NCBI RefSeq assembly: GCF_037975245.1
Contig: NC_092561.1
Location: 13,327,001-13,391,000 of the forward strand
Direction: 5' to 3'
DNA length: 64,000 nt
Source of the DNA: Apostichopus japonicus
Taxonomy: Eukaryota; Echinodermata; Holothuroidea; Aspidochirotida; Stichopodidae
Under the pieces are notes generated by a model. It saw only the letters and a program-made list of their open reading frames with translations, was not told the DNA's origin and did not search any database. Positions 1-64,000 of this stretch are shown here, in pieces; positions within the stretch are counted from its first letter, which is position 1; the number at the start of each line of letters is the position of its first letter. Both the position numbers and the translations under genes were made by a program.

Positions 1-106
1 GCATCCGAGCAACACGGATAGGGTCCGGTTTTATCACAGATGGCTTCTTGGCCGTTTGGCGCAATGAAATCATGGCGACACCTACCGTCACGTCTATATG
101 GATTCG
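1..106 (-). CDS. Exon: Cys-rich module, cut by window edge
   Basis: A good acceptor (tatttcctactcag, minus strand, ending at 107) opens an exon in phase 1, matching the phase of the upstream cbEGF exons. The frame reads [18 protein letters not shown] and ends near a PYPCCS motif. The pattern DGRC...APNG...C...PYPCCS resembles a short Cys-rich module that I recall from large EGF/SRCR proteins of amphioxus and sea urchins. That family link is recollection, not a search. The exon has no donor because it leaves the window. Confidence 0.55.
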
Positions 107-3100
107 CTGAGTAGGAAATAGAAGAAAAACGAGAATTTTAACGAAATAATTAAGTTATTAATGAAAGATATACATTCACTTACTAAATATACGGTATGAA
201 TAATGCCTTGAATCTGAGTGGTGTAGGCCATAAGTGTATATAAATCAATACACGCAATAAGTTTTCTCATTGGGTTAAACTCAGAGAAAATGGGTAAGGG
301 GAGGGGGATTGAATATTAATGAAAATAGCTCATTGAGATATGGCTTTAGCCTGATTTGTAGACGGATAAATGATATATAAATGACTGTATGAATCACATT
401 GGGAAGAAGTGCAATTACATAACGAAAATACGCTGGAAACACTACTACTTTCATTATGTCTTTTATCATTATATAATATATTCTGTGAGCTTCTTTATTT
501 CCCTTATGGCAACCCTGAAGAAATACCCAGTTTGAATTCATCCATGTGAGTATGTCTACTCGACTGTTCCCTCGCTGCAATATAACTAAGTTAACATTTG
601 TATTTGGTACCATATAATAGCAATAAACTTTTCTAATACAATGAGATTGTAGAACGCAGACCGACAGGCACGAATGAAGGCGGTTTCTTCTTGGAAAATG
701 TATTGGTCGCCTTTGTGATTGGCTCTTCGTAGCTATTTGTGAATATTAATACTTTGTGGGTGCGTTGTGAGTCGTCCAATCAACACTTCGTATACAGTAT
801 ATTCCATTCCAAAGTAGTTCATATTCCAAAGTAGCTTCCCACAAACGTTTGTCAATTGCGCAAAGTTTCGCTGCGTTCGGAAAAATCATTCGAATTTTGA
901 CGGATCTGATCATGATTTTATATTTAACGTTAAGAGCCGTGAATCATTTAAGGCTTGATTTCGCTCCAATTCGTGACTGAAACCAAAACACTGATTAACT
1001 AATCCGACAATTACTCTTTCTGTGTACAGAGTACTTGCGTATCTGGAGTGTCATACAAATGACTTTAACTGGAAACAGTCTTTTCTGACACGATTTCATC
1101 GCATTAGAGATGTGCGTATGTGAGCGTGCGTCTGAGTGTGGTTATAACAAACATTATAACCGCAAACCGAAATTTTTCCTATTAATAAGATAGCAATACT
1201 CAGTTTGGTCTCCCCTTTATCCATCCTTCATTCTCCAACTCCCAACACCCGACCCCACCACTACCACTACCATCCACTCCGCTTCCATCTTTCATGAAGG
1301 TGTCGAAAGCACTATAATTATAGTAATATCTTACCTGTACATTGTTCTCCGTCCCATGAGTAATCTGTTGTGCATGAGCAATCATAGGACCCAATAGTGT
1401 TGGCGCAAACTGTATTCGGTATGTCACAGATAGTGTTACTCTCGCACTCATCAATGTCTAATACAAAGGGATAAATATTACTATATAGATGGATGGATGG
1501 ATGTATGGATGGATGCATGCATGGGTGGATGGATGCGTGGGTGGGTGGGAGGATGGACGGATGGATGGATAGATTGATGGATTGATGGATGGGATGGGAT
1601 GTGATGGGATGGGATGGGTTGGACGGACGGACGGATGGATGGATTGCCAAGGGTAATGGTGCACTCTGAGGTATATACTGTTACGTCTACACGCAAAGTT
1701 GTGATAATGACTAATGGTTTGACGTTCTGTTGCAAAACAAGATCGCATACCAGATTTCTCCACTGGCTGGGGTGATGAAGTTTGGAGTTTGGTTAGCAAT
1801 ATTTACAACAGGATACACATCTCATAAACATAATTGTAACATATTGCTATGAAAACTCTTAAAACAAATATTATTAATTTCGTAGGCAATTTAACCAAAC
1901 CTTTCCTTTATAATGAGACAACCCCCAACATTGTTAAACAAAGCAAGATTATTGAGCAAGCAAGTTATCAGAGAGGCAATTCGAGGTTTAACATTACATC
2001 GTCCTGGGTACAAGTTTTCACAATTTTCAAAATTATTACAATTATTACATCGGTCAAGTATATGCAATACGGAATGTGGTTATGACATAAGCATCCAACG
2101 AGAAAGATTCACTTTGAGGTTAGGTTGTTGCCTCTTAAGGACACTTAGTTTCACTAATAAGTCGTCAGAGCTATCACAAATGAAAAAAAAAATTACCAAA
2201 AGGAACAAAAACTTGGCAGCATATCATAATAAAAGAGTTCACTAACTACATACAACTTACAAATATAAACATTTATGATAATAACTTACCTTGACATAAC
2301 GACCCTGTATTGTAATAACCGGAAGAGCATTCACATATGTACGATCCCGCTGTATTCACGCAGTAGTTCTCAACCTGATTACAGTCGTGCCGGTTTAGCT
2401 CACATTCGTCAATATCTGAAAGTTATTAATATATTCGAAAACTCAAACCTTTGGTTTATAGAAACTAAAAACATAACTAGCCCAAGTGATCAATAATTAG
2501 CAATATATAACAATTCTACGGTTAACTAACTACAGACAACGAAAATGGATATAATTATGCTATTCAGTTACCTTCGCATAATGACCCTGTAATGTAATAA
2601 CCGGAAGAGCATATATAACAAGAGAATATATAACAATTCTACGGTTAACTAACTACAGACAACGAAATGGATATAATTATGCTATTCAGTTACCTTCGCA
2701 TAATGACCCTGTAATGTAATAACCGGAAGAGCATTCACATGTGTACGATCCCGCTGTATTCACGCAGTAGTTCTCAACCTGATTACAGTCGTGCTGGCTT
2801 AGCTCACATTCGTCAATATCTGAAAGTTATTAATGTATTCGAAAAAAGGGAACCTTAGGTATATGAATGCCTTAAACATAATGAGCAAAAGTGACAAACA
2901 ATTAGCAGTAATTAATAATGCTAGGATAAAAACTAACTACAGACAACTTACAAATTCACTTACCTTGGCATAACGACCCTGAATTGTAGTAACCCGAAGA
3001 GCATTCACATATGTACGATCCCGCTGTATTCACGCAGTAGTTCGCAACCTGATTACAGTCGTGCTGGTTTAGCTCACAATCGTCAATATCTGAAAATTAT

Positions 3101-6100
3101 TAAGATATTCGAAAACTTAAGCCTTTGGTTTATAAAAGCTAAAAACATAATTAGCAACAGTGATAAACATTTAGCAATAGATAACAATTCTACCGACTAA
3201 CTACAGACAACGAACATGGATATAATTATGCCATTCAGTTACCTTCGCATAATGACCCTGTATTGTAATAACCCGAAAAGCATTCACATGCGTACGATCC
3301 CGCTGTATTCACGCAGTAGTTCTCAACCTGATTACAGTCGTGCTGGTTTAGCTCACATTCGTCAATGTCTGAAAGTTAGTAATTACATTCGAAAAAAGGG
3401 AACCTTAGGTATATGAAAGCCTTAAACATAATTAGCAAAAGTGACAAACAATTAGCAGTAATTAATAACTTGAACCTTTGGTTTATAAAAGCTAAAAACA
3501 TAATAAGCAACAGTGACAAACATTTTTCAGTAGTTTCATATTATACGGATAAATATAACTACAAAAAACAAAAATGGATATAATTATGCTATTCAGTTAC
3601 CTTCGCATATTGACCCTGTATTATAGTAACCCGAGGAGCATTCACATGTGTACGATCCCGCTGTATTCACGCAGTAGTTCTCAACCTGAGTACAGTCGTG
3701 CTGGTTAAACCCACATTCGTCAATATCTGAAAATTATTAATATATTCGAAAACTTAAACCTTTGGTTTCTAAAAGCTAAAAATATAATTAGCAACAGTGA
3801 TAAACATTTAGCAATAGATAACAATTCTACGGTTAACCAGCCTAAACATCTCAAGTTCTTTCATATAAATATCAGGGTATGGATGAAGAAAGTAAAATGG
3901 AAGATAGTCACATCACTAGTGAATGTATCACATACACTCTCCATGTTCCAACTAACCTTGGCATACGGTTCCTGCAGTTCTGTTATAGCCAGATACACAT
4001 TGGCATCTGTACGAACCCATGGTATTTACGCAGTAGCTTCCATTCAGACTGCAATTATGTAGGTTAAGGTCACATTCGTCCAAATCTGAAAGTTGGTAAA
4101 AAGAAAGTAAAATATGACATTCACTATCAACAAACGTGATAGTTGAAAGTCTAGGTGAGCGTAAATTTAAAACATTCGATACAAATGTTACGAAACGCCT
4201 TTATGACATAATGTAATTACTTTCAAGTCACCCAAGAAAGAACCTGGGCACGAACAATCAAACAACCGAACGACCGATCAGCTCTCAACCCCAGTCCCCT
4301 TGCATCGATACTGTGACTTTGTGATAATCATCAGGGAAACATAATGCTACACGTGATACTTGAAATTCAGGAATAAAGTTGTTTATCAAATTTCGCTTCC
4401 GACTTTTCTAACAACGCTACTGCGTATTATTGTTGCTGTTTACGTAACACTGCATGCCTCTACGCATGGGGTTACAAGAACATTAGAACGAATCATTCCT
4501 TCACGGTTACCTTACAAAGTCGTATGCTCATGAGATTAATGGCAATTAAATACAGTTTTGAATCTTGATTTGTTCCTGGTATATAATTGAGGGAAAGAAT
4601 AGTTTGTTCCCAAACCATTGCAGTATAAGTATGACACTGAAAAAGACAGTTTCGGGTCGCATATCGTTAACATTTACCACACGAAACAACACGTTGTCTT
4701 TAGCAAACATAAAACATACCATTGTATAGCCTGCATCGTCTACCAACTATCGCACACATTTGCAAGTCGCCTAATACGTGATTTTGGCGACATTGTTATA
4801 AATTATATCTACTTAATGATTAATTATTGAACATAAAACTGACAAATATACTTGCCATGACATTGGTCTTCATTCCATTCGTAACCTGCTATACATTGGC
4901 AAATATAGGAGCCAATAGAGTTGATGCACATTGTGTTCGGTAGACTGCAATTATAACTACCATTCTGGCACTCATCGACATCTGTAGCAAAGAGAAAGGA
5001 CGAGCAAGAAGGGTAAGAGACTGATGAATACAGTAAGTATGATTCTTTGCTATTTTTCATGAAGCATACTTGACATACTATACGAGGCATCGCTGTTGCT
5101 GTTGCTGTTGCTGCCCCAAAATGTTGCAACTATCGAAATTTCAACATTGGTCATTATACCTGACCTCATAATTATATTCTTAAACACCACCACTGAGCTG
5201 CCACCACTGTGCGTAGTTCTTAGTGTTTTGCTTAGACACCACCACTGAGCTGCACGAGCAGATTGAGTTTTCTATCATTGCCTTGAATATATTGAAAAAA
5301 AGAGACATAAGTTAGTTTTATAGATAGCTGTTTCATCATATCACACATAGAGAGAGAGAGAGGTTGAGAGAGAGAGATGTGTACGCTCGAATACCTACCT
5401 TGGCATACAGATTCTGCCTTTTTGTAGCCAGCTCCACAATCACATCTATATGAACCCTCGGTATTTACGCAGTAGCTTACATTCAGACTACAATTATGTA
5501 GATTAAGATCACATTCGTCGATATCTGAAAGTTAAAAACAGAAAATGAAAACTATACTGTTTACTCAAATTGGTAATAATTTGATGTGGTTCTATCTAAT
5601 ACATGTAAAGTGTATTTGTAATAATTAAGTAAGTAATACATTACTTATGCTGCAGAAAACCGTAAGTCCTTTGATAACGTTTTAAGTTATAATAAAACTT
5701 GGAGTGCTAACATTTGCTCTACCATCTTTACTCAATCCTCTAATGTCCCCAGTACGAGTGCGAACACACGAGGAGGTCTACAATATTATGAATACGAGGA
5801 CAAATAGAATACCCCTTGGTATGAGTAACGAGTAAAAAAGCTCTTAGGGTGAGTTAGAGTGCTAACATTTGCTCTACCATCTTTACTCTATCCTCCAATG
5901 TCCCCAGTACGAGTGCGAACACACGAGGAAGTCTACAACATTATGAGTACGAGTACAAATAGAATCTCTCTTGGTACGAGTAACAAGTAAAAAGCTCTTA
6001 GTGTGAGTTAGAGTGCTTATATTTGCTATATAATCTATACTAGATCCTCAAATGTCCCCAGTACGAGTGCGAACATACGAGGAAGTCTACAACATTATGA

Positions 6101-7818
6101 GTACGAGTACAAATAGAATCTCTCTTGGTACGAGTAATAAGTAAAAAGCTCTTAGTGTGAGTTAGAGTGCTTATATTTGCTATATAATCTATATTAGATC
6201 CTCAAATGTCCCCAGTACCAGTGCGAACACACAAGGAAGTCTACAACATTATGAATACGAGGACAAATAGAATACCTCTTGGTACGAGCAACAAGTAAAA
6301 AGCTCTTAGTGTGAGTTAGAGTGCTTATATTTGCTATATAATCTATACTAGATCCTCAAATGTCCCCAGTACGAGTGCGAACACACGAGGAAGTCTACAA
6401 CATTATGAATACGAGTACAAATAGAATACCCCTAGGTATGAGTAACGAGTAAACAGCTCTTAGTTTTGAATAAGAGTGCCTAAATTTGCTGTAGTATCTA
6501 TACTCAATCCTCAAATGTTCCCAGTACGAGTGCGAACACACGAGGAAGTCTACAACATTATGAATACGAGTACAAGTAGAATACCCCTTGGTATGGGTAA
6601 CGAGCACAAAGTCAAAGAGGACTTAATTTTGCTGGAGTTTAGATACTAATACAAAGATATCCCTATAATATCCACGAGAAATGAGTACTACATGCCACCT
6701 TGCTAGAATACTAGTACCACTATACAGACCCCACTAGTATGCTCTGATTGCAAGCATTGGGTTTTGTTTTTGTCTCAGGTTGTCCCTGAGACCTCTAAAG
6801 CTGAAGGTTTTAAACAATGTATATCTTTTGTGTCTAAGTTAACCTGTTATTCAAAGAAACGGCGAAACGGCCCTGCAAGGCAAAGGAGAGTTAGGTCTTA
6901 CGGACGTCAATGTTTTTTGAAACTGACTGAAAGCAAGTCAGTTTTCCTTTTGTTCGTCTGAGGAATTGATTGTAAAAGTATATGTAGAAGCTAATCGTTT
7001 CACTGTCATGTCTTCTAGGCATTGTGTAATTAGGATCTAGGATTAGGACATTAATTTAGTAAATAAAAGTAAACCAACCTCTAGAGAGAACATAGTCCAT
7101 AAGATCATGAAAACAACGATATTGTTGGTAATATGAAGGATGTCACATTAGCAAACCACTACTTATTACAACAATTCCAGGCTCACATTTATGAGAAACA
7201 ATGAGAAACAAGTATCACAGAAAGGCCTTAAGAAATTAGATGTTACTATTTAACGTAACGTTTTTGTCATTAAAATGTATATTGTTATGATGCAGCATGT
7301 TACTTTAAAGGTTAACTACGCTAATTGATGTTATACAATTCTTAAAAGGTGTAACTATTATGCTAATTTGTAAACGTAGAACACAATCAGTGAAGTTCTA
7401 AGCTACGGTCGAGTAACCTCACCGAATGTCATATACATTAGTTTTCAAGGAGTGGCTCGGTCTCTTCTCCCAGTGGCACCAACCTACCTTGCGTGCGCGC
7501 TAAGTTAACTTTAAGTATTAAGGTATGTAATGTATTTATGCTAAGTTATATATTTTTGTTACCAAGAGACACGTATTAGATTCATTTTAAATACTTTTAA
7601 TTCAAGTTATACTTTTTTTAAAGACAGCAATATTTATTTCATCATGACGGTAAAGGAAAAGTATTAACTATCCTCACCTTCAAAGTCACAATTGGTAGTG
7701 TGAAACACACCAGAGCGGAAATCACAAGGAGTAAGTCCTTTCGGTAGACGAACCTTATAGCCCTTTGGTGTAGCCTGGCCAGCGCATCGAACATCCCGGC
7801 TACCATCAACAAACAATC
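1..7818 (-). CDS. Multi-exon modular extracellular protein with a cbEGF array (partial gene)
   Basis: Eleven minus-strand exons are supported by acceptor/donor pairs and open frames, in transcript order 7678-7818, 5399-5524, 4856-4981, 3957-4085, 3601-3726, 3243-3368, 2964-3089, 2694-2819, 2290-2415, 1335-1457 and 1-106. Every internal exon is symmetric phase 1-1, the standard arrangement of shuffled extracellular modules. Nine exons each encode one calcium-binding EGF domain starting D-[IVL]-D-[ED]-C with six cysteines. The gene runs off the left edge, and no signal peptide or start was found upstream of 7818, so both ends are missing. The product is probably secreted or a cell-surface adhesion or receptor protein; the family (fibrillin, fibropellin or notch-like) cannot be decided from this part. 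The EGF exons are certain in kind; joining 7678-7818 and 1-106 into the same transcript is inferred from strand and phase. Confidence 0.8.
107..1334. other. Intron of the cbEGF gene, no gene seen
   Basis: AT-rich non-coding sequence between the terminal module exon and the last cbEGF exon. No further exon with splice sites, no clear repeat. Confidence 0.5.
1335..1457 (-). CDS. cbEGF exon (most 3' of the array)
   Basis: Phase 1-1 exon of 123 nt with acceptor ending at 1458 and donor gtaaga after 1335. It encodes DIDEC followed by five further Cys, with N-T-I-G-S-Y between Cys 3 and 4, the usual beta-hydroxylation and Ca-binding consensus. It is more divergent from the repeated group at 2.3-3.7 kb and closer to the 4856-4981 exon (both have ...W..[DE].QC near the end). 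Confidence 0.85.
1489..1648. repeat. (ATGG)n-related tetranucleotide repeat
   Basis: About 160 bp of imperfect GGAT/GGAC/GGGAT repeats between the cbEGF exon 1335-1457 and non-repetitive intron. It produces long open frames (IHPSIHPS-type on the minus strand) that are not genes. Confidence 0.92.
2290..2415 (-). CDS. cbEGF exon, duplicated group copy 5
   Basis: 126 nt, 42 codons, phase 1-1, acceptor tttcag and donor gtaagt. Encodes [14 protein letters not shown] with six Cys and the [10 protein letters not shown] Ca-binding core. Nearly identical to four neighbouring exons; the flanking intron sequence is repeated too. Confidence 0.88.
2503..2735 (-). repeat. ~110 bp direct duplication containing a truncated cbEGF exon end
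   Basis: A stretch at about 2503-2612 is repeated nearly exactly at about 2625-2735. The first copy holds only the last 41 nt of a cbEGF exon (2572-2612, with its donor) and then breaks off, so it has no acceptor and cannot be spliced as a module. The second copy continues into the full exon 2694-2819. Confidence 0.8.
2694..2819 (-). CDS. cbEGF exon, duplicated group copy 4
   Basis: 126 nt, phase 1-1, acceptor tttcag, donor gtaact. Encodes [14 protein letters not shown] and the same [10 protein letters not shown] core as its neighbours, with Y-I-T-G-S-L-C-E at the end. Confidence 0.88.
2964..3089 (-). CDS. cbEGF exon, duplicated group copy 3
   Basis: 126 nt, phase 1-1, donor gtaagt. Starts DIDDC rather than DIDEC: the Glu next to the first Cys, a usual Ca ligand, is replaced by Asp. 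N-Q-V-A-N-Y-C replaces N-Q-V-E-N-Y-C. Otherwise the standard six-Cys module. Confidence 0.86.
3243..3368 (-). CDS. cbEGF exon, duplicated group copy 2
   Basis: 126 nt, phase 1-1, acceptor tttcag and donor gtaact. [14 protein letters not shown] start, core [10 protein letters not shown], then E-C-F-S-G-Y-Y. Six Cys all present. Confidence 0.87.
3601..3726 (-). CDS. cbEGF exon, duplicated group copy 1
   Basis: 126 nt, phase 1-1, donor gtaact. [14 protein letters not shown] start and the conserved [10 protein letters not shown] core. The most upstream and slightly more diverged member of the near-identical group. Confidence 0.87.
3957..4085 (-). CDS. cbEGF exon
   Basis: 129 nt, 43 codons, phase 1-1, donor gttagt. 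Encodes [14 protein letters not shown] with core [10 protein letters not shown]. Closest relative is the exon at 5399-5524 (both [10 protein letters not shown]), indicating an older duplication separate from the 2.3-3.7 kb group. Confidence 0.86.
4856..4981 (-). CDS. cbEGF exon with a GC donor
   Basis: 126 nt, phase 1-1. Acceptor is a clean cag at 4984-4982. The expected end of the exon after the sixth Cys (codons for C-H-G) is followed by GCAAGT, not GT; this keeps both length and phase identical to the sister exons. It fits the rare but known GC-AG intron class, which tolerates the GC when the rest of the donor is strong. Encodes [12 protein letters not shown] and [10 protein letters not shown]. 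Confidence 0.82.
5399..5524 (-). CDS. cbEGF exon (most 5' of the array seen)
   Basis: 126 nt, phase 1-1, acceptor tttcag and donor gtaggt. [14 protein letters not shown] start with [10 protein letters not shown] core and six Cys. A (GA)n run lies just downstream in the intron at about 5347-5378. Confidence 0.86.
5702..6612. repeat. 154-155 bp tandem satellite, about 5.9 units, intronic
   Basis: Unit starts (gagtgct/gagtgc) fall at 5702, 5857, 6011, 6165, 6319 and 6474, spaced 154-155 bp. Each unit carries CCCCAGTAC[GC]AGTGCGAACA and a GTACGAGTA-rich second half. The array sits in the intron between 5399-5524 and 7678-7818. Open frames running through it are by-products of the repeat. Confidence 0.9.
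7678..7818 (-). CDS. Exon of unidentified Cys-containing module, upstream of cbEGF array
   Basis: 141 nt (47 codons), phase 1-1, acceptor tatttctttag and donor gtgagg. The frame contains [17 protein letters not shown] and ends [16 protein letters not shown], with three Cys. Splice sites, phase and strand fit the cbEGF gene. I do not recognise the fold; spacing of Cys is not EGF, CTLD or sushi. 2.1 kb of intron including the satellite separates it from the first EGF exon. Confidence 0.6.
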
Positions 7819-9295
7819 CTAAAGAAATAGCTGAAAATGGAACATTATTGCTTAAAATGTTGCCATTTCAATAACTTTAGGCATTTTGCATACTTTAGTC
7901 AGTAACTAGATTAACGATTTTAACTGCAAAAACATTTGCAAACTCACTTTAAAGTCCCACGTGATCGGCATTATATAAATATATTTGATATAGCATTTCC
8001 TCGATGTATCTCATATTATGCCTAGTAAAGTATTTTGACATGAATTGAAATAAAATGTTTCAATAAATATCACGTTCCTCTTTCCACAATCATACCTTAT
8101 ATAAATATCATATAAATATAAATATAATATACAGCTAGACGTTTTTATATGTAAGCGTGTAAAGGCCATCCAAGTCACACATGTGTGCAAACGTTTTGTA
8201 ACACTGGAGACTTTATTAATAATTTTCGCATATATAGGCTTTATCCAGAAAAAAGATATTGAACTTGATGTTATCCTGCATGCTCTAAAACTCAAATGTA
8301 TTGTTTTAAGACTTCAATTTTTTATGTCCGTATGCAAAAGAGCAAATATCTGAAAAATACCCTTTTTACCCATTCTAGTGTAGGTAGCTCCTTTTAAATG
8401 ATGGTTTGACGAGACGCGCTATCTGTACAAAGCGCGGTGAAAAATCTGAAAATTACCGTTTCTAACACTTCGTACTAATTTGACAAATCTTCAATAAGAT
8501 AAACTACAATAAAGGCATCAGGAAAAGATGTATTAAAGGTACATAAGTCACAGATCAAACGAAACCGTTTCTCGTGGAGATTGAAACAGTAATGCTCAGA
8601 ACGAAATATTGGAGCTCTATATTGTGCAAGTAGCAGTAGCGGAAAAGAGAAGAAAATCCGACAATTGAAGCTGGTTGTCATCCGGGTTCAACGAACTATG
8701 AATTATATTTAACCATGATGTGTCCTGTTTTTTTTATTTTCTCTATCTCTCTTTCTCGCTCTCTTTCTCCTTCTTTGGTTTCATATTTGGTCATTATTGG
8801 AACCCTAATCACGATAATCTACACAATAATCTAAGGTTGTTAGGTAGATACCAAACACTAACATGGAACCTAATAAATATATTGGCCGTATACTAGCTTG
8901 CCTGTGAGCCGTAAGTCTATGTGAGCAATTGAACTCCAAATGAATCAATCATGTACTATTACTCTCTCAGCTTAATGTTTCGCCGCATCGGAAAATTATG
9001 AGCAGTGAACCATAAAACCAATCCACGTGTTCATTTTATATATATGATTATTATTGGATCAAGTGAAAAGTAGCAATTATAGTGGATCGAAACCAGCCTA
9101 TTCGGGTTATACAGTATCGCTGCATTCATTCATTGTTATTTGCACTTTGCGATATTGATCGGCGTATCCAGATCATTTTATGTTTGCACAGACAAGACTT
9201 CTACCAGGTAATGCCTAATCTATATTAATAATGGATTTTCAAATTTTGACAGATTCTGCCCAATATATAGAGTCAGATTCAAACTCAAACTGAAA
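7819..9295. other. AT-rich stretch without a recognised gene
   Basis: Upstream side of the cbEGF gene. A (TC)n tract lies at about 8740-8770. I found no further phase-1 module exon on the minus strand, so the 5' exons of that gene are either further away or not recognisable. Confidence 0.45.
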
Positions 9296-9299
9296 CTCA

Positions 9300-9512
9300 A
9301 TATAATAATAGTAATAATAATAAAAATCAGCAGTTATTTTAACGGACGCTTAAGAGACCAAAACTTTGGTAGAAACCCGCAAGGGCTGATAGATTACAAC
9401 GTACACGTAGGGTGGCTTTCCAGTTCAACATTTTAACTCAAATTTGGAATATTTTCTATTTAGAATGTCATTTCAGATGGGAAAACCGTAGATTGCTCTT
9501 GTAAACGATAAC
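9300..9512 (-). mobile_element. tRNA-derived SINE family A, 5'-truncated copy
   Basis: Same body as the full copy at 20615-21008: a (TAA)n tail at 9301-9328, then the complement of the segment around GAAACCCGCAAG and TCATTTCAGATGGGAAA. The tRNA-like head is missing beyond about 9512, as expected for a 5'-truncated retroposed copy. Confidence 0.75.
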
Positions 9513-9800
9513 GGAGTGAACTCCTTTTCTTATAAACATTCTTTAAATCCATAAAGTGAGAATGCACACTTCAAAAGTGACCTAAAAATATCACTTTTTT
9601 TTTTCATTTGTTACTTCACTTTCTTTCCCAGAGTGAATACGACGAACAAATCAAATTCTTATAGAGTGAAGAATCCATCATTCGAGCTAAATTGATATAA
9701 AGTCATTCTTTGATAAGAGTGACTTTCACTCCTAAGTCGATCGATCATCTCGAAAACCCTCTACGAGTGATTTTTTCACTCTTTGATATTAAGAGTGTAT
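9513..9800. repeat. Dispersed AGAGTGA/TCACTCT motif cluster
   Basis: Short motifs AGAGTGA, GAGTGAA, TCACTCT and TCACTTT recur many times in both orientations over 290 bp. The look is that of subterminal repeats of a small DNA transposon, but no terminal repeat or target duplication could be fixed. Confidence 0.3.
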
Positions 9801-10120
9801 GGAAAATATTATAACAGTTAGTTTTCCATATTTCTTTTCAAATTTACATCGACATAGCAATTTCTTTTGTATCCGTCATAAACCTTTTATTTTTAAACAT
9901 ATAACACATGCGTCTTTCCTTTTGTGTTCAGAGAGGGATAGAAATAGGGAGAGAAATCTAAATTTTGACATTTGTCTTGCCCTATTAGAATTAAAAAGAA
10001 TTTTGAAATTTGAAAATGCTGCTATATCGGTTAATAACGAATTTTATTTTATTTTTTAATGTATATTTTATAATTATATTCTTCATGACTATAGAAGAGA
10101 ATATTTCTTTTCCAAAAAAG

Positions 10121-10294
10121 TTGGACAAATATTTTACCCAACACCATTTACATTGCTAACAATACTGACAAATCTATGACTGTTTTGGCAATAAAATTGG
10201 TTAAACTGTAGCTCTTTGACTATATTGGAGCAAAACGTTACTCAAGTTTTAGTTGGATAAATACGTAAAAGTGTTGGATGAAATATTTGCCCAA
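10121..10294. mobile_element. MITE-like element with ~24 bp terminal inverted repeats
   Basis: Left end TTGGACAAATATTTTACCC and right end, read on the minus strand, TTGGGCAAATATTTCATCC, both continuing AACAC. About 174 bp overall with no coding capacity. Target duplication not clear. Confidence 0.5.
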
Positions 10295-10392
10295 AAATCT
10301 TTTCAGAGTGATTTTTATTAATCGTTGCGTATTATGGTTTATTGTAATAATGTTTTCTTATCCGAATCAACTTCATTCTTGTTTATGTCAGC

Positions 10393-10901
10393 CGATACTC
10401 ATAGCTGGTATAGCAACTACTGTTCGTGTCCCACATCCGTGCATCAGTAATTACTGTACTTTGTGTACGTAACACGGTTACATGTGTTACATGTGACACT
10501 GTAACAACTGCAAAGCTGTTAACTTGTTCCCATGTAAGACAAAGAACTGCGGGACTGGACAAGAAGTCTATGAAGATGAGAATTTCTACAGAACGAAGCA
10601 AAGTAGGTACGGTACCACTTGATTCCAGTTGACACCTCTCTTTAAATAACGCCAATTCTTCATGCCGAGCACGAAGAAAGAACATGTTCGTGTATTTCCA
10701 AAGGTCTATTTATAGTTACTTCTAGAAACGATTTCAATGTTAGAATCGCGTGTTAAAGAACTCTCACTTAATGGTTGGTACAGCAACTACTGCTCATGTC
10801 CCACAACCGTGCATCAGTAATTACTACTTTGTGTTCGTAACACGGTAACATGTGTTACAATTGGCACCAGTATAGTTGTTGTACTACAGCTATGAGTATC
10901 G
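10393..10901. mobile_element. ~510 bp foldback/MITE-like element with internal direct repeats
   Basis: CGATACTCATAGCTG at 10393 recurs as its complement at about 10887-10901. Inside, a ~90 bp block (AGCAACTACTG..GTGCATCAGTAATTAC..GTAACACGG) occurs at about 10410-10500 and again at 10785-10870 in direct orientation. Each block contains the near-palindrome GTAACACGGTNACATGTGTTAC. Non-coding; superfamily not assigned. Confidence 0.5.
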
Positions 10902-10905
10902 TGTG

Positions 10906-12217
10906 TTTATGCATATTTATAAGTAAACAATTCAGCGATTCGCAAGAACAAAATGAATAAATTGAGACTATATATTATGATCTATATTTAACTTCTTAAC
11001 GAGTAACGTAGTTGCAGTATAAGCATTTCCCTAGGATAAATTATTGGTAATGAACTAACACGGCTCTTAATACATAAACCGATGAAGGTCGATTGACAAA
11101 ATATTAAATTACCGATATTATATGATATTAAAGTTTAATATAAATATGTTATGGCGATTAACAATGGAATCATTTATCAATTATTTGCATTGTGTTTTTA
11201 GCTTTGTTTTGTTTTGTTTCAGGTGTATTAACAGAGAAAACATATCTAATGGTGAATTTAGTAATGATCAGTTGCAATTATACGCTTAAAAAGTTACTTC
11301 AAAGTGTTTTGTTTCTCATTAAACCTTTAGTTTTGGCCAAAGGTATTACCATAAGAAAAATACATAATTATAACTCACCTGAATATATTAGAAAAGGAAG
11401 AAAGGCATAAATTTCCATTCTAGGAAATGCTGACTTTTTTCGTTTCATGTTGTATAGTTGCGATTCGAGGCTAGTGGAGGTACGAAATTATTCTGCCCGC
11501 TCAGAAAGCTCCTGACGAACTAAAGTGATTAATTTTACCAGAACCGTAGTTATCATGAAAAGTAATGGCTACACGCTTTGCTTTACAACGAAGATTATCG
11601 ATTCCTTGTCAGGCGATGATTTCTGTTGTAATCTTAATCGTCTCGCTCAAAATCTGATTCATGAATAATGAGAGCGAGGGTTGCGCTGCAATAGAGAAGG
11701 CACATGGCTTGCAAGTATCATAAAACTCTTTGTGCAACTAATGAAAATGTATTACCTAGGTGACATTAAGTATGGGTAAACTGTTTCGAGTGTAGAACAT
11801 ACATGATTAAAGCTTTTAACTTGAATCTCTGTCATTATCACGTAGAGATGTTGTCAATATAGGAGCCAATAATATTATATATCCGGCCGTTGTCTGCGTT
11901 ACAAATACTTATTTGTGTTTGTTATCACGATGACCATTACTTAGGTTGATATATTGCCATAAACATCGACAAGGACATTGCTCCGAAAGCGCTAAATTTT
12001 GTATTCTCAATCCATTCTTTCATACTGCCACATATATATTTACAAATATCATATAGCTGCAGGCATTAAATTCAAAGTAACAACTAAATCGTGTACGAGG
12101 ACTCCTTTTGTCCTTTTCTGTTACGGTGTGTTTATCTATATCACGACAAACTAAAGGACAAAAACATTGTCGGTTTTCCTTCCATACACATTTCCATTTC
12201 TCAATGGTAGGAGTTAC
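10906..12217. other. No gene recognised; possible decayed EGF fragment near 11.87 kb
   Basis: Mostly AT-rich. On the minus strand at about 11855-11875 the text ATTATTGGCTCCTATATTG matches the I-G-S-Y-I part of the cbEGF exon at 4856-4981, but neighbouring Cys codons are lost and splice sites are not evident. Confidence 0.25.
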
Positions 12218-12342
12218 CTGTAGCAGCTGTCTCTCCAGTGGGTCCATCCCAGTGAACATGATCCAGGACATCGTGAGTTACCATGGACACTGGATTTCCA
12301 AGTCAAAGCAGCGAAAACAACACAAACAAACAACCACTTCGT
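12218..12342 (-). pseudogene. C-type lectin first exon with start codon reading ACG
   Basis: Minus-strand open frame with a hydrophobic signal-like segment (KWLFVCVVFAALTW) followed by CPGSCSLGW..W.DSCY, the usual beginning of a long-form C-type lectin domain. It ends at a good donor (ACAG|GTAACT) in phase 2. Where the initiator Met should stand the codon is ACG (12340-12342), and no in-frame ATG lies between it and the upstream in-frame stop. A TATA-like GTTTATATAT lies about 65-75 bp upstream. No later lectin exons were found downstream on this strand. Either a decayed gene, or the ATG is on an unseen upstream exon. Confidence 0.5.
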
Positions 12343-13456
12343 TTCAATATCTATGCGATGTAACCGGTTGATGGTGAATCTTTGGCAAGTTCTGACAAAG
12401 TGCCCCAAAGATATATAAACTACAAATCGTTCAAGTCTTTGCGTTCATCCAAACGTAATCAATAGTTGTGTCAATCTTATATGAGGACGGGGACATCCAA
12501 TTTCAAGTGTGAGTAAGATGACGTAATGAGCACGTAAGATGACGTAGTTACATCTCTAAACTGTCCTCTGCTTCAAAGCACTCGTATTGACAGTACAAAC
12601 AGTTCTCGCCTTCATCTGATAGAAATATGATATTCATACTGATCATACTGACACTACGAGTGCCCTAAAAACGTGGGACATGACATTACTGTAGAGAAAT
12701 AAAAAATGTCCCAACTGGATGCAAAACTATCAGCTGTAACTGTTTTAAGATGATTTCTTAATTATAATTAGGGTATCCGTCCTACACTGGAAGATAATAT
12801 AGTGTAGTAGCAGTTTTACCAGTTTTGAATTTCACTTGAATCGATACGTTCAACTTTAATTGGCAGGATGCTACCCTAACAATGTTATTAATATATATCA
12901 CCACATAATATTTTGCATTATGACACCTCTGAAAGAATATTCTTCCCTGTATATTAACGGAGATATGCTTATAACAACTTTTGTAAATTACAGCTATAGT
13001 GAATGTCGGACATCGTTGTCATTTAAAGAGTAAACTAAATTGGAAGTTATAGTTTATATTTTTCTCATTACTCATAATGTTTTGACCATTCACATAAGCT
13101 TAAAGTTCCATTCCATTTTTTTTTCATGCAAAGTTCAGATTACCATATTTTTTTTCTATTTTAGGAAATCTGAGGACATACCTAAATAATATTGTTGACC
13201 TGATAATATTGATGTCAATGGGTAGTTATCTGTAATGTTTACGTTTAGAGGGAAGGATGGAATCCTGGCCTCTCACTATTTTGGTGGTATTCTTCCTTTT
13301 TATGAGGATAGTGATTACATGCAGGCTCACGTTTAAAACACCTCATCCAGAACAAATGTCTTGTCCAAGATACAAGTCCCAGTGTAAACAAAGTTTTCTT
13401 AATTATCACTAATAAGCAACTAAGTGTTAAAAATATGTTTACGTTGTGAATTACAG

Positions 13457-13544
13457 GCAAATTAGTTCTTGCAGGATCTGGCTTGCCTTTGCGATCAATT
13501 ACAATTTACGTTCAAGCTGTGTCTGTAAACGGAAGTTCAGACAG
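13457..13544 (+). CDS. Possible fibronectin type III exon fragment
   Basis: Acceptor ttacag and donor gtaata bound 88 nt whose phase-1 frame reads KLVLAGSGLPLRSITIYVQ and ends AVSVNGSSDR. The Y-V-Q-A-V-S-V-N-G-S-S ending is the strand F-G pattern of FN3 domains. No second half of the domain or continuing exon in matching phase was found: the next splice-bounded segment (about 13599-13701) hits a stop in the required frame. Could be a lone relic exon. Confidence 0.3.
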
Positions 13545-13701
13545 GTAATATTGCAATTATTTGGAGGCTTTTTCGAATGTTTGAGGATCTTGCAGGGAAT
13601 GTACATACATCACGAGATATCCTTAATTTATTCGGGACGATACATATCATTCGGCGACTCTCCCCGGAAATCGGAGGACATTGCATTGTGTGGTGGTCAG
13701 G

Positions 13702-14784
13702 TATCTTACCCTTACATGTTGTGTAGCGATCGGCATTCAAGAGGGTGTAACATACTAGACTTGGTTATGACATATAACTCTTATCAAGCTTTTTTTAATG
13801 GGTCTCTTTTTAACTAATCAGCCTGACGTTTGTACGACATTGTGACAGTGGGTACTTTAACGAAGCTTTGGTTATACGGCATTGAATATTACGGTTACAG
13901 CCTTTCACGCAAGACATGGTTGAATTATTAAGGTTATACAGTCTTTATACTGATATCATCATTTCGAACTGTAGCCTAGACGAAATTTAATATAGATAAA
14001 AAGCTGTTCAATGTAACTTGTAAAATAATTATTATAGGATAATAATTACTCAAACTAAGGCGACGATTCTGTTGTGGACAGTTAATATTTTGCCTAATGT
14101 TAGCCTACAAACTTGGCTCTATACTTATAGGAAGTATCACTGCTTTTAAGAAGTCATTCGAAATTACAAAGTAAGCTGAATAAACCAAATTACACATTTA
14201 AACCAAACTGAAATATACAATTAAAAAAAAAAAAATTGAAGCAGATTTCAGACGATTTTTGTTGTGGAGTGGGGGTAGAGGTGGTTGTTTGTTTGTTTGT
14301 TTGTTTGTGGGGTTTGTCTTTGCTAAGTTGTACAAACAACTTTAAAATTGTAAGGTAAGGATGATGTCAGGCTAGAAATCTTTGGCGTTTGAGACGTTTT
14401 CAATGGGAACATAAACACTTAGAACCATGATAGACAATAACAAAAAAGTATGGTGCATCTTGGCGTCAAAGACATAATAATACTGATAAATAAAATGCTG
14501 ATGTGTAATGAAAGAAAAGATGTAGAGCAAGGTAGATTTGACTAAAAACTACTACAATGTGTAGTAAGTATTAGTAAATAACTTTATTTTTCTACACTAA
14601 TCCTTAACAACATTCCATTAATAAGATTCATAATTTAAAAGGAAAACATTGTAATATATATAGATCATCTCTAATTGCTAAATTGCTTTGTTATTGTATT
14701 TTGACAAATAACATGGTACTGGTTACTTAGGACTATTAACAATATTTTGCTGTTACATACTATATATATACATATATGTATGTA
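13702..14784. other. Non-coding flank of the large DNA transposon
   Basis: AT-rich with a (GTTT)n run at about 14286-14308 and a (TA)-rich target region at 14759-14784. No gene seen. Confidence 0.5.
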
Positions 14785-14879
14785 CACTGTTAAAAAAAAT
14801 TCTGTTAAAAAACAGAATTTCTCTGGCAGCAGAGTTTCCAGAAAATGTCTGTTATTTCCAACTGCAGATAATCTATGTA

Positions 14880-15545
14880 AAATAAACAGTCTAAAACTGT
14901 TATTTATACAGTTTATATCTTTCATTATAACAGTTTTTGTCCGGAAAACTTACTGTACGACGACCGTTATTTTACACCATATTCCATGTAATATAAACAG
15001 TCTGAAACTGTTATTTATACAGTTTTTCACCCATTATAACAGACTCTATTCGTAAAATTACTGAACGACGACCGTTATTTTACATCATATTCTATGTAAA
15101 ATAAACAGTCTGAAACTGTTATTTATACAGTTTTCCCCCCAATTATAACAGTTTATGTCCGTAAAATTACTGTATGTCAACCGTTATTTTATACCATATT
15201 CTATGTAAAATAAACAGTCTAAAAATGTTATTATACAGTTTTTCTTTGCATTATAAAAGTCTTTGTCCGTAAAATTACTGTACGACGACCTTAATTTTAC
15301 ACTGAATTCTATGTTAAATACACAGTATGAAAGCGTAATTCATACAGTTTTTCTTTGCATTATAAAAGTTTTTATCCGTAAAATTACTATATGACGGCCG
15401 TTATTTTACACTACATTCTATGTAAAATAAACAGTCTGAAACCGTTATTTACACAGTTTTTTCTTGCAATATGTAATTTTCTCTGTAAAATAACTGTATT
15501 GTGACTTTTAATTTACTGTATCTTTTAGGTAAAGTCTAGTCTTCA
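14880..15545. repeat. Left subterminal tandem repeat, ~109 bp x 6
   Basis: AAACAGTCTGAAACTGTTATT blocks begin at 14884, 14995, 15103, 15212, 15320 and 15429 (spacing 108-111). Each unit also has CCGTTATTTTACA and GTAAAATTACTG. Part of the transposon's left end; in CACTA elements such repeats are thought to bind transposase. Confidence 0.85.
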
Positions 15546-16967
15546 ATGTTATCTATAGTTTATTTCCTTGCAATAAATGGGTCTTTGTCTGTAAAATTGG
15601 CTGTCAGATGGCATTACTATTATCAGTGAGATTATAAAATAAAAACAACTTATTGTTCTCTTAAACTTTTATTTACAACTTCAAAACTTGTTGAAAAGTA
15701 ATATATAAGACTGAACATCAGAAGGCAATCTCTTATTGATGACTGGGAATTTGCTGGGTGCCCCAGCCTTTCTTTTGGAAAAGGTTTTGTTATACAGACG
15801 ATACTTTCATTGTTTGGAAATATACTGATAAGTCTGTATGTGGCCATATTTGTCTCTTCGGCCACTTCAGGAAATCCTGGATCAGCCACTGAAAGTTTTC
15901 ACAATTAACTGATCATAAAACACTAAGCTTTGACACCTGCTAGTTCCTCGCCCTTTCTATTGCTCTACAACAAAGTTCCTTTCCCTCTTATTTACAGATG
16001 CACTTGAAGTATGCAAAGGTCACTGTATTATGTGACCACAGAAACTTAGGTATCTTCACTATTCTTCACTTAACTTTATTACAACTCTGTTCATTTCATG
16101 TATTTCTAAATGTTCTAGCATTATTAAATATATCGCTCATATAACATATTCACTTTAATGGGCATATCAATGTTCACAGAAAATTAATACCTTTAACTGT
16201 GGTAACTCCTCTATCGCTGATAAGGATTGTATACTTTTTCTAATTTTCATGACCTTCTTTAGCCCTTTAAGTTCAAAGTGGAAGTTAAAGACAAGGATAT
16301 GTTACAATACGTAAGAATAAAGATTAACTAATCTGTTAACCAAAGATATTGTAAATCATCTGATCAAAAGATATATAAACAATGATTTGACCTTTGTACC
16401 TGTAAATGATTAAAAAAGTTGTCCTTATATTCCTGTGCTTCTGCTGTTGAGTGGAAGGAGCAGTTTTATGAAAAGATTTCATGTCAACATTTAGCAGAGA
16501 GATTTTATATTTTGACAACAAAATATAGTTTAGATATCAAGCTTATAGCATTAACAAAGTGAACAGAATAACTTGACATCTGAAACTTTTATGGATTCAA
16601 AACTTTTCTAACATTTGTGAACCTGCTTGGAAGAGTTTCAGAGTTTGTGGAGTTATTGGAAAGGTGTCATGATAGCACCAAATAATAGTCTTTAACAATT
16701 TTGTCAACAAGTAAAACCTTGTAAATATCCACCAACAAAGTTAAACACAATAGTTTGAACTCTGTATAAATGTTTAACTGTTCATTTGTAAATGAGACTT
16801 CTCTGTAGCTGGAGAGTCTATGGTTCCAGTTAAGGAGGCTCAAGAGGCTCGCTAACATTTTCTCAACTAGGAACACTTTAAATCAACCAAGTGACCTAGA
16901 TTTATAATCCAAAGTTACCAAATTGTCAGACTAATGTGACCAATCACGGGAAGTGCCTGAAAAGCAT
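15546..16967. other. 3' non-coding part of the transposon
   Basis: Between the left subterminal repeats and the stop codon of the accessory gene. An 80-codon open frame (15650-15889, minus) lacks recognisable similarity and lies beyond a good stop, so I do not call it. Confidence 0.5.
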
Positions 16968-17097
16968 TTAGACTGTCCAATCTGACTCAAACTCCTTCAG
17001 GTTTCCAACCAAAGCCAAAATTTTTGGGTTGACAGGATAGCTCTTCTTGGATTTGGGGGTCTTTCTTCCCTTTTCTGGATTCAATCCAACAAAGCAG
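16968..17097 (-). CDS. Accessory gene exon 5 (C-terminus)
   Basis: Acceptor tttgcag, enters in phase 2 after exon 4 (CG|C). Encodes CFVGLNPEKGRKTPKSKKS, then PVNPKILALV, ending D-W-T-V and TAA. The F-x-G-[LI]-N-P-E-[KR]-G pattern is the usual C-terminus of the family. Confidence 0.72.
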
Positions 17098-17847
17098 CTG
17101 CAAAGAGGAGCAAAATTAGAATTGTGAAGTCATAAAGTTCAAATAAGTTTGCAATTATTAAACCATTTAACAATTAATTTCCCTTGGTCTCAAATTTACA
17201 CTACAGTATGTCATACATGATAGTAAGATGTGACACAACTCAGTTTCCAATTGTATGTGTGCTCACTGGTGTTGATAGAAGCAATTGAGCTGGATACCTG
17301 TCTTAATTTACAAGCCTTTGGAATTCAACAGTTTTCTAGGAAATCATGATCTGAAAAGAAGAGCTAATTTGTGAATTCTCTTTTAATTTTAATTTTGTTC
17401 AGTTTAAGCTGATACCCTATAGTTGCAACAAATTGTGAAGGTGTTCTCAGTAAGTAACCAAACTCATACATTCCCACCCTTTTCCAAAATAATAAAACAT
17501 GCCATTCAACTATTTACACTAACTTTCCATTGGTGAAAATAATGTAAAGGTCATCAATGTTTACAAAAGGTTACCAAAGCTGCTGTTATTCTTGGACCAC
17601 AACAAATAGTACAAAATAAGTAAATCAGCTGTAACTGAGAACAGAGTATGATTTATTTCAATGATCTGCCTAGGAGTAGAGTTAACTGCAATTTGTTGAT
17701 TTTTTTTTCTTTATTGGTACGTTTATGATCGGCTGATCTTTTGAAGGTGGCTAATAATATGCATACACTCTTACATTCCATGTCAAGGGAATGTCCACAC
17801 AAAATAACAATGGTTAACTATTACTAGGGTACTTTCAGCCTACTCAC

Positions 17848-18018
17848 CGCTGGATAAACTCCATTAAAGTTGCACCTTCAGATGGATACTCAATGTTTAA
17901 GATAAAAAAAACATTGCAAACAGCATGGTCATTGCACTTTCAAAAGTTTGAATGTGGTCATTAACAATAACCATATCTACTGCCAACATAAACTTTCTTC
18001 CAGTGTACATGTTTGGAC
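17848..18018 (-). CDS. Accessory gene exon 4 with homopolymer frameshift
   Basis: Acceptor ttttgcag, donor gtgagt. First part reads GPNMYTGRKFMLAVDM then IVNDHIQTFESAMTM. After M-F-F the frame runs into a stop, while the shifted frame continues ILNIEYPSEGATLMEFIQR to the donor. The switch coincides with eight consecutive A (plus strand 17904-17911). Either a true indel or a sequencing error in the homopolymer. Confidence 0.7.
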
Positions 18019-18957
18019 CTGCAAAAAATAAATATCAATTAGAACTATTAAGAGAATGTCCAGTTAAAGTTAATGCCACTGCTATGACTACCACTACTTT
18101 ACAGTTGCAGCGTGAATATACTCCAACTCGCGTGCACTAATGGGTCATTATTTTTTATTCAATATTTACCGGTATTCAAGGTTTGTTTCGGATGCACTTG
18201 GTATTTTGATATATTTGTTGATGGCAGATTTCAATATTGTCAGTGTGGATATGAAAGAAAAAACAGTTTATATGATATATTGATTTACTGAGGCACCCTC
18301 AGCAACACAAAAATGACATTGAAAATGTTGCAATGGTCAACCAAAATGTTTTTACCACATATGAAGTCAAAAATGGGCTATAGTTCTTGAGTTTCATGTT
18401 ACATGCTGAGCATCAAATGCACACATACATGCTGAATTGATGCAGTAACAGAGTTTTCCCAGTTAAATCTCAGATGGACTCATGACTTTGTCTTCCACAG
18501 GTGATAGTGCACTATGGGGTGTCATTGACACACTTGTCATCATATAACTTCCTAGGTTTCTCTAATCAAAGATTCCCAAATTTTGACCCCTGTTGATTCA
18601 AGTGACCACACCTACATACCACATGAGATCTTTCCAAGATTCCCTTCTTGAGATATCATGTTTACAAAGTATTCAGTTTCACCTCTGTTGACCCCAAATG
18701 ATCTTTGACCTTTGCCAAAAACAACAGGCTTCTTGTACTCTATCGGGTACACCCACATGACAACTATGAGATCTGTCTAAGCTTCCTTTCATGAGAAATT
18801 GTGTTTACAAGGTAGGTATCACTAAAATACATACATACACACGCACACATACTCACCATCACAAATTTCAAACGTTACAACCAAAAAGGGAAAAAGAGCA
18901 GTGTATATGTACTGGAGGAAATGCATCTTAGAGCAAAATCCTCCAAATGCTTCTCAC

Positions 18958-19024
18958 CTTGAATAATGATGCATGGGGATGTTGACTTCAGATCCTTAGT
19001 GATATTCTGCACAGTACTGGTTTC
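18958..19024 (-). CDS. Accessory gene exon 3
   Basis: 67 nt with acceptor tgttcag and donor gtgaga, phase 0 in, phase 1 out. Encodes ETSTVQNITKDLKSTSPC then I-I-I-Q-G, matching the short TPCI[IV] segment that follows the main domain in SAMD3-like proteins. Confidence 0.7.
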
Positions 19025-19462
19025 CTGAACATAATGTAAATGTAGGAACAATAAAATTGTTTGGAATACTTATCTTATTATATAGTGGGACAAAACATTC
19101 AAGATGCCATCTGGGAAAACAGGAGTTTCTTCCAAAGCATAACATAAAACAATGAAACTGAGGGACAATATGTATCCCTGAAATCAAAATGATGATAATG
19201 GGGAAGATCTTAATTAACTGATGGCATATGATGTACTGAACTTTGGACTTCAGAGTCCCAATACACAACAATTACAGCTGACCTACAAACAGTGAACATC
19301 GCTGAGGAAAATCGTTATAAAGTCAATCAACTTGACCAATACATCTACATAACTGTAAGTTTAAGAACGACAAACCAGAGCAAAACACAAAAACACAGAC
19401 AAATAGTGCTATTCTGAGACTGTTCACAAGCTTAATGATTTATAAAGGTAGCAACTTCTTAC

Positions 19463-20380
19463 CTTTGCAAGGTAGAAAAGATCGTCCCATTTATCTCCAA
19501 GGTGATTGCAGAGGAGGAGAATAAGTCCTGGAACATCAGAGGAATGATCACCACTTTCCTTCTTAGTACTCTCCACATCAGCTATTATATTTTGCACCTC
19601 CTTCTTCTTCTTTGCTGACACTTGCAGAAACTTCTGAATTCGTGGACTTTTATCTATAAAAGCTGTAGTGAGAACTGATTTCAGTTTGCTGCCCACTAAA
19701 TCTTCAAAATGTCCCATCATCCCAACCTCCTCAAACAAGAAAGGATATTCATCAAGGAGAGCACATACAGGAACTTGCTGACTGTTTATCTTGGCACGGA
19801 TGGTTGGAAATACAGTTTTCATGAGGAAAACAACCTCATTGTCATCCCATATGTTAAGTTCATGCATCACCTTTAAGTCATCTATCTTTTTTCTCTGCGT
19901 GTCTCGATCCTCCCCTTCAGGTAGGTCCTCTGGTTGCCAGTTTTTGCAGCCATATGAGGTGCTGAGTTTACCCTTCTTTGTTAGTGCTCCATTCTGTTCA
20001 CCCTCTACAAACAGGGGGTAACCAACATTTAGGTGAAATTTGCCTCTATTGATATTGCTCATACGGTTTTCCAACTGTGTAAGAAGGGATGCATATCCAC
20101 TACCAACAACAAGTCCTTCAATGTCATCTTTAAAGGGTTCTGGAAACTCACGAACGATCTTCTGTGCAATAATAGAAAGGTGCTTTCGTCCTGGACTTGA
20201 CTCAACTTTCATTATGTCATTGCAAAATATTCTGATCATTTCACGCCGATCTTTGGGAGTGGGTCTCTGTTTCTTCTGCTGGACTTGATCCTGCTGAACT
20301 GGGCACCCAGCTGCAGCCTGGTGAACTGGCCACAGAGTCGGGTTCAGATGATTGTGAAGATTCTGATCCAAGCAACTTTT
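19463..20380 (-). CDS. Accessory gene exon 2 (main conserved domain)
   Basis: Long exon with acceptor ttcttaaag and donor gtaaga. The conserved frame spans about 300 codons: QRPTPKDRREMIRIF, then KHLSIIAQKIVREFP, IEGLVVGSGYASLLTQLENR, GCKNWQPE, NEVVFLMKTVFPTIR and CALLDEYPFLF. Its first ~120 nt are open in a second frame that is the phase expected from exon 1 (Ser-rich, as in the family linker). This points to a frameshift near 20.29 kb rather than a separate start. Confidence 0.72.
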
Positions 20381-20614
20381 CTTTAAGAATGAAAATATGT
20401 CACATCAATGAAAGTAGATGATATGAAATGAATAAACAACCTTGATAAATTATTTCCTGATAACAGACATTTATTGCATTAAGGTACTAGTTTTTGGACA
20501 CTCACAGAACATCAGCATTTACACAACAAACAGGGGCAGCACTCAAGCTCGCAATCTATCGAATCAAGCATATCTTCAATTGGCAACAGGGGCATTCTCT
20601 GACACGTCTGTTTA

Positions 20615-21008
20615 GGTTGCTGTGGCCGAGTAGATAAAGGCGGTGGCATTTTAAGCAATGAGGCTTAGCAATTGGGAGGTTCGGGGTTCGATTCCCGGCC
20701 GGGTCATAGTAAGGTGGGTTTTTCAACCAAGAGCAATCTACGGTTTTCCCATCTGAAATGACTTTCTAAATTGAAAAGATTCCAAATTTGAGTTAAAATG
20801 TTGAATTGGAAGCCACCCGACGTGTAAGTTGTAATTCATAAGCCCTTGCGGTCTTCTCCCACATTTGTGGTCGCTTAAGCGTCGTAAAAATAACTGCTGA
20901 TTATTATTATTATATTATTACTATATCATATTATTATTATTACTATATTATTATTAATATTATTATTATTAATATTATTATATATTATTATTATTATTAT
21001 TATATTAT
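20615..21008 (+). mobile_element. tRNA-derived SINE (family A), full-length copy nested in the transposon
   Basis: The head (20615-20705) folds like a class II tRNA (Leu/Ser type). It has an A box at TGGCCGAGTAGATAAAGG, a B box at GGTTCGATTCC and a GGCCGGGTCA end. An unrelated body of about 185 bp follows (TTTTTCAACC..CCCATCTGAAATG..GTCGCTTAAGCGTCG), then a long (ATT)n tail to about 21008. Related copies lie at 9300-9512 and 49156-49430. It interrupts the intron between exons 1 and 2 of the accessory gene, so it is younger than the transposon insertion or the ancestor of that copy. Confidence 0.85.
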
Positions 21009-21894
21009 AGGTTAAGTCGCTGCTTGTTTGTTGACGTAGGCAATGGCTTTGTACACATGTACACACCGTACCGTATGCCATATGGACCTTGTGCATAAGC
21101 ATCGGACAAGGCGTGCTTTATAGTTTAAGTTGTCAAGGTGTATTCTTATACTGTATGGAAAGCAAGCCATTGCCACAGTTCTCTGCATCTTTCAATCAGT
21201 ATAACCAAAGTGTGAAATTATTGGGGCAATTTTTGTTGATTATTGGATACAAGTGTTTTGGGGCAAAGTAACACTCATTCATATCAAATTGTTGCGTCAA
21301 TGGCATTATTTGGTCACTGCAGACGTTTGCGTAGTGCCCGCTTATTTGGACCCCAAAGTGGGGGCCAAGTATGATCCCAGATTTGAGGTACCCCATACTA
21401 CCCCATAGTGGTTGTTTTTCAAGGTGACCTCTAGCCTTGTCATACTCTCATATGAACCTCAACATACTCTACAAACAACATAGAACGTACGTTCTATGTT
21501 TAATTTGAATTAAAAAGAAGGGTTTCCTCTTTTCTTGATGATAAATATTTTAGTTTGGGTATGTGGTGTATCATTTCATTAGTTTGACCTGGTGATTTCT
21601 GTGTGTTCTATTTGCTCACTACTTGAAAACTACTTAAAAATATTCAAATCTAATGTATAATACTAATAATTAACCAGAAATTTTCTTTAGAGAATTACAA
21701 AAATGCTAATGATGTACTATGAGACCAGTTTCCTTTTTCAATTTGTGGTACCAGCAACTGTCTTAGACAATAAGAGAAACTTCTGTGTATCACATGTACT
21801 TACTATTTAGACATTTTTCCATCTCCTCTTGTAACTTACTTCTTAACCTCCCCTTTCACCTCTCCATTCCTCAAAAAAAGGAGGATAATCATAT
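21009..21894. other. Intron of the accessory gene
   Basis: Between the SINE tail and exon 1. No further exon with matching phase was found that would repair the exon 1-exon 2 frame. Confidence 0.45.
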
Positions 21895-21923
21895 TTAGAA
21901 AGTGCAATTATATTTCTGCTTAC

Positions 21924-22158
21924 CTGCCTTGTTTGCCCATGCTAGTAACAGCTTTCTCCTCTGTATTGGCTTCAGTACACTGGAAAGGTCATCATCAGTG
22001 ATCAGCTTGAGATCGCACACACTTTCCACACCAGCAGCCAGGAGCTGTTCAACTACTTTGTCCACCATTTCAAGTGGCAGTGAAGGAAGATGCTGCATTA
22101 TGGATGAAGCAACATCTTCAAGACAAATTGTATCATCTGATTGTTCTGACACGCTCAT
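21924..22158 (-). CDS. Accessory gene exon 1 (SAM-like N-terminus)
   Basis: Starts at ATG 22158 and ends at donor gtaagc in phase 1 (GCA G|). About 78 residues, with LPLEMVDKVVEQLLAAGVES, a DL..ITDDDL segment and L-K-P-I-Q-R-R-K-L-L-L-A-W. The last motif is typical of SAM-like domains in this protein group. Upstream codons are acidic and Ser-rich. Confidence 0.65.
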
Positions 22159-22562
22159 TTTAAAAAGAGAACCTCAGACCTGAGTAATGGAAGTGAAGGT
22201 TTTAGTTCCTTCTCAATTCAGAATAATTCATATGCGACATTTGCTTACTATAAGTTTCTTTGTAAGGCCCATTATATACTCCTAGTTGTTCCATAATTGA
22301 GCTTGCACTAAAACATAGTTCTTTAAATGGAAGGCACTTTACATGTAAACACAAAGCCTTAATTAGATATTAATTGATAATTATTTCATAACTTTACAAC
22401 AGTTTTTCTGCAGTAATATCAACAAATGCATAAGCTATTTAACAAGTACTTGTATGTAATGCTTCAAGTTCATTAGCATGGTTCTAAGAGAAGATGATAC
22501 ATTGCACCATCTTAAGTCAATGAAAATACGCCCCAGTTGTACAGCATTTGCCACTTACAGGC

Positions 22563-25304
22563 CTATAAAAGCACTGCAGCTAATGGCTTATGCTTTAGTG
22601 AAAGCAAAAGCCTTCCTCTCACAAAATATGCCGACAATGGAAAATAATCAGCAAGCTTAGAAATCTGCACACAAGACACTATATTCAAAGGCTGCAAACA
22701 GTAAACTCCAGTGGTGTGATTGAATGATCCACTGTGCATCTTTACGACAAGGTACACAATATTTTGGCTTTCAACAACTGCAAACAAAATGCAACCCAAT
22801 TTAAGACTTGAAAAGCATGTATCAGAACACTGACATATTACAAAGAAACCCTTCTGGTAAGAAGTGCCAAACATCTGAACTCTGTCACTGATAACAGAAT
22901 CATCAAACTTTACATTTGCTGCCTGCAAAGCATGCTTTATTTCAGGCATGAAACATTCTATGTTGAGGGATGTGGCATTTTCAATAACCAATCTATCTGG
23001 ATATATTTTCCCTGAGCTGTTATAAGCTTGAAAGTACTGGTGTTGATTTGCTAAAGACTGTGTAACATTGATGAAATTTTGTGCAGATCTGGCACAACGT
23101 TTGAAATAGGAGTGCTTACTTTCGAAGCGTAAAGTCCACACTCTCATTAATGGTCCAAACTTAATAATTAAATCTGGATAGTGGCTCAGGAAATGATGTT
23201 TTGGTCTGAGGGGAGTATCAGCAAAGAGTCGTTTTCTCTCAGTCAAGTATTCCTCCATTATCACCCTTAAATATGCAAGTTGCTCATGTGAAATCTTTGG
23301 AGAACACACATACTCAACAACTTCTCGTAAAAGAAGAAAGAGTCTCCATACAAGGTCATTATGATCTTTAACATATGCACTCAAAATAATTGGAAGAAGT
23401 CTCAAAAGGTTCCAGTTTTCAACGGCTTGACCACCTAAGCGGTTACCTGATAAATTTACAAATGCAGGTTTATTGTTTGCATCGCGTCCTTGAAATTTAA
23501 ACTGTACCAACATTATATTCAAATCTGCATATGTGAACCAATGTTTTTGTTAAATCCAGTATTGAATAAACATGGCTACATCGTAATCAACAACTCCTTC
23601 AAACAAGTCGTGCCCCAGGCATGGTGGCAAACCAGGTGCACACACATGGAATTACCTCAAAGAATTAAAACATGAATTAAATTTAATTCCTTGATGATGA
23701 TTTTCTTCATGATCTTCAAGGTGTGCAATGCAAGAATCATACTCCTCCTTGGTTCTAGGCTTCCCAACAGCATATGGTGCGTTACATTTGAAGTCATGTG
23801 AAGTTATTAAACAGTAGCGGCACATGTTATTTCCTGAAAAACTCTCAATGAAACCCCCAATACAATGGGAACCTAAATTATCCCCTAATATACAAGACAG
23901 CGCACCTTTCCAGACCACCCCGTCATTTGTTTCTATTCCACCTTCCTCTAATGTTTTTAAATCATTTATCACTCTCTCAAAAACCTTCTGCTGCCCAAAG
24001 ACCTTAAAATCAACTTCTTTACACAAAAACACAAGCTGCATTGCATCAACAACAGATCTGTACTCAGGTTGGATGTTTCCAAGTGTAAAGTACATTGCTA
24101 GTATTTTGTGTTTTTTTCTTGCCGACCCAAGTGGGTTTACAATTTCAAATGAGTCTTGATAGAGAATGATGGACAAAGATCTTTCACAACTTTGAAACAA
24201 ACTATTTTTTTTAAAAACTGTACCATCCACTATGTCAGTAAGAACAGATGAGTCTTCACTTTGATGCCTACTTTGACATTGTCCCAACACAAAATCATCT
24301 GAAAGGAGCAATTCAATGCTCTCCTTGATTGGAATGTAATGATAGTAATGCATTTTTTGTGCTGAATCTCTCCCTAGTGATATTGCAATTGGAGCAACAA
24401 ACTTGAATGCTGATTTATAGTACTCTTTTCTACAGTGCTGCGATCTGAGTTTTCCTTTACAACTATCAATAGCAATCCATGCATCTATCTCATTCATATA
24501 ATCGGCTACACATTTGATACGTTCTTCTGCTAAACCCTCATCTCTCAATTTTTGAGTAATTTTCAAAACCTGATCTTGTTGACATAAACTGTGAATAGTT
24601 TGAAGCTCCTCAACAATCATTTGAATCGTTTGTGATGGAACAAGTTGTTTTGCCTGAAGTTTCAGAAGAAACAAGGCAAAATTTTGTTGAAATTGAAGCC
24701 TAGACTGACCTGTTTCTTGCGCCCTACCTTGGCAATTGTTACTGTTTTCGAAATCACAGCTTATGTCATTTTCACTGACAAATCTATCAGTCTCTGTAGA
24801 CACATCAAAGCAGTTAGTGTCTAGAGGTATATCTTGATCCAAAGAGCAATGATCACGAGTAGAAAGTTTGTATTTATCCAAAATGTTTACAGCTCCCCAG
24901 TTTCTGTGACAACGTGATAAATGTGCTGTAAATGAACTGGTTTTTGAAAAATCTCTTTTGCACTTCTTATATGGACAAGATACAATTTGTCCTTTTCTTA
25001 TATGTGCTTTTAAGTGTGCCAAATATGAGGACAAATCTGTGAGTTCTTTTTGACAGATTTCATACGTACAAATCAATGACAGGTTAACTGACTGAAGATT
25101 GGCTGCAACTGCTGTTTGCTTTTGAAGATGGCGGTGATACCTAGTCACATGAATCTTCATTGCAGCAAAAGTTGATAGGGTATAGCCACAATTAACAAAA
25201 CAACATGGAAATCTCACTCGAGGTATATTCCTATGGGAACTCACGTGATCAACATAGCTACGGATAGTAGCTGTTTGTGCATTGCATATTTTACAGGTGT
25301 ACAT
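22563..25304 (-). pseudogene. EnSpm/CACTA-like zinc-finger transposase, disrupted by two stops and a frameshift
   Basis: Starts at ATG 25304. The first 550 codons (to 23655) hold four C2H2 fingers (about residues 4-24, 34-57, 79-102, 110-133), a likely first catalytic Asp at D384 (LYQDSFEIVNPLGS), D475 in ILGDNLGSHCIGGF, and a C-R-Y-C zinc knuckle at 495-498. The last 319 codons (22563-23522) contain LRPKHHFLSHYPDL, K-F-G-P-L-M-R-V-W and RFESKH, the probable catalytic Glu. The conserved bridge between them (CAPGLPPCLGHDLFEGVV) is present at about 23625-23560 but in another frame. A TAA at 23653-23655, loss of two bases in a TG run just after it, and a second TAA near 23546 break the frame. 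Layout matches animal CACTA/CMC transposases; catalytic residues are inferred by pattern. Confidence 0.75.
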
Positions 25305-26935
25305 TTCTGCCCTGCTTCACTATTGATTGGAGCTTATCAAAACTGATAATATGAAAGAAACATGAATTATGCCTTTTCAAATTCAGTCATGTTCTAAAAG
25401 GCTTAACCTATGCTAATCTAAAGACTGCATATTACATGCCACATGAGAGCCAATATCATCCATGTATGTAGGCTATCAGCACCAATTAACTTACAAGTTA
25501 CAATGTACCCACCCTTATATCATATTAACCTAAACAACATGAAGCAAGGCTAAGCTTCACAAGCACATATCAAAATGCACGGTAGGGCGACGATAGGTGG
25601 TCTAATACAGCGCCAGTGTTACTATAGTGATAGTCTAACTCTTAATTATCGTTCGTCTAGTCTACGTTATAGGCACTGGGCCCTACGTTTATAACTAAAA
25701 TATAAACTAACTTTTTGTTATGACCAGACTTTCAAAGTTGTTTTGTTGATTATAATAATGCAAATGTGGCATATGGTTCAAATAATTTACCACTCACGTC
25801 TAACGAAGTACTCAATGAAGTCTTGTTCTGGTGTGGAAATGTGCGTAGCCTACTGGACGGCAACGGCAGTTGTTTTCCTCTCGTGTCGACGTACTTTGAA
25901 GCGCTGTAGTATTGTATTGTGCAATCTATACACTTCATACGTACGTGCGAGATGCGATCAATCATAATGTACAGAACAGCGCAGCATGTACTGGACGTTC
26001 ATCGCGCGCCAACTTGGGTCATGTGACTGCATGTTGGACTGTAGCCAAGTTTTCCGGGAGAGCCAACGTCAGCCGCCCAGAATGTATCAAAATAATTCCC
26101 GCCTGTGCGCGAGACGTCATAGCTGTTACAGACACGTTGACGCCAATCATCGAGCTAGACCGGCTGGGTCGAATTGGAGGAGGGGTTGAGGGGGGGGGGG
26201 TGGTTCAGATGAATGAAATGACATTTGCTGTACAAGACATATTTAACAACATTTTGATACGTTCGGTGACCCATTGAGCTATAAATAGCTGTATGTGTGA
26301 CCGTACATTGAGCACACGGAATTGTCATCGGTTCATGTTGTACTGACAATACAAGTTAACATTAAAACAATGAATTAGACTACATCTTGAAGGCTGGGCA
26401 TTGTATTCTTGGCAGCTCACATCAGTAATTGTTTTGAAAGGATCTCGGAAGTTGTATACTCCTTAAACAAACGGTAAACCAATTGGAACAGTACCATCTA
26501 TGTCGTTTTCATTAGTTAACACGTTAGGCATTTACAAGTAATTCGTTACTAAAACTCTTGAAATGGTTAGATTTCACATATTTGACCTACAGACCCTTCA
26601 AGGTTATCTTTCACATTGTTTTCGTTCACTGGACAATTAAGGGTCATTGATAAGCCTCACGGGGGTGGGGGTTGTTGCTCAAATGTAACACTAAGGCAGA
26701 AAACGACTGTAGGGACAAAGTAAACTGGTAATTGTTGGTTGGATCATGGAGCTATCGGTAATAGCTTCATGGTTGGATTTCATTCTTTTCTTTGCCAAAC
26801 GGTAATGTTAATGCACGATGGATTTTGTTGTATACCATTGTATATTGGTAACGTGTTTCCACCTTCAAGAATATTTCCGTATAACGCTCTTCAAATTCCC
26901 ATTTTACATGCATTAGATTGCAAAACAAACTTATT
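25305..26935. other. 5' region of the transposon, partly GC/CpG-rich
   Basis: Upstream of the transposase start on the minus strand. 25830-26210 is GC- and CpG-rich compared with the rest, ending in a poly-G run at about 26189-26201. An AGCTATTTATAGCTC TATA-like palindrome at about 26276-26290 could serve either strand. Reasonable place for the element's promoter; no coding frame is convincing. Confidence 0.35.
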
Positions 26936-26939
26936 CTGT

Positions 26940-27330
26940 AAAGTACATGACACACATAACGTCTGTAAAAATCACAGAATTTTACATGTAAATATAAAAA
27001 AACTGACATATTCTGGAAAATTTTACAGGATTATCCTGTAAATTTTCATTGGAGGGAAAAATACTACAATTTTTTGTAAACCACTTGCTGTAACATAAAA
27101 CGTCTGTAAAAATCACAGAATTTTACCTGTAAATATTAAAAACTGACATATTCTTGAAAATTTTACAGGATTTTCCTGTAAATTTTCTTCGGAGGGAATA
27201 ATACTACAATTTTGTGTAAACCACTTGCTGTACAGAAAACGTCTGTTAAAAAAACAGACTTTTACATGTAAATGTAGAAAACCGGCTATTTCTGTAAAAT
27301 TCGACAGGAATTTACTGTAAATTTACAATT
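26940..27330. repeat. Right subterminal tandem repeat, ~140 bp x 2.7
   Basis: CGTCTGTAAAAATCACAG starts units at 26960, 27101 and 27240 (spacing 139-141). Units contain paired TTTTACAGGA/CCTGTAAATTTT inverted motifs. Ends at the CACTG terminus. Sequence differs from the left array but is built from the same CTGTAAA/TTTACAG words. Confidence 0.85.
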
Positions 27331-27343
27331 TTTTTTAACAGTG

Positions 27344-27435
<92 letters not shown>

Positions 27436-27466
27436 GATAGATATATATATATATATAGATATATAT

Positions 27467-27519
<53 letters not shown>

Positions 27520-27526
27520 TATATTT
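27344..27526. repeat. (TA)n/(GA)n microsatellite at the transposon's right flank
   Basis: About 180 bp of TA repeats with an internal (GA)9 run and TAGATA interruptions. Open frames here are artefacts. Confidence 0.95.
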
Positions 27527-28435
27527 AAGGAAACGCCAAAAATGAAATGAAAACAATTGTACAAGGAAATTATGCATTCGTAACGCAAAAACAGCTGAAA
27601 CAGGGGAGGGGGGGCAGCTTTAATAATATAATTGAGTGGCCAAGCCCCCCCCCAAATAACTTCTTTGATTAACCAATTATATACCTGGCATATCTATAAC
27701 TATTTGAAAAGGCTTCAGAAATTAGAAGATTGTTCCTACCGATATCTTATATGCCAAAGGGTCCCCAATATTTTTTTGTTCAACCTCTGCTGTAACACCA
27801 TATATTATGGGACCAAGCAGATATCTGGGTTGCAGGCCATTAACTAAAGCAGGTCTTATGTTTTACATGAATACAACAAACAATTTTCTGCCCCCCCCCC
27901 CAAAAAAAAAATACTATCAAAATTTAACATGAATTTTGAGAAGGAATTATGAGTATTATATATAAAAGAATGGGCGGGGAAACAAATACAATCTGCTGCC
28001 TTTAAGTATTACTCACAATATTTTTGGGATATGCCCTTCCATTTAACTGCTTAAATCTGACTTAATCATATACAACCTTCACTTCACAAGAACAGAACCA
28101 AAAGAGAATGTGGGAAAAGGCAGGAGAAACTCCTCCCACAAGATTCTCATCTATATCAGTTTATTTATTAGGCCAGGGATGCCTACCCATATTTTTTACT
28201 TAGATGCTATAGCAAAAAAAAAATCAAATTGTGTTACAGTCACTTCCTTGCCTAGCAACTTTTGACACGCTTGTCACCCAAAGAGATGAAGCAATTTAGA
28301 AAGGCAAACCATAATGGACATTAAAGGCTCCTTTATATTACATAGAATATCTTCTCTCATAAATATGATCATTAATTATTTATTTTTGTAAATAATTATG
28401 TTTATATTTTTATCATCTCAGTTCATGGGTTAAAG
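27527..28435. other. No gene seen
   Basis: AT-rich with short poly-G/poly-C runs (27602-27614, 27646-27653, 27891-27909). No coding or RNA feature recognised. Confidence 0.5.
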
Positions 28436-28439
28436 ACAC

Positions 28440-29500
28440 TGGGTAGGGGCTCTTTGTATGGGTCTGACAACCCCTTCCCGACCAGCAATTTTGTCAGATT
28501 TCCTTTTTTTTTAATGTACAGACATACTACCTTCTTTTGACAAAATTTGGTCTATGTGCTAGATGGGGTGAAATCAACCCGCTTTTTGGGGGTTGGGTGA
28601 GGGTGACCTTTATGGGGGTCTGACAACACCGTCCCGACAGGGAATTTTGTCAGTTTTACACTTTTTGTAATGTACATCCATACTACTTCCTTTTGACAAA
28701 GTTTGGTCCATGTGCTAGATGGGGTGAAATCAACCCGCCTTTTTGGGGTGGGTCAGGGTAATCTTTGTGGGGGTCTGACAACGCCTTCCAGACCGACAAA
28801 TTTGTCAGTTTTTCCAATTTTGTAGCATACTGCCATGCTACTTCCTTTTGCCAAAGTTTGGTCCATAGGCTAGATGGGGTGAAATCAACCCGCCTTTTTT
28901 TGGGGGGGGGGTGGGTGAGGGTGACCTTTGTGGGAGTCTGACAACACCCTCCCGACCAGCAATTTTGTAAGATTTCCCTTTATTTTAATGTACGGACATA
29001 CTACTTCCTTTTGACAAAGTTTAGTCTGTGGGCTAGATTGGGTGAAATCAACCCGTCTTTTGGGGGGTGGGTGAGGGTGACCTTTGTGGGAGTCTGACAA
29101 CACCCTCCCGACTGGGAATTTTGTCAGTTTTACACTTTTTGTAATGTACATCTATACTACTTCCTTTTGACAAAGTTTGGTCCATGTGCTAGATGGGATG
29201 AAATCAACCCGACTGGGGGTGACTTAGTGGGGGGTCTGACAACCCCTTCCCGACCAGGAATTTTGTCAGTTTTACCTTTTTTGTAATGTACATCCATACT
29301 ACTTCCTTCTAACAAAGTTTGGTCCATGGGCTAGATGGGGTAAAATTAACCCGTCCGGGGGGTCTTTTTCAGGGGGTCTGGGGTCCAAACCCGACCACTG
29401 GGGTTGAGCTGACAATTTTTTTTGTGAATGACCTAGATGGTCTAAGTAACTTTAAGGGGTCAAACCTTCTGGGCTAAATGGGGTGAAATCATATGTGACA
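28440..29500. repeat. ~155 bp tandem array, about 6-7 units
   Basis: GATGGGGTGAAATCAACCCG recurs at 28562, 28717, 28873, 29036, 29192 and 29334, with a degenerate last copy near 29477. Spacing is mostly 155-163 bp (one 142). Units share GGGGGTCTGACAAC, CCGAC..G.AATTTTGTCAG and CTACTTCCTTTTGAC. Distinct in sequence from the 154-bp satellite at 5.7 kb. Confidence 0.88.
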
Positions 29501-29501
29501 G

Positions 29502-29790
29502 GCTCCCAGACTACGAGGGGACGGACGGAGGAACCGGTGGACTGTTTGTTTATCAGATTGGTGCGTCGTTTAACCGGGACAGGCGTGACTTCGGCAGACT
29601 TTCGGAGTTCACCCAGGAGGAAGCCATCCTTGGGATACAAACGTTGAGTCGAATTGGACCAGCGGGAAACGGTTTTGCTCCTGACCAAGTCACGGGATAC
29701 CAGCCTACGAGGGATACTCCCGACATCGTTGTTGGTGACGCAAGGAGGTCAGTACAGTTACGAAAGGAACCGAGAGCCGGCACGCGCCGC
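29502..29790 (+). CDS. Candidate coding exon, GC-rich, unidentified
   Basis: Abruptly GC-rich compared with its surroundings and open for 96 codons from 29503 to a donor-like GTAAGA at 29791; an acceptor-like gtgacag ends at 29501. The frame includes LPDYEGTDGGTGGLFVYQ, then FGRLSEFTQEEAILGIQTLS and TRDTPDIVVGD. I recognise no family. Two minus-strand frames are also open over parts of it, so strand is a judgement based on splice signals and on the plus frame being longest. It could be an exon or a fragment of a retroelement gag-like gene. Confidence 0.35.
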
Positions 29791-29799
29791 GTAAGATAA

Positions 29800-31311
29800 G
29801 TAATCTTTTAAGAATTTAACGGCCGTATAATGTTGTAAAATCTGTATTGAGATTCAAAATTTCTAGTACCAAGAATCCTTGTACAAATCAGTGGAGATCG
29901 TATCATTGTTAATATATCGTTTTTGTTAACTTTCAGAAACCTCTCAGTAGTCTTTTGGTCCCTTGAGTTTATTTCCTGAATCTATCTAATATTGTATTTT
30001 ATCGGCTTTGAAGACCAAGGGAAAACCCGGGGTCGCAACAGAGGGGGTGTAGAGGGTGCCATTTTGTTTTATTCCAGTGAAGTTGTGACAGCCGGTGCAA
30101 TATTGCCGTACAAGCATAGCGCCACCAGTTGGATGGGTTGCTTCAGTATATGTCGCTTAACGTCATTCTCCCTACTTCAAGTTCAAAGGGTTATTCGCAT
30201 TCCGGGGAGCTATTGGAATGGGTATTGGATAGTTATTTATTATATATTATTAGTCAGCCAAGTAGAAGTTAGTGAGTGAAGGGATGGGGTGGGGAAGGTG
30301 GTGGGCGGGATATTCGCGCGCGGCCAGTTTGGTCATTTTAGGTACTTTTGCAATATGTCCATTCCCAACCATGGTAACGGTACTTAATGAATGTATCTTT
30401 TCCCAAACTGAACAGTTTTATTCCTCAGTTCCATCCGCTAAAATATAAAGGGGATAGTCCGATGATGGTCTAAAGTTATAAACATACAAATTATATAAAA
30501 AGAATGGTAGCAAGTTATCTTGTTGGGTACCGTGTGTGGCAAGGGGAGGGTGGGATGGGGGCCTCGTAGCGATGACAGAAAGCAATATTAATTGGATAAT
30601 ATTTAACTTGAGACGCAATTGGCTGGTATAAATTTGCGAATTATCGTCAAATACAGACTAACGTCAACCGCAAACTGGTTAAACTGAGCCATTATGTATG
30701 TACATTTCGTTCAATATTGTTTGCTCACCAATGTCATGGGGGAGGGGCGGGAGGGGGGGGGGGGGCGAGCGCGAGGGAGGATTTGACGGCGGCGTGTCCA
30801 AACCCTGACTCCGCTGGTTACGCCACTGCCCGAAGAAAATTGTGTGGCCATTGAGACCGATGACCTACTAATTAGATCGGTTCGCCATACCGACCTTACC
30901 TGACGCATATTTGATCTTGTTCTAAAATTGGTGGGACAATAACATGAGTTCTAGGGTCCTATTGACAACAGTATATCCATGGAGGAGATAGACAGATACT
31001 AACCAAGTTATTACTGTAGGTCTCGAGTAGAGAATGTTTCTGCCCTTCCAAGATGAGTAGGTTGGAAATTATGGTCAGACGATATCCTATAATGAAGCAG
31101 AGGGAAGGACAAATTATGGAAAGATTGTAGTCTTAGAATACAGACTACGCTCAGAAAACTACCTCTCTCACAATCTGGGTAACAGATGTGAGCATGTTAC
31201 ACGCTGACCGAGGAAACATTGATGTCAATTATAGATGGCGTGCGTATCAGTAAAATGTTAAACCGTGCACTACTGCCGATGTGTAAATACACACCGGTGA
31301 CTTTTAAACTA
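29800..31311. other. No gene recognised
   Basis: Contains G-rich tracts (30537-30560, 30738-30765) and otherwise unremarkable sequence. No splice-bounded open frame with recognisable content. Confidence 0.45.
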
Positions 31312-31334
31312 GTACAACTAACACTTGTGTAAAA

Positions 31335-31385
31335 GTAAGTTGGCCTGACGTTTCGATCCTAGCAGGATCTTCTTCAGAGGCTAAA
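31335..31385 (-). ncRNA. Hammerhead-ribozyme-like motif at the Penelope 3' end
   Basis: Minus strand: CTGAAGA (31377-31371), then A, a perfect GATCC/GGATC stem with loop TGCTA, then GAAAC (31354-31350) followed by GTC. This is the core order of a hammerhead (CUGANGA, stem II, GAAA, cleavage GUC), with one extra A before stem II. Hammerheads are established for Penelope-like elements. Activity of this variant is not shown. Confidence 0.45.
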
Positions 31386-31691
31386 TGACAAGTTACAGTA
31401 ACAGAGGGGACAAAAACACGCACAGAATACAGACAGGTTAATGAGCACGGTGAACACAATGAGATGGATGAAAGGGGATTATAAGTAGAAAGCAACAGGA
31501 GAAGAGGAGAGGAAGGAGATAAACTGTGGAGGGACAAAGAGAGGATTAAAGGCACAGGGTAGGGAATAAACTAGAGAGGGACAAAGACAGAAAGGTGTGA
31601 AGAAAAATGGAGGGGAAGAGAGCTGTGAGAAGAAGAGTGAAAGGTGGGGGGGGGGGGGGGGGAGAAAGGGGAGAATTAGTAGGGAACAGAG

Positions 31692-33456
31692 GAAAGTTAG
31701 TCATGTCCTTCCTGAATGTTCAGCCCATGAGGTTGAATGGTACGAAGGCGTTGCATCCAGAGCCTCTCTCTGCTGATTCGTACTAGGTCAGGACGGCTAC
31801 CTAAGGATTCAATCCCCTGTAGGGACATGTCGTTAATGGTATGGTTGGGAAGGTTAAAATGTTCTCCAACTGGGGTCTCAGTCTTCATGGTGTTGACTGT
31901 GGATCTGTGACCATATAATCACTTCTTGAGGGTGGTTTTGGTTTCGCCAACATACTGGATGCCGCAAACTCTACAAGAGATCAGATAGATGACATTGGTG
32001 GTAGTGCAAGTGATGTGACCCTTAGTCTTGTGTGTGAGTTGCATGCTGTGGCTGGTGATGGAGTTGGATTCAACAATGTGAGGCTGCAGACGATGCATCT
32101 CGAAGTACGATCACATTTAAAGGTACCATGCTGAATGGGTGTGGGGTTAGAAGTTAGAGGTGGAACAGCAGCGCGTACAAGAAGGTCTCGTAGGTTGCGT
32201 GGTCGTCTGTAGGCGATGATGGGTTTTTCAGGGACGGCTCGTTGGAGTCTATCTGAAGTGAGGAGAATGTTGTGGTTGTTAGAGGTGATTTTCTGAAGGG
32301 GAGGAAGATTTGGGTGGAAAGTAACAACCAGGGGCAGCTTGTTGTCGCAATCTCGTCCCTTTTTGTCCTTCACTGCCAAAGTAGATGATCTGGAAAGGGA
32401 GCGGACTCTCTGAATGGCTTCACGCACCCTTCTGGCACTATGGCCCCTGGCAATAAGGTGTTATTCCAAAGCATCTGTATGGCGAATGAAAGAGGAATTG
32501 TTAGAGCAAATGCGACGAAGACGAAGTGCTTGACTGTAGGCAATTCCAGACTTGCAGTGACGGGGATGGCAGCTTGAAGAATGGAGATACTGGTGTGTGT
32601 CTGTGGGCTTGGTGTATAAGTCTGTAGAGAGAGAACCGTGTTCCTTGCGAACAGTCACATCGAGAAAGTTAACCTGTTGGTGAGAGTAATCAGAGGTGAA
32701 TTTGATGGTGCTGTGGAAAGAATTGATGTGATTGATGAAGGTGAGCAGGCTATCCTCATCACTGGTCCAAATGAAGAAGATGTCATCAATGTAGCGCCAC
32801 CAGATTAGGGGACGGCAGGGAGCCGTACTGAGCATGCGTTCTTCAAGGCTAGACATAAACAGACATGCAAAGGAAGGAGCCATCCTGGTACCCATGGCAG
32901 TCCCGTGTCTTTAAAGGTAATGCTTGTCCATGAACGTGAAGTTGTTTTTGGTGAGAACCTGTTGCATGAGAGCTTTGATGTCAGAGATGGGTGGACAAGG
33001 GTGGACCTTCTTAGACAGGGCTGCACACGTGGCTGCGATACCTTCAGCATGAGGGATGTTAGTGTACAGAGAAGTGACGTCGAAAGTACCGATGATGGCT
33101 GTACTGGGGATTTGGTTTTGATATCTTCAAGTTTCCTGAGGAAATCTGGAGTGTCATGGATATAAGAATTAATCTGAGGAACAAGAGGTTTGATGAAGTG
33201 GTCCACAAACAAGGATATCTTCTCGGTGGGGGACCCATTGCCCGAGATGATAGGCCTACCAGGGTTACCAGGCTTGTGAATTTTGGGCAGGAGATAAAAC
33301 CTGGCTGCCTTACAGTCTGTGGGAGAAAGGAAAGAAACAGCCTTCTTAGAGATCTGGTTCCGCTGGTACATATCAGTGATGGTCTGTTTTATCTGCTGGG
33401 AGAAAATATCTGTGGGATCAGAATCAAGAAGAGTGTAAAATCAAGAAGAGTGTAAA
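31692..33456 (-). pseudogene. Penelope RT/GIY-YIG polyprotein remnant
   Basis: N to C: RT motifs 1-2 (FYLLPKIHKPGNPGRPIISG near 33.26 kb), motif A region F-D-V-T-S-L-Y-T-N-I-P, motif B HGT.MGTRMAPSFA near 32.9 kb, motif C Y-I-D-D at about 32.78 kb, motif D/E NFLDVTV, a linker with IIAYRRPRNLRDLLV, Cys-rich C-x5-C, then G-I-Q-Y-V-G-E-T (the GIY-YIG signature) near 31.95 kb and an E-R-L-W-M-Q-R-L..GLN end at 31.7 kb. Several lesions are visible: a one-base loss near 33.12 kb, TAA after Y-L near 32.91 kb, TAA at 32461, a frame change near 32.08 kb and TGA at 31919-31921. The copy cannot make a full protein. Confidence 0.88.
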
Positions 33457-33715
33457 ATCAGAATCAAGAAGAGTGTACAACTAACACTTAATAAAGTTTA
33501 ACGATTTTCAAATATCCAAACCTGTATAGCAGCTGATGTCATAAACGAAATAAACTCAGAGTCATTTATCATAATTAGCAGTCAGAGAAGTGAGCTAATT
33601 ACTTAATTACAAGAAACTCCGTTTAATGTATTAACCAACAGCTGCTGTGATCGGATCAGATAAGTACATGTTGCCTTCCAATAATTTTCTCTTATTTTAT
33701 TTTGCATTCCATTGC

Positions 33716-33722
33716 TATAAAA
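33716..33722 (+). promoter_or_regulatory. TATA box of the lectin gene
   Basis: TATAAAA 79 bp before the first base of the ATG at 33801, predicting a start of transcription near 33.745 kb and a 5' leader of about 55 nt. Confidence 0.6.
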
Positions 33723-33800
33723 CTCTGGAGCAGATTTGTGAGATGATCATTTTATTTCATCAGCGAACATTGCAACACAGAAGGAATTGTTCCTACCAAG

Positions 33801-33898
33801 ATGCAGTTCACTGTAGCCATTCTACTGCTATTGGCGATGTCACATGCACAGGCCGCATGCCGCTATAGATGGACATACAGAAATGGAAAATACTACAA
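33801..33898 (+). CDS. Lectin exon 1 (signal peptide, domain start)
   Basis: ATG in a reasonable context (ccaagATGc); encodes the signal peptide and ACRYRWTYRNGKYY, ends AA|GTAGGA in phase 2. Confidence 0.9.
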
Positions 33899-36142
33899 GT
33901 AGGAAGGTTTTTATATACTACTCAGTTTTATTTCTATCATTAAACAGTAACATATTTACATTATTCAATTTACAACAATATTAGTAATAATAGTAATGTT
34001 AAGTCGACAATATAAGCCTTAGGGCTTATAAAAACATTTCAGTTAAGAAGTGTATAAATATTAAGTTTAAATTGTGATTGATGTTCAAAGCTTTTATCTT
34101 CCATTATCTTCGTTATGTAATCTTCCAGTAAATTTATAATACATTTATTATAAATATGTTCTGAATTGTTGTTACTTTGATATGTTATCAATCAATGTCT
34201 CACGTATCACCCAACGGTATCCTAGGGACACGTGTACATAAGTAATTATTCTTAAAAAAGAGAATTTTCTTGAAATCCTTCCCTGCCGCTCTCTGGGTTG
34301 CATCGATTGGACGGTATCCAAGTGTGAATTAACATTATATGGATGCGGTATGGAACAAACATGTAAATATTCACATTTCATTGCTCATAAAAGAACATGT
34401 GAACGTACATTAATTACAATACTTTAAATCATTATTATTTTGTGCATTTAAGGATCATGTTGATACAGTTCTATTTGGACGCATATCTGGCGCTCCTTAA
34501 TTCAAATGAGACGTTTGGGTGTATACATTTATATGTAATCAGTGTGTTAACGTATAAAAAGAAACTTCACGATATGATAGGATCTACATCGTTGAAGTAA
34601 TGTAATTGCGTTTGTTCATGTGAAGTTTCTACCACAATGTTAACATTCCTGATGTGATTGTGATTGGCTGTAGTATTACTAAATGTGGTAAAATTCAAGC
34701 CCGTATTGGATGTTACTTCAAAAAGTTGACATAACTAAAAATTAAAAATATTACAAATTGTAAGGGGACAAAAATCGAATTTTATGTCTTGGTCTGTGCT
34801 ACATGGAATATCCATGACTATTCCCGACCATACCCGACCATACCCGATCATACCCGACCATACCCGACCATACCATAGACATTTTATTTACCAGCTGGAT
34901 TGTCTACATTCATAATAAATGTTCCCGAGATGCAAATACATTAACACGTAAACAATATTGGTATGAAATATCCCGATAGGTGAGCAATATATGTATTGTC
35001 GATTTACTCCATTAGACAACGCATCATCACATGCATCCCGACATGCAAATAGTTGTGCACTATATGTATTTCAGATTTACTCATGTTAGATATGGCATTA
35101 TTACATGCATCCCGACATTCAAATAGGTGAGCAATATATGTAATTTCAGATTTACTCCTGTTATATAGGGTATCATTACATGCATCCCGACATGCAAATA
35201 GTTGTGCACTATATGTTCTACGTTTTACGTTCTACGTTTTATTAAAGACAATTCATATTTTGCTACCATGTGCAGATTCATGGATAAGCTTACCACATGG
35301 GATCAGGCCGAAACCAATTGTATGACCTCGAACTCTCATCTGCTCACCTTATACACAGCATCTGAGAGAGACGACTTTAAGAGTAATTTGTGGAATACGC
35401 TGAATATACCAGATGATGCCGAAGTAAGTGTTTCTATTTTAAAGCAGTTTTAACAGAGGAAAACTGTAGTTTAATATCCTTCGCTTAAGTCTCAACTTGA
35501 ACATAATATAACAGAGCATTTCCAATGTTCCTTTGTTTAGCTTAGATTTTAAATGATCATTGTTGATCAATTAAAAATCAGCCGATTAATTGAAAGCGGT
35601 AAAAGAAACACTTTATCTTGAACTCATTTCTGGCTTTGACCGAATACAACTTATAGGGTCTTTTCTAAATGGTGACACGGTTTATGCAAGGTAGTGGTAC
35701 CTCTAGCAATATATGTTTGAAAATATAGCATCAGCACAAAGTTTGAGTGGGACAGCTCAGGTTTTGGAGAAAGGACTTGTAATCGCTGGGATCACCGGTG
35801 CAAATCATATTCTAACCAACATAAATCTGTTCCAGATTGTCTAATTTCACATGTAATGTCGGCCCCCCTAATGTTCTATTTATACTTTAACATTAATGTC
35901 GTAACATCTGTTGTAACAATCTGTTTGTTTCACAGTTATGGCTCGGCTTCAAAGAAGGACCAGCTGGCAAGTATGTTGATGTTAATGGAGCCCCAATTGA
36001 AGATAAAACCACTTCGTGGGAGAGAGGAGAACCGAAAGATGTTCCAGGATCAGTCGACTGTGCGATAACAAACACAGCTGGACAGTGGTGGGCTAAGGTA
36101 TGTTCCAATGCGTACCGCTATGTGTGCCAAACTTTGGACTAG
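33801..36142 (+). CDS. Secreted C-type lectin, three exons, 150 aa
   Basis: Exons 33801-33898, 35276-35423 and 35936-36142 (TAG 36140-36142), all with GT/AG sites and compatible phases (2 then 0). Residues 1-18 form a signal peptide (QFTVAILLLLAM, cleavage likely after AQA). The rest is a single C-type lectin domain: W41..A..C48, S-H-L-L-T, E..F, W84-L-G-F, W109, C124, W133-W134, C138 and C146. Disulphides C48-C146 and C124-C138 are expected. The carbohydrate motif position reads E-P-K (114-116), not EPN or QPD. The W-N-D calcium motif is replaced by Q-W-W-A-K, so classical Ca-dependent sugar binding is doubtful. Secreted humoral lectins of this size are common in echinoderms. Only C20 is present of the extra N-terminal Cys pair. 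Confidence 0.92.
33899..35275 (+). other. Lectin intron 1 with two minisatellites
   Basis: Contains six copies of a 10 bp CGACCATACC-type repeat at about 34823-34873 and three copies of a ~75 bp unit (GCATCCCGACATGCAAATAG at 35033, 35107 and 35182). No exon in it. Confidence 0.7.
35276..35423 (+). CDS. Lectin exon 2
   Basis: 148 nt between acceptor gtgcag and donor gtaagt. Encodes FMDKLTTWDQAETNCM and ERDDFKSNLWNTLNIPDD, the helix 1/helix 2 part of the fold. Confidence 0.92.
35936..36142 (+). CDS. Lectin exon 3
   Basis: Acceptor gtttcacag. Encodes LWLGFKEGPAGKYVDVNG, the SWERGEPKD loop, DCAITNTAGQWWAKVCSN and YVCQTLD, then TAG. A non-canonical ATTAAA poly(A) signal follows at 36456-36461. 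Confidence 0.93.
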   Translation, partial: LWLGFKEGPAGKYVDVNGAPIEDKTTSWERGEPKDVPGSVDCAITNTAGQWWAKVCSNAYRYVCQTLD

Positions 36143-38292
36143 ATCACGACTTTCTAACATATGCGTCAACATGTTTCTAAGGGAGTTGGACGCAGTAGTT
36201 ATTTATGAACTATCATAGTTATCTCAAGAATGCAAAGCTGAAATATCAACAATAGCCAAAAAAATAGTTCCAAACGTTCGCCTTCTTTCTCTTGCTCGTC
36301 AAAATCAAGTTTTCCGTTTGAATTGAAAATAGAGGGAAAATCAAAGGTGTTATAATCCACTGCTATATTCATCTTCATTTAAGGGGAAGTTCGCGATAAA
36401 GTTTTTGGCCCACATTTTGGCCAGTTTGACCTTTCAGCGATATTTCCCTTTGACGATTAAATTAGACTAAATAATAACCTCTTAACTAGCAGAGTCAGGA
36501 GTCCACATGCATAGCTGCCATTTGTGTGCACCCGCGATGTCTAAAATTGTTCTTTTTTTTACCAATGGTAGTTACTATTACATGAGTAATCTCAACTAAA
36601 CCACAGTTACGTAGCATGCCTTTAAGCCAATAATGCCCGGTTCGTCACAATACCCTGAGTGTACAAAGCAAGCAAACAATATACATGATCAGCACAGGAC
36701 TAAAAGTATAACATATTTATTACAGCGGGTGACAGCTTTACCCTTCGATACACATATGAAAACAATAAGACCCGTGCAGAGTGATTATAGCTTAAAGAGT
36801 ATATTATGTGTTAATGTGATAAGTTTCATATCTTGGTATTGTGAAAATCCTCATATGAAGAAAATCATTTTCTTGTAGGAAGAATCATATTAAAGATTAG
36901 AATGATTCCTTTTGTAGTTATGACTGAAACTATGTTGTCTTTTTGTATCTTCTGTACCTTTCTTGTGGCTGTGGCTGTTACAATACGTTTACCCGATTGC
37001 ATATTCATGGGGTTACTGAATAGTCTCTGCATATGTATGACCTTACTTTGATTTCCATGTACGGGCCTACCAAGCCACTGCAGTATGCTTCGAAATACAT
37101 AGCAACAAGTGTTGTTGCGATAATTCGGGCCTTACCTTGGAGTATGTAGCTACTATAATGTGTGTGGATATAACTTTCCTCCCCTAAATTAACACGGGGA
37201 ATTAAGCTAACCGGAATAGCAGTTGTTCTTAGGAATGTACACTTTCAACGTGAACTGATACATGAGCTTGAACTTTAATAATAGGCGTGGTTTCTTGCAT
37301 AAATCTGCGAAAATTACTAACGCACTGAACCTGCAAAGGTTAAAGCTTTGCCGAAGAATTCTGGGAACCGTATCTACGTTAATTTGAGGATTGCTTGTAC
37401 AAACGTTTTTTTTTTTCCGTTTCGGACGACCCCCTCCATTTAGCAAAAAATTGGAACCATTCTCATGTGTATCGATCGTTCAAATCACTTTAACGTTTTC
37501 TTCCTGGTAAACTTGTCCATTATTTGTTCAGCAATATATAACAAGGGAGCACTTAATAAGGCTATTTAGGTTAACTTTTAGCCCTTACCAGCTAAATGCT
37601 GTTGTCAGGTTGACGGCCGAATGTTCAAGTTTGAGGCATATTCCATCAGTTGTTAACATTGTTATTTAAAATTTATCTAACAAAGTAGTGCATATTGCTG
37701 CAGCACCTACTAAGTATCAGGTTTTTATTCAAATTATAAACTGAATTGGGCATATATGATTCATCATTACTTTGTTACGAAACAAAACAAAGGTACTCCA
37801 TATAAAATAAAACTAACTGAAAATTTCGTTAGCTGCAAAGTTCAAGAAACGTAACGTATCTGTTTGTGAATATAAAAGCAACGTAACTAACTTGTGCTTT
37901 CGACATGTACCTTTAATCTACCACGTAACCAGCATCTGACATTATTTTAACAGTAAAGAAAGGTACAACCCTCAGGATATTTAAGTTCATGATATGTTGA
38001 CAGTGTAAATAGGGAGATGTGTTATTATGATCTCAAAAAGCGTGCTAAATGTTAGGAAAAGGTAAACTGACGTTTTCCCTCCATTTATTAAATTCGTCTT
38101 CTATGAAAATCGTGTACACTTCATTTCGAAACAATAATACATAGAGTGTCTTTGGAAACAGACATTACAGCTGTACAAACAAAGATGTCCATATCTATCA
38201 GTAACAAAGCAATCATAGAATAGTTCACTGGAATAAGGTCTCTTCTACATAATTTGTTAAGAGAATTTGATCAGAACGAAAAACACACACGC

Positions 38293-38295
<3 letters not shown>
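36143..38295. other. Lectin 3' flank and intergenic DNA, no gene seen
   Basis: No splice-bounded coding segment recognised. Unremarkable AT-rich sequence. Confidence 0.5.

Positions 38296-38350
<55 letters not shown>
38296..38350. repeat. (TA)n microsatellite
   Basis: Perfect TA run of about 54 bp. Confidence 0.95.
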
Positions 38351-38351
<1 letters not shown>

Positions 38352-38460
38352 ATAAAGAAAATCGACGTGTTTACTCCAAAAGAAAATATTAATAGAGAAA
38401 ACCAGAGAAATAAGATGTGACTCATCATTGCCAAATAAGGAGTAAGTTTTAGAAAATATA

Positions 38461-38940
38461 TTGGAATTTTCGGCCTCCCTGGGACCTTCGTCAGCAATAC
38501 TTGGCAGTCGAATGAAAAGTACAAAATGTAACACAATGAAAGTATGACGCTAGATAAGTGTAAGTTGCATTGATAGAATTAATACCAAATGAACCATGAC
38601 TATTCAGGAAGCGGATAAAGGAGCAAAGAACGGATTACACATGTTTGGAGAACCGATAGTTGTTAAGGGGTCCCAAGTCTTTATTGAGGCCGGTGATGTG
38701 AGACTTAATACGAAAGATCCAATCGATGTCTTTACGTTTACTTTCAGTGGCGGATTTGAAGTTCGAGGCAATTAAAATACATTTGAAATTTTTGAGAGAA
38801 AGACTATGAAGATTGGAATGTATCATATCCCAACTAACAGTGGTGCAATGACAGTTTAGTGATTCATGGTTTCTATTTAAGTCGAAGAATACGAAAGGAA
38901 TATCAGAAAAGAGATATGGCACGATGAAACATTTATCCAA
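38461..38940 (-). mobile_element. Second Penelope-type relic (GIY-YIG C-terminus plus ribozyme-like motif)
   Basis: Minus frame 38635-38940 ends with IDWIFRIKSHITGLNKDLG, matching the E/D-W-I-[FH]-[RK]-[IL].....GLN pattern at the end of Penelope GIY-YIG domains. Earlier text H-S-L-S-L-K-N-F-K-C-I-L-I also fits. About 140 bp downstream on the same strand, at 38495-38467, CTGACGA, a G-C-rich stem and GAAAA repeat the hammerhead-like layout of the 31.3 kb element. Sequence differs from that element, so it is another family. No RT part remains. Confidence 0.5.
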
Positions 38941-39044
38941 TAATACATTTTCAGTTGGAAAGTGTTAACTGTAGGAATCAAACGAAATATAGAAATTGTG
39001 AAGAAAAAAAGTTTCTTTACATACTTCCCAAAACAAGTTTGGAC

Positions 39045-39160
39045 CTTTGGATTTCCTTGGAATTCCGAGAGACAAAATCGTGACTTTTCTATTGAACCAA
39101 ACGAATTTTTCATAAAGATAGCGTCCTCTAATAAACACATTCCGGTCAATTGATGTTATT
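39045..39160 (+). pseudogene. Decayed copy of receptor exon 2
   Basis: The plus strand can be aligned by eye with exon 2 of the intact receptor (42041-42195): TTTCCTTGGAATTCCGAGAG, GACTTTTCTATTGAACCAAA and GGTCAATTGATGTT match GTTCAGAAGG, ACTTTCTATTCAACCAAG and GGTCAGTTGAAGTT. The reading frame gives F-P-W-N-S-E-R-Q-N-R-D-F-S-I but stops after I-P-V-N, and splice sites are lost. An upstream paralogue has decayed here. Confidence 0.7.
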
Positions 39161-40769
39161 TTCTAAAGTTATGATAACCATAAATAGAATTTGTATACTA
39201 GTTATCCGTTGAAGGTATTCAATTACTACATGTAATTACAAAATCAGCATTGTTACATAATGCTATGAATATTGGGGCTCGAAATGAACAAACAAATAAA
39301 ATAGGATTTTACCCAACTGGTTCATTAAGAGGATGTGAGTGAAGGATATCGGATGGATTTTGTAAATTTGGGAACTAATGTTCGTTTATTTACTTCACCA
39401 CCAGTATCTGTACCTAGAAATCTACATCAAACACATTTACTTAGCATAACGAATCGTCGGTCAATAATATTCTGTGTTCAGGGCAAAGGTCAATTGGGAA
39501 TGTCAGTGAAACGAGGGATGTTCCATTGCAGAGGAGGGTCCACCATCAAGAAAACCCAATTTCTTTACATACGCAGGAATGACTGAGGTAAACCTTTGAT
39601 AAAGACCAGGAATTACCACGACTTTCATTCCATTGGTAATTGATCGAATTTCAGAAACAAAATTAATTCAAATCGATCAAAATGCTGTCATAAATAATTA
39701 CAATAACTTAGAACAAGAACCCTAAACTCCAAGTTTACGTTTACCATTATATTCATTGATGTCTTCAGATTATTTAATATTCATGATCCCTTCTGAACAT
39801 GTTTGGGGAAGAACCCCCCAAGAACACAGTGTTCTAATCTTTGTTCGATGCCACACCAAAGCTCATTGCCTTAAACGTTTCATTTGGTTACACCATGGAG
39901 CTATTACCGGTAATAACTCCATGGTTACACGAAGAAAGAATTGAGTGTTGACTTTGCAATTAACTCCATCCCATCTTCAAGTAGTGGATGTTTGAGAAAG
40001 TGCTCGATCGGATACAGTAGCATAAAAAAGTATTGATAACCAACAAAGGAGTAAATAAAACGTTTACCTGTAATAAACAATGTACATACGAGGAGCACAG
40101 AACAATTTACTCAACGAAAAATTTCTGTGCACCAATAACATTCTACAATTGGCATTTTTAAGCTGAAATAATATGACAATGGCACGCACAGTAGAATACA
40201 TTAAAATCTCACATTAAAGTTGTTGAAATATGTACATATTGATCCATATAAGAAGCAGCAAGGTATTTCTGGACGTTTTAACCACATATGATAACTAATT
40301 TTTAGTACGGTACCGCCTCAATATTGAAGTTTGTAACATTAGCTAGTGCATACCATTGGTGTCTTTAATTGTACTGTCAAAGTCTGAAACGAAGAAAGGA
40401 AGGTTTAAGAAAAGAAAAAAAAATGAAACTTTCTTTAATGAAATTTGAAACAGCATGTTTCGGTCCCAAAACAGTGCAAGAGGTGTTCATCTTCAGCATC
40501 TAATGGCAAATAATATCACAAGTTAATTAATGATCCGGTTTCTTCTTCACCCTTGAACTGGTTTCCAGGTAGTAAATCTTCATTTAATTTGATCTCTTGC
40601 AATTAGTCATGACGTCGTTGCTTTGATACTGAAAGTCTGCAAACATTTCCTTATCGATTGATTCTGTGAACAAGGTTTTACTTACATCACTCTCGGTAAC
40701 AGCCAAATGGACATTGCTTTGTCATTCTCTGAATACTGTAGGATAAGGAGACATAACTTTTACCTTAAA
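39161..40769. other. Upstream flank of the receptor gene, duplicated at 49.7-55.6 kb
   Basis: Two parts, about 39925-40110 and 40300-40769, have diverged copies at 49695-49880 and 52255-52818 plus 55503-55590. The rest shows no gene. Confidence 0.65.
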
Positions 40770-40812
40770 ATGGACATTCTAACTATCTGCATACTTGTGT
40801 CTGTGGTATCAG
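40770..40812 (+). CDS. Receptor exon 1 (signal peptide)
   Basis: ATG in context ttaaaATGg; encodes MDILTICILVSVVS and ends in phase 1 at G|GTAATT. Exon 2 supplies CG to make Ala15. Confidence 0.85.
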
Positions 40813-43800
40813 GTAATTTTTCATTTTATAATAAACGTTTATGTGTTGAATATATCATTCCTAGGATTTAGAAGCTATCATGGCTGAAATGATCTTAATC
40901 CTTATACTTTTTGAATGAACTTGCAAGATAAAAACAAAACTAATTTTACTGACATGTATCTCAGTTCGGTATTTTTAATAGCATATCTAAATTTATTACG
41001 TGATCACATACTATTCTGTGAAACTGGTTAGACTGTCAGATAATATTAGTAATAGTTATATTTTCCTTTTACATTTTGAAATTAATGTTTAATCATAATT
41101 TCTAGAAAACCACAGAACAGATCTATTTCGAATGTCATGTAGCCTATCATCAGTGTTAACGAAGGTAAATCTTGTCACAATTTAAATATGTAAGCAACCT
41201 AAATGGATAATATACGTGATGCACATCCATATAATTTATTTAAGGAAAACCAAATGTTACATTAGAAACTGAATTAATAATCTACTATTTTATGGTGCAA
41301 TAATAGTATCAAAAATGTGAATGCTGAACTTTTTACATGATTAACTGTAGCGTATGATAGCCATAGTGTGCACTCACTAATTGAAATCACCTGTTTAATG
41401 TACAGTGCAAAACAACAGGTTTTTGGGACCCTTTTTCTCTTGCCAAAAGATCGAACCAAGTTAGGAACGATAGACTGTACGCAGAAGGGTTTGTTCCGAC
41501 TTTTCAAAGAATTATCTGCTAAATATCAAGAATATTTACTAACTCTAATCTACATTTTTTTTTGTTTTTTATTCAGAAATAATTGAAAAGTAGTCAGTAT
41601 TAATCATTAATTTAATATCTGTTAAGAAAATAAAGACGGATTAACAGCATAGTTTATATTAAGAGGTTTATCGTGACGAAATGTTTTACCTTGAAAACGC
41701 ATGCAGGCAGCTAATTTTAGTTCTTTAAACTTAAGTCGTAAATAACCAATTGCTTCAACAGCGTCAAATGGATATTTGTCCACCAATATGCGCACCATTT
41801 CAATAAATACAGCTATGATTGGGATGTGATTTGTGGGAAAACGCGTTTGATGTGTTCACTGAATAATGTTATGGTAACAAGTAATTACTTTCATCTAGAA
41901 CCCTTACACGGTAGAAGTGACTTCTGAAGAAAGAGAAAAAACACACAATGTTTTGCTCTCATTCCTTAAGTCCATCTTGCTTAAGCTTTCATGTTATTGT
42001 TTAAAAGATAATTAATAAATTCGACGCATTATTCATTTAGCGACAAACGGAAGATTTCCACTGAGTTCAGAAGGTCAAATTCGGAACTTTCTATTCAACC
42101 AAGCGAATTATTCGTCAAGAGACCGTCCGGTATTAGACTCATCGAGGTCAGTTGAAGTTGGGATGTCGATGCAGTTTTACGCTTTGCTGGAGCTTGTGAG
42201 TATACTCACAAATCATTTATCTTCATTTTCGATTGTGTATGTGCGTTTCAAGGAAAAAGTATCAGACAGGTATTTTGTCCTTAATGAACAAAGGAGAGAT
42301 TAAACAATCCTAAGAAATCTAATTACACCATCCTATAATAAGTAACATTTCACAAAAAAGGTTAGAAACAGCTAAATAATCGGTTAATTCGACTTTAATG
42401 TTAAAATAATGACGGAAGAAAGAATTGTTATAACTTAGGGTAGACTTCGTAACATAGAAACAGGTAAATGTTTGCGTATAATGATTTTAACTTTTACAGC
42501 GTTGGAATCGTTTATTGTCTTGGGAGAAGCTTCGTTGGTTCTGGCGATTGTGAGATTTACAAAAGAGTTAACACTACATCAAAATATATTATGGAGATGG
42601 ACTGCACTGCAATGTAAATTGAATGTATAGAGATGCTTTGCAATGTAAATTTAATGTATTGAGTTGCAATACAATGTAAATTTAATGTATCGAGACGCGT
42701 ATACAATGAAAATGTAACGGGAGATGCACTGAAATGTAAATTTAATGTATAGTGATGTACGGATGGGGAGTACGACTAAGATTTATAGCAAATATAAAAC
42801 TTTCTGGTTTATGGAAATTACGGTTTGTTGAATATTTTACGTTACAGAACGAGCGAGAAGAATCAATATCAACAACCTCGTGGCTTTCCCTGGTGAGTAT
42901 TTTCATACGGTGTCAAGAATAGTGTTTCGGTGTATTTCTTTCCTTATTTTTTAATTGTTTTTGAGACATATTTATCATTCCCGTCTATTTCAGTACTTAC
43001 TTATATATTACTCATTTTTTCTCAAATATTTCGTTATAAGCGTTGTGATAATTTATAATGTTTCTTACATTTATGGCTCACTTTTGCACATTTGGTTTTG
43101 CCCGGAACTATACAGCTCACTAGATATGCCTTAGATAACAACTCCAAGAATATTCATGACCATTAAAATGAGGTGTTGTTTTTATTCCCAGTAGCCTATG
43201 TCATGATATTTATTCAGTTTATAGTTCTTCATGTTTTTAAAGGACCAACTAATTTTGAGAACAATATTCTATTGTTTCTCTCTGGATTTTTGTAATATAA
43301 CTCATCTTTGCCGGGGTTGAATTTACTACATCTGTCTTATAGAGATGGAGAGACGAGCGGTTTACCTGGGACCCTGAAGATTTTGGTGGAACTGACCTTA
43401 TTCTTGTAAGTGGTGACGACGTTTGGACGCCAATTTTATACCTAACCAACTCGTGAGTATACGCTTGTTAAATTCTTTTGCGCCTTTTTACCTCATGGGA
43501 TTACGTAAGGATATCTAAAGATTAAGAAACATATATGTTCACTAATGTATTAACTAAACGTGTGGTTAATCCATACATTTATCTTTAATTTAATGATGTG
43601 AGACTTTTGTTATTTTCGTTACTTTTGAGGAACAGTCACAGTTAGCTTGCATGTTTCTTGTGATTTCGTATAGGTTGGAAACAAATAATCAAGGTATCCT
43701 ATCATCACCTCGGTCCAAGATCTTGGTGACATCTTCAGGGACAATGCAGCTCGGAGGTGCACTTATCCAATCGACGAAATGTCCCGTTAAGTAAGTTGAT

Positions 43801-46602
43801 TTTCCTTGTGATAGAATTAGGAAATCCGACAAGATTTCCTGAATATTTGTTACTTTAAAGACCCCCTATGATATAATTAATGAATTTATATCATGCTAGA
43901 GTAAGACCAGTGTGTTAAGCTGTTACAGCCACGTGGGAATTGCTGTCTTCTCGAAATAGGTAATATTGAGTAAAACGCGATGTGAAAGTCAGCCATGAAC
44001 TGTGCAAAAGCACTGCAACGATTTTCACATAACAAACTAATATTGCAAATTGACTCATATATACTCTCGTGAAAGTAACCGTCAACCATTGCTGTCCTCA
44101 AAAAATATTTCCAAACCAATAGCCTTTAGCTAGTAACAGTGCGTTACATGTAACACTTGGTCATATTATTGGTTTATACAATGAATAAGTCACTATCAAA
44201 AATAAAAAAATGTTAAATAACAATATCCAAGTGAAAACATGACAAAGTGCTACAAGATATCACACGAACACAATTTTGACCTAAGTCAAGGTTGACCCTT
44301 TAATATTTTGCAGTGTCTATCATCAATCTGGTTTTGCTTCAAGATCCATGTACATTTTAACCGTTTTGCTTTCTTTTTGCCAGTGTTGTCTATTTCCCTT
44401 TCGACTCTCAAGTGTGCCGATTCTCTTTTATGCCCGAGAATCAAATCGAGGAGCACATAACTTTATACGCTGATAGTAATCTGTTTGTTTCACACCTGGA
44501 AAGCAACCAATGGGATTTGCTTAAAGTAACCGCCACCAATGCAACATATTATGATGTACCTGATTATGTAGAAAACAGACTTGTGAGTAACCACACGAAG
44601 GTATCTTTCTGTATTTTTCTGAAAAGAGATCCATCTTATTACATCCAAACGCTTATCATACCGTCAACCCTATTGTGCGCCCTGGCGTTTGCGACCTTCT
44701 TGGCGCCACCTGATAGCGGGGAACGCATATCGCTGGGAGTATCAATGGTCCTAGGTTTAACGGTTTTCCAACTTCTCGTTTCTGAGACACTGCCAGCTGC
44801 TAGCAAGAATACCCCCCTTCTGAGTGACCAATTGGTAGCAAATTTCATCATGGCCTGTTTGGCGGTGCCATTCTCGTTGTTCAATATCAACATCGCATAC
44901 GGCGATAGCCCATTCTCGTCGATGAAGAGGCATTGGCTTAGAAAAGCATTCTTAGAGACTTTGCCTGTGATGCTCTTTGTCACGCCTTACGGAGACAGAC
45001 TTAGAGAGGAGACTGTAAATGAAATTGAAGTTCAACCATCTACGGAGACAAATTCCGATGAAGAGTCGAATGTTGGTGATTCAGATGTAAAGAAAGTAAC
45101 GAAAGTTAAAAGAAATCAGATTGAACAGATGCTGGATAATATACCACAGAAGGAATTAAAGAGCGTGGATAAGGTATGTAGTTGACGAAGGAGAAGCAAA
45201 CCAAACTGGTTTTTAGGATAGAATACATCCGCCCCTCCCACAATTCTAAGAAATGTGCAATGATTTAAATTTCTTATAGTGAATGTGCTAATATGTGTTG
45301 CCATATAGACGTGAGAAGGTGTCCTAAACTTCTGTGATTGCATTTAGTCCTCGTTTAATAGTGAAAAAGGGAATCGATTTATTACGCGGATCAATGCCAA
45401 TGATAACAGACCAAGTGTGGATCTGAAAGTATACGGTGTCCACATGATTACCTTCTTATGCAATTCTCATTAACATGAATTGAACCTATTAGGTACTTTG
45501 AAATTATAGAAACACTCAATGTTTGAAGGTTCTTACTTTGTACATTATTTGCAGAAGTTCCAAAAGTAATTTGGATTCTTCTATTCAATTTGTCGACTTC
45601 TGTGGTGTCTCTATGGTTCCGTCGTATTGTACCAGGTTCCACGGAGTTTCTATGGACACTAAATCTCTACAGGAGAGTCGAAGTGTAAAATTAAAAGTCA
45701 ATAGTAATGACACCAGATTTTTACTCTGTTGAAATTGCAAAGAGTTAACATCATACTTTCATTAAGGTTCTGAACCTCTAATTGTATACCGAGACATTCC
45801 TAGAATGTTAAAAATAGACGGTTTACTGTGTCGTTGTGTGCATAACTGTTTTTAGAGTGTCATGATCATGCTTGCAATGTAATTTACACATAGGTGGCCA
45901 TCATCCGGCTTTCTCGCATACTTGAGGGCGATACTTATGACCTCTAAGCATACCCAGTTGTAAGTGAAGGTTGCAATATCTTGGGTTTAGTCATATTTGT
46001 TTGACGTGACTTCTCACACTGTTAAGTAGGGAATGAGAAAGGCCTTGCAAGGATTGACTGCTGTTGTTAGCTATTTATGATAACTTAATCAAAATCAGTA
46101 TTGTCGATAAACCAGATCCTGACAATTCCTGCTGCAAACTCGAAAATTTATTCATTTTAATTGTTATCGTAAAAGTAAATTTCCCAAAATACTGAAATAT
46201 TAATGTTAGCACAATTCACATTGAATATCTAGGAAGTTTTACTCGTCACACGGACAAGTTGCGAAGCAAAAAGCAATTATCTATCAAAGTTCATAATAAT
46301 TCCTTCAACTGTTTGAAATATTGCGTCTGTTGTAAAGAATGGTAACGTAACATTTGCCACAACCTTACATCGTTTAATTGAAAGTAACCAAACAAATTAA
46401 AAACGATTTAGGATATAAGCTTGTCTATTTCATCTTTATCTCTTCACAGAAAAACATGCAGGCTCGTACGGTGGCTTTGGTGATGGACAGGCTTATATTG
46501 ATTTTGTTCACTGTTGTTTTCTTGCTCATTGCTATTCTTGTCATTCTGGAATTCCAAAAAAACAAAGGCGTTCTTGATGACGATTGTGAATCCTTTGCAT
46601 GA
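40770..46602 (+). CDS. Cys-loop ligand-gated ion channel subunit, nicotinic-like, 470 aa
   Basis: Seven exons: 40770-40812, 42041-42195, 42848-42892, 43343-43452, 43674-43790, 44384-45173, 46450-46602; total 1,413 nt, all phases compatible. Signal peptide 1-15. Extracellular domain with RPV near residue 45, W-L-S-L, W-R-D-E-R-F-T-W-D-P-E-D-F-G and DDVW.P.L.L.N. Cys-loop C154-C168 with exactly 13 residues between and F-P-F-D. TM1 about 243-263, TM2 271-292 (GERISLGVSMVLGLTVF), TM3 303-328, charged cytoplasmic loop, TM4 433-454. Glu270 before TM2 predicts cation selectivity. The loop B Trp (GSW) and the loop C vicinal Cys of ACh-binding alpha subunits are absent, so ligand is uncertain. Plasma-membrane receptor, probably one of a lineage-specific expansion. 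Confidence 0.93.
42041..42195 (+). CDS. Receptor exon 2
   Basis: Acceptor ttcatttag, donor gtgagt. Encodes TNGRFPLSSEGQIRNFLF through MQFYALLEL, the N-terminal helix and first strands (LF..Y....RPV pattern). Confidence 0.9.
42196..42847 (+). other. Receptor intron 2 with a ~35-40 bp minisatellite
   Basis: CAATGTAAATTTAATGTAT and close variants recur four to five times at about 42592-42756. No exon inside. Confidence 0.7.
42848..42892 (+). CDS. Receptor exon 3, 45 nt
   Basis: Acceptor gttacag, donor gtgagt, phase 0-0. Encodes NEREESISTTSWLSL; T-[TS]-x-W-L is the conserved beta-strand 2 pattern, and a 45-nt exon here is conserved among nicotinic genes. Confidence 0.9.
43343..43452 (+). CDS. 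Receptor exon 4
   Basis: Acceptor cttatag, donor gtgagt, phase 0-2. Encodes RWRDERFTWDPEDFGG and VWTPILYLTN. W-x-D-x-x-[LF]-x-W-x-P-x-[DE]-[YF] is the family hallmark (loop D/A). Confidence 0.93.
43674..43790 (+). CDS. Receptor exon 5
   Basis: Acceptor cgtatag, donor gtaagt, phase 2-2. Ends with the first Cys of the Cys loop (T-K-C154-P-V-N). Confidence 0.92.
44384..45173 (+). CDS. Receptor exon 6 (Cys loop to cytoplasmic loop)
   Basis: 790 nt, acceptor tttttgccag, donor gtatgt, phase 2-0. Contains VVYFPFDSQVC, loop C region without vicinal Cys, TM1 (PSTLLCALAFATFLA), TM2, TM3 (LVANFIMACLAVPFSLF) and an acidic/basic cytoplasmic loop. Confidence 0.95.
46450..46602 (+). CDS. Receptor exon 7 (TM4)
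   Basis: Acceptor tcttcacag. Encodes KNMQARTVALVMDRL, the TM4 helix (ILILFTVVFLLIAILVIL) and a short polar tail ending CESFA, TGA at 46600-46602. AATAAA at 47276-47281 is the first clear poly(A) signal downstream. Confidence 0.93.
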   Translation, partial: KNMQARTVALVMDRLILILFTVVFLLIAILVILEFQKNKGVLDDDCESFA

Positions 46603-46879
46603 TTGTACTCAAGAGATAAACGATTCTGCCATAGTTTGCGTTTTAATGTAGTAACTATTATTTATGAAGGACAATGTCTTACTCAAATATGAGACGTAAT
46701 TGGAAGCCTACCATCAGTGGAGAAGAATCGCCCATTATTATTGGCCAGAATTGCCCTTCGTATCTGCTACGTAAGCTATGACGTCATAACATATCATACA
46801 CCATTCTTAATGCGGCGGATGGCATCCATTTCCCCGGTTCACTCAATTCAAATAGAGGTTTAATGTAGAGTGCATGGGC

Positions 46880-46988
46880 TGGATGGTAAGGTGCTGTGTG
46901 GCTCAAGGGTCTAACCATATACCATGGAAGCGATTCTAAAAGCGAACTTGGTCTGGCATGAGAAGATTCGAGACCGGTATGGTCGATA

Positions 46989-46992
<4 letters not shown>
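46880..46992 (+). mobile_element. tRNA-derived SINE fragment (family B)
   Basis: A box TGGCTCAAGGGTC at 46911, B box GATTCGAGACC at about 46966-46976, followed by GGTATGGTCGATAAG and a (TA)n tail. The two pol III boxes have correct order and plausible spacing. Confidence 0.55.

Positions 46993-47055
<63 letters not shown>
46992..47055. repeat. (TA)n microsatellite
   Basis: About 63 bp TA run directly behind the SINE-like head, possibly its tail. Confidence 0.93.
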
Positions 47056-47059
<4 letters not shown>

Positions 47060-49155
47060 TCTCAAGTTCGATAAAAGTTAATCTATTTGTTACTTTGACA
47101 TGTTTAAACAAGTTATCCAGTGAAACTCCCTTTATAATGCGTTAGAGAAATAATGTTTCATATTGTAGCTGGACCTGATCAACAAGCTAGGAAAGTTTGG
47201 CGACGATTAACAAGGAAGGTCTGTAATCATATGGAATGTTTTTTGGCTTCATCTGCCTTTTATTATGCAAATATTAATAAAAAGTAAATGTAAATATGTT
47301 TGCTTTAAATTGATGATATTTTCGTTAGGCATAGTTAAACTGATGCAAGAAGCAAAGGACACACAGACTTAAAACTACCAAGAGCATATGATCATTTCAT
47401 GACAACTCTATTGCTGTTGATTTTGGAAGTTAACTCTAAATAATTCATGACTTGGTGGAACTAGGAGACAAACAATGAGAACACCAAGACACATGATAAC
47501 CACATTACATAGTTTTAAATATTGTTGAAGTTATTCTGAACATTCACCATATCATCACACTACTAGCTAATGTAACGCTCAGTCTCTAACTTTTAACTTG
47601 GAAGACATTCATTAGGAATATAACAGAAATATCCGTATAATCACGAGAAAGTCCCTGCCACACAAGTCTCACCTTTGTAAGATAGTGAGTGGGATCCTAT
47701 GCTTTGTTGTTGCGCAAAATGACGTTGTGCCGCCAAGTCCCACCCCATCCCCATTTCCAAACACCAGAGTTGAAAACACGTCACTTTTTCTATATTTAGT
47801 CACGACATCCCTGACTCGAGTGCAGCCATTGTCTCGCGTCACCGCCTTATCTCTGTAGGGAAACAATTCACACACTGTTTTGAGCCATTTCACTTTTAAG
47901 CTTGAGTTACTCGATTCATGACTATGTGTTGCACAACACTGCCCTGAGATATCTCCCCCTCTGCCATTTTCCCGCGTGCTTCTGTTTCACTAAACCTGTG
48001 AGTCTTACGAGGTTAGGTTTGGGATGTGTGGTTGGATTGCATTTTCTGTTGGGGTGGGAATGCGAGATGTGCAGATTTAAGACCTATTGATTCCATTAAC
48101 AAACAATTTCATCAAGTTTTTAGGAGAAAATCAGCCTGCGGTGGTTTCATCCTTCCAAAGTCGTCATGAGACTAAGCTTCATTCTTTTCTCAACTAAATT
48201 AATAAACCGTTATAAATTGGATCTGGACATTACAATAATCCCTGATAGCCGAAGGATGAGACTATTGTATGGTGCTACAAACCGATATCGTCTTATCATT
48301 TATTTAATGATTGCTCTCTTGTACACTGTAAATACTTTTATTGCGAGAGTGTAATAATCTTTGCGAGGAATATAATAAAGTTGAACAAAAATCAAGATAG
48401 ACGAATGTATTACGGATATGTTCAACTCTCTTTAGGTTCCTAATAACAAAAGTGTACGTATTTCAACTCCTTACAGTATTTTCATTTGTCGGTAGTGTTC
48501 CGGGGGAGGTGCACGGGGGGGGGGGGGCGTGGTAGCATTTTGTGTATAACTAAAACATTAACATTTATATATAATGTTTGGAGCCTAGTAAGGCATGAGT
48601 AATTAACAGCTGTCCACTGTCGAGAAGAAATATGTAATATATTTGAACTTTTGAGTAAGTATAACCTTGTAAGCCAGCAAACATCATTGAAAATGCTCAC
48701 CCACCCCCCCCCCCCCCAATCACACACATACACACACACATGCATCCAACTCTCTCTCTCTCCAAAGCTGTTTTATACTAAGCAGCCGCAGTTTCGTCTT
48801 CGATCTTGTTGTGTATGATTAATGCATTTGCATGGATTGGTTAATACGACGTTCATAATTATGACAAGCTGGGTTTTACTATGATGACAGTAATATGCCG
48901 TGCAGGGTTAGAGTATATACACGAATTGGAGAGTGCTGTGAGAAGGTATATACTCTATAGTCGAATAATTAATAAACACAATAGACTTTACAGAAAGTCC
49001 ATAGAAATAGTCTGTGCTCGGGGAAGCGGTTTACTTGAAGATTCGAAGAGCTTGACCAAGAGAATGGTCTACCTCACACTAGTCACTGTTTCCATGCACG
49101 TGAATAGAGCAGGCCTTAAAACGATGCCGCCCCCGCCCCCATAGTTATGTAAATC
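47056..49155. other. No gene seen
   Basis: Includes poly-G (48517-48529), poly-C (48702-48717) with a short (CA)n, and otherwise plain AT-rich sequence. Confidence 0.45.
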
Positions 49156-49430
49156 AGTATCAGTTATTTTTACGACGCTTAAACGACCACACTTGTGGGA
49201 GAAACCCGCAAGAACTTATGGATTACAACTTACACGTTCGGTGGCTTCCAATTCAACATTTGATCTCAAATTTGGAATATTTTCAATTAAGAAAGTCATT
49301 TCAGATGGGAAACCGTAGATTGCACTTGGATGAAAAACCCAACCTACTATGACCCGGCCGGGATCTAATCAGGAACCTTCTGATTGCCGCCGCCTATATC
49401 CAATCGGCCCCAGCACCGGCCCCAGCATCG
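49156..49430 (-). mobile_element. tRNA-derived SINE family A, near full-length copy
   Basis: Minus-strand copy of the 20.6 kb element. Body 49156-49340 (complement of GTCGTTTAAGCGTCG and CATTTCAGATGGGAAACCG); tRNA-like head at about 49345-49430 containing the complement of CCGGCCGGGTCATAG and a GGGGCCGATTGG A-box region. Lacks a long ATT tail. Confidence 0.8.
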
Positions 49431-49694
49431 GTAAATGATTACATTTGATGGTGGAAACCAGATAAACCAAATTAATTAAGATATTATCATAAATAATTGC
49501 ATTAACATAACTTAACAAAAAACCATTAAACACAAATCTTGCGTTTACCTCGACAGTCATCCATGATTCTCGAATCTTAGAGATACCTTAAAGACGTTTG
49601 TAAGTTCAACCTAGTATGTAAAACAGTATTCGATGTCACAACACAGTGAAAACGTATTTTGCAAGCTGAACGCCGTGACGTTTTTTTGGTTATA

Positions 49695-49880
49695 TGTAGA
49701 AAGAATTAAGTGTTGACTTTGTAATTAACTTTCTTCCAAGAAGTGGATATTCAATATGATACAATAGAACTCAAACAATATTGATTGCTATAAAAGAGTA
49801 CATAAAACGTTACCCGTGTTATGCAATGTACACACTATTGAACCAAGGACCATTTACGCAACGACGGCACGTTTTATTGG
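49695..49880. repeat. Diverged copy of receptor upstream region (39925-40110)
   Basis: Shared blocks include GAAAGAATT[GA]AGTGTTGACTTTG, AATTAACT and GTAAATAAAACGTT/GTACATAAAACGTT with CAATGTACA. Order and orientation are kept. Confidence 0.65.
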
Positions 49881-51918
49881 TTTTATATTGTCCCAGCACA
49901 GACAAGTGACGAGTGACAAAATTAAAAACAAAATTCTTGTGTACTTTCGTGTAGATGCGAACGAAGTTTCTAGAATGTTTAATATACATAGATGAATTTC
50001 AAAAGGGGATTTATGTCACCAAATCATTGTCGTTATTGGTGGAATTGTCAACATTATTTGGGTAACTTCTCTTTTCCGTGTCAGGTATGGTGGGAATTTG
50101 TGTAGTTTGAAAGGATAAAGAAGAACGATTGCTGATATTTCCCATTCAATGAGTGTTTCATGGTCATGTATGTTTAAGTGTGATAAATGGCATCATTTTG
50201 CAAGGTCGTGTTTGGCTTCTGGAGGTCAGATCACATTTTAACGTTATCAACATCATATGGTTGATTTTTGTGTTAATTGGAAATTAACTAAATATGAACA
50301 GATCATTTTATGTGAAGAAATTTCTGCTAATGCTGCAGGTAAAGTTGTATTGTTGTCAAATTTTGCAACCAGACAGTTGATTACGTTGGAGCTTTCACAC
50401 ATCTTCTACCTCTACATGTTGAGGGAGTGCGGTCAAAAGTCTTAAACTTAACCAAATGCTTTTTGAACATGCACTTTCTCAGAAAGTACAAAAGTAAATC
50501 ACTTAAATTTTCATAGGCATGCATCTTTTAAAGATATTACGTTTTGTTTATGTTTTTGTTATTGTAGAAAGTTTTTTTGTTCTGTGTTGAAATATGTTGA
50601 AAGAAAAGGTTCAATTCATCGCACATTCTAAATTATTTGTGTTGTCATTGCTTTTTGCTCTCTTTTAAATGTACCTTTCTGCTGTGAGGGATTCAAACTT
50701 GCATCCAAATATTTTTTACCTAATTACTAGATCATAATTAACTTAAAACATGTGTAAAATATTCACTGAATGGGTGCTATGAAAAATATTCTGGAAAATT
50801 TACATAACAATGTTGTACTTGCGTTACATACTCATCATATAAAACTTTACAAAACAAGCAGTTAAGTAATTTTTACTTAAATGTTTTAGTGTTCTTAATT
50901 CACATGAAAATTAAGTAACATTTTACTTAAACTGTGTAAAACGTTTTCTGAGTGTATCAGGTTGCTAGATAAAATTGCTTTGTGAAATTGTCTAAAATAA
51001 AATCACATTGATATGGTAAATAATAAATCTTTTTATTTTCAGCGTTAACTTTTCCTGTCGATAGTTCATCCCTCTAAAAGGAAACGACCTTATAGTAATT
51101 CGAAACAGTTGTCCGTAGCTGATAACTTGCATCTTTATGTCGTGAAGATGTCCTTAATTTATACAGATGAATTCATTATACTTGGCATGTTGTTCTTTTG
51201 ATCGCTATGATTCTGGAGTTGCAATTATTAACGCAAATCACCTCGCATCTTTTTAACATCAGAGGATATAGAACTGGTTCAGTTTATACATTACTGTCTT
51301 CCAGCACAACACTGAAATTATACCAATGAAAAATCAAATTAGCACATAACATTTAACTGATCATATGCCAGCTCTTGTTAAAAGCTTTTAACTGTAAAAA
51401 ATCGACAACTTGTATTTACTTAACACATCCAAGCAAGCGGCGTGACCTTGTGGTGTCTTTTATATAATCACATGAGAACATTACGTTCGGCTTTCGCAAG
51501 CAATAAAGTTTGGATTACAAACATAGTTTTGCGATAATCAACGGACGGGTGTTATGTTATGTTATCGGATTCCGTCAATAGAAGGGAAATGACCAAAAAA
51601 GTTGTGAAAGGATTACTAATTAATACATCAATAGACACACTCGTTAACTGATTGATTTTAATGAGACATTGAAAGCTTGAATGTGCATATAATGGTGATC
51701 TATTATCGGTTAGTATAATGGTTAGTACGTTTAAAGTTAGTTTCAATTTGTGAAAATTATCCCTCTTTGCTTATAAGATTTGAATTGTAATGGTGATTTT
51801 CCGTCTTCAAATATTCGATTTTGTTCCCGATATTACTAACAGCATGAAAAATCAAAATCAAACAAAAACTGTCAGTAAACTGCTTATCCACTAAAGAGTC
51901 TGTGTAAGAGAATGTGTG
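49881..51918. other. Sequence present only in the downstream receptor duplicate; no gene seen
   Basis: About 2.3 kb lies between the two blocks that are close together at 40.1-40.3 kb. 50770-50960 has a low-complexity AAGTAA[TC]/TTTTACTTAA pattern resembling a small repeat. Confidence 0.35.
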
Positions 51919-52000
51919 AAAGTAAGTGGGCCTGACGTTTTGATCCTAGCAGGATCTTCTTAGATCCTGCTAGGATCAAACGTCAGACCCACTTACTTTT
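51919..52000. repeat. 82 bp palindrome built from Penelope terminal sequence
   Basis: Left arm AAAGTAAGTGGG..GACGTTTTGATCC and right arm its complement, with a few-base spacer. Each arm matches the terminal motif of the 31.3 kb Penelope element, but GAAAC is altered to AAAAC in the left arm (as AAAC in the right). Confidence 0.85.
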
Positions 52001-52254
52001 ACCCTGCATGAATAATCATATATATATATAAATACAGATACATATCTTTCAATAACGTTGCATTTTGTAAGTTAGGACACAACCTGCGTATATGTTATGA
52101 AGATATGATGAAGAATTGGCCTCAATTAGCTAAGTATAATATCTCTACGTTTCTTAGACTGAAAACTGAAAGTTGAAACACGACGTTATAGAGTCACAGG
52201 TGCTTAAATGCTTACGATTTGTAGCATCTGACTTTATGAAGTTATTTCTTCAGT

Positions 52255-52818
52255 TAAGGGTGGTATCTGCATACATTACTACTACAATTCTGAAGTGTTT
52301 ACTTATAGCTAGTGCCTAGCATTGATGTCAGTAACGCTGTTGTTTAATTTTACCATGAAAGTGTGAAATGAACAAGTAAATAGGTAAAAGACATGGCAAC
52401 CATCTGTCATGACTTTTGAAGCAGAATTTCCCCAAAACAGTTCAAGAGTTCCACTGAAGCATCTACACATTATAATGTAAAGTAATGATTGAGTTTGGTT
52501 CCCCTTTAACTGGATTCCTCCGATGTGTAAACAATAAGTAGGCCAGACGTTTTGATCCTAGCAGGATCTTCTTCAGAGGCTGAATAATGCCTCTGAAGAA
52601 GATCCTGCTAGGATCAAAACGTCGGGCCCACTTACTTTTACACATGCTCTTATACATTCTCTTTAGTTGGTAAGGAGTTTCTTTGAAATTTTTTATTGTA
52701 TTCTTTGTTTATCTTTTTACTCCCTATCAAGTAGTCATGTATCGTTGCATTGAGACTGAAGTCTACACACACGCATACAATGATTAACCTTAGTCAGCAA
52801 GGTAATATATTACATAAC
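52255..52818. repeat. Diverged copy of receptor 5' flank (about 40300-40700)
   Basis: TAGCTAGTGC, GTGTGAAATGAA/GTCTGAAACGAA, CCCAAAACAGT[TG]CAAGAG and CC[CT]TT[GA]AACTGG occur in the same order as upstream of the intact gene. The 119 bp palindrome interrupts it. Confidence 0.7.
52525..52643. repeat. 119 bp palindrome built from Penelope terminal sequence
   Basis: Inverted arms GTGTAAA..TAAGTAGGCC..GATCTTCTTCAGAGGC and complement, 8-base spacer TGAATAAT. Arms include the CTCTGAAGAAG part missing from the 51.9 kb palindrome and again read AAAAC instead of GAAAC. Confidence 0.88.
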
Positions 52819-52825
52819 TCCCGGT

Positions 52826-55502
52826 GGCGATTTTTTTCCCAAACAGGTTTGCAATTGCGTGTAAATAGGCGCTCATGATTGGTCGGAAAAGTTACGTCAT
52901 CACGATAGAAACTTTCACTTCCAGATAACCAAAATGTCTGCATCCATTCGTTGCAACGAAGATATACCCGTTCAAAATTGCCCGAAGCGTTTCGTTGTAG
53001 TTGTGTTTGGAATTGGTTTAGACACATTGAGCACACTAGTGTGTTATGATCATCTTCTTTGATCGAAGTTTTCTGTGAAGGCATTTAGTCGATAACAATG
53101 CACAGTGAAATGTTCGTACAGGGTACATCACACGTGCGCTGGTGGCCTATATGTATTATGACTGTGTACACAGTGCAGTGACGGAAAAATATACTGTAGC
53201 ATGGTGGGCTCATAATTGACGCATTTAATTAAGGATTTGATCAAAGATGTATATCAAGGAAAAATCCAAATCATTCAACTCTATGTGTTTTTCATATGTG
53301 TAGTTCCTCAGAAATGTTATGATCCCAAAATATTTAAGGTTCTGTGCTTATGCAAAGTACAATTGAGCAGAGTTTGACCACAAAATGTCTGCCGTGTCAA
53401 GTTCTTTCATACCCCTAAATTGACACATTCGTGGATTAGCTAACTGTATTCCAGGCCTTAGTATACATCCATTGATTTAGATGTTGTTTGCTATGTTCTG
53501 AGCCTCTAAGCGCAGACAGGTCAGGTCCCAGAGAGTAGTCTTATCATATTGAGGTAACAGGGGCGTATCCAGGATTTTCCAATAGGGGGGCGTCAGGCAT
53601 GAATGATCGCCGTCCTGGGGGATGGGTCTAAGGGGAGGGGTGGACAATTTTTGCTTTCGAAGAAGGGCTGAAATGCAAAATGGTGCCATATATGATCCAT
53701 TTTTCGACCTTAATAATAAGCAACATTTCCAGTAAAAATGGACACAAAATGCACAATTTAGTATGGCTGGCATGTCACTTAGTGTTTGTAAAACTTGTGA
53801 CCGACTGGGAAATCTGGTGATTGCCAAGTTTCACCATCAAAGCCTTTAAGAAATTTATGAATTTTACTTTAGTTTATCAATGATTTACAACATGAAGTTG
53901 AAGTTGAAGGCATTGAGGCGGTCTTCTAACATGGTACTGCGAAGCTTCGTCTTGACTTCTGCTTGCTCATTTTTCAAATGTTCACCATCATCTTTGTTGA
54001 ACGTAAAATTAAACAGTCGAATAAACGTGGCTTGATAAACGGTTGAAACTTCGAACCGGAACGGAAACACTCACCAGCGCATCGTGCATAAAGGTGACTG
54101 ACTGATTTCTTTCCCTACAAAGATGGGGGCATTGAGTAATAAACCGCTGCAGTTAAGGTTTAGCCACATTCTGATAAAAAAAATCTGTGACATTATAGGT
54201 ATTCTTTTAATGTCAATTATCAAAAAATAATTTAACGTATTTAACTATTATCTGGAAAAAATGTACAAAAATTGTTTAAGTATGACTTAAATATTTATAA
54301 CATAGGCATAATGAATGCTTTTATCTGCAAGATATTTAAAATCTTGTGTTCAGTGTTGTTTGCAAAAAAAGGGGTTTTGACGCGAGCGGTCGTTGCCTAA
54401 AAATTAAATACTATAATACTATACGTCTTATCGTGTTAGCAAAGTATGATTAGTAATTTGAAAATCGAGGTCAAGAAAAATTGTACACAAAAAATTTGAG
54501 GCATAAAAGGTCAGCAGAAATAAATTTCGTGAATGGACAAGTCAAAATTTTTGCCTAGATAGAGTAACCTCACGTGTTATGCACGGAGCTATTATGGGCT
54601 TCCCTGAGGCAGCCCAGAGGCCTTATACACGCCCTGCGCTACGCGATAATACAAACACAATTACCATCTGTGTTTCTAAAACTATTATGCCGCCGAACTT
54701 CGCCAGAACCTTTTTTTTTGGCAAACAAAAAATAAAGCATACGGGAAGGGGGGGGGGGGGGTTGAGCGATCACCGACATCTCACATAAAGGTCGCCATCA
54801 ATTTTTTTTTTTGCTAAACTTTTTTTTTTTGGTGACGGCCAATAGGGGGGCGCGCCTGTTGCGCCCCCCCCCCCTGGATACGCCTCTGAGGTAATGTTGG
54901 TTATTTTTAGGATGTAAGATTTCCAAATGCCCAAAAAACGTGCAAAACTGGGGGGAGGGTGTTATAAGCTTAAAAAATACCACAATTTGGTCGGCAAATA
55001 GCTGTAATGGATTCAAACTCATGAAAATGTAATTCTGCTTGACTGCAAAAAGTTTAGGTGGCCTGCTGTATCGTTGCTAGTCATAATTGAAGGTGCGTCA
55101 ATTACGGAGGTGCGTCAAATGTTAAGCCTTGACTATACACTAAACTGTTTGCGTATATTCATTCAAGACTCGTGAAGTTGTTTTTAGTGTAGGCCTACCC
55201 ATTCCACGAAACGAATTCCGATTGCAGTAGAACGGCTCACAAATCTTGAATAACGTAAACACAAACCCAATATAATGTAGCGTATGTATCATAAGTAAGG
55301 TCAACATGTGATTCAAGCATTAAATGTAAAATTAGGGCGTTTGATAGGAAACCCCGTAACTAGACTTAATTAAGTGTCAGTGTGTAACTCAGTGCATGTC
55401 TTCGAACTTCGAAGCGATGCCCATTATTGATGCTTACGTCACGAGCAATCTGATTGGCGGAAAACTCCGTAATTGCAAACCTGTTTGGGAAAAAAAATCG
55501 CC
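52826..55502. mobile_element. 2,677 bp DNA transposon with ~32 bp TIRs and 7 bp target duplication
   Basis: Left end GGCGATTTTTTTCCC then AAACAGGTTTGCAATT; right end is the complement with one extra T in the run. TCCCGGT flanks both sides exactly (52819-52825, 55503-55509). Removing element plus one TCCCGGT recreates a sequence collinear with the intact locus at 40.68-40.73 kb. No convincing transposase: a 96-codon frame at 52794-53084 (minus) with a C-x2-C runs into the left TIR and is unclassified. Superfamily open; a 7 bp duplication does not fit hAT (8) or CACTA (2-4). Confidence 0.85.
53558..54888. mobile_element. hAT-like non-autonomous element nested in the 2,677 bp element
   Basis: Left end CAGGGGCGTATCC at 53558; right end is the complement of CAGAGGCGTATCC ending at 54888. 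AGGTAA flanks both sides (53552-53557, 54889-54894); read as TGAGGTAA the duplication would be 8 bp, overlapping the end by two bases. CAGGGGCG-type ends are typical hAT. Runs of G near both inner ends. No transposase frame. Confidence 0.7.
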
Positions 55503-55600
55503 TCCCGGTGACCACTGAGGTTATTGCTTTGTAATTCTCTGAACACCTAGGAAACAGGTGACATTCGTTTTTACTCTAAAGTGGATATTCTAACAAGGAT
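55503..55600 (+). pseudogene. Decayed receptor exon 1 of the downstream duplicate
   Basis: ATTGCTTTGTAATTCTCTGAA, then TTTTACTCTAAAGTGGATATTC, aligns with ATTGCTTTGTCATTCTCTGAA and TTTTACCTTAAAATGGACATTC at the intact start. The initiator ATG is GTG (about 55583), and similarity ends after CTAAC. No later receptor exons follow. Confidence 0.7.
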
Positions 55601-55931
55601 ATAAAACAGAGTGGGACCACTGACACAACAGCTATGTTCAGCTCTAATTAGCCTTCCAGTAATGGAATTGTAACATCTTTTAATTATTGCTTATATTAAT
55701 ATGTGACGTTTTTTGCTTTCTTGTGATTTGTTCTGCGCCTTTAACTACAGCATATACAAATATATATGATATCTGAAGTTAATTAGTATCCTCTGAATAG
55801 TATCATTATAATTAGTATCAATTTAAAAAAATCAACCCAAGATATCTGTAACAGTTGTACTCGTGGAGTTAATCTTGAAACCAAGCAACCATGAATCCAA
55901 ATTAAAACCCCTACCCACTTGTGTGTGTCTA
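55601..55931. other. No gene seen
   Basis: AT-rich spacer between the receptor relic and the minus-strand tail exon. Confidence 0.5.
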
Positions 55932-56222
55932 TTATTTTATTTCTAAATATTCAGGAATCTGTGTTAAGTTCTTATCGTACTCAGCAGACGCAAATTCTTC
56001 ATGCACTGTGATAGTTGTCGTATATTGCGTTGGGTCGTAACTACTGCTGAAAAATTCCGATTTGTTTACAATGTTTATGGTTCTTCGTATCGATGGAAGG
56101 GGTCGATTCACATTATTACTAGAATTAATAAGTCCTTCGGATGTTGGTAAGCCCTCTCTAGAACGCAACACCAATCCAATAACAACAACAGTAATTGTTA
56201 CCAGTAAGAGAAAGCCCAAGTT
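55932..56222 (-). CDS. Last exon of a single-pass membrane protein (TM segment plus cytoplasmic tail)
   Basis: Acceptor ccattag ends at 56223; the frame opens N-L-G-F-L-L-L-V-T-I-T-V-V-V-I-G-L-V-L, a clear membrane helix, followed by R-S-R-E (positive inside). A 75-residue tail with Tyr motifs (SSSYDPTQYTTT, AEYDKNL, PEYLEIK) runs to TAA at 55932-55934. Tyr-rich short tails occur in adhesion and scavenger-type receptors. The exons before it were not joined with certainty; the HYR-like segment at 56.74-56.89 kb is on the same strand. Confidence 0.55.
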   Translation of the reverse strand, partial: NLGFLLLVTITVVVIGLVLRSREGLPTSEGLINSSNNVNRPLPSIRRTINIVNKSEFFSSSYDPTQYTTTITVHEEFASAEYDKNLTQIPEYLEIK

Positions 56223-56736
56223 CTAATGGCCTTGACGCTGTTTGAAAGAAGAGTGGCCAAAGAGCTGATTTAATAGTACAGATCTGAGAGATCTAATAGT
56301 TATTCGATAAATTCATTTTAATCCATCGAACGAAATAACATGAAAATAAAAATACGCAAAGAGCTCTACAAGTTTCCGGTTGTTTTTCCGTTATTAATTC
56401 TTATGTTCCAGTCGAATTAATAACGGAAAAACGCAGTACACCATGAACACAATATTCTATACACTATACATTTTTAACGTTCAGCCTAGTAGTTTTGATA
56501 GGTAAATACCATAACTAATTTGTTAAATTACTGAACGTGAGGAGACGATTCGTTCTGTTTGTCAAGTGTCTAACATTTTCTATTAACTTTTGTTTGATAA
56601 ATATCACCACTTCTTATGTAAGCATGTTTTTGATGTTTGATTACAGCAATGAATGACATGATTAAAAAAAACACAAAAAACTACTAATTATCCAATTGTC
56701 AATCGTTGTTACTTATTCCTATTTGTCATCATACTT

Positions 56737-56889
56737 TCATTTGGCAACTGTAACTCGAAAATCACACGAACGTCTTTGATGACCTAAAGTATTATTGCAG
56801 GAACATGAAACCTGTAACATTTGATGGTCTTTGCAAATTGTGGAAGAATGTGGCAAACATTGAGAAGCAAACGACCAACTTGTGGATTC
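56737..56889 (-). CDS. HYR-like segment, uncertain exon
   Basis: The minus frame from an AG at 56891-56890 reads E-S-T-S-W-S-F..Q-C-L-P-H-S, C-K-D-H-Q-M-L-Q-V-S-C-S-C-N-N-T-L-G-H and S-C-D-F-R-V-T-V-A-K, then TGA. V-x-[YC]...D/N..G....C-x-F-x-V-x-V is the second half of a HYR domain. The stop and lack of a good donor argue for a relic or a terminal exon. The same frame extends upstream to an ATG at 57039 with a hydrophobic start, so a 100-codon independent ORF cannot be excluded. Confidence 0.35.
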   Translation of the reverse strand, partial: ESTSWSFASQCLPHSSTICKDHQMLQVSCSCNNTLGHQRRSCDFRVTVAK

Positions 56890-57039
56890 CTTGCAGGTCA
56901 AGAGAATGTATATGATATATGTTCTTGCCGCCTTGCCGCCATGGAGGATTGAATCAATCCAATTATCTACAAGATACAATAACATTGACAGAAAGAAAGC
57001 AGCCCACCCCACCCACACTAACGCAACACAGTTTTCCAT

Positions 57040-58044
57040 GGAATCTCACAAGTAAACTTCACTTTCTATCTAACCTAGAACCTAGAACTATCTAACCTAG
57101 AACTTTGGAACTCGTTCAATTTTGTTTTTTTAGTTTTCAAAAATTTAGGTTTCAGTTTTAAATATCTTACAATGGTTACACATTATTTCAATCGTTGTTT
57201 CAACTTTAACACCACCTGTCGCAATTTATACTAAGCAACAAAATAAATATGGAATAATTATACCTATTAATCGTAATTTATTCCTAGTAATACTGTTAAT
57301 ACAAGCTGGTAATAAGTTAGTATCGTTTCACATGTTGTCATTAGTCAGGTAGTGCATTTGTTCACAGACATTGTGATCTAAATATGTTTTGTGCTTTAAA
57401 TGTTTTAATTTGGGCAGCTGTAAACAGCTGCTCTACAGAGTGTTACATGAGTGAGAATACATTTCAGTAGGAACTCTAAGCGTAAATAATTCCTGAATCT
57501 CGGAACATAAACCAGGCAAGCTATAAACCCAACTTTGAATAAAAACTTGATATATGATTTCCGGGAATGCTATAAGCAATTTGATTGGTTCACCCGACAA
57601 CCTGAAAGTGTCGTACCATAATTACGAGTTCATGCATGGGCTTGCAGACTGAATTCGTCTCTTTCAACGCCCGATAAAGCACAGATAGAAGTTTTCAACC
57701 ATCACATAATAGCTGAGGGTCTGGTCTGTCATGAAGTTTAGATTCGTAACTAGAAGAGGAGCAAGTTTAGCATACTGAACCTGATCCTTCCGTCTGCTCA
57801 CTCGAAGTAATATACATACATAATTAGAGAATTTTCTGAAATGCTTTATGTCAGCTTCAATCCTCCATATTTTCACTTTAAATTACGCTCTTTCACATAA
57901 AGGCATAAAGAAAACATGACGTAGTGACTGGAAATATGCCAAACCAATCATTGACCTAGGTCATTTAATTTTTTTTTTTTTACGGTAACCACTTTCGAAC
58001 AGCTGCCCATCATCATGTTAATCATTCTGGTATGATACCTGACA
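57040..58044. other. No gene seen
   Basis: No splice-bounded coding segment recognised. Confidence 0.45.
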
Positions 58045-58445
58045 GCAGGGGGTAGGAGGCTTCCAAAAAGTGGGGGCGGGGGGGGGCACAGCATCAGAGG
58101 GGCACTTTCTCATTCCACAACCACCACTCGTTATGACATAAGCCGATACACACCGGCCATATCACTTACATTTTTATGATGTGTTAGTATGCTATCAATA
58201 CTATTGATTGAAATAGTGTATTGTTAACCATTCTACAAAAACATATGGTATACCATTTTAAAACAACTTGTACAGACTAAAACTAAATAATTAAAATCAA
58301 ATATTAAACCGAATAAACTGGCTAAAGATATCCAAAAGACAGTTCTTCCTCAAAGGGGCACATTTTATTTGCCAGTAGGACGCATTTGCTACTTTGGAAA
58401 AAGGGATAAGGGCACGTGCCCCCAGAGCCCCCGGCTCCTACAGGT
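58045..58445. repeat. Dispersed G-rich repeat with imperfect inverted ends
   Basis: Left end GGGGGTAGGAGGCTTCC and right end, on the minus strand, GTAGGAGCCGGGGGCTCTGG are similar; interior non-coding. Target duplication not defined. Confidence 0.35.
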
Positions 58446-58784
58446 CACAAAGTGAAAATGATCGCAACCTTAAAATCTGAAGTCGCATTTGCCGTATTCC
58501 AGTGATCTTTGATATGATAAATTCTGGTCATTTGTTTTATGCGGAAGTAGCATTATTATTCAATGCAATTGAAATGAAAACCACCTGCAGTGTCAAATGT
58601 GTAAATGAAAGGCAAAGATATCAGAACATAAAGCAACCATAATGTTTTAATGCAAAATTGATGAATACTGTCATACCATAAATATTGATTTTAACATGTG
58701 TTAGTATAGCATTCTATGAAGAAACTAGAAGTTTATGAAATACAAAACTCCTGTTACTTTTCATGAAACCAGCAATGCAAGTGT

Positions 58785-58970
58785 ACTTCCCAGCAGTGTT
58801 GAAGTCAAATTCTTTTTCCCAGTACCAAATACTTCCGAGTACTTTGGTAACAAGTAACAAGTACCATGTTCCAAGTGCTGCTTTCTAGAATCCGAGTACC
58901 AGTGACCGAGTACAACATTTAAGAAGCCGAGTACCAAGTACGACTTTTTTTCTCATACGAGTACTTCTAA
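58785..58970. repeat. Dispersed repeat rich in GAGTAC/GTACCA words
   Basis: CAGTGTTGAAGTC followed by many CCGAGTAC, AGTACCA and AAGTAC words. The CAGTGTTGAA start resembles hAT-derived repeats; no right end found. Confidence 0.35.
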
Positions 58971-61820
58971 ATAATGTTTGCTTTCTTAAAAAAAACAAAC
59001 AAGAAGATTGTGCTTATAACAGAACCCTGAATCTGATGAAGCTTGGATTTGTAACTGTTTGCCAAACTCAGAATGTTCAGTTCGACGCAAAAAGTCAAGT
59101 CGGACTCAAAATCAAATAACATACCTATTAAAAATGGTGGAATGGTTTAAGGTAGGGGGTGGGGTAGGGGTTGGGTGGGTTGGGTTGTGGTGGGTGGGTG
59201 GAGGACGCGTCTCCCATCCCCTACATTTGCATGTGATGCTCGCTTCTCAAAGTTGCGGTTGGTTTCGCCAAAGAGTCTCCCCAAGGTGTTTCCTTGTACT
59301 CTCCGGTACTGCCACTGAGACTGGGATGATGTTTGCACGGAATGGATCTTGCTTCTTCGAATTCTGTGGCGCTATTATTATTTTATTAACTAGTCTTAGC
59401 GGCGTCTAATGACGTTTAGCTTACTCAAACTTGTGAATATTGCCCTCTATTAAGACATTACTATATCTTTTCAAAAGTATATGTAATTGTTCAATTCATA
59501 TCTTTACATTTTGACAAATTGATCAATTACGTACATTTTTGGGCATGATAACCCCTTTATTTAGTTGCTAAATTGTAATTTGAATAATTCAACATTTGAC
59601 AGAAAGTTATCAAATGTTAAATTAACATAACTTTAGTGTTTGAAACATTTTTTTGCTAAAAAGGTAGCTATTCATTTCGAAAATTTGCAAGCGAAATATG
59701 AAAAACATCTCGACCTATAGTGTATGTCGTTTGCAGGTTTTGAAACAAAATTTTACATTGATCCACAGAGGTAAAGAAGAATAATTTACTGGATAGGTAA
59801 ATTAAGTTTTGTTTGCTTTCCCAGTTGCTATTTTTTAATTAACAGGAGAGCAACGTTGGACTTTTCTTCTTTAAAATGTAATAGTGATCTCAAAGTTGTT
59901 CAATAAACCACTACTTATGCTACTTTAATGGGAAGAAAATAAAATGTAGTTAAACATATTATTTATTTTATTGTAACTATTAGATGGCATCGGAACGTTT
60001 CTATAGTAAACACCATTCCGTCCCGCATGCACTTATTGCACACTGTAAGACTTGTTCAATTTTGACAGTATCTACGTTTCGTCAAAATTCTTGATGTTGC
60101 CCTGCGCTTATATTTATTTAACTTTATAGTCTATTTTCTGGACAATACGTCTAGCTATTGTTGAGTAGCTTTAGAGACTGTCATTTGTCCATGATGTATA
60201 TCAGTGACCTCCCGAGCTGTGTTTCCTTGTCTCCAGAGAAACGAGACGAGCGCCACCATCAACAGCTCCTACTTCTTACACCATAGTTATAACCATACAC
60301 AATTTGCCCTGTATGAGATACTGTCCATGTTGCACGCTATATAACTTTCTTTCGCTGTATGGAAGCTGCTACCTTACACTCATTATCTCCAGTATTTGCA
60401 AACTGATACAATTTTACCCCCGTTTTCAGTCTTTTTTTTTAATATTAAGGCGAAATATAAAATAACTATCTGATCCTTGCTAACCTTTCACCTCAAACCA
60501 ATGGCCACCTGTTATTTTGATATTTACGTTCTTCAGCAGCACAGCTTGGTTGAAACTGGCTTGTTATTCACCATTACAATGTATATCACTACATTGAGAC
60601 TTTGATATGTGTATCTGCTTCCATTCGGTTACTTCCAGCTGCAATAGACCGCTTGTACAGGTGACATATTATAAACGTTTATTGAGACTTTGCAGTGGAC
60701 ACTAATATTTGGATTGTATTGGTTTACCTTCACTTAGGATCATTAATAAAAAAAACTGACAGACCTGTTTAATAAAAAATTAATATGGTTTTGTCATCAT
60801 CGTTAGTTAACAGTTTAATTCAACCAATAAAAGAGTCAAGATACAGCAAAAACAAAAAATGGATAACACCTTCACTATGCAAATGCAAATTGATCAGTGT
60901 CTCGATGTACACAAATTGATACGAAACGGTAATAAAATGTAACTGTATATTCACACCAAGGTTTAATAATGCTTATCGAGTTATTATACCCACCCTCAAG
61001 GACAGTTAATTTTTTAATTATATTTCTGAAATTAAAATTGTATTTTCTCTGTTATTCTGCGACAAATGGTGACTGTATATTAATTTACGGTTGAACTATT
61101 GAAGTATTTTTACGTCCATAAACTAATGTTATTTTACAGAACGAGCAGTGAAAGAAAATTTAAGGTGAATGCTAAAGCTATATAACGCTTTCCTGTTATT
61201 GTAGCCATAAAACACTGAGAAATTATGCAAGCGACGTGCCACAGTAATACTACGTCAACATTTTACCTCTTTATTTACATTTTTTTTGTGCATTTATTTT
61301 GTTTGCACATTGTTAAAGTAAAATATAAGCTGATATGAACTCGAGTGAATTTGTGTCCATCACGGCCAACCATGCAAGAGGAGGTAAACAACTACGTCAT
61401 GTATACGGCAAAGTACTGCCCACGGCAGGAGGGACTATCGATATAAATCCATTTGCCCATACTGTTAGTTTGATACCACATATTCTTGTTTGTCATAGTA
61501 TTGGCTGACTACTTTATGTGTACAATGAATATGCTGCCTTTCTCTCGATCAAACCGATTATTCTTAGAAAAGTGGATATCATGGAGTCAGACAATAAAAA
61601 TTGACTTTTATTATTGATCTTGTCAACGCGTAACCTCCCCTATACCTTGTTCCTTAAAATCAATCGATCCCGCAGCTCTACAATGAAGTGAAATAAAAGG
61701 CTGGATTTTTTAACGCCTTATTTTGCCTTACGTTTACAATGTTTTGTAATACCCATTAACGTATGAAGAAGTTTTTCTTCCTGGTAGGTTCGCACGAAAG
61801 AAATAGGAAGCTTCAGAAAC
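58971..61820. other. No gene seen
   Basis: G-rich tract at 59150-59212 and AT-rich sequence. Open frames are short and without recognisable content. Confidence 0.45.
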
Positions 61821-61824
61821 GAGT

Positions 61825-61955
61825 GGGACTCACACATAAATTCAAATCCCGGTGGAGGCTGGAAGCTTTTCACTGTTCTGGATTTTCCAACTCATACGTT
61901 TTCAATTATATATATAGATATAAATATATAAATATAAATATAAATATATATATAC

Positions 61956-62054
<99 letters not shown>

Positions 62055-62275
62055 TCGAGTTGGCAAATACATAACGGTGAACAAATTTCCAATCTCCAAC
62101 AGGGGTTATATGCGGACACCCTAACCAACTAATCTATGGACGCTAAATATATATCCAGAGGTTCGAAACCGGTAACAAAGGCAAATAAAGAAATATATAA
62201 TAAAATTTTAGTGAGTTGAAATATCCACCCTCCACCGGAATTCGGACCCGGGCCTCCCGCTTTATATGGCGAGAC
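61825..62275. mobile_element. SINE-like fragments in inverted orientation around a (TA)n tract
   Basis: Plus strand 61825-61865 has AAATTCAAATCCCGGTGGAGG. Minus strand 62262-62218 has GGTCCGAATTCCGGTGGAGG. Both are B-box-like with the same CGGTGGAGG continuation. A tRNA-like A box (TAGTTGGTTAGGG, minus) lies near 62110-62130. The (TA)n/(TAGATA)n run is 61907-62050. Confidence 0.4.
61907..62050. repeat. (TA)n with TATAGA/TATAAA interruptions
   Basis: About 145 bp microsatellite; the frames across it are artefacts. Confidence 0.93.
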
Positions 62276-64000
62276 TCTATATAGGAATCATTCAGTTAGT
62301 TTTACTACTTCGTGCTTGACTTGTCCAGTAAATGTAGTGTACAGTGCAAAGTAGGCTACCGTGAAAGTTAACATGGTTTGTCGAAATTAAATTCCTTCAT
62401 TTGCTTCCGAGTGATTGTAAATACTTAAAACTCCTCAAAATGGAAGACTATGTGAGTACATGCCATGCACAAATTTTCAGCCTCAATCATGAACCCAGTA
62501 CAAACATTCATTGTTGATTTGGCAAGTATATCAGTGTCACCCGCCTGGTCTCTAAGAGGATTATGTAAATGTATGCGTCATTTGAAACGACGGTTATGAT
62601 TTGAACAGCGGAAACATTTGATTCATTGCACCAAATTTAACGTGAACACGTTTTTTTTTTTTTTTGAACTTTGAACCAGCCAGTATATATCGGTATATCA
62701 ATCGTTTTACAGTTAATATTACAAAAATCTGAGAGCTATACTAATCATTCAGATTGATTGGCAGAACAGATGTATGACGTTTCTGTCCTACTCAGTGACT
62801 ACACTACAGGGTCAGAATGATGGTGTTTTAACCTACAACGGATTAAGGTACATTTGCTATTGCAACAGCGCAATTGACTTATGGTTCGGAGAACCATAAT
62901 AGCTGCTCTTCACAAATCGATTCCAGGAGGCACACCATATAGTAACTCCTATTCCAATCAATCTTTTGCAGTTGTCACAAGCGGCTCTTTTCAACAGAAA
63001 GTTTTGGAGTTTGGCGATAAAGTATCTTTTGCGTTTCGGTTGTTTCTGAAAGTTATTTCTTGTGGAGAGAATTTATATATCAAACCAGGTATTCGAAGAT
63101 TCAAACTTTCTTATATTTAAGTAATTGCAGTATATCATAACGCTTAGCTCCCATACAGTATAAACAATGGTAGTCCATTGCTTGGTAGTGTTCCATGCAT
63201 AGACATTGACCTTCTTAGTTCTTTCAGAGAAGTTAAGTTAAAACTTTTGAAAATGTTTTGTTATATTTTTAATTAGCTTTAATTAATGTGCAGACAGTCT
63301 CTCTTCTCAATGAGTAAACAGTGACACAAGAAGATTCTTAAAAGTGTGGGTTGGGGGAGGGGTAGAAAAATGTGTGATGTCTAGGGTCTTCACCAGAATA
63401 ATTTTAGTTTTGTTTACTGAACTGTACGGATTCACCTCATACACCAAGAGAACACAGTAACTATTTGGTAAATCGTAAAGTTTTGTACCACAGTGAATAC
63501 TGGGTCGTGCTGAGTAAATGTGTAATCCCAAATATACTTTCAGACAGGATTTGCTGGGATTACACATGTCCTAAGTTCTGACTGCAATCCTAATAGTCTA
63601 TGCTACTGATAAGTTCATCAGATTTATCTGCACGATCCAGGTTTTTGTTTACTGTGGTACAAAACTAAGATTTACAGTAGTTACTATAATCTCTGTGTGA
63701 ATCGGTGGACGAATTTCGATGTGTTCAACACATTTGACATTTGCTATTTGTAGAAATGAACCATCGTACCTGTTAATTAGCATTTAGTATATTGCGTTGT
63801 TTAATTTAGCCAATATTTCTCACTCTTCTTCTGTAATATTATCTGATGATGCTAACTTTTGTCAGTGTAGAAAATGTCGGTACTTTTTTAGTCCCCCTCC
63901 TCCTCCTCCTTGCCCTAGAACGCTCTCTGAACATGTTACTGGCGGCATACCTGCTAATGAAATGAACTTACGATAAAAATGAAATTACCAAACTGCGTAA
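62276..64000. other. No gene seen; one perfect hairpin
   Basis: A 13 bp inverted repeat (ATGTGTAATCCCA / TGGGATTACACAT) with a ~24 base loop lies at about 63518-63568. No coding feature is convincing, including the 80-codon frame at 62881-63120. Confidence 0.45.

Follow-up and report, generated by a model that had tools for sequence, protein, structure and literature searches.

The 64,000-nucleotide stretch of Apostichopus japonicus DNA analysed here (the window) very probably carries one copy of a two-gene EnSpm/CMC family, in which a zinc-finger DDE transposase and a SAM protein are standard equipment, the latter proposed to act as a cofactor and both genes probably sharing a promoter. The family itself is a CACTGTTAAAA-ended EnSpm; in many copies both genes recur within a single pair of ends, flanked by a target duplication of 2 bp that is mostly TA. 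An initial annotation had described a complete 12.56 kb element of EnSpm type with the SAM gene as the second gene of its lineage, and this placement is borne out by eight of eight other end-pairs and by diverged families. The window copy is complete in structure only, because both its genes are broken, and as read from its sequence it has lost the capacity to encode an intact version of either protein.

Ends, target site and subterminal arrays

The outer parts of the element are as follows.

14785..27343, minus strand: whole EnSpm/CMC-type element, 12,559 bp, defined by ends, arrays, genes, flanks and eight other paired-end copies
14783..14784: TA, one half of the target site duplication (TA/TA in the window copy)
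27344..27345: TA, other half of the target site duplication (TA/TA in the window copy)
14785..14801, plus strand: terminal inverted repeat, SAM-gene side, CACTGTTAAAAAAAATT
27327..27343, minus strand: terminal inverted repeat, transposase side, exact reverse complement of the CACTGTTAAAAAAAATT end
14868..15461: subterminal tandem array at the SAM-gene end, 109 bp x 5.5, with degenerate copies to about 15598
26958..27324: subterminal tandem array at the transposase end, 140 bp x 2.6

The identical 17-bp CACTG ends, the tandem arrays inside both of them and the two same-strand genes in between, all claimed by the annotation, were confirmed. Both genes lie on the minus strand, which places the 5′ end of the element at 27343. 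The inverted ends of the window copy match perfectly for 17 bp and diverge beyond. When the window was shuffled 200 times under a second-order Markov model, a perfect 17-bp inverted pair 2–30 kb apart never arose when required to start with CAC (0/200) and arose in 7/200 when required to start with CA.

From the window alone the duplication is ambiguous at 27344..27345, where a 6-bp TATGTA match lies within a TA microsatellite, but a 2-bp duplication is present in nine of nine copies (TA in seven, TG in one and CA in one). Elements of the CMC/CMCT group are recognized by 5′-CA..TG-3′ termini and a target site duplication of 2 to 5 bp; the window element and the eight other copies have CACTG..CAGTG, and the 2-bp duplication falls within that range. 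CACTA ends in the strict plant sense are absent from these same copies, as is a 3-bp duplication from the window copy, which reads GTA/TAT over 3 bp.

Each end is dense in its own word. TGTAAAAT occurs at 6.55 per kb at the SAM-gene end versus 0.22 per kb in the window, and CTGTAAA at 12.4 per kb at the transposase end versus 0.27 per kb. The two array sides have 18 nine-base words in common, a level attained in 3/461 control pairs matched for AT content; their ten-base sharing was reached by 4/461 such pairs and their eight-base sharing by 57/461. Subterminal repeats are also a feature of plant CACTA elements.

Other copies in the genome

Exact matches to the 17-mer end number 48 in the genome versus 5 for a reversed control; allowing two mismatches yields 1,247 matches versus 1,700 for the control and carries no information. 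Most exact ends (46/48) terminate a SAM-bearing copy, with 36 of them on its SAM side and the other 10 on the opposite side, and one exact end is common to two inverted copies on C12. When we looked for other copies with the same ends, as the annotation had proposed, the SAM gene and the transposase lay inside all eight end-pairs fetched, in the same order, and six of these pairs measure 13.3–13.7 kb. The second gene thus lies inside the ends of independent copies, as expected of a two-gene transposon.

These copies bear directly on the idea that each CACTG end is part of a different short element and that the genes are chance neighbours, which the annotation had named as a refuting case. Short lone end copies are common in such families, and two exact ends, both on C3, have no SAM locus nearby. 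However, the eight further pairs span the same content and are flanked by 2-bp duplications, which refutes this reading. The 11-base end was also not found inside the element with up to one mismatch, nor with up to two in the 404 bp that separate the transposase from the SAM gene.

The annotation's other refuting case, a SAM gene established in the host outside any transposon, was not found among 59 SAM loci retrieved with the window exon (100 listed rows, from which 40 further pieces were dropped to leave 60 and two C2 rows were merged). Fifty-one of these adjoin transposase sequence and five more an exact end; two of the remaining three are copies of element families, and one on C21 is broken and without explanation. 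Three loci considered as possible host SAM genes (C7:2516854, C15:13922563 and C12:21143028) were ruled out by upstream transposase remnants, that of C7 comprising only the last ~95 bases of the transposase gene, as judged from a sister copy aligned with it. A later search gave 12 loci outside the 59, ranging from a 93% fragment of its own family to 34–54% pieces; two of these (L045 and L046) were examined. Starting from the transposase, a SAM gene lies downstream on the same strand within 16 kb at 45 of 45 listed loci (62 listed rows minus 17 pieces, with 50 of 394 transposase candidates scored).

Diverged families

The pair is kept in families whose transposase and SAM identities to those of the window are 52/42%, 43/36% and 39/28%. 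Two diverged families have CACTGTTAAAAA ends with TA on both sides, their 5′ end being taken as the best match within the 3 kb fetched. Exon 2 of the SAM gene is open in seven families with 20 invariant columns, and outside the window's family it is 25–43% identical to it; dN/dS across families was unusable, as synonymous sites are saturated. Neither relatives of the two proteins nor matches to three degenerate motifs turned up in viral contigs, and one scan of prokaryote genomes was likewise negative.

Plant CACTA elements capture host genes, and the broken SAM gene of the window could be read as a host SAMD3 recently captured by one EnSpm family and carried as a passenger without a role. We consider this very improbable because a useless passenger would have decayed, whereas the two identities fall in parallel across the diverged families and the frames stay open, which largely refutes recent capture. 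Of the 59 loci assessed, none was shown to be host-like.

The transposase gene

22563..25304, minus strand: transposase, a single reading frame (about 913 codons), with C2H2-like fingers at the N-terminus

The transposase has the CMC motif order, namely GDNLGSH (478), CRYC (499), HLEDH (532) or HEENH (536) and RFESKH (730), and these motifs suggest which D and E may be catalytic. Its C2H2-like finger matches lie under the Pfam cut-offs (best E 0.00042), and Pfam Transposase_21 gives no match up to E 10 in the window transposase, a result that divergence can produce by masking. The window frame is broken by in-frame TAA codons at 23654–23652 and 23552–23550, whereas the open frame runs to 916–917 residues in seven of the nine best full-length matches and to 918 and 922 in the other two. 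Splicing out of the two stops was considered and dropped, as a donor at the first stop leaves a single frame-preserving acceptor, a weak one, among seven between 23549 and 23381.

The SAM gene

The SAM gene is predicted to have five exons on the minus strand (22158–16968), with splice sites ranked by a consensus among 605 donor (GT) and 616 acceptor candidates.

21924..22158, minus strand: exon 1, SAM-like domain; donor rank 1/605
19463..20380, minus strand: exon 2, conserved unnamed domain; donor rank 4/605, acceptor only 51/616
18958..19024, minus strand: exon 3, phase 0 to 1; donor rank 3/605, acceptor only 65/616
17848..18018, minus strand: exon 4; donor rank 2/605, acceptor 7/616
16968..17097, minus strand: exon 5 with stop codon; acceptor rank 2/616
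20560..20900: nested SINE-like repeat in intron 1; CpG observed/expected 0.91

The four predicted donors are therefore the four best of all 605. Relative to other copies, exon 2 of the window has a partial deletion and is out of frame, and exon 4 is frame-shifted at a T-run. Elsewhere exon 2 is 995 nt long, runs from phase 1 to 0 and is stop-free in five of six copies read, and exon 4 is 169 nt long and open in six of seven other copies; exon 5 is 97–100% identical in eight other copies. An alternative exon 2 acceptor in the window copy was discarded when the other copies revealed the deletion instead. The SINE-like repeat has further copies in the window, near positions 9424 and 49160–49360.

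Exon 1 yields a five-helix AlphaFold2 model (pLDDT 70), and its relatives match SAM models weakly. The single-sequence model of exon 2 has a mean pLDDT of 37.8 and gives no usable fold. Alignment profiles of both exons found nothing convincing in the PDB (the SAMSN-1 SAM domain at E 1.3), and the exon-2 domain has no convincing Pfam or PDB family match. No SAMD3 appeared in the PDB searches. We use SAMD3-like as a provisional name, for what we take to be the SAMD3/SAMD3-like layout, an N-terminal SAM domain followed by a long conserved region.

CpG pattern and transcription

25850..26300, minus strand: CpG-rich, promoter-like stretch upstream of the transposase; CpG observed/expected 1.11, versus 0.302 over 16001–25000

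A single low-CpG block (16001–25000) spans both genes and the intergenic gap, its value of 0.302 comparing with a minimum of 0.615 among 68 overlapping 9-kb blocks outside, and there is no AATAAA or ATTAAA between the transposase and the SAM gene. We count these two observations together for shared transcription. A promoter role for the CpG-rich stretch is plausible; one promoter there, at 25.85–26.3 kb, probably serves both genes, and the SAM protein would come from transcripts that either read through the transposase or splice past it.

A rival reading treats the two genes as a single alternatively spliced unit that yields mainly a fusion protein. A donor-like site does lie immediately after the stop of the transposase (22558), an acceptor-like site immediately ahead of the start of the SAM gene (22179), and in maize Spm a single unit gives rise to several proteins (PMC1636069, in excerpt). 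Yet the splice scores of the two sites are mediocre (ranks 23/605 and 33/616), and the 916–917-residue transposase frames end at about the same place, judged by frame length. We therefore hold a fusion product to be improbable and favor two separate proteins.

Discussion

In the mechanism that we propose, the transposase would cut and paste the element at its CACTG ends, and the SAM protein would serve as a transposition cofactor, its SAM domain forming oligomers. The conserved middle and C-terminal parts of the SAM protein may bind the subterminal arrays or the transposase, and such binding could bring the two ends together, which is the place of TNPA in plant En/Spm.

SAM domains are common in chromatin and signalling proteins, and the SAM protein of a two-gene element might instead be an anti-silencing or host-interaction factor (for example, in chromatin or the piRNA pathway) or a modulator of element expression. 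This is a less probable but substantial alternative. The element body is CpG-poor, as DNA becomes under methylation, whereas its ends and the promoter-like stretch are not, and for TNPA, reactivation of the Spm promoter in its methylated state has been reported, besides a requirement in transposition (PMC1636069, in the part available). However, the present data fit the cofactor and anti-silencing roles alike, and the unmatched exon-2 domain does not separate them. We continue to prefer the cofactor role.

Among known systems, plant CACTA (En/Spm) elements likewise pair a CMC-type transposase, TNPD, with a second protein, TNPA (PMC4158355 and PMC1636069, both in excerpt), but they have CACTA ends and a 3-bp duplication (PMC4158355, same excerpt) rather than CACTG ends and 2 bp. 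An animal relative, SmTRC1 of Schistosoma mansoni, has a 2-bp duplication in 7 of 14 copies and two tandem reading frames in one clone, the second protein being proposed as a TNPA analogue; it differs in its CCC ends and 54-bp repeats, it carries a Transposase_21 domain, for which Pfam gave no match here, and its second proteins had no detected relatives in other animal or fungal elements (PMC1636069). Fungal EnSpm, ESTA and Plavaka elements with TET/JBP genes also combine a CMCT-clade transposon with an extra gene, and ESTA has TA duplications, as mostly here, but their extra gene is a dioxygenase and their hosts are fungi (PMC12730594, in excerpt). The Nuwa lineage of Harbinger is another two-gene DNA transposon, although of a different superfamily and with a DNA-binding Myb/SANT second protein (same excerpt).

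SAMD3 and SAMD3-like genes elsewhere are annotated as host genes, whereas the SAM gene here is transposon-borne; common carp Samd3 (PMC8945855) and zebrafish samd3-like (PMC7037442) are treated as host genes in the excerpts of those reports that we consulted. Our literature search found no paper linking SAMD3 or a SAM-domain gene with EnSpm; Repbase and Dfam lay outside that search, and the element may be catalogued there. A tentative extension, to which we give somewhat less than even weight, is that all SAMD3/SAMD3-like proteins, including vertebrate SAMD3, descend from the second gene of a CACTG-ended EnSpm, in which case many SAMD3-like genes would be live or dead copies and SAMD3 a domesticated cofactor.

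Overall, animal EnSpm elements gain a second gene that has been retained while their families diverged deeply, and with it a candidate counterpart of plant TNPA that can be put to the test in animals. Animal genes annotated as SAMD3-like may be transposon genes, and this would bear on gene counts, association studies and the origin of SAMD3.

Structure of the element

The initial annotation described a complete 12.56-kb EnSpm/CACTA element with two genes, the first for a transposase and the second SAMD3-like. Structurally the element is whole, with perfect 17-bp terminal inverted repeats (CACTGTTAAAAAAAATT) at 14785 and 27343; among 200 Markov shuffles of the window, a perfect 17-bp inverted pair 2–30 kb apart arose in none when it had to start with CAC and in seven when it had to start with CA.

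Features of the element
25304 to 22563, minus strand: transposase, single frame
22158 to 16968, minus strand: SAM gene, five exons
Inside one end: subterminal array, 109-bp unit, 5.5 copies
Inside the other end: subterminal array, 140-bp unit, 2.6 copies

The units of the two arrays differ, and short words such as ATTTTACAG are common to both. The two sides share 18 nine-base words, a number reached by 3 of 461 control pairs; by eight-base words, the figure is 57 of 461.

The transposase contains the CMC motif series, as defined in PMC12730594, and N-terminal C2H2-like fingers whose best match (E 0.00042) is below Pfam's cut-offs. An in-frame TAA interrupts it twice (23654-23652 and 23552-23550), and in four of seven other full-length copies read the transposase is free of internal stops. 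The window's SAM gene lacks a piece of exon 2, and its frame changes in exon 4 at a T-run. Because of this damage to both genes, neither protein would be made intact by the window copy. Elsewhere in the genome, exon 2 measures 995 nt, has fitting phases and lacks stops in five of six readable cases, and exon 4 is open in six of seven.

Leaving aside the two damaged exons, the intron phases of the SAM gene agree across the joints. By a consensus matrix, its four donors are the top four of 605 GT sites in 26500-16800, and its acceptors rank 33 (ahead of the start codon), 51, 65, 7 and 2 of 616. The window's own SAM-like exon matched no Pfam model. A SAM-like domain in the second gene is tentatively supported by exons of relatives, which match SAM_TNK (E 0.00046), and by a modest match of the predicted model; SAMD3 is its presumed name.

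Other features of the window

A SINE-like repeat, apparently tRNA-derived with a GGTTCGATTCCC box (ARAGORN called no tRNA on it), interrupts the first intron of the SAM gene, and the window has further copies of it near 9424 and at about 49160-49360. The intronic repeat is CpG-normal amid CpG-poor surroundings and is therefore probably a later insertion. The reverse-transcriptase pieces listed below resemble a Penelope-type element.

20560-20900: SINE-like repeat
31984-33440, minus strand: pieces of a reverse transcriptase, RVT_1 at E 0.00016 (short of the Pfam cut-off)
44361-45182, plus strand: Cys-loop neurotransmitter-gated channel exon, Neur_chan_memb E 6.7e-23
1321-1680, minus strand: EGF_CA exon
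28452-29353 and 5702-6601: two more tandem arrays, ~155-bp units

Copies in the genome

Across the genome (671.6 Mb, 35 contigs; the window is C1:13327001-13391000), there are 24 + 24 occurrences of the exact end 17-mer, whereas its reversed control has 2 + 3. These ends make eleven facing pairs. One on C12, spanning 25.8 kb, was rejected as a single element, being two oppositely oriented copies; nine true pairs stand besides the window's, and sequence was fetched for eight. All eight span both genes in the same order and strand, which upholds the two-gene claim against the alternative that the ends belong to separate elements. A 20.7-kb pair on C2, known from search tables rather than fetched sequence, also encloses both genes, its exon 2 being interrupted by ~7 kb. 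Protein identity of fetched copies to the window is mostly 94–100%; identity is lower for the C12 transposase (88%), for an exon 1 with gaps on C1 (76%) and for an exon-2 piece on C7 (65%), where the paired-end copy is internally deleted. Altogether, 46 of 48 exact ends adjoin SAM-bearing copies, and the other two are on C3.

All nine copies scored, including the window's, have a 2-bp target duplication (TA in seven, TG in one, CA in one), so the 3 bp of plant CACTA elements is rejected for this family. Motifs, ends and duplication place the element in EnSpm/CMC, whereas the strict CACTA label falls away.

At C4:160255-172311 of the same genome, a single strand carries eight one-mismatch end copies at intervals of 1,054 or 1,500 bases, save for one wider gap, as if a tandem array had taken up an end.

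Diverged families

Searching with the exon-2 protein returned families at about 97, 91, 42, 36, 34 and 28% identity, and the transposase search families at about 98, 92, 52, 43 and 39%. A SAM gene lies downstream, on the same strand and within 16 kb, at 45 of 45 listed transposase loci (from the 50 scored of 394 candidates). Conversely, the tables pair 45 of 59 SAM loci (46 of 60 rows) with a transposase, and reading the upstream letters placed transposase sequence beside six more.

Transposase sequence beside further SAM loci
C7:9210335: transposase, by letters
C8:30155990: transposase, by letters
C12:5763302: transposase, by letters
C15:13922563: transposase, by letters
C7:2516854: gene tail only, by alignment to a sister copy
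C12:21143028: rearranged remnants, by letters

Of the remaining eight, five carry an exact SAM-side end. At C5:21406569, 674 bp upstream matches another family member at 96%, and C17:25559092 belongs, as a decayed copy, to the 36% family; at C21:6350194, a locus with stops, nothing was recognised in 4.5 kb upstream. The possibility that SAMD3-like genes also occur without transposon ends, tested here in part, is opposed by 51 of 59 loci with transposase, five with an exact end and two family copies; C21:6350194 is the one exception, and no settled host copy of the gene was recognised among these 59 loci. The SAM-side end is exact at 36 of the 59 loci, and at least eight more have it with one mismatch, among the matches listed, which run as far as C12. 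In two diverged families, the copies at C5:17327472-17341350 and C12:18895959-18909787 have both ends (CACTGTTAAAAA) with TA on both sides, each 5' end having been chosen as the sequence most like the 3' end in a 3-kb span.

When the most distant exon 2 served as query, 12 loci came in beyond the 59. The two of these that were read, L045 (C1:799700-804699) and L046 (C2:31538676-31543675), are 93–97% alike over 2.9 kb, a likeness that begins exactly at CACTGTAAAAAAAATGGG; both hold part of exon 2, and no recognised transposase was seen in either. They look like non-autonomous elements retaining part of the SAM gene, possibly a family through which the SAM gene spreads by itself.

Implications for the second gene

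Our literature search found no paper joining EnSpm elements to SAMD3; samd3 and samd3-like are treated as host genes in two fish papers (PMC8945855 and PMC7037442, respectively).

Strong CpG depletion covers both genes (16001-25000), and the ends and a stretch at 25.85-26.3 kb are CpG-normal, a pattern suggestive of methylation confined to the transcribed body. The two genes may form one transcription unit, a reading that fits the single low-CpG block spanning both genes and the 404-bp gap that separates them, a gap in which no polyadenylation signal was found.

According to PMC1636069, plant En/Spm requires both TNPD and TNPA, the latter acting on methylation of the promoter. SAM-gene frames are open in seven families, and transposase and SAM identities fall in parallel, which argues, at the level of sequence, that the element needs the SAM protein. 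By analogy with plant En/Spm, this protein would most likely help to bind and pair the array-bearing ends.
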